A stretch of DNA of 38,197 bases, taken from contig CAOJRT010000014.1 in assembly GCA_948442255.1 (NCBI GenBank), positions 1 through 38,197 on the forward strand, written 5' to 3'. Under the pieces are notes generated by a model, which was not told the origin of the DNA, ran no database searches, and worked only from the letters and a program-made list of their open reading frames with translations. Positions within the stretch are counted from its first letter, which is position 1; every line of letters begins with the position of its first letter. This DNA is from an uncultured Caryophanales bacterium. Lineage in GTDB: Bacteria; Bacillota_I; Bacilli_A; RF39; UBA660. Shown piece by piece: positions 1-38,197 of this stretch. The translations under genes were made by a program, and so were the position numbers.

Positions 1-10
1 AATCAATAGA

Positions 11-37
11 AAACCCATAGAAAAAATCTATGGGTTT
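11..37. terminator. Hairpin, probable terminator of an upstream gene
   Basis: A perfect 11-bp stem (11-21 with 27-37) closes a 5-nt A loop. The U-tract on the + side is poor (GTTTGTCT), so it may serve a gene ending just left of the window on either strand. No gene is visible in 1-90. Confidence 0.5.
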
Positions 38-92
38 GTCTACACTCTGAAAAAATAAAAATCTTTTTATTTTTTTTTCGTCTAAAATACTA

Positions 93-98
93 TATAAT
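93..98 (+). promoter_or_regulatory. -10 box (TATAAT) of the first operon
   Basis: TATAAT lies 23 nt before the ATG at 121 and just upstream of the Shine-Dalgarno AGGTGAG (110-116). No good -35 is visible; the upstream stretch is T-rich. The implied 5' leader is very short, as at many genes here. Confidence 0.5.
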
Positions 99-120
99 AA
101 AGATATGGTAGGTGAGCAAG

Positions 121-1347
121 ATGAAAAAAATAATAAAATGCTTATTCCTAATATTTGCTTTATTCTTTCTTATAAAGGTGCAAGCCGAAATAGTTACTTA
201 TGAAAAAACATTCCCTTTTGCAAATGTGAAGACGATTATCGCCGAACCATCCTTTAATATTTTATTACAGGAACGGGAAAACCTCACTCTTTTAAAGACG
301 GACTTATTAGGCAACATTCTTGTTTCTAAAACATATGTAGGCATAGCAAACGCCAATATTATAAAACAAAATAATAACTATCTTTTAGTGGGAAAACAAA
401 ATAATCACCTACAAATCTATGTGATCGATGAGTATTTGCGCACGATAAATACGATTGAAACGACACATATCCTACCAACAGGGGACTTACATCTTTATAA
501 AGATAAAAAAGAGATTTATATTCTATGTATAAACAATAAAAACTTAGCGTCAAATAGCGTCTATAAAATAAACGAAGATTTTTCTTGGCAAGAAACTTCT
601 TTTAGTGCAATAGAGAATATAAAAGAGATTATAAAAAAGGACTATCCTCTTTTAGAAGAAAATGTAACGAAGAAAGAAACAGGCATTGCCTTATATGAAT
701 CGTCTACCTATAAAGAAAATACGACTATATTAGTAGGAAGTATAAATAATAAAGGATTACTCACCTTAAAAGATGATGATAAAACAATCGATATCGAAGA
801 TGAGGCATATACAAAGTATCTTTATACGACTATTTTAAATGATTCTATCTTAGTTCTAGCAACAAACGGAGAACAAAATGCCTTGTTCGTTTTCGATCTT
901 ACAGGTGAAAAAAAAGAAGAATATAAACAAGAAGAAAATCTAACTACCTCTTCTATCATAAAAGGGCAACAAAAAATATATATAACAACAGAGAATAGTG
1001 TTATAACTTATAATTATGAAACGATACTAAACAAAGAAGAAAATCTCTATGGAACCCTAACTATTGAAGGGAAGCTAAAACCTTACGAAAAAATAAAGTA
1101 CCAAATAGAACCAAACTCTGGTTATAAAATAAAAGAAGTGCTTTTAAAAAATGACCAAGGTGACCTATTAGAAGTGAAAGAGGAATCATTTGTTTTGCCT
1201 AATACAAATGCCTATCTTTCTGTTACCTACGAAGCAGAAGTAGAAAATCCAAATACCGCTGACCCAATCTTACTAATCTTCCTAGGTATATTCCTTCTAC
1301 TAGGCATCTTAATAAAACTATATAAAAAATGGAATTGGTTAAAATAA
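121..1347 (+). CDS. Secreted protein with C-terminal membrane tail, unknown function
   Basis: A 408-residue protein of unknown function. The ATG at 121 is chosen over an in-frame GTG at 112 because the AGGTGAG ribosome site overlaps that GTG. The N-terminus is a classical signal peptide (KK, then a hydrophobic core, then VQA at about residue 22). The middle is beta-rich, with propeller-like runs of short strands, but no family is recognised. Residues about 320-375 (from YGTLTIEG to SVTYEA) resemble the bacterial Flg_new/InlB-B type repeat often found in surface proteins. The C-terminus is NPNTAD, then a hydrophobic helix, then KKW, which looks like a cell-wall sorting or membrane-retention tail. 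It is first in an operon, 18 nt ahead of the next gene. Surface location is well supported; function is not. Confidence 0.8.
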   Translation: MKKIIKCLFLIFALFFLIKVQAEIVTYEKTFPFANVKTIIAEPSFNILLQERENLTLLKTDLLGNILVSKTYVGIANANIIKQNNNYLLVGKQNNHLQIYVIDEYLRTINTIETTHILPTGDLHLYKDKKEIYILCINNKNLASNSVYKINEDFSWQETSFSAIENIKEIIKKDYPLLEENVTKKETGIALYESSTYKENTTILVGSINNKGLLTLKDDDKTIDIEDEAYTKYLYTTILNDSILVLATNGEQNALFVFDLTGEKKEEYKQEENLTTSSIIKGQQKIYITTENSVITYNYETILNKEENLYGTLTIEGKLKPYEKIKYQIEPNSGYKIKEVLLKNDQGDLLEVKEESFVLPNTNAYLSVTYEAEVENPNTADPILLIFLGIFLLLGILIKLYKKWNWLK

Positions 1348-1365
1348 TAGAAAGAGGAAAAGTGA

Positions 1366-2733
1366 ATGCAAAACGAAAATAATTATGGACAAGAAGATAA
1401 TCTAGAGATGAACAAAGAAAAAGAAGAGGTAAAACCGATTATTGAGATACCACAAGCGTATTACGACAAATTAAAGCAAGAACAATTGGAAAAAGAAAGA
1501 ATCGAAAAAGAAAAAGAAGAACAAATAAAGCGAGAGAAAGAATTAAAAAACAACAATTCGTCCTTACTAGGAAAAATACTATTGAATATGGTAGTGATTT
1601 TTGGAAGTCTTTATGGAGCTGTAAATAAAAATCCTTATCTTTTAGCTATTATTCCAGCTTATATTCTTATTCTATCTATCTTTTTTGCGGTGAAAAAAAA
1701 TAAGAAAAGTGATTTTGCTATATCCATTCTTTTAGGAGGTATTCTTCTTGCTATCCTATGTTTCCTAGTTTGCCTAGTAAATGAAGATACCGCTGATTTA
1801 TGGATGTATTTCACAGTAGCTTCAATTGCCTCAGGATTTATCGGCTTGATAACCGCAAATGTTCTTACTTGGTTTATCACGGAGAGAAAAAATATAAAAG
1901 CACTGCAAACCATGGGATTCTTCCTTTATTTTGTGCTATTAGTCGGAATCCCTTATGCTGTATATAAAAAATTCCCAGAAGAATTTACAAAAATTGTTTT
2001 TCGTAGTCAAAGTGAAGTGAAAGCAGAAACACAACAGGAATTTATTGAAAAAACTTTGAAAAATCGTTATGGAGAAAAATTCACCTGTAATGAAGGAAAA
2101 AATGCTTTTTTAGAAGGCTCAACTATATACGGAAATAATAAACAATTAATCAATTTACGAACTTGTACTAATGAACAAGGAACGGAGATTAATGTGCAAA
2201 CTACAGAATATGACAAAGCAAAAGTTTTATATGTTGTAACAGATGATTATATGGAAATTCGCTATTTAAAGACATTCAAAGAAACTTTAGAAAGAAATTT
2301 AAAAACACAAGCAAGAGCCAATGTCTCTGTAAGATTATATCCTGAAACACAGTGTAACTTTGTTGGTGATTGTGCTGATTGTGAGGCATACTATGCTTAT
2401 AGAAAAGAACTAGATAGCCAAAAGTTATACGAATATTCCAGTAAATTGAATTTAGAAAATTATCTTAAATATACAAATGCTACTGATTTTGTTAATGAAT
2501 ACCAATTTAAATATATCATTAATGTCATTGGCTCCTTTGGAGGAATCATGTCTACTGAATATGATGAAATAGTTGATAATATTCTTGCTTCGTTAAATGA
2601 TGCTGGGCTGAAAAACACATATGGCTATGAAATCACTTTAAAAAATAGCAATGAATTAAATAAAATTGTATACAAAGTAACAGGGGATACAAATGAAGAA
2701 AAAAAATTTAAAGACCCAATAATGGTGGAATAA
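1366..2733 (+). CDS. Multi-pass membrane protein with cysteine-containing C-terminal domain
   Basis: A 455-residue protein of unknown function. Residues 1-65 are highly charged (K/E runs, probably coiled coil) and presumably cytoplasmic. Residues about 68-200 hold roughly five hydrophobic helices. From about 205 to the end there is one soluble domain containing several cysteines (FTC, RTC, TQC, DCADC), suggesting disulfides in an extracytoplasmic domain. The start follows an AGAGG site at 1353-1357. It is the second gene of a three-gene unit and its stop lies one base before the next start, so the next gene is probably translationally coupled. No catalytic motif is recognised. Confidence 0.75.
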   Translation: MQNENNYGQEDNLEMNKEKEEVKPIIEIPQAYYDKLKQEQLEKERIEKEKEEQIKREKELKNNNSSLLGKILLNMVVIFGSLYGAVNKNPYLLAIIPAYILILSIFFAVKKNKKSDFAISILLGGILLAILCFLVCLVNEDTADLWMYFTVASIASGFIGLITANVLTWFITERKNIKALQTMGFFLYFVLLVGIPYAVYKKFPEEFTKIVFRSQSEVKAETQQEFIEKTLKNRYGEKFTCNEGKNAFLEGSTIYGNNKQLINLRTCTNEQGTEINVQTTEYDKAKVLYVVTDDYMEIRYLKTFKETLERNLKTQARANVSVRLYPETQCNFVGDCADCEAYYAYRKELDSQKLYEYSSKLNLENYLKYTNATDFVNEYQFKYIINVIGSFGGIMSTEYDEIVDNILASLNDAGLKNTYGYEITLKNSNELNKIVYKVTGDTNEEKKFKDPIMVE

Positions 2734-2734
2734 A

Positions 2735-3199
2735 ATGAAAATAGTTACAATAACGCAAGAAAATCGTTACTTAAAAGAAATCCTTCATCATTATTATAAC
2801 TGGTGGGGAGAAGAACTAAAAAAAAGTTTTTCGGAAATACATCGATATTATACGAAGAGTTTAAAAGAAGAAACTCTTCCTACTATTAGAGCCTTAATTT
2901 TAAATGATACTTTAATAGGAATGTATGAAATAGATACCAAAAATAATATAGAAGAGTGTTCTTATGAACCTTATTTAGCGAATGTCTATATAAAGGAAGA
3001 ATATCGTGGCCAAGGATTTAGCAAGTATTTAATTGAAGATGCTATCTTCTATGCTAGAAAAAACAAAATAGATACGCTGTATTTACATTCTCGTATCGAA
3101 AACCTTTATGAGCGCTATGGCTTCCAAATGATAAAACAAGTAAAAACAAAATATGGAAAAAAAAGAATATTTGCTAAAAAAATAAACTCCACAGAGTAG
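2735..3199 (+). CDS. GNAT-family N-acetyltransferase
   Basis: A 154-residue acetyltransferase of the GNAT superfamily, which transfers an acetyl group from acetyl-CoA to an amine. The acetyl-CoA loop is clear: strand LANVYI, then EEYRGQGFSKYLIEDAI (about residues 88-107, R-G-Q-G-F-S), followed by the typical ...LYERYGFQMI ending. The length is normal for a single-domain GNAT. The substrate cannot be read from sequence. It starts one base after the preceding stop with a GGTGG site inside that gene, so it is the last gene of the operon. Its TAG stop sits in the loop of a bidirectional terminator. Confidence 0.85.
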   Translation: MKIVTITQENRYLKEILHHYYNWWGEELKKSFSEIHRYYTKSLKEETLPTIRALILNDTLIGMYEIDTKNNIEECSYEPYLANVYIKEEYRGQGFSKYLIEDAIFYARKNKIDTLYLHSRIENLYERYGFQMIKQVKTKYGKKRIFAKKINSTE

Positions 3200-3207
3200 T
3201 GGAGTTT
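3184..3207. terminator. Bidirectional intrinsic terminator
   Basis: A 9-bp stem (3184-3192 with 3199-3207) closes a 6-nt loop. It is followed by TTTTAATG on the + side, and on the minus strand by TTATTTTTTTAG. It serves both the GNAT gene and the converging gerB gene; the GNAT stop codon is in the loop. Confidence 0.85.
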
Positions 3208-4169
3208 TAATGTCTTTTCTTTTTTTGCCATTTTCCCAATAGAGCAAAAAAGAGAAGAGTAAAATTAAAATAGCTAAAATACTTTTTGATAAGTAAAATA
3301 TTTTCATATCGTTTATTAAAAAACAACTCAATCCCAATAATAAGGGTGATAATAATAAGAGCAAACCAGTATTTATTTGTATTATCTTTAATAGCTTTAA
3401 TACAAACAAAACTCCCTACTACTATATCGGCAATCCATTCCATAACCAAAATATTTTCAACGTTGGTTACAAAAGAGGAAAAATCGATTTTCTTTAATAT
3501 TAAGTATTCAGGAAAACGCACCATGCTCGCAAATTCATAACCATAAATAGTAAGAATAAAAAACATAATAAGAATGACTGTAAAAGAACCTAAAAGGTAG
3601 CCTTTTCCAATGTCTTTAAAAGTTAAATCCCCTTTATAATTAATTAATAAGAGATTGGGAACTAAAGAAGCACCGGCAAATGCAATTATGCCCTCAACAA
3701 ATTGAAGAAAGTTGGTGTTGAAAAGAGGAAATAGATTGTCCAATTTTACTAGATATATTAATGCGATCGTTGCTAATACTGTTATAAAAAAGGAAATAGG
3801 AAATACAATTTCACCCACTCGAGCAATCACTTTAACTTCTTTAAAAGCAGCATAAAGTAAGGTTACCATAAATGCAATCATGATAAACATAGTAGAGGAT
3901 TTCTGTAAAAGATAGGTACTAGTAAGTGTCGTTGTCGAAATTGTAACCATAATTAAATTAGCAATAGCAATAAGAAGGATGCTCTTTTTAGAGATACTTC
4001 CTTTTCTATAAAATAAATAGAGTAAAAAATACCCAAGCAACATACCTAAAAAAGAAGTAATAAGCAAGTTGTTTTTACTAGTCCCTATTAATAAGCTAAA
4101 CCCTCCCCCTAAAAAGACGATACGCGTTAAAAAGAAACTTAAACTAATATATTGTTTTTTATTAATCAT
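3207..4169 (-). CDS. gerB: Spore germination receptor permease subunit (GerAB/GerB family)
   Basis: A 320-residue integral membrane protein of the endospore germination permease family (GerAB-like, APC superfamily). In characterised spore formers the B subunit binds the germinant in the inner spore membrane. About ten hydrophobic segments span nearly the whole sequence. The N-terminal ISLSFFLTRIVFLGGGFSLL block and the EYLILKKIDFSSFV...ILVMEW region fit the family. It is somewhat shorter than the usual 360-370 residues. Its start lies inside the 3' end of gerC (8-nt overlap), so the two are translationally coupled. The operon order A-C-B differs from the common A-B-C order. The germinant is unknown. 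Confidence 0.85.
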   Translation of the reverse strand: MINKKQYISLSFFLTRIVFLGGGFSLLIGTSKNNLLITSFLGMLLGYFLLYLFYRKGSISKKSILLIAIANLIMVTISTTTLTSTYLLQKSSTMFIMIAFMVTLLYAAFKEVKVIARVGEIVFPISFFITVLATIALIYLVKLDNLFPLFNTNFLQFVEGIIAFAGASLVPNLLLINYKGDLTFKDIGKGYLLGSFTVILIMFFILTIYGYEFASMVRFPEYLILKKIDFSSFVTNVENILVMEWIADIVVGSFVCIKAIKDNTNKYWFALIIITLIIGIELFFNKRYENILLIKKYFSYFNFTLLFFALLGKWQKKKRH

Positions 4170-5187
4170 GAATCACCTCATAGATAGATCCGTTTTTAGA
4201 TAGTACAATATCGACTTGTACCTCATAAGGAACATTATCTTTTTCTTCTCTATATTTTTTATAATATTTATCTTTAATACCAGTTAAATCAGAATCATTA
4301 CTTAACGTTTCTTCTAAGAACTCTTCCACTTCTTCTTTTATTTGTTTGTTCATTACTTCTTTAACTTCATCATAACTTTTATATTTTTCTAAATCAATGG
4401 AAGAACTAACGGCTTTAACACTTCCTCTTCCTGATACTTTAATTATGACTTTATCTTTCTTAACCTCATAATCTACTTTCTTCTTATACATATTGAGCAC
4501 AGTCTCATCGCGTAGAAAATCAATATCTGTTTTATTTAAATAAAGAAAATTAAATATTTTGGCATCTATAACATCTTTCATTTGATCTTCATGAAAGTAG
4601 GCGATTTGATGTAAAGTAACCTTATCGTCTTCTTCCATCTCTATATAAGGAAGACCAATATCTTTCCTTTGGTTTAATATAGTACTTACAATAATATCAA
4701 TATTATTCAAATCGGCCCTATCAAGATTAGAAGAAATAAGATCGACAATGTAATTACTAACGGTATCATCTTCCACTTTCATGTTAATAAGCGCCTCAGA
4801 ATCTTCTGTTATAACAGTATAAAATGTAGTACTCATTTTTACATTTCTCAACATGTAATCAACAACATCACCAATTCCGCTCTTAGCTACTTCTTCACTA
4901 ATAATTAACAAATGCACATGTTTAAAGTAAGCCTCTTTATCAGAGTCTTTGATCGCTTCGTTAAAAGCCAAAGCAAGATTACTATCTTTGGCTGAAATCA
5001 CTTTTGAGGTGACTTCACTACTATTATCACTTGCTTCATTCTTGATGATTTCAAAACTAACTACATATTCCCCATCTTCATATCCAATAGCGATACCATT
5101 AATGATGTTGATATCACTTAGTTCTTGATAATCAGAACACCCAGTAAAGAAAAACAAACAGAGTAGAAACAAAAATACTTTCTTCAT
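4162..5187 (-). CDS. gerC: Spore germination lipoprotein (GerAC/Ger(x)C family)
   Basis: A 341-residue lipoprotein subunit of a germinant receptor, which sits on the outer leaflet of the inner spore membrane and is needed for receptor function. It has a type II signal peptide with lipobox FTGC (Cys at about 16). The LSDINIINGIAIGYEDGEYVV block follows directly, typical of Ger(x)C proteins. The rest fits the family's three-domain alpha/beta layout and ends near the usual length. Its ATG overlaps the gerA stop in an ATGA arrangement, giving tight coupling. That same TGA is evidence that TGA is a real stop in this genome. Confidence 0.88.
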   Translation of the reverse strand: MKKVFLFLLCLFFFTGCSDYQELSDINIINGIAIGYEDGEYVVSFEIIKNEASDNSSEVTSKVISAKDSNLALAFNEAIKDSDKEAYFKHVHLLIISEEVAKSGIGDVVDYMLRNVKMSTTFYTVITEDSEALINMKVEDDTVSNYIVDLISSNLDRADLNNIDIIVSTILNQRKDIGLPYIEMEEDDKVTLHQIAYFHEDQMKDVIDAKIFNFLYLNKTDIDFLRDETVLNMYKKKVDYEVKKDKVIIKVSGRGSVKAVSSSIDLEKYKSYDEVKEVMNKQIKEEVEEFLEETLSNDSDLTGIKDKYYKKYREEKDNVPYEVQVDIVLSKNGSIYEVIHD

Positions 5188-6554
5188 AGTTTTCCCTCCT
5201 GTTTTAATAAGTTTTTTTCTTTTTGACTTTCTTTTGGTTTCTTTAATAGACTTTTAAAAAAGTATTTAGAAGAAAAAGGAGCTACTGGGTACAAATAAGG
5301 CTGTGATAATGTTTTCATATTAGCAAGATGTAATAGTAAAATAAAACACCCTAAAAGAAAACCATATAAACCTAAGATGGTAGAACAGAGAAGTAAAATC
5401 AAACGATAATAGCGAATACCATCAATTAAATTGCCACTATTGAAAACCAAAGCTGAAATAAAGGTAATTCCAATAATAATAATCATGATTGGACTAACAA
5501 CATTTGCTGATACCGCAGTCTCCCCTAAAATTAGTGCTCCTAAAATCGAAATAGAACTTCCATAACTATTCGGGAATCGAATATCACTCTCCCTAAGAAC
5601 CGAGCAAACAGATATCATAAATAAGGCTTCTATAGCGGAAGGAAAAGGAACTCCTAGACGAGCTGCTTGAAAAGAAAGCAAGAGATTTAAAGGAATTGTC
5701 TCTGGATTATAATTTATAATCGAAATATATAAACCAGGTAATACAATTGTGATAATTAAACAAAGAAAACGTAAAACTTTTAAAAAATTAGCGTTTGTTG
5801 CTTTTACATATAAATCTCCTTGTGGATTAATGAAATCAGCAAAGTAAGCAGGAAGAATAAAAGCAAAAGGGGAATTGTCGGCAATAATAACAACTTTTCC
5901 AGCAAACAAAGCGGTACTTACCTTATCAGGACGCTCTGTTTTTAAGGCAGTAGGCATTGGAGAATTCGTTGCTTCTAAATATCCTTGTAAAGATTCGATT
6001 TCTATTAAACTATCCATAGAAATATGATTGAGTAATTTTTGTGCTTCCTGTATATAAGTAGGGTTAGCAGTACCTTCAATATAAAGAAGTGAAACCTGTG
6101 TTTGACTTTTCTTCCCGATTGTAAAGTTTTCATTAACTAAGTTTTCACTACGTACTCTTCTTTTTATTAATCCTAAATTTGTTTGAATACTCTCATTAAA
6201 GGCATCTTTAGGACCATTGATGGAAGGTTCTACTGTTGGTGGAGCAATCGCACGATATAAGTCAGCTTTGACCTCACAAACTAACATAGTTTTTTTGTCA
6301 TAGCATAAAGCATACCCGTTCATAAGATAAAAGGAGGCTTGTTCTATGTCATCTAAAAAAACGACACTTGGACCACTAATAACATCACGTAAAAATAAAT
6401 AGTTCTTTTTTAAAGGGACATTTTTTAAAATATATTCATTTATTTTATCACTACTACATAGACTTTCTAAATAAACAACATTCATTTTACCAATTTTTTT
6501 ATGTTTTAAATCACTTGTTTGATGAAATGTCTTCTTTAGTTTTTCGTATATCAT
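5184..6554 (-). CDS. gerA: Spore germination receptor subunit GerA
   Basis: A 456-residue GerA-family protein (Pfam GerA), the A subunit of an inner-spore-membrane germinant receptor. I start at the ATG at 6554 (MIYEKLKK), which has a GGTG site 5 nt upstream; the frame is open another 49 codons but these look non-coding. A soluble N-terminal domain (residues 1-250, with DVISGPSVVFLDD) precedes about five membrane helices. The family block EALFMISVCSVLRESDIRFP and then SILGALILGETAVSANVVSP is unmistakable. The minus-strand sequence AATACTA (6569-6575) resembles a sigma-G -10, but the nearest TGAATT is only 13 nt away, so I do not call a promoter. It is divergent from the TasA-like gene. Confidence 0.92.
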   Translation of the reverse strand: MIYEKLKKTFHQTSDLKHKKIGKMNVVYLESLCSSDKINEYILKNVPLKKNYLFLRDVISGPSVVFLDDIEQASFYLMNGYALCYDKKTMLVCEVKADLYRAIAPPTVEPSINGPKDAFNESIQTNLGLIKRRVRSENLVNENFTIGKKSQTQVSLLYIEGTANPTYIQEAQKLLNHISMDSLIEIESLQGYLEATNSPMPTALKTERPDKVSTALFAGKVVIIADNSPFAFILPAYFADFINPQGDLYVKATNANFLKVLRFLCLIITIVLPGLYISIINYNPETIPLNLLLSFQAARLGVPFPSAIEALFMISVCSVLRESDIRFPNSYGSSISILGALILGETAVSANVVSPIMIIIIGITFISALVFNSGNLIDGIRYYRLILLLCSTILGLYGFLLGCFILLLHLANMKTLSQPYLYPVAPFSSKYFFKSLLKKPKESQKEKNLLKQEGKL

Positions 6555-6628
6555 ATAATCACCACTAGTAGTATTACCAAGAAAAGGAAATTCATAATAG
6601 AAAATATAAAATTTTAAAAGAAAAGAGA

Positions 6629-6657
6629 TTGACAAAGATATTTTTAGAGAGTAAAAT
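6629..6657 (+). promoter_or_regulatory. Strong sigma-A type promoter of the TasA/SipW locus
   Basis: A perfect -35 TTGACA (6629-6634), an exact 17-nt spacer and -10 TAAAAT (6652-6657). The expected start of transcription is about 6664, giving a 47-nt leader. This is the best consensus promoter in the window. Confidence 0.85.
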
Positions 6658-6673
6658 TGAATTAGTAAAATAA

Positions 6674-6710
6674 GAGAGGAGTAGGTAGATTTATCTACCA
6701 TAGAAGTAAG
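6674..6710 (+). promoter_or_regulatory. Distant Shine-Dalgarno with hairpin before the start codon
   Basis: A strong ribosome site AGAGAGGAG (6674-6682) lies 28 nt before the only in-frame ATG (6711), too far for normal use. Between them GGTAGA (6684-6689) and TCTACC (6694-6699) form a 6-bp stem with a 4-nt loop. If folded, the effective distance drops to about 12 nt. The local site AGAAG (6702-6706) is weak. Folding could therefore set translation efficiency. Confidence 0.55.
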
Positions 6711-7268
6711 ATGAAAACAAAAAAAGAAGAAAATAGAAACACTAAAGGAAGAGTAGTTGTTATCTTAGCTTTATTACTATTATTAGTAGTTGGAACATCA
6801 GTAGCTTATGCAGCCCTAACACAAACGTTAACAGCAAGAGGTTCTACAAGAGTAACGAAGCCTGAATGGAAAATCGAGTTTGCAAACGCAACAACGACAG
6901 CAGGAAGTATTGCTTGTACACCAACAATTAATGCAGACAAAACAGCTGTTACCTATAATCCAACACTTACAAACCCTGGGGATTATTGTGAATTTACAGT
7001 AGATGTAGTAAACAATGGTACAATACCTGCAAAGTTAAGCGCAGATCCAGTTTTGTCATCAGTTGATACAGCAACACATCCATACTTAATCTATACAGCA
7101 ACATATAATGATGGCTCAGCTATTAGAGCAAATGATGCTTTAGCTGTAAATGCAACAAAAACTGTTAAAATCAGAGTTGAATTTAAAAAAGATATTACAG
7201 CAGAACAATTACCATCAACAAGTGATTCATTAGACCTTTCATTTTCTATGAACTATATTCAATCTTAA
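6711..7268 (+). CDS. TasA/camelysin-like secreted protein with SipW-type signal peptide
   Basis: A 185-residue exported protein of the TasA/camelysin (SipW-dependent) type. TasA proteins of Bacillus build extracellular fibres after SipW processing. The signal peptide has KK..KGR, then VVVILALLLLLVVGTSVAYAA (about residues 14-35), whose VGTSVAYA matches the SipW-dependent pattern. The mature part is a single jelly-roll-like domain with NPGDYCEFTVDVVNNGTIPAKL and LAVNATKTVKIRVEF, typical of the family. It has two Cys (SIAC, DYC) that could form a disulfide. The downstream paralogue shares most of these blocks, and a SipW-type peptidase follows two genes later. Fibre formation is inference. Confidence 0.82.
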   Translation: MKTKKEENRNTKGRVVVILALLLLLVVGTSVAYAALTQTLTARGSTRVTKPEWKIEFANATTTAGSIACTPTINADKTAVTYNPTLTNPGDYCEFTVDVVNNGTIPAKLSADPVLSSVDTATHPYLIYTATYNDGSAIRANDALAVNATKTVKIRVEFKKDITAEQLPSTSDSLDLSFSMNYIQS

Positions 7269-7278
7269 TGAAAAAATT

Positions 7279-7307
7279 ATAAATGGAAGCTATACACTTC
7301 CATTTAT
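7279..7307 (+). terminator. Stem-loop after the first TasA-like gene (weak terminator)
   Basis: An 11-bp stem (7279-7289 with 7297-7307) has a 7-nt loop but is followed only by TTGTCTTAAAA, a poor U-tract. It is more likely a partial terminator or mRNA-stabilising stem that raises expression of the first gene over the rest of the operon. Confidence 0.5.
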
Positions 7308-7327
7308 TGTCTTAAAAGAGGAGAAAT

Positions 7328-7357
7328 ATGTTAGAAAAAAGAAGTAGGAGGTTTTAA
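7328..7357 (+). CDS. Nine-residue leader ORF overlapping the next ribosome site
   Basis: ATG at 7328 follows a good site (AAGAGGAG, about 7316-7323) and encodes MLEKRSRRF, then TAA at 7355-7357. The stop is one base before the ATG of the next gene. The leader's AGG-AGG codons are themselves part of the TAGGAGGT Shine-Dalgarno (7345-7352) of that gene. Ribosomes on this ORF would cover or expose that site, so translational coupling or arginine-dependent control is possible. That it is translated is inference. Confidence 0.45.
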   Translation: MLEKRSRRF

Positions 7358-7358
7358 T

Positions 7359-8243
7359 ATGAATGAATATAACGAAAACAACCAAATAAAAGAAGATATG
7401 ATTACAAATCAAGATCTTCCTGAACAAAGAGGCTTAAATCAAATGAATGCAAGAGGAATTGTACAACCAGAAAAAAAGGAAGAGAAAAAAGACGAAAATA
7501 AAGGCAATACATTAGTAAAAGTATTAATTTTGATTATTATAATACTGCTTTTATTGAATGCATGCAGTATATATCATTTCAAAAAAGAAATTAATCATAT
7601 AGAAGAAAATTGTGAAGCAACATGTAGAAGCAAGTATCAGGTGCCAGGAGATGCAGATAAAGATATAACATCACCAGATGGTTGCAGAAACCCTGATGAC
7701 AACAATAAGGACGATGATGACGGAAATTCTAAGGACGACAACAACAATAAGGACGATGACTACAACAACAATCCAGATGATAATAGAAATCCCAATGGAA
7801 ATGGAAATGGAAATGGAAAACCACAAGTCGATAATCGTGTTTTTAAGGTAAAATTTGCTAATCCAAGAGTTAAAGAGGGGAGCATGCAAGGAAACATTAA
7901 TATAAGCGATGGCTCTACAGCCCTTTCATTTAATAGCGAATTAAATATCCCTGGAGATTACTTTACTTTCTATGTGGATGTTGTAAATACAGGCGAAGTA
8001 AATGCTAAAATTGGTGGTTACCCAGTAAAAAGTAGCTTAACGCCTGACCAAAGTCGTTATTTAGCTTACGAAGTGCGTTATGCAGACGGAAGTGAAGTGA
8101 GAGAAAATGATACTTTAGCAGTTGGAGAGACAAAAACATTAGAGTTTAAAATAGAATTTATGCGTGAAATCACTGTAGATGATTTGCCAAAACAAGAGGA
8201 AACAATTAATTTCACATATGAACTAACTTATGTAGAGAAATAA
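7359..8243 (+). CDS. Membrane-anchored TasA/camelysin-like protein with Asn/Asp-rich linker
   Basis: A 294-residue paralogue of the upstream TasA-like protein, built differently. Residues 1-47 are charged and cytoplasmic. About 48-68 is a transmembrane helix without a cleavable signal. A short cysteine-bearing stalk follows (NAC, ENC, ATC, DGC), then an Asn/Asp/Gly-rich spacer of about 50 residues. From about 152 to the end is a TasA-like domain (FKVKFANPRV, IPGDYFTFYVDVVNTGEVNAKI, LAVGETKTLEFKIEF). It could be a surface anchor or nucleator for fibres made by the first protein, as minor subunits are in other SipW loci; that is inference. The start has an excellent TAGGAGGT site. Confidence 0.8.
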   Translation: MNEYNENNQIKEDMITNQDLPEQRGLNQMNARGIVQPEKKEEKKDENKGNTLVKVLILIIIILLLLNACSIYHFKKEINHIEENCEATCRSKYQVPGDADKDITSPDGCRNPDDNNKDDDDGNSKDDNNNKDDDYNNNPDDNRNPNGNGNGNGKPQVDNRVFKVKFANPRVKEGSMQGNINISDGSTALSFNSELNIPGDYFTFYVDVVNTGEVNAKIGGYPVKSSLTPDQSRYLAYEVRYADGSEVRENDTLAVGETKTLEFKIEFMREITVDDLPKQEETINFTYELTYVEK

Positions 8244-8260
8244 AAAAGGAAGTTGTAATT

Positions 8261-9415
8261 ATGAGCAGATTAGGTAAAACGAGCACAATAATAGGATGTA
8301 TAGCTTTATATTTATTAGCTTTTTATTCTTTCATTATTGAAAAATACCTAGGGTATGCAGAATTTATTACAGCTTCTTTTATGCTTTTAATTACCTATTT
8401 TGCCATATTGTTATTAGGTTATCAAAAGGATAAAAAAGGAATTCTAAAAACAAGAGTAAATTATATAATATTGAGCTGTGTTATTGTTTATTTTATTCTT
8501 GCCTATTTATTAGGTTTTTTCTTAGGATTTTTAACAAATGGTTATTCTTTAGAATTACATTCGATAGTAGACAATATATTTTCTCCTATCATAATCATTT
8601 TAGCATCAGAAGTCTTACGTTATGTTTTTATCTGTCCAAACAAAGATAAGAAAATAGGCATTATTTTATTAGCTATTCTTTTGGCTTCTATAGAACTGAC
8701 CTTAAATGCTGGAGTAATTAAATTCTTAGATTTTAAAACCACTTTTCAAACAATAGCAATGTACATTTTGCCAATTTCATTAAAACATATTGTTTTGACC
8801 TACTTAACTTATCATTGTGGATTCAAAGCATCTATACTTTATCGTTTGGCGATGGATTTATATTGTTATGTCATTCCATTTATTCCGGATTTAGGAGACT
8901 ATTTAAATATTGTCTTTAACATAACTCTTCCTTTTGCTATTTATATATTTGCATCCTCAGAAATACGTCAATACAATAAAAATCAAGCAGAAGAAGTGAT
9001 AAAAAAAGAGGGGAAAAAGAGAGATTTCATCACAGTTCCAGTTATTATTTTTATTTTTTGTTTTGCTATACTAATATCAGGTATTGCTCCCGTAACCATT
9101 GTAGGTGTGGCTTCAGGATCTATGAATCCAGCGATTAATAGAGGGGATGGAGTTTTAGTAACTAAAGCAAAAGAAGCAGATTTAAGGGAACAAGATATTA
9201 TCGTTTTTCAAAGAAAAGAGAAAAAAATCATTCATCGTATTATATCCAAAGAGGAAGTAGATGGATCATTCGTATATCACACCAAAGGAGACGCCAATAA
9301 CACAGCAGATGAAGGAACTGTAAAATATGAAGATATAATAGGGAAAGTAAATTTCAAAATACGTTATATAGCTTACCCATCCCTATATTTAAATGAATTA
9401 ATTAATAAAGAATAA
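8261..9415 (+). CDS. SipW-type signal peptidase I with N-terminal membrane domain
   Basis: A 384-residue ER/SipW-type signal peptidase, which cleaves precursors such as TasA. The C-terminal catalytic part (about 258-384) has a transmembrane helix, the nucleophile in VASGSMNP (Ser287), and His325 in IIHRII instead of the Lys of the P-type enzymes. TKGDANNTAD (Asp344, Asp350) completes the Ser/His/Asp arrangement of ER-type peptidases. Classic SipW is about 190 residues; here about 235 extra N-terminal residues form around six to eight membrane helices. That domain has polar residues inside helices (SEVLRYVF, LKHIVLTYLTYH, LYRLAMDLY), but I cannot assign it. It lies directly downstream of two candidate substrates. 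Confidence 0.88.
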   Translation: MSRLGKTSTIIGCIALYLLAFYSFIIEKYLGYAEFITASFMLLITYFAILLLGYQKDKKGILKTRVNYIILSCVIVYFILAYLLGFFLGFLTNGYSLELHSIVDNIFSPIIIILASEVLRYVFICPNKDKKIGIILLAILLASIELTLNAGVIKFLDFKTTFQTIAMYILPISLKHIVLTYLTYHCGFKASILYRLAMDLYCYVIPFIPDLGDYLNIVFNITLPFAIYIFASSEIRQYNKNQAEEVIKKEGKKRDFITVPVIIFIFCFAILISGIAPVTIVGVASGSMNPAINRGDGVLVTKAKEADLREQDIIVFQRKEKKIIHRIISKEEVDGSFVYHTKGDANNTADEGTVKYEDIIGKVNFKIRYIAYPSLYLNELINKE

Positions 9416-9432
9416 AAAAGAGAGGAACCAAT

Positions 9433-10080
9433 ATGAAAGACAGTAAAAAAAAGATATTTATTGTAACCTCTATTCTTCTTGCTTTAGGAATAGCTCTAAT
9501 GCTTCTAAATATAAAGGAAAAGTATACCTATAGCATAGTCGTAGTAACATTACTTTTCATTTTTATAATAGCGCTATTACGCCTATTTTATTGCTCAGGA
9601 AGAACAGAAGAGGATATATATAACAAAGTATTAAGAACTATACTGAATACTTATGAAAACATCCTTATAGACATCGACAAAGTTCCAGAAATAAATCCAA
9701 TAAATATTATAAAAGTAAATTCTTTCGAGAAAATGATAGATATTCAAAGGGAACGTAAAAAACCTGTTTTTTATAAATTAAGCATCAATTCCTGTCTTTT
9801 TATGATAATGGACGAAACAGAGGTTTACGTATATGTTTTAAGGATGAAAGCAGATTCTTATTCACCATTAGATGAGATTATCAAAAATATAGAAAAAAAT
9901 ACAGAAAAAATAGAAAAAGATAAACTATTACTAGAAAATATTGAAAAGACTACAGTTATAAAACTTGATAATTTAAAAGAGTATAAAATTTCTCCTATTC
10001 GTGAAGAAGATGTTTTACCTATCCAAAAAGATCAAATTATTGTGAAATTAAAAAAAGATTATTTAGGGAAGAAAAAATAA
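9433..10080 (+). CDS. Small membrane protein of the SipW locus, unknown function
   Basis: A 215-residue protein that I do not recognise. Two hydrophobic helices (about residues 7-25 and 33-52) are followed by a soluble domain of about 150 residues, probably cytoplasmic (GRTEEDIYNKVLRTI...). It has mixed alpha/beta character and a lysine-rich end. It follows the signal peptidase by 17 nt with a GAGAGGA site, so it is the last gene of the locus. The stop codon lies inside the terminator stem, so the transcript ends here. Confidence 0.65.
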   Translation: MKDSKKKIFIVTSILLALGIALMLLNIKEKYTYSIVVVTLLFIFIIALLRLFYCSGRTEEDIYNKVLRTILNTYENILIDIDKVPEINPINIIKVNSFEKMIDIQRERKKPVFYKLSINSCLFMIMDETEVYVYVLRMKADSYSPLDEIIKNIEKNTEKIEKDKLLLENIEKTTVIKLDNLKEYKISPIREEDVLPIQKDQIIVKLKKDYLGKKK

Positions 10081-10093
10081 TCTTTCTTTTTTT
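10054..10093 (+). terminator. Intrinsic terminator of the SipW locus
   Basis: A 10-bp stem (10054-10063 with 10076-10085) with a 12-nt loop is followed by CTTTTTTTTG. The stop codon of the upstream gene is in the descending arm. It separates the SipW locus from the giant gene. Confidence 0.8.
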
Positions 10094-10102
10094 GAGATAA
10101 AC

Positions 10103-10131
10103 TTTACAGAAAATGAAAAAATAGATATAAT
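10103..10131 (+). promoter_or_regulatory. Promoter of the giant gene
   Basis: -35 TTTACA (10103-10108), 17-nt spacer and perfect -10 TATAAT (10126-10131). Transcription is expected near 10138, giving a leader of about 23 nt that carries the site AGAGGGGG. Confidence 0.8.
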
Positions 10132-10160
10132 AGCACCAGAAAAAAGAGGGGGTGTTTCAA

Positions 10161-13100
10161 TTGGCAAAGAAATACACTTTAATTAAAGGAGCTTCTTTAG
10201 GTTTGGCTATAACTATAGTCGGCTTAAATGGATCATTTCAACTAGGTAAAAAAGAAAATATTCCTGGTTTTGAAAAGACGGAGGAAGATGTTATTTATGA
10301 ACAAGATTTGAAGGATATTCAAGAAAGTGACATGACGTTTGAAAATGAAGAACTATTTTCCTATTTATTAAAAACATATAATTTAGAAACAAAAGAAGAA
10401 GTAAGAAAATTAAAAGAAGTAACGATTGATAGCACTTTGACTAATACGAACCTAAACGATTTAAAATATTTACAGGATTTAAGCTCTCTAACGATTAAGA
10501 ACATGGATATTGACTTGGAAACTATAAACTACAATGTCAATTTGCAATCTCTTACAATAGAGAATGCAAAAGTAACACATACAGCTTCCATCCCAAACGG
10601 AGTAGAAACTGTAAATTTTTCAAATGTCACAATGACAGATGGGTATTGTATTGTTCCGTATTTTGCTAAAAGTGTGACTTATAAAGAGTGTTTATTTAGT
10701 GTATTCCATTTAAAAAATGCTGAATTACTAGAATCTTTTTGCTTCTCTGGTAATGGATATTTAGATTTAGAAGAATTTGAAAAATGCGTGAATTTAAAAC
10801 AGATTACATTAGAAAAATGTGGAAATATCACGAATGCAACTGTGTTAGCCAATCTTAGTCAGTTAGAAGAAATAAATTTAGATGATTATGCACCATGTTG
10901 GTTAAATTTAAAAACTGCAGAAAGTTTAAATTTTAATAACAAAATTGATACACTAGAAGAAATAGAAGCTTTAGAAAGTCTAATTGATAATTTAACGCCA
11001 AGTTATGGCTTAAACGAAGAAGAAAAAATAAAGGTATTCATTAACTATATTGTAGATACATTAACAGAAGATAGAATTCCAACAAAAGTGCTTAATGGAA
11101 TATCATCTAGACATTACTATTATCAAATGCAACCAATCTATAATTTTGTGATAAAAAAGGATAAATTAACAACTGGTGCCAATTTTAACTACATTGCCAA
11201 AGCCTTATTTACCCAAAGTGGAATAGAGGCAAAAATAGAGACAAATGGAGAGGATTTGTGGCTTAATGTTAGTGGTAGAAAAATAGATATTGTTAATTAT
11301 AGTAGATTTCATAAATATAACTTATTTGTAGACTTGATTTATAGTAGCTTTGATGAGTTTTCTTATGAAGAAGAAAAAATAGAACCAAATAGAGGACCAT
11401 TATCTCCTTATTATGAAAAAGAATATAAAATCGAAAAAAGAGATTTAACCAATAATCAAAAATCTAGTTTGGCTCTAACAATAATAGGAGAAAGCCTACT
11501 ATTGTTAATTTTATATGGAATAGAAAAAGATCCTTTGCTAAAGAAGAAAATGAAAATCATCTGGAGAACGTTACGCGAAGAAGTAGAAGGCTTAGATGAT
11601 TTAATATATGAAAATGCCTTTTACGAACTTTATGAAGCCATAAAAGTCAACGTAGATGTATTAGTAGAAGAAGCTAAAAAAGAGGAAATGGAAGGCAAAC
11701 ATGTAGAAGATAATTTGCTTGATAGAAAAGATGTTTTTTGTACAATGGCGACTAATATAAGTACTATGATTATAAAAGTATTACAAAGGTATGGAATTCA
11801 CTATAAGGGAAAACCAGAAGAAACGCAATTGGTTTTAAGTGTAGCAAAAGGCGTAGAGGAGTTAATTGAGAATACAACCTCTGTAAAAGATAGTGAAGAA
11901 AAGAAATACACATTATTAGGACTTATAGAGGATAATCTATTTAAAGAATTAGAGTCACTATTAAAAAGAAGACAAGATGTCCCATCATTTGAGAAAGATC
12001 CTTCTATTAATGATTTAGTTAATAGACTAAAAAAAGATATTCAAGAAAATGGGAATAAAGAAAAACAGAGATTGACAAAAGAACAAAAAAATGCTTGGGA
12101 AATTGTGCAAAGAATTGTAAATAGCAAACCAAATATAGAAATCCCATCAGCAACTCTACCTATAATTCCCCCTAATAACTTAGAAGAGAACGATGCTAAG
12201 AAAACAATGTTAGAAATCAAAACAATTCGTGAAGAATCGCAAAAACAAGAACAATGGATAAAAGAAAGTTTTGCATCTTCTATACGAGCACAAAAAGAAA
12301 GACTAGACGATATTTTTGAAGAAAAAAAGGCCATTTTAGAGAATAAATTAATAAAAGAACTTGCCGAAAATCCTAAGGTGGATAAAAAAGTAATCCAATT
12401 CTTGGTTGAAAATCCACATCTAGCAGAAGCAATTCATATTGAAAAAATAATAAAAGCATTCAAAAAACAGGAATTAATAAAAGAATGGTTAAAAAAGGCT
12501 GGAGCATCTATAAGACAAAAAGAATTAGTAAGTGTAATTACACCATTTGAAAAGCTATTAGCAAAAAATTTTTTAGACCAAATAGAGCAACCTTATATAA
12601 ACAAGATGGAGAATACGTATGCTTACCAAGAGCTAATAAGAAAGACTGTGGAAATAGCTACTGCTACAAGAACACCAAAACAATTACCAAGTGTAATCAT
12701 TCCTTGTGAAGCGTTAGAACAAACAAAACTTGAAACAAAAGAAAAACTGCTTCCAAGTGTAATTACCCCACCGAAAGTAGGTTACCAAGAAATAGAAAAT
12801 CTTTTAGAAGTAGTAAAAGAAACGATTACAGAAACCATCCGCTCAACAAATTCATATGGCGTTTTGATAAACAAAAATCCAAAGGAAGCAGTTTCACCTA
12901 TCTTCTCAGAAATAAAGCCAAGTCATTATTCTACGTTAAAAGACAATGCAAAAATGGCAGTAGAAAAGAAAAAAGAAGAGATTATTACGAGCGATACTAT
13001 TCTAAAAAAAGGCTTAAAAATACAACCAGAAAATAGTGGTGAGGTATCAACTTCTTTACAAGCAAGCCAAGATAATGGCGTCAAACAAAAACCAGATAAA

Positions 13101-16100
13101 CAAACCAAAGCATCAAAAACAACAAAGAAAAAGAAGACAACAACAAAGAAAAAGAAGACAACAACAAAGAAAAAAAAGCCTACAACAAAGAAATCATCTA
13201 AAAGCGATACTAAGCAAAGAAAAACAGAAAAGATAGCTCAAGAAATCCAACAAAGTACGCAAGCAGTTCAAATAACGGAACCATTAACAGAATTGTTCTA
13301 TACAAAGAGATTTTGGGCAACTTATAATAACTTAAAATGGTATAAAGAAGTAAATGATATCAGTAGACCAAAACAGTTACCAAGTATAACTCTTTCAGTA
13401 GAAGAAATTATGCAGAGAATTCCGGTTTTAAAATCCAAAATGCGTGTTTTCTATATAACACAGTTTATAGCAGAGTACCAAAATAGATTTAATACAAATG
13501 GTTATGTTAGTACTCATGCTTTACCAAGCATTCCTGTTTTGGAACAGATTATAGAAGAAGTAATCGTACCACAAGATAAACAATCAGATGATTTGCTTGT
13601 ACCAATTGAAGCTTTGGACAAATCAAAAATACTTGAAGAAGTACCAAGTGATGATTCGAATTTGAGTCAAGCTATAATAAAGGTGAAAGAATTGGAAAGT
13701 GAAGATGACCTAAATAATAGGACAAGTGCCACACTTTCTACAGATTATGAATATATACTCGTTTATAGTGGACCTAAAGGGGATAAATATGTCTCACTTG
13801 CAGCAGTTTTTAAAGAAGTGTTAAAGCAAAGGTGTAATTACTTAGTTAAAGAAGCAAGAGCTGCAAATCATACGCTGAAAAATCCACGAAATTTTGTGAA
13901 TTTAAAGCCAGGTATTCGTGATGAAAATACTGCTGAAGTACAGCTTGCAAGTGATGTGGCAGACCTTTCTTCTGCTACTGCGAGTAGATTAGCATCTATT
14001 ACTAACCAACCTCTTAACTTTCAAAGAGCTCAGGAGAGTAGTATTGCTAGTATGTTAGAAAGATTTGATAGGGAAATAAAAAGTTCTAATGATTTTTTAG
14101 GGAGAATTGATGCTCCTAAAACAGATATAGAGCAAATAAAAATCACCTTGACTAAAGATTGGAAGCCAGTAAAGGACTCACTTATCTCTTTAATAGAAAG
14201 TGCTGTAAATACTCAAATAGCAACTGAATTAAAAGGTTTATCTTTTAGTTTTGAAAGCCAAGGAAAGCAAGTAGAATACCAAGCAACAGTGTTAGATGAA
14301 ATTAAAAGTTCAATACATAAAATGGTGGAGGCTCAAAAAGCAAGTCAATTAAAAGTAGTTAAAATGGAAAAATTATTAACTGTCTATGACATATTAGCAG
14401 AAAAAGACAACATAGATAAAATGAACGATAAGTATTTAAAAATAAGTGATCAAGTAGATTTGGTGTTACATAAAACAGAGTATCAATTAAAAGCACTATC
14501 CAATTTACTAGAGCATACAAAAGAAGAAGGATTAGGAAGTAAAGATATGAAAAAGGTTACAAAAAAAACAACTACAGGACAATCTGACTTTAAAAAGCGT
14601 TTTGAAGAGCTAGATGAAGAATTTGAACTACCTTTTATTTCTTTGTTGCTTGGTAAGGAGGATAGCTCTCTAGATGAATATGAAGATAAAGATGACTTTG
14701 AAGAATATGATGAAGAATCAGTAGAAGATTTAAAGCGGGCTGATCCTAATCAACAAGAGAAAGAAGGTGAAATAATGGGAGATTTGCAAAAACAAGAAAG
14801 TCAAATAAATGCGGCCATAGAAAAAGAACAAAATGTATTAGCAGCAGGAGTTCAAGAAATTATGGATGAAGAAGAGCAGGCAAGAGAATTTATGAAAAAA
14901 TTAGAAAAAGATATAGAATACTTAAGAAGGCTTATGTTAATACCACCAAAAGAAATGACTATATATTTACAAGAAGATTTAGCACTAGAAATAATAAATG
15001 CAAAAGAATACTTAAAGCAAATAAGTAATTTAGAATTTGCAGTAACCGAAGAAATTAAAATTATGAAAGAAGAGATAGAGAAGATCATAGCGCAATATGA
15101 AACTAGAAAAAGTACTATTGATCATACTGTTCAAATAAATCAATCTATTGAAATGGAAACTATAGCATCTGTAGAAAATGAAACATACTCTAATATAGAG
15201 GAAAAAGGAAGTTTTAGTGAAAAACCTTTTTTAGAAGATGTAACAGTTTACCATCAAGAGACATTTACATCAGATAGTACAGAAGAAAACCTAAATATGG
15301 CTGAGATAGAAGATTTAATAAACTCAATAACCTCACTTATGAAAGAAATGGATGCAGGAAAATATAAATCCATGTATGAACAAACGGCAAAGGATATGTT
15401 AGCTAGCAAAATAGAAGAAGCTCATCAAATGTTGACTAACCTTAAAAATATAAAGGGTAAATCCACTTCTACAATATATCAACCACAAGAAAAATTATTA
15501 ATAGAAACTATCACAAAATATGAAGATTGGTTAGTATTGAACTCTTCTAATGAGGAACAATTAGTAGCTATACCAGTTGAAGAGGAAGAAGAAAACTCTT
15601 TATCAGAAAGTTTTCTATTGAATGTAGAAAATCTAATAGATTCTATAGATACGTTAATGAGAGTAGTAGACGAAAACAATGATCCTATATATATTCAAAA
15701 ATTAGCCGATCAAATTGAAGAGGCACGTCAAATTTTTGCCAGCCTTGAAGAAAAGGAAGAATCTATTTATAAAATACAAATGGTAAGAGAAGAATTAACC
15801 CGTATTATTAAAAGTTACGAAGATTGGTTAGAATTGAAAAATAAAGAGGAAGAAGAAAATAAGAAAATAGTAAGAGAATTAGAAAGTTATATAGGAAGTT
15901 TAAAAAGTGCCCTTAGCATTTTAGAAGATGAAAATCGTAATCCTGATGCTGAAGTTATAGTACGATGGTGCTACATGGAACCTGTTTATGAATATTTACT
16001 TGAACTACAGAAAAAACAGAGAATATATACTTCTGAAATACAAGGTTTGCAAGAGAAAGTTGAAAACAGTTTAAGCTCCCTAGAAAATATATTAAAAGAA

Positions 16101-17117
16101 ACTGCTGCAGAAGAACAAGCAGAAGAATTAGAAAAACTAAAAAATCGCTTAGAACATGTTGAATCACTTATGTCTGCAACAGCGGAAAAAAACCACCTTT
16201 CTACTTATGATCAACTCTTAATAAATGAAATAGATTGGATACGTACTTATCTAGATAATAATGCGAATGCCGAGAATACTTCCGATTCTGAAGTACAGAT
16301 AATTAACGAAAAAATAAAGGAAATTTTAAGAAAATATGATGATAGATTAAAACTTAATGTACAATCATATCAAAGTGGTTCACCAGTTAAAGAACAAGAA
16401 GAAATAAAAGGGAACAACAGCGATGCCTTTAACACAGGAAGAAGGGATGAAGATATGGACGAACTATTATCTAAGGAAGAATTAGACAGACTATTTGAAG
16501 AATGGACTAATACAGGTTCAAAAGAAGACGTAAGTGACAGTTTAGATGCTACTAGTGAACAATATGGAGATGAGGGAGAATCTAGAGAAGAATCTAAGCC
16601 TTTGCCACTTGCAGAAGAAAGTGCTGAAGAACGCGATTTTTCTTCACAAGAATCTTTAGGGGAACAACAAGAAGTTCAACAAATAAACGATATGAACTTA
16701 GAAGATAGAATTTTATCAAGCATTATGGATAGCATGAATGGGACACAAAATGAAGGTAGTCAACAGAAAAAAAGTGCACAAAAAGAAGAGCCAAGAGATG
16801 AAAATCCAAATAGTGTGAGTTTAAAAAATAGAACTTTTGCAAACGTTATAGTAAGCATGAATGGGACACAAAATGAAAGTAGTCAACAGAAAGAAAGTAC
16901 ACAAAAAGAAGAGTCAAGAGATGAAAATCCAAATAGTGTGAGTTTAAAAAATAGAACTTTTGCAAGCATTATAGCAAGCATGAATAGTACACCATCCACA
17001 GCATCAAAACGAGATATGCTAGAAATGCAAAGAGATATAATACAAGCACTTATGGACCGACAAGGAGTAAAAGCACTTATGGACCGACAAGGAGTAAAAT
17101 TAAGTAAGAGAATGTAG
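10161..17117 (+). CDS. Giant LRR / degenerate transglutaminase-like / coiled-coil protein
   Basis: A 2318-residue protein of unknown function. The start is TTG at 10161, because the AGAGGGGG site (10145-10152) overlaps an in-frame GTG at 10152. Parts in order: an N-terminal hydrophobic segment (about 5-24); irregular LRR-like repeats (about 75-250); a region shaped like a transglutaminase core (about 265-385), in which the expected Cys block reads GANFNYIAKALF and the His block DLWLNV, so it is probably inactive; a transmembrane helix (about 433-454); a very long K/E-rich helical region with recurring LPS(V/I) motifs; a lysine/threonine tandem tract (about 984-1013); an acidic patch (about 1500-1525); about five three-helix repeats (about 1576-2066); and 41-residue and 9-residue duplications near the end. 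No sorting signal is seen. It probably scaffolds the envelope or spore coat; that is inference. Confidence 0.8.
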   Translation: MAKKYTLIKGASLGLAITIVGLNGSFQLGKKENIPGFEKTEEDVIYEQDLKDIQESDMTFENEELFSYLLKTYNLETKEEVRKLKEVTIDSTLTNTNLNDLKYLQDLSSLTIKNMDIDLETINYNVNLQSLTIENAKVTHTASIPNGVETVNFSNVTMTDGYCIVPYFAKSVTYKECLFSVFHLKNAELLESFCFSGNGYLDLEEFEKCVNLKQITLEKCGNITNATVLANLSQLEEINLDDYAPCWLNLKTAESLNFNNKIDTLEEIEALESLIDNLTPSYGLNEEEKIKVFINYIVDTLTEDRIPTKVLNGISSRHYYYQMQPIYNFVIKKDKLTTGANFNYIAKALFTQSGIEAKIETNGEDLWLNVSGRKIDIVNYSRFHKYNLFVDLIYSSFDEFSYEEEKIEPNRGPLSPYYEKEYKIEKRDLTNNQKSSLALTIIGESLLLLILYGIEKDPLLKKKMKIIWRTLREEVEGLDDLIYENAFYELYEAIKVNVDVLVEEAKKEEMEGKHVEDNLLDRKDVFCTMATNISTMIIKVLQRYGIHYKGKPEETQLVLSVAKGVEELIENTTSVKDSEEKKYTLLGLIEDNLFKELESLLKRRQDVPSFEKDPSINDLVNRLKKDIQENGNKEKQRLTKEQKNAWEIVQRIVNSKPNIEIPSATLPIIPPNNLEENDAKKTMLEIKTIREESQKQEQWIKESFASSIRAQKERLDDIFEEKKAILENKLIKELAENPKVDKKVIQFLVENPHLAEAIHIEKIIKAFKKQELIKEWLKKAGASIRQKELVSVITPFEKLLAKNFLDQIEQPYINKMENTYAYQELIRKTVEIATATRTPKQLPSVIIPCEALEQTKLETKEKLLPSVITPPKVGYQEIENLLEVVKETITETIRSTNSYGVLINKNPKEAVSPIFSEIKPSHYSTLKDNAKMAVEKKKEEIITSDTILKKGLKIQPENSGEVSTSLQASQDNGVKQKPDKQTKASKTTKKKKTTTKKKKTTTKKKKPTTKKSSKSDTKQRKTEKIAQEIQQSTQAVQITEPLTELFYTKRFWATYNNLKWYKEVNDISRPKQLPSITLSVEEIMQRIPVLKSKMRVFYITQFIAEYQNRFNTNGYVSTHALPSIPVLEQIIEEVIVPQDKQSDDLLVPIEALDKSKILEEVPSDDSNLSQAIIKVKELESEDDLNNRTSATLSTDYEYILVYSGPKGDKYVSLAAVFKEVLKQRCNYLVKEARAANHTLKNPRNFVNLKPGIRDENTAEVQLASDVADLSSATASRLASITNQPLNFQRAQESSIASMLERFDREIKSSNDFLGRIDAPKTDIEQIKITLTKDWKPVKDSLISLIESAVNTQIATELKGLSFSFESQGKQVEYQATVLDEIKSSIHKMVEAQKASQLKVVKMEKLLTVYDILAEKDNIDKMNDKYLKISDQVDLVLHKTEYQLKALSNLLEHTKEEGLGSKDMKKVTKKTTTGQSDFKKRFEELDEEFELPFISLLLGKEDSSLDEYEDKDDFEEYDEESVEDLKRADPNQQEKEGEIMGDLQKQESQINAAIEKEQNVLAAGVQEIMDEEEQAREFMKKLEKDIEYLRRLMLIPPKEMTIYLQEDLALEIINAKEYLKQISNLEFAVTEEIKIMKEEIEKIIAQYETRKSTIDHTVQINQSIEMETIASVENETYSNIEEKGSFSEKPFLEDVTVYHQETFTSDSTEENLNMAEIEDLINSITSLMKEMDAGKYKSMYEQTAKDMLASKIEEAHQMLTNLKNIKGKSTSTIYQPQEKLLIETITKYEDWLVLNSSNEEQLVAIPVEEEEENSLSESFLLNVENLIDSIDTLMRVVDENNDPIYIQKLADQIEEARQIFASLEEKEESIYKIQMVREELTRIIKSYEDWLELKNKEEEENKKIVRELESYIGSLKSALSILEDENRNPDAEVIVRWCYMEPVYEYLLELQKKQRIYTSEIQGLQEKVENSLSSLENILKETAAEEQAEELEKLKNRLEHVESLMSATAEKNHLSTYDQLLINEIDWIRTYLDNNANAENTSDSEVQIINEKIKEILRKYDDRLKLNVQSYQSGSPVKEQEEIKGNNSDAFNTGRRDEDMDELLSKEELDRLFEEWTNTGSKEDVSDSLDATSEQYGDEGESREESKPLPLAEESAEERDFSSQESLGEQQEVQQINDMNLEDRILSSIMDSMNGTQNEGSQQKKSAQKEEPRDENPNSVSLKNRTFANVIVSMNGTQNESSQQKESTQKEESRDENPNSVSLKNRTFASIIASMNSTPSTASKRDMLEMQRDIIQALMDRQGVKALMDRQGVKLSKRM
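13117..13195 (+). repeat. 21-bp tandem repeat encoding Lys/Thr heptads
   Basis: About three units of ACAACAACAAAGAAAAAGAAG encode repeated TTTKKKK. The tract sits within the giant gene and is very basic, like a nucleic-acid or teichoic-acid binding linker. Confidence 0.85.
14885..16360 (+). repeat. About five divergent three-helix repeats in the giant protein
   Basis: Units of roughly 75-85 residues begin near 14885, 15295, 15610, 15860 and 16122. Each has a helix like IEDLINSITSLM, a middle helix like LADQIEEARQIF and a last helix ending in YETR, YEDWL, YEDWL, SLENIL or YDDRL. The pattern resembles spectrin-like bundles, but I read it by eye only. Confidence 0.6.
16731..16976 (+). repeat. 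Two 123-bp tandem copies (41 residues) near the giant's C-terminus
   Basis: 16731-16853 and 16854-16976 are near-identical 123-bp units starting SMNGTQNE and ending in RTFA.. plus a short helix. Partial versions of the terminal motif flank them (ILSSIMDSMN before, SMNST after). Confidence 0.9.
17046..17099 (+). repeat. Perfect 27-bp tandem duplication (ALMDRQGVK twice)
   Basis: 17046-17072 and 17073-17099 are identical 27-mers at the extreme 3' end of the giant gene. Perfect identity indicates a recent duplication. Confidence 0.95.
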
Positions 17118-17136
17118 AAATACTTCTCTTATTTTT
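17106..17136 (+). terminator. Terminator of the giant gene with GAAA tetraloop
   Basis: AAGAGAA and GTA pair with TAC and TTCTCTT (17106-17116 with 17121-17130, one bulged T) around a GAAA loop (17117-17120). ATTTTTG follows. The TAG stop codon is inside the stem-loop. Confidence 0.75.
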
Positions 17137-17137
17137 G

Positions 17138-17143
17138 TATAAT
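17138..17143 (+). promoter_or_regulatory. -10 box (TATAAT) upstream of the rRNA methyltransferase
   Basis: TATAAT lies directly after the U-tract of the preceding terminator and 22 nt before the ATG. No -35 is recognisable. Confidence 0.5.
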
Positions 17144-17164
17144 AAAAAAAAGGAAAATAGACAT

Positions 17165-18367
17165 ATGAAAAATATAGAAATAATAAAATTGGATAACCAA
17201 GGTAGAGGAATCAGTTACACCGATAATAAGATAACTTTCATCAAAAAAGCTCTTCCCAAAGATATTGTAGATATAAAAATAATAAAAGAGTACAAAAAAT
17301 ACAAAGAAGCACAAATAATCGTTATCAAAGAAAAAAGTCCTTTAAGAAAAAAACCACCATGTCCTTATTTTAACTTATGTGGAGGTTGTAATTTTCTTAA
17401 TCTTTCTTATGAAGAAACGCTTAACTATAAAGAAGAAAAACTCCAAAACATAATAAGAAAATATGGGAATATAGAAAAAAAAGTCAAAGTAAACCCTTCA
17501 AAAAATTGTCTTTCTTATCGTAACAAAATTACATTAAAAATAAGAAGAAAAGAAATTGGATACTATGAAGAAGACACACACACTTTATTAAAAATTGAAA
17601 ATTGTCTTTTAGCGGAAGAACCAATTCAAAAAATAATAAAAGAGATAAAATATTTAAATATAGAAGAGGGCGAAGTTGTTATACGTTCTAATTACAACCA
17701 AGAGCTATTATTATGGATAAAAACAAACAAAAAAGTAAATCCAGATATAGCTTATTTAAGAGAACATCATAAAATTGTTGGAATTGTTTTAAATGATACC
17801 TGTATTTTTGGGGAACCCTATCTAATAGAAAGAATAAATAAGCAAATATTTAAAGTTTCTTATGACTCCTTTTTTCAAATTAATCGCTATATTTGTGAAC
17901 AAATATTTAATAAAATAAATAATAATATTGAAGACTCTGAAGTATTACTAGATTTATATTGTGGAGTAGGTACACTTGGAATAAATGCTTCTAAAAAAGC
18001 AAATAAAGTATATGGTATTGAAATTGTCAAAAATGCCATTATAAACGCTATAGAGAATGCTTCCATCAATAAAAGAGAAAATAATTTCTATTTACTTGGG
18101 GATGTTGGAAAATCACTTGCCAAAATAAAGGATAAAATCGATACCATTATTGTTGACCCTCCACGAGCAGGATTAGATAGGAAAACCAAAGAAAAAATAA
18201 AAGAGTATCATCCCAAAAAAATAATTTATGTTTCTTGTGACCCAATGACATTAGCCAGAGATTTAAAAGATTTATCTGCACTTTATGATATTCTAACTAT
18301 TGAAGGTTATGATATGTTTCCTTTTACACACCATGTGGAATGTGTATGTGTGATGAGTAGACGATAA
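17165..18367 (+). CDS. rlmD: 23S rRNA (uracil-C5)-methyltransferase, RlmD/RlmCD family
   Basis: A 400-residue SAM-dependent RNA m5U methyltransferase of the TrmA/RlmD family. The start at 17165 follows AAAAGGA; ten upstream in-frame codons overlap the promoter and are not used. Residues 1-58 form a TRAM-like RNA-binding domain. The four Fe-S cysteines are present (C66, C72, C75 in CPYFNLCGGC, and C147). The SAM site is LLDLYCGVGTLG (about 261-272), followed by DPPRAGLD (331-338). The catalytic nucleophile is C358 in VSCDP, and the general base is E392 in HHVECV. Whether it modifies U1939, U747 or both cannot be told; many Bacillota have a dual-specific RlmCD. It marks the left edge of the accessory cassette. 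Confidence 0.92.
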   Translation: MKNIEIIKLDNQGRGISYTDNKITFIKKALPKDIVDIKIIKEYKKYKEAQIIVIKEKSPLRKKPPCPYFNLCGGCNFLNLSYEETLNYKEEKLQNIIRKYGNIEKKVKVNPSKNCLSYRNKITLKIRRKEIGYYEEDTHTLLKIENCLLAEEPIQKIIKEIKYLNIEEGEVVIRSNYNQELLLWIKTNKKVNPDIAYLREHHKIVGIVLNDTCIFGEPYLIERINKQIFKVSYDSFFQINRYICEQIFNKINNNIEDSEVLLDLYCGVGTLGINASKKANKVYGIEIVKNAIINAIENASINKRENNFYLLGDVGKSLAKIKDKIDTIIVDPPRAGLDRKTKEKIKEYHPKKIIYVSCDPMTLARDLKDLSALYDILTIEGYDMFPFTHHVECVCVMSRR

Positions 18368-18612
18368 ACCATTATAAATAAAGGGAAAGCCAACTATTCA
18401 TCAGGGGTCAAAAAAATGGCAAAAAACGAGTAAATTATTGATATTTTTACTAATTTTTGAAAAAATATTATGGAGGTTGTATGTGGAGAATATGTTTCAT
18501 CATACCACTCTAAATGGTATGTGCCTATTAGTTGAATTTGGTAAGTAATAGATCGTGTTCTTACATATATGTCTTTATTTACTGTTACTGTATAACTTGA
18601 AAGGAGTTAAAA
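18368..18612 (+). other. Intergenic region before the two-component system
   Basis: 245 bp between rlmD and the response regulator, with no clear terminator after rlmD. It holds a degenerate pair TTTTAC/TTTGAA 11 bp apart (18445-18461), which resembles the TTTGAC boxes downstream. A 10-residue ORF (18481-18513, MWRICFIIPL) has GGAGGT just upstream. A 7-bp stem-loop (18501-18507 with 18515-18521) spans that ORF's stop. A weak -10 TATAAC (18591-18596) lies ahead of the AAAGGAG site of the regulator gene. Confidence 0.5.
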
Positions 18613-19287
18613 ATGAAAAAAATTTTGGTTGTTGATGATGAAGAAATGATAACAGACTTAATATCTACCTGTTTATTAGATAAGGGATATGAAGTAATGG
18701 TTGCCAACAGTAGCGAAGAAGCACTATTATATATTCCTAAATCTCCTAATTTGATTATTTTAGATATAAATATGCCAAGTGTAAATGGTTTAGAACTATG
18801 CAAAAATATTCGTGATTATATTTATTGTCCTATAATTTTTTTGACTGCTAGAGTTAGTGAACAAGACAAAATAAATGGCTTTAGATATGGAGCAGATGAT
18901 TATATTACAAAACCATTTAGTTTGAAAGAATTAACTGCTCGAGTTGAAGCACATTTAAGACGAGATGAAAGAAGTAAAAATAATTTATCAATTATGACTT
19001 TTGCAGATGGTTTAATAATAAATCTATCAAGTAGAAAAATATATTTTGAAAAAATAGAAATACCATTTTCTAAAAAAGAATTTGACATAATAGAGTTTTT
19101 AATTGTTAATTCTGGACAGGTTTTTGATAAAGAACAAATTTATGAAAAAATTTGGGGATATGATGCTTTAGGAGATAGTAATGTAGTTAAAGAGCATATT
19201 CGCAAAATTCGTGCAAAATTTAAAGATGTTACTGGAAAAGAGTACATAGATACAAGTTGGGGAGTTGGTTACTGTTGGAAAAATTAA
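18613..19287 (+). CDS. OmpR/PhoB-family response regulator (VanR-like)
   Basis: A 224-residue DNA-binding response regulator. The receiver domain has acidic residues D8-D9, phospho-acceptor D51 (LIILDINMP), T78 (FLTAR) and K100 (YITKPF). A winged-helix output domain (about 130-224) carries FSKKEFDIIEFL, VVKEHIRKIRAKF and a WGVGYCW wing. It forms an operon with the histidine kinase 5 nt downstream. The likely targets are the two TTTGAC direct-repeat promoters in this cassette. The class is related to VanR and other envelope-stress regulators, but the signal is unknown. The start follows AAAGGAG. Confidence 0.92.
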   Translation: MKKILVVDDEEMITDLISTCLLDKGYEVMVANSSEEALLYIPKSPNLIILDINMPSVNGLELCKNIRDYIYCPIIFLTARVSEQDKINGFRYGADDYITKPFSLKELTARVEAHLRRDERSKNNLSIMTFADGLIINLSSRKIYFEKIEIPFSKKEFDIIEFLIVNSGQVFDKEQIYEKIWGYDALGDSNVVKEHIRKIRAKFKDVTGKEYIDTSWGVGYCWKN

Positions 19288-19292
19288 AAAAT

Positions 19293-20564
19293 ATGAATAA
19301 ATCATTATCAATAAGAAAATTTTTTGCTTTAGTTGTTTTTAGTACATTCCTAATTGTCATTGTATTGTCAATAATATGTATTTGGGGTGGCACAAAATTT
19401 AGAAATTATCTAGTTCCAAATTCAAATGATGTCGTTTTAACATTAGAACTTACGAATCAAGAGGGTCAAAAAATGGGTATAGTTGTAGCAACTGAATTAG
19501 GTAGTGAAGCAGTAAAAATGCCAATGATAATAGATAGCTCAGAGTCATCAAAGGATTATATATCATTAGACGATATTGAGATAAAAGTTGTAAAAGTAGA
19601 AAATAGTTTTGAAAAACTTACTCCTAAAAGAAAATTTGCGTATCAAGCAACGGGAGTGTTAATGGTTTTACTTCCTTTATTATTTTCAATTAGTGGTATT
19701 TTGATAGCAGGATTCATTTTTTATAAAAGAAAATTAAAAGAGCCTTTAAGAATTTTATCAAATTCAATGCAAGAAGTAGCAAAAGAAAATCTTGATTTTA
19801 ATGTTTTTTATGACTCTGATGATGAAATGGGAGCGTTATGTTCTTCATTTGAAGAAATGCGAAGAGCATTAGAAGAAAATTATAAACAACTATGGAAAAT
19901 GATAGAAGAAAGAAAAATTTTACAAGCTTCTGTTGCTCATGATTTAAGAAATCCTATTACCATTATAAAAGGGTACACAGAATATTTACAAGAAAATTTA
20001 GAATATAAAGATTTATCTAATGAAAAAATTATTGAAATAATAAATAATATAAATAAAACAACTGAAAGATTAGAAAACTATACTAATTCTATTCGTGCAA
20101 TAAATCAATTAGATGAAATGAAGATTGAGCGTAAAGAAGTAAGCATAAAAGAATTTATAGAAAATGCTTGTAATGATTTTTTATTGATGACTAAATCTAA
20201 AGCGATTAAATTAGAAATTACAGACCATATACCAAAAGGCATTTTTTACATTGATGTTGATGTAGTTTATAGAATAGTAGAAAATATTATAAATAATGCC
20301 TTAAGATATGCAAAGAAAAAAATTAAAATTTCATTTGAAATAAAACATAATTTTTTAATCATTATTGTAAAAGATGATGGTATTGGTTTTAGTGAAAATG
20401 TTTTGTCTGGAAATCATAAATTGATTATTTCAAATAATAAAGATGGACATAATGGTATGGGTTTAACGATAAGCCGTATCCTATGTAATAAGCATGGTGG
20501 AGAACTCAAACTTGACAACGATGAAAAAAATGGAGCAAAAGTAATAATAAAAATACAAATTTGA
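19293..20564 (+). CDS. Sensor histidine kinase (VanS-like)
   Basis: A 423-residue membrane histidine kinase, partner of the regulator before it. I choose ATG 19293 (5 nt after the regulator's stop, probably coupled); an in-frame TTG at 19257 would overlap it. TM1 is about 10-31. A short extracytoplasmic sensor of about 85 residues follows, then TM2 about 118-144, a HAMP-like linker, and the H-box SVAHDLRNPITIIKGY with His216. The N-box is ENIINNALRYA, G1 DDGIGFS and G2 GHNGMGLTISR. The sensor is small, so it may sense within the membrane or through the ABC transporter. The TGA stop lies inside the first TTTGAC box of the next promoter. Confidence 0.92.
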   Translation: MNKSLSIRKFFALVVFSTFLIVIVLSIICIWGGTKFRNYLVPNSNDVVLTLELTNQEGQKMGIVVATELGSEAVKMPMIIDSSESSKDYISLDDIEIKVVKVENSFEKLTPKRKFAYQATGVLMVLLPLLFSISGILIAGFIFYKRKLKEPLRILSNSMQEVAKENLDFNVFYDSDDEMGALCSSFEEMRRALEENYKQLWKMIEERKILQASVAHDLRNPITIIKGYTEYLQENLEYKDLSNEKIIEIINNINKTTERLENYTNSIRAINQLDEMKIERKEVSIKEFIENACNDFLLMTKSKAIKLEITDHIPKGIFYIDVDVVYRIVENIINNALRYAKKKIKISFEIKHNFLIIIVKDDGIGFSENVLSGNHKLIISNNKDGHNGMGLTISRILCNKHGGELKLDNDEKNGAKVIIKIQI

Positions 20565-20611
20565 CGGATTTTTGACTTTTATTTTATATCATATCCTTGT
20601 AAGCCTAGAAT
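20560..20611 (+). promoter_or_regulatory. Regulated promoter copy 1 with two TTTGAC boxes
   Basis: TTTGAC at 20560-20565 and 20571-20576 (11-bp period, one helical turn), then -35 TTTATA (20583-20588), 17-nt spacer and -10 TAGAAT (20606-20611). OmpR-family regulators commonly bind such direct repeats just upstream of -35. It overlaps the kinase stop and drives the deacetylase gene. Confidence 0.7.
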
Positions 20612-20631
20612 GGCACGACAAGGAGTTTTTT

Positions 20632-21561
20632 ATGAGAAAAAGAAAAATTTATATCAAAAAGAAATTAAAATATAGAATAAAAGTAATTTGTTTTATTATT
20701 TTTACAGTTTTAATATTAAATTGTGTAAACAATATCTTAAAATCTTTTCATAATAGTGCAAATGAGTCTTTGACAAATGAGAATGAACAAGTTATTGATA
20801 ATCAAAAAAAGGAGAATCAAGAGGAAAATACTCTTTTAAATGAAAACGATAGTTATCAAATTCCAAGCGATAGACAGGATATAAATGATAATACTACTAA
20901 TTATACTACAAATAATCAACCTATAAATAATTTTGAAAGAGATATAAATAATTTTAAAAATAAAAAACTGATCGCTTTTACCTTTGATGATGGACCTAAT
21001 TCTAAAACTACCAATAAATTGCTAGATAATTTGGATAAATATAATGCTCGTGTAACTTTCTTTGTTGTTGGTAATCGTGTAAAAACTTATGAAGATACTT
21101 TGAAAAGAGCGTACGATATGGGTAATTTAATAGGAAGCCATACTTACAGCCATAAAAACCTTTTTGAATTAAACAATAATCAAATAGTAGATGAAATTAA
21201 AAAAACAAACAATGTAATAAAGGAAGTAACTGGTAGCAATACTCTTTATTTAAGACCTCCGTATGGCAATACAAATAAAAATATAAAAAATCTTGCTAAT
21301 ATGTATAATATTCTTTGGGATTTAGATACTGAAGATTGGAAATATAAAGATAAGAATAAAATAGCAAAATATATTATTGATAATGCTCACGATGGAGGAA
21401 TAATTTTATTACACGATTTATATGAGACATCAATTGATGGAGCATTACTGGCAATGGAAGAATTATCAAAAAATGGATATGCTTTCGTTACAATAGAAGA
21501 AATGGCAACTTTAAAAGGTATAACTCTTAATAAGGCAAGTAATTATTTTAATCTTAAATAA
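20632..21561 (+). CDS. Membrane-anchored polysaccharide deacetylase (NodB domain)
   Basis: A 309-residue carbohydrate esterase 4 protein, probably acting on peptidoglycan or another wall glycan outside the cell. The start is ATG 20632 after AAGGAG (20620-20625). A very basic N-terminus and one transmembrane helix (about 17-33) are followed by an Asn/Glu-rich linker to about 105. The NodB domain then shows TFDDGPNSKTT (catalytic and metal Asp), SHTYSH (metal His pair), RPPYGNTN, DLDTEDWK and ILLHDLYE, so it looks active. N-deacetylation of peptidoglycan typically gives lysozyme or antimicrobial resistance. Placement directly under the TTTGAC promoter suggests two-component control. Confidence 0.9.
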   Translation: MRKRKIYIKKKLKYRIKVICFIIFTVLILNCVNNILKSFHNSANESLTNENEQVIDNQKKENQEENTLLNENDSYQIPSDRQDINDNTTNYTTNNQPINNFERDINNFKNKKLIAFTFDDGPNSKTTNKLLDNLDKYNARVTFFVVGNRVKTYEDTLKRAYDMGNLIGSHTYSHKNLFELNNNQIVDEIKKTNNVIKEVTGSNTLYLRPPYGNTNKNIKNLANMYNILWDLDTEDWKYKDKNKIAKYIIDNAHDGGIILLHDLYETSIDGALLAMEELSKNGYAFVTIEEMATLKGITLNKASNYFNLK

Positions 21562-21573
21562 AAAAATTATAAA

Positions 21574-21625
21574 TTTGACGAATTTTTGACTTTTGTTTTA
21601 TATCATATTCTTGTAAGTCTAAAAT
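21574..21625 (+). promoter_or_regulatory. Regulated promoter copy 2 with two TTTGAC boxes
   Basis: Nearly identical to copy 1: TTTGAC at 21574-21579 and 21585-21590, -35 TTTATA (21597-21602), 17-nt spacer and -10 TAAAAT (21620-21625). The conserved block then diverges. It should transcribe the stub ORF and the lipoprotein/ABC transporter genes. Confidence 0.7.
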
Positions 21626-21641
21626 GGCTTAGTAAGGAGTA

Positions 21642-21782
21642 ATGCAGCAAAGGAGAAGATATAAAAGGAAAAAATTAAAACTTAAAATCAAGATATTTAT
21701 ATTTGTACTATTATCAATAGTAAAAAATAGGGGAATTCAAAGAAAAAATCAGGTATTATTTAAATATTTGATATTTAGTTAA
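21642..21782 (+). pseudogene. Remnant of a duplicated deacetylase gene (N-terminal stub)
   Basis: A 46-codon ORF starting MQQRRRYKRKKLKLKIKIF follows the second TTTGAC promoter exactly where the deacetylase starts in the first copy. Its basic stretch and hydrophobic helix match the deacetylase N-terminus (MRKRKIYIKKKLKYRIKV). It then runs into unrelated codons and stops at 21780-21782; no NodB domain follows. AAGGAG is only 2 nt from the ATG, so translation would be poor. I read it as a promoter-plus-5'-end duplication whose body was lost, leaving the promoter for the lipoprotein operon. Confidence 0.6.
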
Positions 21783-21809
21783 ATAGTTTAAAGATAGGAT
21801 TGATATATT

Positions 21810-23138
21810 ATGAAAAAAGTATTAACAATTTTAATTATAATTGGTGGGATTTTCACACTTTGTGGATGTCAAAAAAATATAAAAGAAGTATTTTTACCAT
21901 CTAAAGATGAAGAAGGGGAAGTTAAAAATAATAGCAGTGATTTAAAATTTTTAAGTAATGGTGCTACTACAAATGATGGATATTATTATTTAACAGATTA
22001 TAGCAGATTAAATAATGGCAAACTTGCTAAACACTTAATGTATATTGATTTTAAAACAAAACAAGAAATACATTTATGTAATAATTCTGCTTGTACTCAT
22101 AAAACAGAGGATTGTACTTCAGTTTTTAACAAAGATGAATTTCAGATTGATTCTAAAGTCTTTATTTGGAACAATAAAATTTATGTTATAAGCAAAAGCA
22201 TAGATACATCAGGGCAGGTTACAATGGGAGCTTTAGGTGAAACATCAAAAAACAATGTGGAAAGTAACAAAGCTGTATTATATAAGTTAAATTTAGATGG
22301 AACAAATAGAGAGAAGATTTATACATTTGATGATAATTCTACAATAGAAGATTTTGTAATTGGTAGTGGTAATGGAATTTATTTGATTGCCAAAAAAGTT
22401 GAAACTAAATATACTGGTGGGAATGCTTATAGCACTTCTAGTGAACGAAAACTTATCTATTTAGATTTAAATACTAAAAAAGAATCTACTATTCTTTCTA
22501 TGAATAGAAATGACAATATTGATTGGAAAGTTATTGGCAGTACAGAGCGAAGCCTTATTTTACACGGTATAGATTTAGGTGGACAAGTGACTGATGAAGA
22601 AAAACATAATAATAATGATTTGTATAAAAATTCTTCTGATGTTTTTGCACTTCTTGATATTGATAATGATACATTAAAAGAAGTTTATCGTGTGAAAGCA
22701 CCTTCACGCACATATACGGTTGATGAAAAAAATTTGTATTATAACATAGATGGAAATAGCAAAATCTTAAAAATTGATTTAAAAACTGGTAAGGAAGAAA
22801 CTTTAGCCAACTTATCTAGTGTTTGGGTTGATCGAGTAATTGATAATAAATTATTATGTATAACAAATAGTGGTAAAAATCCTATAAGTTATTTTATTGA
22901 TGTAGATACAGGTAAGATGACAGAATCAAAACTTGTTAACAAGAGTACAGGATTTTCTATAGAAATAATTAGTACATCTCAAAAAGAAGTTTTAGCAATA
23001 TATGATTCTGATGTTACTTTTAATAGTGATGGTTCATGGACAACTCATAGCAATAAATATGGAGTAATTAGTAAAGAAGATTTTTATTCTGGAAAAGATA
23101 ATTTTAAAGGAATTAAAAGAGTTTATGGAGGTGAGTAA
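21810..23138 (+). CDS. Beta-propeller-like lipoprotein of the ABC/two-component cassette
   Basis: A 442-residue surface lipoprotein. The signal peptide ends in lipobox LCGC (Cys20). An acidic linker follows, then a repeated-strand body typical of seven-bladed propellers (repeats such as YYYLTDYS, KIYVISKS, GIYLIAKK, NLYYNIDGN, KILKIDLKTGKEE). LCNNSACTHKTEDC (about residues 90-103) is a cysteine/histidine motif that I recall from lipoproteins beside VanRS-type systems and ABC transporters in gut Bacillota. It may be a sensor or binding subunit for the adjacent transporter. Its stop is one base from the next start. Substrate unknown. Confidence 0.75.
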   Translation: MKKVLTILIIIGGIFTLCGCQKNIKEVFLPSKDEEGEVKNNSSDLKFLSNGATTNDGYYYLTDYSRLNNGKLAKHLMYIDFKTKQEIHLCNNSACTHKTEDCTSVFNKDEFQIDSKVFIWNNKIYVISKSIDTSGQVTMGALGETSKNNVESNKAVLYKLNLDGTNREKIYTFDDNSTIEDFVIGSGNGIYLIAKKVETKYTGGNAYSTSSERKLIYLDLNTKKESTILSMNRNDNIDWKVIGSTERSLILHGIDLGGQVTDEEKHNNNDLYKNSSDVFALLDIDNDTLKEVYRVKAPSRTYTVDEKNLYYNIDGNSKILKIDLKTGKEETLANLSSVWVDRVIDNKLLCITNSGKNPISYFIDVDTGKMTESKLVNKSTGFSIEIISTSQKEVLAIYDSDVTFNSDGSWTTHSNKYGVISKEDFYSGKDNFKGIKRVYGGE

Positions 23139-23139
23139 A

Positions 23140-23853
23140 ATGCTAGAACTTGAACATATTTCAAAAGAATACAAAAATAAAAAAGCCCTTAAAGATGTTA
23201 ATTTGATTTTTGAAAATGGAATATATGGACTTTTAGGTCCAAATGGAGCAGGGAAATCAACTCTTATGAATATAATAACGGGTAATTTAAGCCCAACAGA
23301 AGGAAATGTAAAATGGAATAAAGAAGATATAAAAAAATTGGGTGCTTCTTATAGAAGCTTACTAGGTTTTGCTCCACAACAGCAAGGAATGTATGATAGT
23401 TTTTCTGGCACAAGATTTCTTTCTTATATGGCGACTTTAAAAGGCATACCAAAAAAAGAGTTAAATAATGAAATTAAAAGAGTTCTAAATTATGTTAATA
23501 TGATGGAAGTTAAAGACCAAAAAATAGGAACATACTCTGGAGGAATGAAACAAAGAATTTTAATAGCACAAGCGATACTTGGAAACCCTAAAATAGTAGT
23601 TTTAGATGAACCTACTGTAGGGTTAGATCCGAAAGAGAGGGTACGAATAAGAGAAAGAATTGCTACATTATCAAAAGAAAAAATAATTTTAGTTTCTACA
23701 CACGTTGTATCTGATATTGAGTCTGTGGCAAATAAAATTATTCTTATAAAAAAAGGAAAAATTATTGATATGGATTCAGTTGTGGCTCTTTGTGAAAAAA
23801 ATAATGTTTCTAGTTTAGAAGAAGTATATATGAAATTATTTGGAGATGAATAG
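23140..23853 (+). CDS. ABC transporter ATP-binding protein
   Basis: A 237-residue ABC-2 type ATPase that powers the permease encoded next. The ATG at 23140 follows a perfect GGAGGTGA (23128-23135). Walker A is GPNGAGKST (about 32-40), the Q-loop region LGFAPQQQGMYDSF, the signature YSGGMKQR (variant of LSGGQ), Walker B IVVLDEPTVGLD and the H-loop VSTHVV. All catalytic elements are present. Sequence class and context (VanRS-like system, wall deacetylase) suggest export or removal of an envelope-active compound, for example a peptide antimicrobial; that is inference. Confidence 0.93.
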   Translation: MLELEHISKEYKNKKALKDVNLIFENGIYGLLGPNGAGKSTLMNIITGNLSPTEGNVKWNKEDIKKLGASYRSLLGFAPQQQGMYDSFSGTRFLSYMATLKGIPKKELNNEIKRVLNYVNMMEVKDQKIGTYSGGMKQRILIAQAILGNPKIVVLDEPTVGLDPKERVRIRERIATLSKEKIILVSTHVVSDIESVANKIILIKKGKIIDMDSVVALCEKNNVSSLEEVYMKLFGDE

Positions 23854-23855
23854 AT

Positions 23856-26129
23856 ATGTGGAGTTTAATCTATTTTGAATTAAAAAAAATATGGAATAAA
23901 AAAAGTTTTGTTTTTATAACTTGTTTATTGTTAATTATAAATATATTTTTCCTTTGGTACACAAATTTAGAAAATGAAAAAAAACCATCACTTTCTTCTT
24001 ATAAAATGTTTCAAACTGAAATATTAAATATGAGTGAAAGTGAAAAAGAAGAATATGTAAAAAAATTAAAAAAGGATGTTGATGGTATTCATTTTGTAAT
24101 AGATATATTAAATATGCAGAAAAATGAAATCGGAAGTTTTTTTGTTGAACAGGAATTGAATGAGAATCCAGGAGTTTTTGAAACCTATTATGAAATATAT
24201 AAATCAGGAAATTATTTGCATTTCACATCATCATTAGAGCAAGAACAAATTTTTATTAATGAAATATATAATGAACAAGTCAAAGTATCAGGATATGATG
24301 ATTATTTAGAAGGTATAAAAAAAGACAAAGGTAAATTAGAGGGTATTTCTATATTTAATAATCAAGATGAAAGTAACTTTTCTACTCGTAATATAAAGAA
24401 AAGTGCAAAAGATTATTCAAAGTTAAATTCTAGTAATGTTAAATTTATACCATCAAAAACAATAGTATCAACTATTGAAAATATAGGAACAGACATACTT
24501 TTGATTTTAATTACATTTTTATTTATTGGAAATTTAATAACTGAAGAAAAAGAAAAGAAGTTATTTTATGTTACTCGTAGTACAAAGTATGGAGTAGTAC
24601 ATAGTATTTTTGCCAAAATTATAGCCTTGTTTATTCATTGTATAATATTTAGCGTTTTGCTTTTTGGTATAAATTATTTGTTTTTTGGAATATTTGGTGG
24701 ATTTCATGATTTAGGAATAAAATTGCAATCTTTGGCACCATATATGGAAAGCAATTTTAATGGAAGCATATTAGAATATCTTATTATTTCTATACTAACA
24801 AAAGGAATCGTTGTATTTGGAATCGGGACTATTATTACAGCCATTTGCATTATCTCCGATAGTATGATACTTCCATATATGTTAGGTATTTCATTTTTAG
24901 GTATAAGTTGGTTATTTTATAAAATTATACCAGCAGTATCTAATCTTAATATAATAAAGCACTTAAATATATTTGGTATTTTAAAAACAGAAAATTTATA
25001 TGGTTCATATTTAAACTTTAATTTTTTTGAATATCCAATTTCAAGAATAACTTTTTCTTGGATTATGATAGTGGGGTTACTCATACTGGGAATTTTCTTG
25101 TGTGTTAAGTTCTTTTTAAAAGGTAAAAGTTTAGAATTAAAAAGATCCACTAAGAACTTTATATTGAAATTTAAACCACATACTTCTTTATTTAAACACG
25201 AACTTTATAAAATTTTAATAACTAATAAAGGAATTATAATCATTTTGATATTTAATCTGTTAATCTGTTATAACGAATTACAAAGAAGATATAGTCCATC
25301 ACTTCAAGAGCAATATTATCAAAATATTATGTTGAAATTAGAGGGAAAACCAACTGAAGAAAAAACAGAACTTATTAAAGTAGAAAAATCAAGATTTGAT
25401 GAAGCCTTTTCAAAAATATCAGAAATTGATGAACAAATGGTAAGAGGTGAGATAAACGATACAACTGGAGAAGCCATGAAAGTAAAATGGTATAGTATTA
25501 CTGCTTTTTATCCTATCTTTGAGAAAGTATTAGAACAAGATAAGTATGTAAAAGAAAATGATGGAAATTACATTTATGATACTGGATACTTATATTTATT
25601 TGGAGTAATGGATGATGGCATACTCAATGACTTTATTCTACTCACTCTAAGTATTATATTTATGTTTTGCAACGTTATGGCGATTGAGTATCAAAATAAG
25701 GCAGTAAATATACTTCAAGCGACAAAAAAAGGAAAAAAAGCAATTATTAAAACTAAAGTCAAGGCAACAATGATTATTGTTTTATTACTTTGCATTTTAC
25801 CATTTGTTTGTAGATTCATTAGTGTTTCTAGCTCATTCCCGATAAATGGCTTTTTGCTATCAGCAAAAGATATATCTATTTATCATAATTTGCCATCTGG
25901 AATACTGGTGATAGGTTTGATTTTATTAAAAATCTTTATCCAAGCTTTCTCTGGAATAATTATGGCAACGCTTATTTTAACTATTTCTGCTTGGAAAAAA
26001 AATAATGTTCAAACTATATTTTTGGGGCTTTTGATACTTTGTGTGCCTTTAGTATTAATTTTATTGGGTTTCGAGTATATGAAATTATTTTCGTTATATC
26101 CTTTATATTCATATACATTTGGAAACTAA
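23856..26129 (+). CDS. Tandem-fused ABC-2 type permease
   Basis: A 757-residue membrane permease starting 2 nt after the ATPase stop, its obvious partner. It appears to be two permeases fused: each half begins with a cytoplasmic entry (FELKKIWNKKSFVF near residue 5; KHELYKILITNKGIII near 447), one transmembrane helix, a large extracellular loop of about 120-170 residues, and then about five helices. One chain would therefore supply the whole transmembrane pore. Large loops suggest recognition of an extracellular ligand. The 3' end is intact, with the stop at 26127-26129. Confidence 0.85.
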   Translation: MWSLIYFELKKIWNKKSFVFITCLLLIINIFFLWYTNLENEKKPSLSSYKMFQTEILNMSESEKEEYVKKLKKDVDGIHFVIDILNMQKNEIGSFFVEQELNENPGVFETYYEIYKSGNYLHFTSSLEQEQIFINEIYNEQVKVSGYDDYLEGIKKDKGKLEGISIFNNQDESNFSTRNIKKSAKDYSKLNSSNVKFIPSKTIVSTIENIGTDILLILITFLFIGNLITEEKEKKLFYVTRSTKYGVVHSIFAKIIALFIHCIIFSVLLFGINYLFFGIFGGFHDLGIKLQSLAPYMESNFNGSILEYLIISILTKGIVVFGIGTIITAICIISDSMILPYMLGISFLGISWLFYKIIPAVSNLNIIKHLNIFGILKTENLYGSYLNFNFFEYPISRITFSWIMIVGLLILGIFLCVKFFLKGKSLELKRSTKNFILKFKPHTSLFKHELYKILITNKGIIIILIFNLLICYNELQRRYSPSLQEQYYQNIMLKLEGKPTEEKTELIKVEKSRFDEAFSKISEIDEQMVRGEINDTTGEAMKVKWYSITAFYPIFEKVLEQDKYVKENDGNYIYDTGYLYLFGVMDDGILNDFILLTLSIIFMFCNVMAIEYQNKAVNILQATKKGKKAIIKTKVKATMIIVLLLCILPFVCRFISVSSSFPINGFLLSAKDISIYHNLPSGILVIGLILLKIFIQAFSGIIMATLILTISAWKKNNVQTIFLGLLILCVPLVLILLGFEYMKLFSLYPLYSYTFGN

Positions 26130-26232
26130 ATATAAGTTTTAAATTTAACTCATTTTAAATAAAAAAAGAAAGGATTTTTATGAAATATTTGTCTGAAATA
26201 ATTAGGAAAGTAGGATATTATCAAACGGGATA
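26130..26232 (+). other. Gap before the dead regulator
   Basis: Contains an AAAGAAAGGA site and a short ORF (MKYLSEIIRKVGYYQTG, from 26180) that may be a degraded gene start. No terminator for the transporter operon is evident. Confidence 0.4.
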
Positions 26233-26780
26233 ATGATTAAGTTACTTGTACTAGAAGATGATCCAGAAGTAAGATATGGAATCTACGATTATTTAAAACA
26301 AAATTATGAAGCATTTGTTACCAATGATGAAAAAGAAGTTTTTAGAATTTTGAATTAGACGAATATAGACTTAATTATTTTTGATTATTCGATAATTAGT
26401 ATAAATTTAAAACAATTTGTTGCAGCATTAAAGACAAGCAACGATAAAATACTTACAATGATATTGTCAGCCCAACTGGAAGATAGTGATAAAAAATGCC
26501 TATTCCAAAGTGATATTGACGAATATATAAATTAGCCATTCGATAGTTGGAATTACAATTTAGAATAGAACACCTACTGAAAAAAACAAAGTAATTAATA
26601 TAGAAACTAATTAAAACAGATGACTTAATAATAAATTGTGAAACTAACATAGTAGTTTATTGTGATAACAAATTAGAATTTTTCAATAAAGAATTTAAAA
26701 TATTGTATCATTTGTTCACTTCTCCCAACAAGCCAGTCTATTGAATAGTTACAATTTTGGGCTAACTGTTTAAGTATAAG
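26233..26780 (+). pseudogene. Dead OmpR-family response regulator gene
   Basis: Translation from ATG 26233 gives MIKLLVLEDDPEVRYGIYDY, then an in-frame TAG at 26356, LIIFDY (phospho-Asp region), ILTMILSAQLEDSD and DEYIN-stop-PFD, where a live regulator has DDYITKPF. A +1 shift near 26545 restores ELQFRIEHLLKK. Further stops precede DDLIINCETN and FFNKEFKILYHLF, which match the start of the winged-helix domain in the live regulator at 18613. The frame is lost after 26744. At least six stops and one frameshift make it non-functional. No kinase gene accompanies it. It is probably a relic of a second two-component system. Confidence 0.85.
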
Positions 26781-27029
26781 GGTTTGAATCATATTTTTTG
26801 ATTTTTATATTCAGAATATGTACTTATGTGAATAGCTAATTCAAATTTGATATGTATATTGCGACATAGTCAGTTATAACCAAACATGTAGATTGCAATT
26901 ATTCATAATGGACATTCTAGTCATGTAGAGTGTGTAAATGTGCTAGAAAATAAGGAGAATAGCTAAGTATAAGTAATCACATAATAAAAAGATAAGTAGA
27001 AAATAAAAGTTTTCCAAAAACACCTATTT
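26781..27029 (+). other. Decayed sequence with a possible methyltransferase tail
   Basis: No intact gene. In 26904-26966 one frame reads HNGHSSHVECVNVLENKENS and stops. The SHVECV stretch matches the C-terminal catalytic motif of TrmA/RlmD-type methyltransferases. At 26922-26942, 17 of 21 bases equal rlmD 18332-18352. The rest shows no recognisable coding. Confidence 0.4.
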
Positions 27030-27058
27030 TTGACGAACTAAAGAATCGATGTTATTAT
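27030..27058 (+). promoter_or_regulatory. Promoter of the metalloprotease-like gene
   Basis: -35 TTGACG (27030-27035), 17-nt spacer and -10 TATTAT (27053-27058). The leader of about 26 nt carries GGTGGAG ahead of the ATG at 27091. Confidence 0.75.
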
Positions 27059-27090
27059 AAGATAGCAATTTAACAAGGGTGGAGTAAAAT

Positions 27091-28386
27091 ATGAAAAGAA
27101 AGAATAAAAAAAGAGTATTTATTGCTTCTATAGGAGTATCTGCTTTTTTATTAGGGTTAACTCCTAAACTAACTCAGGCAAATAGTGCTACAGATATAAT
27201 AAGTATACAGGACTACAATGCTGAAAAGAGTTTAAAAGAATTAAAGATTCCTATAAACTATAACAAAATTTTATATTTAATAGAGAATAGTAATTCATTA
27301 AGCGAAGAAGATGCACAATTATTAAAAAATGAAAAATTACTTACAGATATCATACCCTACTACAATGGAACCTACATGGATTATTTGGCTACTTTAAAAT
27401 TTAACGACATCCATATTAATCCTTTTTCTCCTTATGAATATTTGGGCGCAGAAGGGTTTTATAATACTTGTGTGCCAAATGTAATAAATATTAAAGAGTT
27501 TTCTAAAAACTATGAAAATACATTAATCCATGAGTATATGCATATGACACAATTTACACAATCAGCAAGTGATTTCCTATATTTAAAAGAGTGTTTAGCA
27601 GAAATAGTAAAATATGAATACTATGGATTGAATATAAATGATTATTATAATGGAGTTCAAAACACTAGAATTTTGCTAGAAATAGTCGGAGGAACACCAC
27701 TTTGGAAACTAGCTTATAGCAATGATAAGACAGAGTTAGTAGAAATAATACAAAATCATATGAGTGAGGAAGATGCCAATACTTTGCTAGGATATTTTAG
27801 TGAAAGACCTGGAAAATATGAAAATGAGACAGATAGAAAAATAAGAGCTTTATTAGAAACCTTATATGAAAATATGCATAATACGAAGATAAAAGATAAT
27901 CCTTATATAAAATATTTACTAGAATATAATTTAAAAAATCGTTATTATTTTAATTCAAATTTGATTACTTCAAAACAACCATATTATTATGAAGAGGATA
28001 GCTTGAAAGATTTAGAGGTTTTTTTGATAAAAAGAGTCGTCTCATATGAGCAATTTGCATCGCCAGAAAAAAGAAGAGAAGATAGCGATTTAGAACTTAA
28101 AAATTTAATAGATGAAGGAAGTTTTGGAACAAAAGAAATAGTATACCAAAAATATGCTCTTAATTTAGATGAGAAAAGCATAAATGTTCTTAAGGCTGCA
28201 GGGTTTACAGTCGAAAAATGTCTAACAACTTCCTATCTATTAACAAACACGTACGAGTTTTTAATAGAAGATTTAAGAATTTACTTGCCAAATGTTTATG
28301 AACAAGGATATGCAAGACTCAAAAATTCTTTAGATGGAACAAAATTAACATATAATATGCAAAAGAGACACAATAGAAAGATATAA
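27091..28386 (+). CDS. Secreted zinc metalloprotease-like protein (HEYMH)
   Basis: A 431-residue exported protein. The signal peptide is KRKNKKR, then a hydrophobic stretch, then LTQA (cleavage about residue 30). HEYMH at 147-151 is a zincin HExxH motif. LKECLAEIVKYE (about 165-176) follows at the spacing of the WlsEGlAeyv element of MA-clan (gluzincin) peptidases, so E167 is a plausible third zinc ligand. The C-terminal 200 residues are helical and unassigned. It has its own promoter and terminator, so it is monocistronic. Target unknown; wall or extracellular matrix protein cleavage is inference. Confidence 0.72.
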   Translation: MKRKNKKRVFIASIGVSAFLLGLTPKLTQANSATDIISIQDYNAEKSLKELKIPINYNKILYLIENSNSLSEEDAQLLKNEKLLTDIIPYYNGTYMDYLATLKFNDIHINPFSPYEYLGAEGFYNTCVPNVINIKEFSKNYENTLIHEYMHMTQFTQSASDFLYLKECLAEIVKYEYYGLNINDYYNGVQNTRILLEIVGGTPLWKLAYSNDKTELVEIIQNHMSEEDANTLLGYFSERPGKYENETDRKIRALLETLYENMHNTKIKDNPYIKYLLEYNLKNRYYFNSNLITSKQPYYYEEDSLKDLEVFLIKRVVSYEQFASPEKRREDSDLELKNLIDEGSFGTKEIVYQKYALNLDEKSINVLKAAGFTVEKCLTTSYLLTNTYEFLIEDLRIYLPNVYEQGYARLKNSLDGTKLTYNMQKRHNRKI

Positions 28387-28402
28387 TGAGTTAATATAAC
28401 AT

Positions 28403-28437
28403 AAGAAGATGATAAAGAAAAAAGTCTTCTTTTTTTT
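28403..28437 (+). terminator. Intrinsic terminator of the metalloprotease-like gene
   Basis: AAGAAGA (28403-28409) pairs with TCTTCTT (28425-28431) around a 15-nt A-rich loop and is followed by a run of T. Confidence 0.7.
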
Positions 28438-28463
28438 ATAAAATATTTTTCATGTTGGGAATG

Positions 28464-28472
28464 TGTTATAAT
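28464..28472 (+). promoter_or_regulatory. Extended -10 promoter (TGtTATAAT)
   Basis: TG at 28464-28465 and TATAAT at 28467-28472, with no -35. It sits 22 nt upstream of the ATG at 28494. Confidence 0.65.
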
Positions 28473-28493
28473 AATAAAAAAAGGAGAGGTAAA

Positions 28494-28739
28494 ATGAGTA
28501 GAAGAGTAACTACAGAAAAAGAAGAACTTTATCCTGTATTAACGCTAGAAAGTGATTATCAAGAAAAGCAAGAACTCATAGCGCATAGCTTTTCTTCTAA
28601 AAGTTGGGAGTCTAAATGTTTGCTTGGAAGATCTGCTATGAATAAAGGAGAAAAAGAGGAAGAAGAAATCCTTGCTTGCTATGATGACTTAAAAGAAAAA
28701 ATGACTTTGCAAATAAAAAACAAAGTGTCAAAAGAATAA
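28494..28739 (+). CDS. Small charged protein, unknown function
   Basis: An 81-residue protein with no recognised domain. The start at ATG 28494 is set by AAGGAGAGG immediately upstream; an in-frame ATG at 28452 lies before the promoter and cannot be used. It is acidic, predicted mostly helical, with two cysteines (SKC, LAC), no signal peptide and no membrane helix. It has its own extended -10 promoter and is followed at once by the trmB promoter. Confidence 0.65.
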   Translation: MSRRVTTEKEELYPVLTLESDYQEKQELIAHSFSSKSWESKCLLGRSAMNKGEKEEEEILACYDDLKEKMTLQIKNKVSKE

Positions 28740-28745
28740 TAACTA

Positions 28746-28754
28746 TGCTATAAT
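28746..28754 (+). promoter_or_regulatory. Extended -10 promoter (TGcTATAAT) of trmB
   Basis: TG at 28746-28747 and TATAAT at 28749-28754, 25 nt before the ATG at 28779; no -35. Confidence 0.65.
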
Positions 28755-28778
28755 ATTTCTAACAAAGGACGTGATTAC

Positions 28779-29417
28779 ATGGAATACAATGTAATAAAAA
28801 ATGCTGATAAAATAGTAAATGCTTCTTCATATGTTGTAAAAACTCCAAAAAATTATAAAAACAAATGGGCAACTTTATTTGGTAATAAAAATCCAATAAA
28901 ATTGGAATTAGGAATGGGCAGAGGAGACTTCATTATTGAAATGGCAAAAACCAATCCAAATATAAATTTTATAGGATTAGAAATATCAGATTCTCAAATG
29001 GTAATGGCGGTAGAAAACTTACAAAATTCAAATCTTCAAAACATCAAACTAATTCATGCAGACGCTGCCCTTTTGGCTGAATTTTTTGGCAAAGAAATAG
29101 ATACTATTTATTTAACATTTAGTGAACCATGGCCTAAAGCAATTGATGAAAAGAAAAGATTTACTCATGGTAGCTATTTACGTTTATACGATAAGATATT
29201 TAAAAAGACCAAACATATTATCCTAAAAACAGATAACAAAGGATTCTTTGCTTATTCTTTATGTAGCTTATCAAATTATTGGTATGTATTTAAAAAAATT
29301 AGTTTGGATTTACACCATGAAGAAATCCCTATAAAAAATGTAATGACAAACTATGAAAAGCAATATCTAAAAGAAGGAAGACCAATCTACTATTGTGATG
29401 CCATTTTTGAAGGATAG
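28779..29417 (+). CDS. trmB: tRNA (guanine-N7)-methyltransferase
   Basis: A 212-residue SAM-dependent enzyme that makes m7G46 in the tRNA variable loop. The SAM motif LELGMGRGDFIIEMAK (about 46-61), NFIGLEISDSQ, the HADAALL segment and the family-defining TFSEPWPKAIDEKKRF (about 117-132, usually F-PDPWPK..H-KRR) are present. ILKTDNKGFF and the C-terminal TNYEKQYLKEGRPIYY block complete the match. Length is normal. SD is AAAGGA. It is monocistronic, with a short terminator-like stem behind it. Confidence 0.95.
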   Translation: MEYNVIKNADKIVNASSYVVKTPKNYKNKWATLFGNKNPIKLELGMGRGDFIIEMAKTNPNINFIGLEISDSQMVMAVENLQNSNLQNIKLIHADAALLAEFFGKEIDTIYLTFSEPWPKAIDEKKRFTHGSYLRLYDKIFKKTKHIILKTDNKGFFAYSLCSLSNYWYVFKKISLDLHHEEIPIKNVMTNYEKQYLKEGRPIYYCDAIFEG

Positions 29418-29436
29418 TTTTAAAGTCCTTTTTTGG
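29410..29436 (+). terminator. Short terminator after trmB
   Basis: AAGGA pairs with TCCTT across an 11-nt loop and is followed by TTTTGG. The stem is only 5 bp, so it is weak. Confidence 0.5.
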
Positions 29437-29455
29437 GCTCGCTATGTAGGGCTTA

Positions 29456-29464
29456 TGATATAAT
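29456..29464 (+). promoter_or_regulatory. Extended -10 promoter (TGaTATAAT)
   Basis: TG at 29456-29457 and TATAAT at 29459-29464; no -35. It is 18 nt before the GTG start at 29482. Confidence 0.65.
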
Positions 29465-29481
29465 AAAAAAGAGGTGAGAAA

Positions 29482-29889
29482 GTGGATACAAAAAAACAAA
29501 TCAATATTGCAATTTGTGTATTCTGTATTATGGTACTAATCTGTGTTATTGTCTACATCACACAAACAAGAGAAGAAAATGTAGAAGACCTAAATATTGT
29601 TGTTTATAAATATGATGAGGAAACAGAAACGTACTATCCATGTGGATTAAGTACAGAAGATGCTCTAACTATAAAAAAAGAAATTCAAAAGGCAAAATTA
29701 CTTACAGAAAAAGAGCAAGCAGAAGCAACTCAAATCAATGGCAACTATAAAATTATGTATGGAGAAAATGATAATGATTTTGTAGCTTTTGATAATGACG
29801 AAGACAATATTTTGTATGTAGGAAAGCAAGCAAGACTATATAGTTTTTCATCAAAGATGTATAATATAGCCATAAATACATGTAATTAA
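29482..29889 (+). CDS. Membrane-anchored small protein, unknown function
   Basis: A 135-residue protein starting with GTG at 29482 after GAGGTGAG. One N-terminal transmembrane helix (about 8-27) anchors an acidic extracytoplasmic domain of about 105 residues. That domain holds two cysteines (PCG, NTC at the end) that could pair. No family recognised. It is co-transcribed with the next gene 10 nt downstream, so the two probably work together. Confidence 0.65.
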   Translation: MDTKKQINIAICVFCIMVLICVIVYITQTREENVEDLNIVVYKYDEETETYYPCGLSTEDALTIKKEIQKAKLLTEKEQAEATQINGNYKIMYGENDNDFVAFDNDEDNILYVGKQARLYSFSSKMYNIAINTCN

Positions 29890-29899
29890 GGAGAAAAAT

Positions 29900-31507
29900 A
29901 TGAAAAAAATAATTAATCTTTTAATAACAATTGTACTAGGAGGAATTCTTTATTATTTAACACTACCTGCCATCAATTTAAATAATATTGGTTTTTATCT
30001 TTATATAAGTGCCTTAATATTAATTTATACCTTCTTAGATAGCATTTCACAAGATAAAATACAAGTTATAAGAAAAGGAATAGAATTTAAAAATAAGCCA
30101 ACTTTTTTATATGCCTTAGGTGGAGTTGTAGGACTTGGTTTTCTTATTCTATTTGTAAATCTAATATGTTCACCTATGTTCAATGCTAAAAGTTACCAAA
30201 AAAGAATTACAGTGGAAGAAAATGGGAACTTAATAGAAGATTTACCAGAGGTTAACTTTAACCAACTGCCTTTGCTAGATAGAGCTTCTTCCGAAGTTCT
30301 AGGAGATAGAGTAATGGGACAGATGAGTGAATTAGTTAGCCAGTTTAATGTATCTGATTTATATACTCAAATTAATTATAACGATACAATCATGCGTGTA
30401 ACTCCCCTTGAATATGCTGATGCTATCAAATGGCTGACGAATAGAAAGAATGGGGTAGAAGGATATATTACTGTAAATAGTGTAAATGGGGAGACCAACT
30501 TAGTTCGTTTAGAAAAAGGAATGAAATATGCCCCTAGTGCTTTATTTAATGAAAATCTTCATCGTAAGTTAAGATTTACTTATCCAACCCTAAACTTTGG
30601 GGACATATCGTTCGAGATAGATAATGAAGGAAAACCATATTATATTGTTCCTATTATTAAATATACAGCAGTAGGGCTAAAAGCTAAAGTAAATGGAGTC
30701 ATAATATTTGACCCAGTGACTGGAAATTCTTCAAAATATAAAATGGAGGAAGTTCCTAACTGGGTAGATATAGCGTATTCAGCTGAGTTAGTATTAGAAC
30801 AAGTTGATGATTGGGGATCTTATAAAAACGGATTCTTCAATAGTATCTTTAGTCAAAAAAATGTAGTTGTTACTACTGATGGTTATAATTACTTAGCAAT
30901 GAATGATGATATTTATCTTTATACAGGGATTACTTCTGTAGTTGCAGATGAATCAAATATTGGCTTTATTCTAACCAATATGCGTACAGGAAAAACAACT
31001 TATTATAATGTTCCAGGAGCAGAAGAATATAGTGCTATGAGTAGTGCTGAAGGTTTAGTACAAGATATGGGCTACAAATCAACCTTTCCACTCCTAATTA
31101 ATTTAAAGGGAAATCCAACGTACTTAGTAAGTTTAAAAGATTCAAGTGGTTTAGTTAAAATGTATGGCTTTGTTGATGTGAAAGATTACCAAAAGGTAAC
31201 TGTAACAGATGCTTCCAAAGGAATTATAGCTGCCAAAGATAACTACTTAAATAGCAATAAAAAAGAAGCAGACGATAAAGATTTAGTTATCAAAGAAATA
31301 AGAGTTGAAAGTATTACGTCAGCTATCCTAAATGGATATACCTATTATTATCTAGAGGCAGAAAATAAACGTTTTAAATGTTCTATTAACTTAAGTGACA
31401 CCCTTCCATTTATAAAAGTAGGAAATACCTTAAAAATAGGATACTATGATACAACAGATGAAATAATAGAAATAGAAAAAATATATGAAAAAGAACTTCA
31501 AAATTAA
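29900..31507 (+). CDS. Conserved Bacillota membrane protein with large extracytoplasmic domain
   Basis: A 535-residue protein. Three hydrophobic helices in residues 1-95 are followed by a long soluble domain, presumably outside. Segments such as SELVSQFNVSDLYTQINYND, RVTPLEYADAIKWL, GVIIFDPVTG, NGFFNSIFSQKNVVVTTDGYNYLA and ADESNIGFILTNMRTG look strongly constrained. They resemble an uncharacterised protein family that I recall from many Clostridia and Bacilli, often annotated only as hypothetical. No catalytic motif is visible. SD is TAAGGAGA. Function unknown. Confidence 0.75.
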   Translation: MKKIINLLITIVLGGILYYLTLPAINLNNIGFYLYISALILIYTFLDSISQDKIQVIRKGIEFKNKPTFLYALGGVVGLGFLILFVNLICSPMFNAKSYQKRITVEENGNLIEDLPEVNFNQLPLLDRASSEVLGDRVMGQMSELVSQFNVSDLYTQINYNDTIMRVTPLEYADAIKWLTNRKNGVEGYITVNSVNGETNLVRLEKGMKYAPSALFNENLHRKLRFTYPTLNFGDISFEIDNEGKPYYIVPIIKYTAVGLKAKVNGVIIFDPVTGNSSKYKMEEVPNWVDIAYSAELVLEQVDDWGSYKNGFFNSIFSQKNVVVTTDGYNYLAMNDDIYLYTGITSVVADESNIGFILTNMRTGKTTYYNVPGAEEYSAMSSAEGLVQDMGYKSTFPLLINLKGNPTYLVSLKDSSGLVKMYGFVDVKDYQKVTVTDASKGIIAAKDNYLNSNKKEADDKDLVIKEIRVESITSAILNGYTYYYLEAENKRFKCSINLSDTLPFIKVGNTLKIGYYDTTDEIIEIEKIYEKELQN

Positions 31508-31523
31508 ATTGAAGTCCTTTTTA
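31491..31523. terminator. Bidirectional terminator between convergent genes
   Basis: ACTTCAA (31495-31501) pairs with TTGAAGT (31509-31515), extended by three more pairs past a mismatch, and is followed by CCTTTTTA. The minus side has a long T-run too. The + gene's stop codon lies in the loop. Confidence 0.75.
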
Positions 31524-31524
31524 T

Positions 31525-31902
31525 TCAGATTAAATTACGTAAGATACCAAATAAAATAACAACAATAAGTAAAATAGTCCATATCCATTTAGGCATCTTC
31601 ATACATATATTTTCATCCTCTTTATCTACAATATATAAATAATGTGTATACACAAAATAGAGTAGAAAAAAAGGAATCAATATAAAAACTAAAGGATTAT
31701 AGAAAAAAGCATCCTTTAATCGAAATTCTATAATAGAGAAAATGCATCTAGTAATACCACACCCTGGACACAAATACCCAGTAAACTTATTTATTGGACA
31801 AGGAATGCCAAAATTATATTTAGAATTTAAAAAGTAATATCCAAGTAATAATCCTAATAAAAAGATTACTTTGCATATTACTTTTATTATTCTCTGTCTC
31901 AT
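31525..31902 (-). CDS. DUF2752 membrane protein
   Basis: A 125-residue protein with the DUF2752 signature: CPINKFTGYLCPGCGITRCIF (about 34-54), then LKDAFFYNP. Three to four transmembrane helices flank it. The CPGCG cysteines suggest metal binding, but the function of the family is unknown. Its ATG overlaps the stop of the upstream gene by one base (TAATG), so it is translationally coupled to the zinc-ribbon/DUF4234 protein. It ends in TGA. Confidence 0.85.
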   Translation of the reverse strand: MRQRIIKVICKVIFLLGLLLGYYFLNSKYNFGIPCPINKFTGYLCPGCGITRCIFSIIEFRLKDAFFYNPLVFILIPFFLLYFVYTHYLYIVDKEDENICMKMPKWIWTILLIVVILFGILRNLI

Positions 31903-32384
31903 TAAGCTGCAAATTTATTTAAATCATTTTGAATTAAAGCATAACTTACAATTCCGAAACCAAATAACCCAAGTAATAAATATACAACTGAATTATCACT
32001 GATATCTTTACCATAAGTTTGACCAGCTAAATAAATTTGTTTTCCCATTTTATAGTGCCAATAAATACCATAAATGCCACAAGTTAAAATGGTATACAAT
32101 AAAGCTAAACCTCCGCTTGTACGATTATCATTACTTACCTTATTCACTTCATCTGTCATAACAATAAACCAATAAAGAGAATAAATACCACATGTAATTA
32201 AAGATAATATAATAGCTAGTACAATCTCTCTTTTTGCAACAAGTGGAGTAGAATTAGTAGATGTATTGTTCACATTAACATTTACATTCACTTGTTCATT
32301 AGTTGTAGTCGCATTCCCACAATTATTACAGAAACTTGCATTATCATCTAATTTTGTACCACACTTAGCACAATATTTTGCCAT
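31902..32384 (-). CDS. Zinc-ribbon DUF4234 membrane protein
   Basis: A 160-residue protein. An N-terminal zinc ribbon YCAKCGTKLDDNASFCNNCG (four cysteines, residues 4-23) is followed by an Asn/Val-rich linker. A DUF4234-type membrane region comes next, with a repeated SLITCGIYSLYWF ... TILTCGIYGIYWHYKM motif and a final helix (about 75-160). Function unknown. It heads a two-gene operon with the DUF2752 protein, expressed from an extended -10 promoter facing away from mntP. Confidence 0.85.
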   Translation of the reverse strand: MAKYCAKCGTKLDDNASFCNNCGNATTTNEQVNVNVNVNNTSTNSTPLVAKREIVLAIILSLITCGIYSLYWFIVMTDEVNKVSNDNRTSGGLALLYTILTCGIYGIYWHYKMGKQIYLAGQTYGKDISDNSVVYLLLGLFGFGIVSYALIQNDLNKFAA

Positions 32385-32408
32385 ATAAACACTTCCTCTC
32401 TACTAAAA

Positions 32409-32417
32409 ATTATATCA
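32409..32417 (-). promoter_or_regulatory. Extended -10 promoter (TGaTATAAT), minus strand
   Basis: On the minus strand TGA precedes TATAAT (complement of 32409-32414). It drives the zinc-ribbon/DUF2752 pair, with GAGAGGAAG as ribosome site. Confidence 0.65.
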
Positions 32418-32423
32418 TATATT

Positions 32424-32451
32424 TATAATAAAAAAAGACTTATTTAATAAG
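32424..32451 (+). promoter_or_regulatory. mntP -10 box and palindrome at the start site
   Basis: TATAAT at 32424-32429 is only 9 nt from the divergent -10. The palindrome CTTATTTAATAAG (32439-32451) lies at the expected transcription start, a typical operator position. No yybP-ykoY riboswitch fits in the short leader. Confidence 0.45.
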
Positions 32452-32469
32452 ATTATTATAGGTGAATAT

Positions 32470-33012
32470 ATGAATCAATTAGAAATCCTTTTAATCTCAT
32501 TTAGTGTTGCAGCAGATGCCTTTACTGTATCTCTAGCAAAAGGCTTATCAAAAAAAGAATTACAAAAAAAAGATGCTATAAAAATAGCCTGCTATTTTTC
32601 TTTATTTCAAATCCTTATGCCTTTAATAGGATACAAATTAGGAACCAATTACGCATTTTATATCATAAAATTTGCTCATATAATAGTTTCCTTTATATTA
32701 GCTATCATTGGTTTAAAAATGTTAACAGATTGTAATAAAGAAGAAAATGTAAATGATCGCTTAGATTTTAAAGAAATGCTCATCTTAAGTATTTCCACTT
32801 CAATAGATGCTTTAGCAATAGGTTTATCTTTTTCATTAATTCGTGTAAACTTAATAAATGCAATCCTCTCGATTGGATTTATAACTTTTATAACATGCTA
32901 TTTTGGTGCAATAATGGGCAATAAAATAGGAAATAAGTATAAAGATAAAGCTCAATTTATTGGAGCAATTATTTTAATAATATTAGCAATAAAAATATTT
33001 TTATACAAATAA
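32470..33012 (+). CDS. mntP: Manganese efflux pump MntP
   Basis: A 180-residue, six-helix inner-membrane Mn(II) exporter. The family's two half-repeats are clear: SVAADAFTVSLAKGL (about 11-25) and STSIDALAIGLSFSL (about 108-122), each with the Asp in the second helix turn that lines the metal path. Length (usually about 185) and the ITCYFGAIMGNKIG segment fit. SD is AGGTGA. Regulation by the palindrome at its start site, for example by a metal-sensing repressor, is possible but unproven. Confidence 0.93.
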   Translation: MNQLEILLISFSVAADAFTVSLAKGLSKKELQKKDAIKIACYFSLFQILMPLIGYKLGTNYAFYIIKFAHIIVSFILAIIGLKMLTDCNKEENVNDRLDFKEMLILSISTSIDALAIGLSFSLIRVNLINAILSIGFITFITCYFGAIMGNKIGNKYKDKAQFIGAIILIILAIKIFLYK

Positions 33013-33038
33013 TCTATATAAAATAAGTTTTATAATTA

Positions 33039-33047
33039 TGATATGAT
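33039..33047 (+). promoter_or_regulatory. Extended -10 promoter (TGaTATGAT)
   Basis: TG at 33039-33040 and TATGAT at 33042-33047. It shows that the in-frame ATGs at 33043 and 33046 are promoter bases, not starts. An alternative -10 TATAAT lies at 33031-33036. Confidence 0.55.
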
Positions 33048-33072
33048 GGCAATTGTAGTTAGGATGATAGAA

Positions 33073-34023
33073 ATGAATAGTAGTAAAATAGGAAAATTTA
33101 TTAAAGAAAAGAGAAAAGAACGTGATTTAACACAAAATGATTTAGCAGAGCATCTACTAACAAGTAGAGAAAATATATCAAAATGGGAACGAGGTTTAGC
33201 CATACCCAATACAGAATATTTAAAACCTTTATGTGAAAAGTTAGAAATTAGTGTAACAGAATTATTAGCAGCCAAACAAGATGAAATGGAAGAACAAGAA
33301 GTTGTCTATGAATTATTATATAAAAAAGATAAATATCGAAAAGTAATTCAGTACATAAGTATGTTATTATTTATAACAGTATTTTGTTTTCTTGGTTATT
33401 TCTTTATTACGAATTATAAATCTTTAAAGATATATTTAATTACAGCAGAAACAGATAGTATCCATTTACATAATAGTATACTTGTTGTCTCAAAAGATAA
33501 AATATATCTCACTTTAAATAGTGAAGAAAATATTGATTCTGCCAAAATATATTTCGAAGACAATAAAGAAAAATATGTTATCTTTGAAACAAAAGAAAGT
33601 AAAACGGTTATCATTGATTATATAAGTTATAATGAATATATTAATAAGAGTAATATAGATGATATTATAGATAAACTTTATATAGAATATACAATTAACA
33701 ATGAAATAAAAACCTCTAAATTAAAAATAAGTAAAGATTATGAAAATGCTCTTATTAAAGAAGAACTACAAACAGATAATCCTGTCCTAGAATTAGAACC
33801 AACTACAAAAGAAATAACACCTCAAACCGAAAATGACACTATCGTTATAAAAGATAACCAGGATACTTGGTTGATTTACGGAACTAAATTAAATTTATTA
33901 TATTGTAATAGTGATTTTGTGTATGACATAAGTGCAAAAGAGTGTTTATCAAGTAAATGTGATGAAGAGAAAATAAATACTTTCTTAAAGAAACATTACA
34001 AAAATGGCGAATGGAACAAATAG
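33073..34023 (+). CDS. Membrane-anchored XRE-family transcriptional regulator
   Basis: A 316-residue one-component regulator. The start at ATG 33073 follows TAGGATGA. The N-terminal HTH_3 domain (about 6-65) has LTQNDLAEHLLTSRENISKWERGLAIPN. One transmembrane helix (about 92-113) is followed by an extracytoplasmic domain of about 200 residues ending in a cysteine-containing segment (LLYC, KECLSSKC). The architecture suggests an outside signal passed straight to DNA. The secreted protein gene 55 nt downstream has no obvious promoter of its own, so the two form an operon and possibly a sensing pair. Confidence 0.85.
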   Translation: MNSSKIGKFIKEKRKERDLTQNDLAEHLLTSRENISKWERGLAIPNTEYLKPLCEKLEISVTELLAAKQDEMEEQEVVYELLYKKDKYRKVIQYISMLLFITVFCFLGYFFITNYKSLKIYLITAETDSIHLHNSILVVSKDKIYLTLNSEENIDSAKIYFEDNKEKYVIFETKESKTVIIDYISYNEYINKSNIDDIIDKLYIEYTINNEIKTSKLKISKDYENALIKEELQTDNPVLELEPTTKEITPQTENDTIVIKDNQDTWLIYGTKLNLLYCNSDFVYDISAKECLSSKCDEEKINTFLKKHYKNGEWNK

Positions 34024-34078
34024 TTCCTTTACTAGAAAACAAAACTGATTTATGCTTAGATACGGAAAGGAGGGGAAT

Positions 34079-34792
34079 ATGAAGAAAACATTATTTATTT
34101 TTATGTTATTTGGATTATTTACTTTTTTAACTCCAGTAGTAAAAGCAGAAGTAATTTTAACCGACAAAGAAAAGAATTTTGTAAAAGAAGTTTATTCAGA
34201 AGAATATTTGAATGATATGACGGAAGAACAAAAACTACGGGTAAGAGAGTGGGATCTCGATAATAAAGAAGTAGAAACAAATAGCATAGAAGAAAAAGAA
34301 AAGGTTTTGACTAGAGGAGATTATTTTGCATCATCAGCAAAAAGTGTATCTATTACAAAAGCTTGTAATACAGATGCCTGTTCCATTGTGGTTATCGCAA
34401 AATGGAATGGCTCACCAAGTGTTCGTAGTTACGATGTGATGGGTGCACGTTTTACAGGAACCATTACACCTTACCAATACAAAAATGGAGTTACCTATAT
34501 TGAAACAGACGATGTAAATTCAACTTGCGTCAATTACCAAAATTTATCAAATGGCTTTGGATGCAGTTTTAAGCTTTCAGAAACTGCAAAATCGTTTTAT
34601 ATTACACAGTCTTTTAGCGTAGTTGGTTCAGGAACAATATATGCCAGTTACCAACACGCCATGACAAGTACTTCTTTAACCATAAGTAAACAATATACCC
34701 TAGCTTATGCCGGTTTTGGAAAAGTCTTCGATTTCTACGGTACAGCTAGATCTGTCTATGACCAAATGAATGGCGTAGATATTACTATATAA
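34079..34792 (+). CDS. Secreted protein, unknown function
   Basis: A 237-residue exported protein. ATG 34079 follows AAAGGAGGGG, the strongest ribosome site in this part. The signal peptide ends at VVKA (about residue 22). A charged helical prosegment-like region (about 25-80) precedes a beta-rich domain with CNTDACSIVV, SYDVMGARFTGTITPY and NSTC..GFGCSF, whose four cysteines could make two disulfides. No family recognised. It follows the membrane-anchored XRE gene and may be its target or ligand source. Confidence 0.72.
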   Translation: MKKTLFIFMLFGLFTFLTPVVKAEVILTDKEKNFVKEVYSEEYLNDMTEEQKLRVREWDLDNKEVETNSIEEKEKVLTRGDYFASSAKSVSITKACNTDACSIVVIAKWNGSPSVRSYDVMGARFTGTITPYQYKNGVTYIETDDVNSTCVNYQNLSNGFGCSFKLSETAKSFYITQSFSVVGSGTIYASYQHAMTSTSLTISKQYTLAYAGFGKVFDFYGTARSVYDQMNGVDITI

Positions 34793-34829
34793 TTTTTTTA
34801 ATATTTCTAATTACACACATTTATTACAT

Positions 34830-34854
34830 GGAAGAAAACATTCTTCCTTTTTTT
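34830..34854 (+). terminator. Strong intrinsic terminator
   Basis: GGAAGAA (34830-34836) pairs with TTCTTCC (34841-34847) around an AACA loop and is followed by seven T. Confidence 0.9.
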
Positions 34855-34861
34855 GACTTCT

Positions 34862-34870
34862 TGTTATAAA
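34862..34870 (+). promoter_or_regulatory. Extended -10 promoter (TGtTATAAA)
   Basis: TG at 34862-34863 and TATAAA at 34865-34870, just after the terminator and 23 nt before the next ATG. Confidence 0.55.
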
Positions 34871-34892
34871 ATAATACAAAAGGACTGATTGG

Positions 34893-35348
34893 ATGAACTT
34901 GGAAAAGGATAAATATATTATTGTTGAAATTATTCCTACAGCACTTACACCAGAAAAAGGAGATATTATTCAAATTTCGGCATTAAAGTGTAAAGGATTA
35001 AAATTGATTAATCGTTTTGATTATCGATTAGAAGAAAAACATATTTATATAAAAGATTTTTTAGATATAATTTCCTATGACAAAGAAGCTTTTGTTTATA
35101 AAGAAACAACAAAAGAAATTTTAGAAGAATTTTCTAAATGGAGTGAAAACTTACCTATTTTGCTATTAAATAATCAATACACAAAAAACTTTTTAAAAGA
35201 TTGTCCAAATCATTTAGAAGAAATAGAACCTTATTTAGGAATGGAATATGATGACAATATAATTGAAAAATTAATTGAAAAAAATAACATAGAACCTACA
35301 AATTACATCGTAGATATTCTTTATGAATCAATCATTAAAACAATCTAA
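34893..35348 (+). CDS. DnaQ-like (DEDD) fold protein lacking catalytic residues
   Basis: A 151-residue protein. Its N-terminus (YIIVEIIPTALTPEKGDIIQISALKCKG...) aligns by eye with the first motif of DnaQ-type 3'-5' exonucleases (v-D-x-E-T-T-G-l-x-P ... I-I-x-I-g-A-v). The Asp and Glu of the DxE pair are replaced (VEIIP). The second region LLLNNQYTKNFL sits where HNxxFDxxFL is expected, again without Asp. No C-terminal HxxxD block is seen. So it is probably an inactive relative or a binding protein. SD is AAAGGA; it is monocistronic. Confidence 0.55.
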   Translation: MNLEKDKYIIVEIIPTALTPEKGDIIQISALKCKGLKLINRFDYRLEEKHIYIKDFLDIISYDKEAFVYKETTKEILEEFSKWSENLPILLLNNQYTKNFLKDCPNHLEEIEPYLGMEYDDNIIEKLIEKNNIEPTNYIVDILYESIIKTI

Positions 35349-35353
35349 AAGTA

Positions 35354-35362
35354 TGATATAAT
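35354..35362 (+). promoter_or_regulatory. Extended -10 promoter (TGaTATAAT)
   Basis: TG at 35354-35355 and TATAAT at 35357-35362; no -35. It is 23 nt before ATG 35385. Confidence 0.65.
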
Positions 35363-35384
35363 AAAAAGTAAAGAGGGATTTTAA

Positions 35385-35834
35385 ATGATAGTAAGCAATG
35401 TATTTAAAATTATATTAAATGTACTAAGTATATTATTATATAGTATCGTTTTAAGTATTTTATATTTTGTTACAAAAATAAATACAAGTTATATAATTGT
35501 TATATTAATACCTTTAGTAGTATTAATTATGATTCTATCTATTGATACTCTTATTAATTTATTTCTTAATATAAGTATTTTAATTTTTGGAAGAAATGAT
35601 AATGTAGAATTTATTGAAAAAATAGAAATGAAAAAAGAAACAATAAATGAGATAAAGAGTAGAGGACTTCTTCTTGTCTTATTAGCTTTACTTTTTATAA
35701 CAATGGTATTAGATATCTTGTTATGTCTAAAAAATAATAAGATTATCTTATTAGCTATATCAATTGTTATATGGATTCTTTTAATTTCTATTGTGATAAA
35801 ATGTATCCTTAAAAAGAAAAAAAGAAACTTCTAG
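35385..35834 (+). CDS. Four-helix membrane protein, unknown function
   Basis: A 149-residue protein with hydrophobic helices at about 8-30, 36-66, 93-113 and 118-142, a charged cytoplasmic loop between the second and third (GRNDNVEFIEKIEMKKETINEIKSRG) and a lysine-rich end. No family recognised. SD is AAAGAGGG. The serpin gene begins 14 nt after its stop with a weak ribosome site, so the two form an operon and may be translated together. Confidence 0.65.
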   Translation: MIVSNVFKIILNVLSILLYSIVLSILYFVTKINTSYIIVILIPLVVLIMILSIDTLINLFLNISILIFGRNDNVEFIEKIEMKKETINEIKSRGLLLVLLALLFITMVLDILLCLKNNKIILLAISIVIWILLISIVIKCILKKKKRNF

Positions 35835-35848
35835 AAAAGAGCTGTAAA

Positions 35849-37351
35849 ATGAAAAAAAAGAAAAAGAGCATTTCAGAAAAGAAAGCAAACAAGAAGCTGG
35901 TTTTATTGTTTCTTCTTCTTTTTCTTGTTGTATTTGTTTCTTTATTAGATAAAAATAGAAAAGAAGAAAAACAAATGAATGAACAAGTTATTTACTTTAC
36001 TGGAGAAATAAATTCACCAAACTATGCAGCTAATCTTCTTGACCAATTAGATGGAAAAAACAAAATTATTTCACCCTATAACTTAAATAGTAGTTTAATA
36101 CTTCTTTATGAATTTACAGATAATAATACAAAAAAAGAAATTGAAACATTTTTAGGTGCCGAAATATCAAAAAGTTACCCTTATGAATTAGAAGTAAAAA
36201 GGAAATACGAATATAATAAAAAATATGAAAAATTATATTTAGAATATATACAAAACTTCTTTGGAGAGAATTATCAGGAAATAATTATTACTAATTTAAA
36301 AGGACTAAAAAAACAAGAGAAAGATAAACTTCTTGTTCTGTTAAATCAACTGGATATGTCTTATAAAAGTATGATAGGCGAGCAGATATTTACTATAGAA
36401 AGTATTCAAAAGTATAAAACGACCAAAGAAGATGAACAAAAAAACGCCAATCATATAAAAACTATAATAAATAAAACATTAGATATTTATGAAACATATA
36501 GTATAAAAAAAGAAATAAAAAATATAAATTATCTTTATTTTAATGAAGCAGATTTTACAAAAAAAGAACAAACATTACTTATAAAGCAACTAGAAAACAA
36601 CGCCAAACAAAAAATTGACTTTTTTAATATAGTCGAAAGTACAAAAATAGATGATAGAATAAGAAAAGAAACAAACGAGAAAATTAAATATATAACGGAA
36701 ACAATAGATTTAGAAGGTAGTCATTTTTTGTCTATAAATACTCTTTATTTTCATTCTAATTGGGAAATTCCAATTGAAAAGAAAAGAATCAAATATGTAG
36801 AATTTGAAAATGAAAAGAAAGAAAAACAAATTGTGGAAATGATGTATGAATATGTAGACGAATATTACGAAAATGAATATGCAAAAGGATTTAGAAAAGA
36901 ATTCGAAGGAGAAGACTATAGCTTTATTGGTATTTTACCAAAAGAAGGAATTGGAACTGCAAGTTCCATAAATTTAAATGAATTATTATCTAATAAAAAA
37001 GAAGAAAAAGCATTAATTGGAATTCCTAAATTTACGATTACAAAAGAAATAGATTGTAAGACAATATTAGAACAAAATAATATAAAAGAATTGTTTTCTA
37101 AAGAAGCAGATTTTAGCAAGATAAATAAAGAATCATTAAAATTAGATGCCATGATTCAAAAAACATCCTTTACGATTGCAGAAAAAGGAAGTGTAGAAAG
37201 TGAAATAGAAAGCACAGACTTAGAAACGACATATCAAGAAAAAAACACAACAGAAATAGTACTAAATAAACCTTTTTACTATTTGGTTTTGCAAAAAGAA
37301 ACACAAGACATATTATATATAGGAAAATTAAGTACATTAAAAAATGGCTAG
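35849..37351 (+). CDS. Membrane-anchored serpin-family protein
   Basis: A 500-residue serpin, a fold that usually traps serine or cysteine proteases. A basic N-terminus plus one transmembrane helix (about 16-34) makes it a type II surface protein. Serpin landmarks in order: IISPYNLNSSLILLYEF, LSINTLYFHSNWEIPI, YSFIGILPKEG, KELFSKEADFSKI, LDAMIQKTSFTIAEKGSVE and the C-terminal FYYLVLQKETQDILYIGKL signature. An extra charged region of about 80 residues (around 110-190) makes it longer than the usual 370-420. The hinge reads EKGSVESEIE instead of small residues (E-E-G-T-E-A-A-A), so loop insertion and inhibition are doubtful. The predicted reactive loop is about 444-475. Confidence 0.85.
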   Translation: MKKKKKSISEKKANKKLVLLFLLLFLVVFVSLLDKNRKEEKQMNEQVIYFTGEINSPNYAANLLDQLDGKNKIISPYNLNSSLILLYEFTDNNTKKEIETFLGAEISKSYPYELEVKRKYEYNKKYEKLYLEYIQNFFGENYQEIIITNLKGLKKQEKDKLLVLLNQLDMSYKSMIGEQIFTIESIQKYKTTKEDEQKNANHIKTIINKTLDIYETYSIKKEIKNINYLYFNEADFTKKEQTLLIKQLENNAKQKIDFFNIVESTKIDDRIRKETNEKIKYITETIDLEGSHFLSINTLYFHSNWEIPIEKKRIKYVEFENEKKEKQIVEMMYEYVDEYYENEYAKGFRKEFEGEDYSFIGILPKEGIGTASSINLNELLSNKKEEKALIGIPKFTITKEIDCKTILEQNNIKELFSKEADFSKINKESLKLDAMIQKTSFTIAEKGSVESEIESTDLETTYQEKNTTEIVLNKPFYYLVLQKETQDILYIGKLSTLKNG

Positions 37352-37366
37352 TTGGCCATTTTTTTT
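37339..37366. terminator. Bidirectional terminator holding both stop codons
   Basis: A 10-bp stem (37339-37348 with 37355-37364) closes a 6-nt loop, with T-runs on both strands. The serpin stop (37349-37351) and the stop of the minus-strand gene (37348-37350) overlap within it. Confidence 0.85.
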
Positions 37367-37575
37367 AGATAAGAAATAATCTCATCAAGTTCTTGATTGG
37401 TAATTAAATTATTTTTAGCATCAGGAAAATCTTCATTTTCAATTTTAGCCAATATAAAATCATATTTTTTTAATGCTCCATTTTCTTGAATTAACTTTTC
37501 ATATTCTCTTTCAGTTAGAACGGATAATAAAGCAGAAAGTAGATCTTCTATCTCTTCAAACTTTTTATTTCTCAT
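37348..37575 (-). CDS. Small helical protein, unknown function
   Basis: A 75-residue protein starting at ATG 37575 (MRNKKFEEIEDLLSALL) after AAGGTG. The open frame extends 11 codons upstream, but those overlap the promoter. It is acidic, all-helical by eye, without membrane helix or cysteine. It converges on the serpin gene, and their 3' ends overlap by 4 nt in a shared terminator. No family recognised. Confidence 0.65.
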   Translation of the reverse strand: MRNKKFEEIEDLLSALLSVLTEREYEKLIQENGALKKYDFILAKIENEDFPDAKNNLITNQELDEIISYLKKMAN

Positions 37576-37596
37576 CAACAACACCTTACTAATAAA

Positions 37597-37605
37597 ATTA
37601 TACCA
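37597..37605 (-). promoter_or_regulatory. Extended -10 promoter (TGgTATAAT), minus strand
   Basis: On the minus strand TGG precedes TATAAT (complement of 37597-37602), 22 nt before the ATG of the small helical protein. Confidence 0.65.
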
Positions 37606-37667
37606 CAAAATAGCTTATAAGCAAAATTATGTGACTTTTTTTAGTTTGGAAATAAATAGTAAAAAAT

Positions 37668-37692
37668 GCATTAGTCAACTAAAAGTAGACAA
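37668..37692. repeat. Possible terminal inverted repeat of the IS element
   Basis: The segment containing AACTAAAAGTAGACAA lies just outside the transposase stop and resembles IS150-type IS3-family ends (..AAAAGT.GACA). The matching end is outside the window, so this cannot be confirmed. Confidence 0.45.
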
Positions 37693-37693
37693 T

Positions 37694-38197
37694 TTATTTA
37701 ATATAATTTAAAGATTTAAATTGAGAAGGAGTTAAATAATTTAAAGCCGCTTGTGGCCTTTCATTATTAAAATAATAAATGTAATTATCAATTTCTCTAA
37801 AAATATCATTAGAAGAATTAATATTAAAATCAATAAATAGTTCTTCTTTAATTCAACCATTAATGGCCTCCATAGCTCCGTTTTCAGTAGGCGTTCCTGG
37901 TTTAGACATAGAATGTATGATATTATAAAGAGGAAGAAATTGATTAAATTTCTTTGAAGAGTATACAGAACTTTGGTTGGAGTGGAGAATCATATCGAGG
38001 TCTTTATATTCTTCTTTTTTATGCAAGACATCAATTAAAGCAAGGTGATAGGTAGAAGGATCTCCCTTTTTATTAGATAAGGAGTAAGAAATAATTTCAT
38101 TATTAAATAAATCCATAAATAAAGTTAATTCGTAATAATGATTGTTCGCCCAAAAGGCAGTCATATCAGAAACAACAATTTGAAAAGGTCTAAGAGG
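37694..38197 (-). pseudogene. IS3-family transposase (OrfB, rve core), inactivated and cut by the window edge
   Basis: Minus-strand translation from the window edge gives IVVSDMTAFWANNHYYELTLFM..., the DDE integrase core of IS3-family OrfB, through LHSNQSS, SMSKPGTPTENGAMEAING, an in-frame TGA (37853-37855), IKEELF, NYIYYFNNERPQAALNYLTPSQF and a final TAA (37694-37696). The TGA replaces the conserved Trp of the ..FxGWIKEE motif. The second catalytic Asp (LHSDQG) is Asn. The first Asp and the Glu are kept. Both changes argue that this copy is dead. OrfA and the 5' part of OrfB lie beyond 38197. Confidence 0.9.

Follow-up and report, generated by a model that had tools for sequence, protein, structure and literature searches.

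A 38,197-nt stretch of DNA from an uncultured Caryophanales bacterium (contig CAOJRT010000014.1; hereafter the window, with all features below on its forward strand) raised the question of why a two-component system, a polysaccharide deacetylase, a lipoprotein and an ABC transporter lie side by side, and what the paired TTTGAC boxes in front of two of these gene units are for. The joint explanation that fitted best was that the locus is cargo that an integrative element carried into rlmD/rumA, comprising an envelope cassette activated by its own regulator through putative operators and carrying a predicted RNA lock; we gave this a probability of about 0.78.

Cassette genes and the remains of an integrative element

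Gene order in the cassette was regulator, kinase, deacetylase, amidase (lost here), propeller lipoprotein, ATPase and fused type-V exporter. The first gene (18613..19287) encoded an OmpR/PhoB-family response regulator with receiver and winged-helix domains (Pfam Response_reg and Trans_reg_C, E 1.5e-28 and 1.1e-21; alignment), followed by a sensor histidine kinase (19293..20564; extracellular region, HAMP, HisKA and HATPase by Pfam and alignment) in which a stretch of ~85 residues could be read between two hydrophobic segments. An earlier, sequence-only reading of this DNA had named these two gene types, as well as a glycan deacetylase, an ATPase and an ABC permease; Pfam agreed with all five and placed the last three as CE4 deacetylase, ABC ATPase and ABC-2 permease. 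Its label 'VanRS-like' was a loose one: the regulator's best scores fell to VanR and PhoB models, but it reached only 194 bits against a cut-off of 350 for the curated VanR model (lower for other VanR types), the kinase was nearer to WalK-type models and the cassette contained no van ligase genes.

The membrane-anchored CE4 polysaccharide (peptidoglycan) deacetylase (20632..21561) possessed a NodB domain (PF01522, E 3e-36) and the catalytic motifs TFDDGP, SHTYSH, RPPYG and LLHD, with PdaC as its closest solved relative (PDB 6h8l, E 5e-47). It is predicted to act on peptidoglycan, though HexD provides a precedent for other possible substrates. Directly downstream, a 46-aa ORF (21642..21782) aligned with the three close cassettes L038-L040 as an amidase remnant, in which a signal-anchor start is joined to a frameshifted 3' end after the loss of ~560 bp, including the catalytic domain. 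In L038-L040 an intact amidase gene lies 3' of the deacetylase and encodes an Amidase_2 protein closest to XlyA (PF01510, E 4.5e-25 in L040).

The lipoprotein (21810..23138) modelled as a beta-propeller, as had been proposed (AlphaFold, PDB fold matches), and in an alignment its motif C-x4-C-x-H-x4-C was invariant in 13 homologues. It is followed by an ABC ATPase (23140..23853; Pfam ABC_tran) and a permease (23856..26129; Pfam ABC2_membrane_3) that models as a fused type-V (ABC-2) exporter with both halves in one chain, the fusion also having been foreseen (model compared with NosY/PmtD/ABCG and Pdr5). PF12698 was the only Pfam family matched; fold matches were type V, and over the first half their Z reached 19.2. 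No FtsX-type fold was among the matches listed from the structure libraries, an absence that is not proof, and a sequence search of the PDB with the permease gave no match. NosDFY likewise combines a type-V permease fold with an extracytoplasmic partner encoded alongside, but here the partner is a beta-propeller lipoprotein, the permease halves are fused and there are no nos genes. As with BceRS-BceAB, a two-component system in Firmicutes adjoins an ABC transporter that it appears to control. In contrast to the intramembrane-sensing BceRS type, whose kinase has no extracellular domain, the window kinase is predicted to carry an extracellular sensor region plus HAMP; the permease is a predicted fused type-V (NosY/PmtD/ABCG-like) exporter, accompanied by a propeller lipoprotein and wall enzymes.

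On the left, identity between the window and L038 rose from ~55% to ~95% within the rlmD (rumA) 3' end, at what looks like an attL site (18332..18345). On the right lies an attR-like relic, the displaced rlmD tail (26919..26966), which reads SHVECVNVLENKENS*. Serine integrases are known to target rumA (PMC4701971), and streptococcal ICEs/IMEs in rumA similarly insert at the 3' end of this rRNA uracil methyltransferase gene with the displaced tail opposite. Unlike those elements, the one in the window has decayed to its cargo, with no intact serine integrase or transfer genes between 18332 and 26966; among the cassettes compared, recombinase fragments, TnpV and a NikA-like protein occurred in L040 only. 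Alignment with L040, where abiEii lies directly 5' of the regulator gene and AbiEi/AbiEii were identified by PADLOC and Pfam, revealed a relic of the abiEii 3' end at 18543..18595. A second response-regulator gene (26233..26790, end approximate; translations and L038 comparison) contained several stops and frameshifts. The locus would thus be what survives of the cargo brought to the rlmD/rumA site by an integrative element, and the cassette a self-contained two-component envelope-response unit. Because the element has decayed (amidase, second regulator), the cassette in the window may no longer be fully functional.

Paired boxes and the regulator's recognition helix

The TTTGAC-N5-TTTGAC pairs that had been reported were present exactly, as putative operator 1 (TTTGAC-GGATT-TTTGAC, 20560..20576), which overlaps the kinase stop codon, and putative operator 2 (TTTGAC-GAATT-TTTGAC, 21574..21590), both also conserved. 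Both belong to an 84-nt duplication that is 85% identical, and the deacetylase and amidase may be later additions that shared one duplicated promoter-plus-signal-anchor segment. The genome scan that had been suggested showed that the boxes are not scattered: the pattern occurred three times in the 1.64-Mb genome, twice in the cassette and once inside ftsA on the opposite strand (contig C2:61066). Outside the cassette, a DNA search of the whole genome with the 85-nt block met nothing but AT-rich matches attributable to chance. An exact match to operator plus -10 in G594 contig C18 lay inside infB and was discarded as chance.

Homologous cassettes kept the boxes, both the close ones (L038-L040) and deeply divergent ones. 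TTGAC-N6-TTGAC preceded the regulator gene in seven divergent loci (L051, L064, L100-L104), whose regulators were 50-58% identical, and also, where there is one, the lipoprotein operon, as in L051 and L100; the chance of each such match was 1e-4 to 7e-4 per 150 bp. Across 370 kb of strand-sequence we found 17 matches, 14 at cassette promoters, one elsewhere and two in sequences that had been fetched because they match. Regulators of the divergent box-bearing loci retained the recognition helix V(V/I)KEH(I/V)RKIR (VVKEHIRKIR in the window). The box accompanied the helix VxKEHxRKIR in 8/8 regulator types and other helices in 0/5 loci (Fisher 8e-4, treating related loci as independent although L107 and L108 are near-identical). 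In a sister regulator branch, GATACA-N5-GATACA type repeats with the same 11-bp pitch occurred 5' of the regulator gene (L052-L054) and of the lipoprotein gene (L048-L050, L052-L054). Since the same pairs precede the same kinds of gene in distant relatives, and a related regulator branch has a different paired sequence, the regulator very probably binds at the twin TTTGAC boxes.

Box distribution and helix tracking therefore supported the proposal that the boxes are operators of the neighbouring regulator; the accompanying promoter elements, second target and regulon needed revision. A TTTATA -35 had been read 17 nt ahead of a TAGAAT/TAAAAT -10 at the two blocks, yet promoter-like pairs numbered 70 in this region against 60.7 +/- 7.9 in shuffles, not above chance, and neither TTTATA nor TAGAAT was kept in divergent homologues, where the conserved -10 is TATCAT. 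We placed this putative -10, on 11 aligned promoters, at 20587..20592, 10 bp past operator 1 and with no sigma-A -35, and at 21601..21606 for operator 2, where it is conserved in L038-L040. The consensus -10 peaked at relative position 28, a peak equalled by 0/2000 shuffles. Comparison shows an 11-bp direct-repeat element 10 bp 5' of the -10 at the clade's regulator gene and effector operons. L101 and L104 fitted the -10 position poorly.

The second block does now feed the lipoprotein/ABC genes, as had been stated, but with ~0.56 kb of the amidase lost in the window it is originally the amidase promoter; judged from the intact gene in L038-L040, operator 2 is the native promoter of an amidase-lipoprotein-ABC operon. 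The putative regulon included the deacetylase and the lipoprotein-ABC unit, like the one proposed, and differed from it in the amidase heading that unit and, in relatives, in the regulator itself. In the window, the abiEii relic and no box lies upstream of the regulator gene, so its autoregulation is lost or indirect.

Inverted repeats in the effector leaders

An inverted repeat in the deacetylase leader (20594..20631; fold z -3.9), at the same position in L051 and L100, has one arm in the start region (left, 20594-20600) and the other over the Shine-Dalgarno (right, 20618-20624), followed by T6. A second repeat (21606..21641; fold z -3.2) covers the Shine-Dalgarno of the amidase remnant. In L051 and L100, stems of 14 and 13 bp joined the -10 and Shine-Dalgarno (p 0.001-0.002), and leader folds had z of -3.2 to -5.5. 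This arrangement, a 5' arm over promoter/start and a 3' arm over the Shine-Dalgarno, is that of T4 gene e, for which the same promoter-encoded lock design is documented (PMC3014915): in longer transcripts the Shine-Dalgarno is masked by a stem, the 5' strand of which comes from promoter DNA. In contrast to gene e, the operon here is bacterial and two-component-regulated, and the lock is predicted only. With -10/start DNA complementary to the Shine-Dalgarno, read-through mRNA from the regulator-kinase genes would fold shut, whereas mRNA begun at the activated promoter would lack the 5' arm. We tentatively postulate that each effector promoter is an RNA lock, possibly also a terminator, with effectors made only from regulator-activated starts. 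If true, a gene e-like insulation device would reside inside a mobile two-component cassette, which suggests how a tightly packed cassette could hold potentially harmful wall hydrolases off until a signal arrives. The predicted lock was weaker in window-type leaders, the deacetylase and L048/L050 leaders did not exceed shuffles in their best pairing to the Shine-Dalgarno, and predicted Shine-Dalgarno opening rose in regulator leaders (controls) too. A hairpin lying in mRNA started from the promoter itself was discarded as an explanation, since the left arm of the repeat overlaps the -10 or adjoins it.

Alternatively, and with a likelihood not far short of even, the repeat is the intrinsic terminator of the regulator-kinase operon, overlapping the downstream promoter. 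In the leaders of the deacetylase, L051 and L100 a run of Ts follows the stem, but the amidase leader has no T-run and a terminator scan did not call the window stems, its loop limit excluding long loops. Lock and terminator are mutually compatible.

Proposed function and mode of control

The kinase would sense an extracellular signal, upon which the phosphorylated, PhoB-like regulator would bind head-to-tail on NTTGAC-N5-NTTGAC, recruit polymerase at promoters without a proper -35, and so turn on expression of the wall enzymes and of the lipoprotein-ABC exporter. Protection from a wall-active compound, the role suggested earlier, would be plausible. HexRK of C. difficile is also a two-component system controlling a polysaccharide deacetylase, one acting in glycolipid synthesis (PMC10128005), although HexRK-HexSDF includes no ABC exporter or amidase and its product is a glycolipid. 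Given this precedent, and a permease fold common to lipid, peptide and drug exporters, the deacetylase and amidase might remodel wall or glycolipid as housekeeping while the exporter transports a precursor of wall or lipid; we consider this rather unlikely, because the sporadic distribution of the cassette on mobile elements, beside AbiE genes in L040, better suits an accessory stress or resistance role.

Some OmpR-type regulators repress, and no more than 10 bp separate the putative operators from the -10, so the regulator might sit on the repeats and block polymerase until a signal relieves it. Such repression is improbable, as no competent -35 would be available without an activator and the geometry fits PhoB-type activation. 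PHO boxes consist of two direct repeats of 11 nt, bound in head-to-tail arrangement (PMC4415409), and the promoters here share with them an OmpR-type regulator, 11-bp repeats, N10, then the -10 (TATCAT), and no proper -35; the box is NTTGAC rather than CTGTCAT, and the putative targets are wall enzymes and an exporter. That the boxes are instead sigma-A -35 hexamers, kept as tandem constitutive promoters, is very improbable even though TTGAC is the -35 core and the window blocks arose by a single duplication with the gene start, since the spacings to the conserved -10 (20 bp from the first TTGAC, 9 bp from the second) are both unusable, the repeats are retained together at such regulator divergence, the sister branch keeps the pitch with GATACA, and the -35/-10 pair read earlier was not above chance.

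For an uncharacterised family of mobile cassettes in gut Firmicutes, the proposed regulator-activated control comes with a concrete candidate operator, the recognition helix that goes with it and, as GATACA, a sister operator, and a propeller lipoprotein with a fused type-V exporter is linked to a two-component system. No description of the gene set was found in the literature, Rfam gave no match, and plasmids gave none to the lipoprotein, the L100 ATPase or the L100 permease. No relative turned up in viral contigs scanned with the kinase, the amidase, an alignment of lipoproteins and two promoter patterns, and window DNA had no match in the phage collection. With the L100 permease, the phage collection yielded one unannotated 16.5-kb faecal contig, without the operators.

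Paired boxes and their putative regulator

The sequence-only reading had placed TTTGAC-N5-TTTGAC elements beside a VanRS-like regulator pair, and these were borne out at both 20560-20576 and 21574-21590, within an 84-nt repeat with copies 85% identical. They were not scattered through the 1.64-Mb host genome, which held only three copies, the third antisense within ftsA. The gene types proposed also held (OmpR-type regulator, 18613-19287; HAMP kinase, 19293-20564; CE4 deacetylase, 20632-21561; ABC ATPase, 23140-23853; ABC-2 permease, 23856-26129). The promoter hexamers found no support, such pairs being equally frequent in shuffled sequence and the hexamers not conserved.

Divergent loci in other genomes retained the element. 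At L051 (identity to the window 54% for the regulator, 36-37% for the kinase and 36% for the permease), an exact TTTGAC-N5-TTTGAC preceded the lipoprotein operon and a copy with one mismatch preceded the regulator; L064 had one box pair before its regulator. With loci L100-L105, found by a regulator-alignment search, TTGAC-N6-TTGAC occurred ≤90 bp 5' of the regulator start in L051, L064, L100, L101, L102, L103 and L104/L105, and also upstream of the lipoprotein in L051 and L100, against a chance expectation of 1e-4 to 7e-4 per 150 bp at each site. Across 370 kb of strand-sequence from the loci there were 17 matches: 14 were the sites just listed, two came from sequences fetched because of matching, and one lay elsewhere. 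All box-bearing regulators had the recognition helix V(V/I)KEH(I/V)RKIR, and the box was sought and not found at five regulators that were more distant and had different helices (Fisher 8e-4 for the association, among loci that share ancestry). A sister branch had the helix RT(V/L)DLHIQRLRKK and, at unchanged pitch, GATACA-N5-GATACA or TTTACA-N5-GATACA repeats, located at the lipoprotein operons of L048-L050 and L052-L054; the latter three loci carried them at the regulator as well. Comparison thus supports binding of the paired boxes by the regulator, the strongest evidence being this co-variation of operator sequence with recognition helix.

When 11 promoters were aligned, the hexamer most like TATAAT lay at relative position 28, ten bases past the second repeat, and beat 2000/2000 shuffled sets. 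Its distances from the first and second TTGAC (20 bp and 9 bp) excluded either box as a sigma-A -35. The PHO box likewise consists of two 11-nt direct repeats, bound head-to-tail (PMC4415409). Given the lack of a sigma-A -35 and the PHO-box-like repeats, activation is most likely the regulator's mode of action.

Core module and added wall enzymes

Three close cassettes emerged from a scan of public genomes: L038 and L039 (both labelled 'uncultured Clostridium') and L040 ('uncultured Bacillales'), with lipoprotein identities of 98, 97 and 92%, respectively. In all three an additional gene, an N-acetylmuramoyl-L-alanine amidase (Amidase_2) with XlyA as nearest relative, separated deacetylase from lipoprotein. 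The second block, earlier read as the lipoprotein/ATPase/permease promoter, is on this comparison the promoter of the amidase gene, which is intact in L038-L040; the window's amidase has lost ~560 bp and gained a frameshift, leaving a 46-aa ORF (21642-21782). In L040 the deacetylase and amidase promoters were 88% identical over 66 nt and their signal-anchors were related (64% at the DNA level). Since promoter and anchor are both common to the two genes, a single promoter-plus-anchor segment appears to have been duplicated, then fused to two catalytic domains.

Regulator, kinase, lipoprotein, ATPase and permease co-occurred in further Firmicutes, without deacetylase or amidase; by gene content, this makes the window cassette a core module to which wall enzymes were added. 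The module was rare, its lipoprotein occurring in 8 of the 392 genomes sampled from the phylum, counting the window's own. The analysis as a whole drew on metagenome-assembled genomes and sampled mostly one Firmicutes class. Between kinase and lipoprotein, L052 (6666-7481), L053 (6601-7368) and L054 (5104-5880) encoded a ~260-aa protein, the L054 copy of which had no Pfam match. This slot seems to hold exchangeable effectors, the ~260-aa protein in L052-L054 and deacetylase plus amidase in the window cassette.

The window copy is decaying in its amidase and in a second response-regulator gene 3' of the permease (26233-26790), decayed in L038 as well; L100 had a truncated regulator-like ORF in the matching position. 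Signs of mobility flanked the cassette. Near 18350, at the 3' end of rlmD, identity between window and L038 rose abruptly from ~55% to ~95%; an rlmD tail displaced to 26919-26966 read SHVECVNVLENKENS*. Integration of serine-integrase elements into rumA, with 3' ends exchanged, is documented (PMC4701971). The L040 cassette had abiEi/abiEii in front (AbiEi and a frame-split AbiEii, 1481-2879, immediately 5') and recombinase fragments, TnpV and a NikA-like protein alongside; the window retains an abiEii 3'-end relic immediately 5' of the regulator. A DUF3991/Toprim gene near the L100 cassette suggests an integrative element there too.

Protein models and proposed working

The lipoprotein (21810-23138) was modelled as a beta-propeller (pLDDT 76; top Foldseek match PDB 3s25, VIA Z up to 18.0). 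A C-x4-C-x-H-x4-C motif (22077-22115, residues 90-102), invariant in 13 of 13 homologues, looks like an extracytoplasmic metal site; it was also present in homologues apparently helix-anchored, not lipid-anchored. Foldseek alone gave no permease match below E 0.09. Over its first half the permease model (pLDDT 77) matched NosY, PmtD and ABCG proteins (Z 16-19). Alignments spanning both halves were with Pdr5 and an efflux pump from a mycobacterium (Z 14-16, rmsd 6-7), the model being that of a fused type-V exporter. The deacetylase's nearest relative is PdaC, which shields B. subtilis against lysozyme, and the glycan on which PdaA acts has first been denuded by the amidase CwlD (PMC6127315); by this precedent deacetylase and amidase make a sensible pair, with putative substrates. 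In the most likely working, a signal would reach the kinase, which would phosphorylate the regulator; this would occupy the paired boxes, a link that the comparison supports, and activate transcription of the deacetylase and of amidase-lipoprotein-ABC. The wall would be modified, and the agent may be expelled or warded off by the exporter together with the propeller lipoprotein.

Effector leaders and other genes in the window

Effector operons carried CTTGT at relative positions 37-41, complementary to the Shine-Dalgarno ACAAGGAG and identically placed in the deacetylase, amidase, L051 and L100 leaders. Stems reached 14 bp in L051 (p 0.001) and 13 bp in L100 (p 0.002; leader fold z -5.5), the left arm in both taking in part of the -10; loop length varied (5, about 17 and 30 nt) around conserved arms, and a T-run followed the stem in several leaders. 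As the expected start falls within the left arm, the promoter's own mRNA would be unable to form the full predicted stem, which read-through mRNA can form. T4 gene e uses such a layout (PMC3014915), shared with the effector leaders here, where the stem is predicted. Predicted Shine-Dalgarno openness was 0.00-0.19 in read-through RNA versus 0.21-0.89 in promoter-started RNA, an increase seen also in control regulator leaders; for this reason, locking of read-through mRNA by effector leaders is put forward as a hypothesis.

Elsewhere, a 2321-aa protein (10152-17117) had a stretch of Lys/Thr-rich repeats, regions resembling coiled coils and no Pfam match. A serpin (35849-37351; PF00079, E 2.7e-41) was encoded in this small-genome Firmicute, and the 1.6-Mb genome also carried the spore-germination genes GerA and GerAC (4162-6701).
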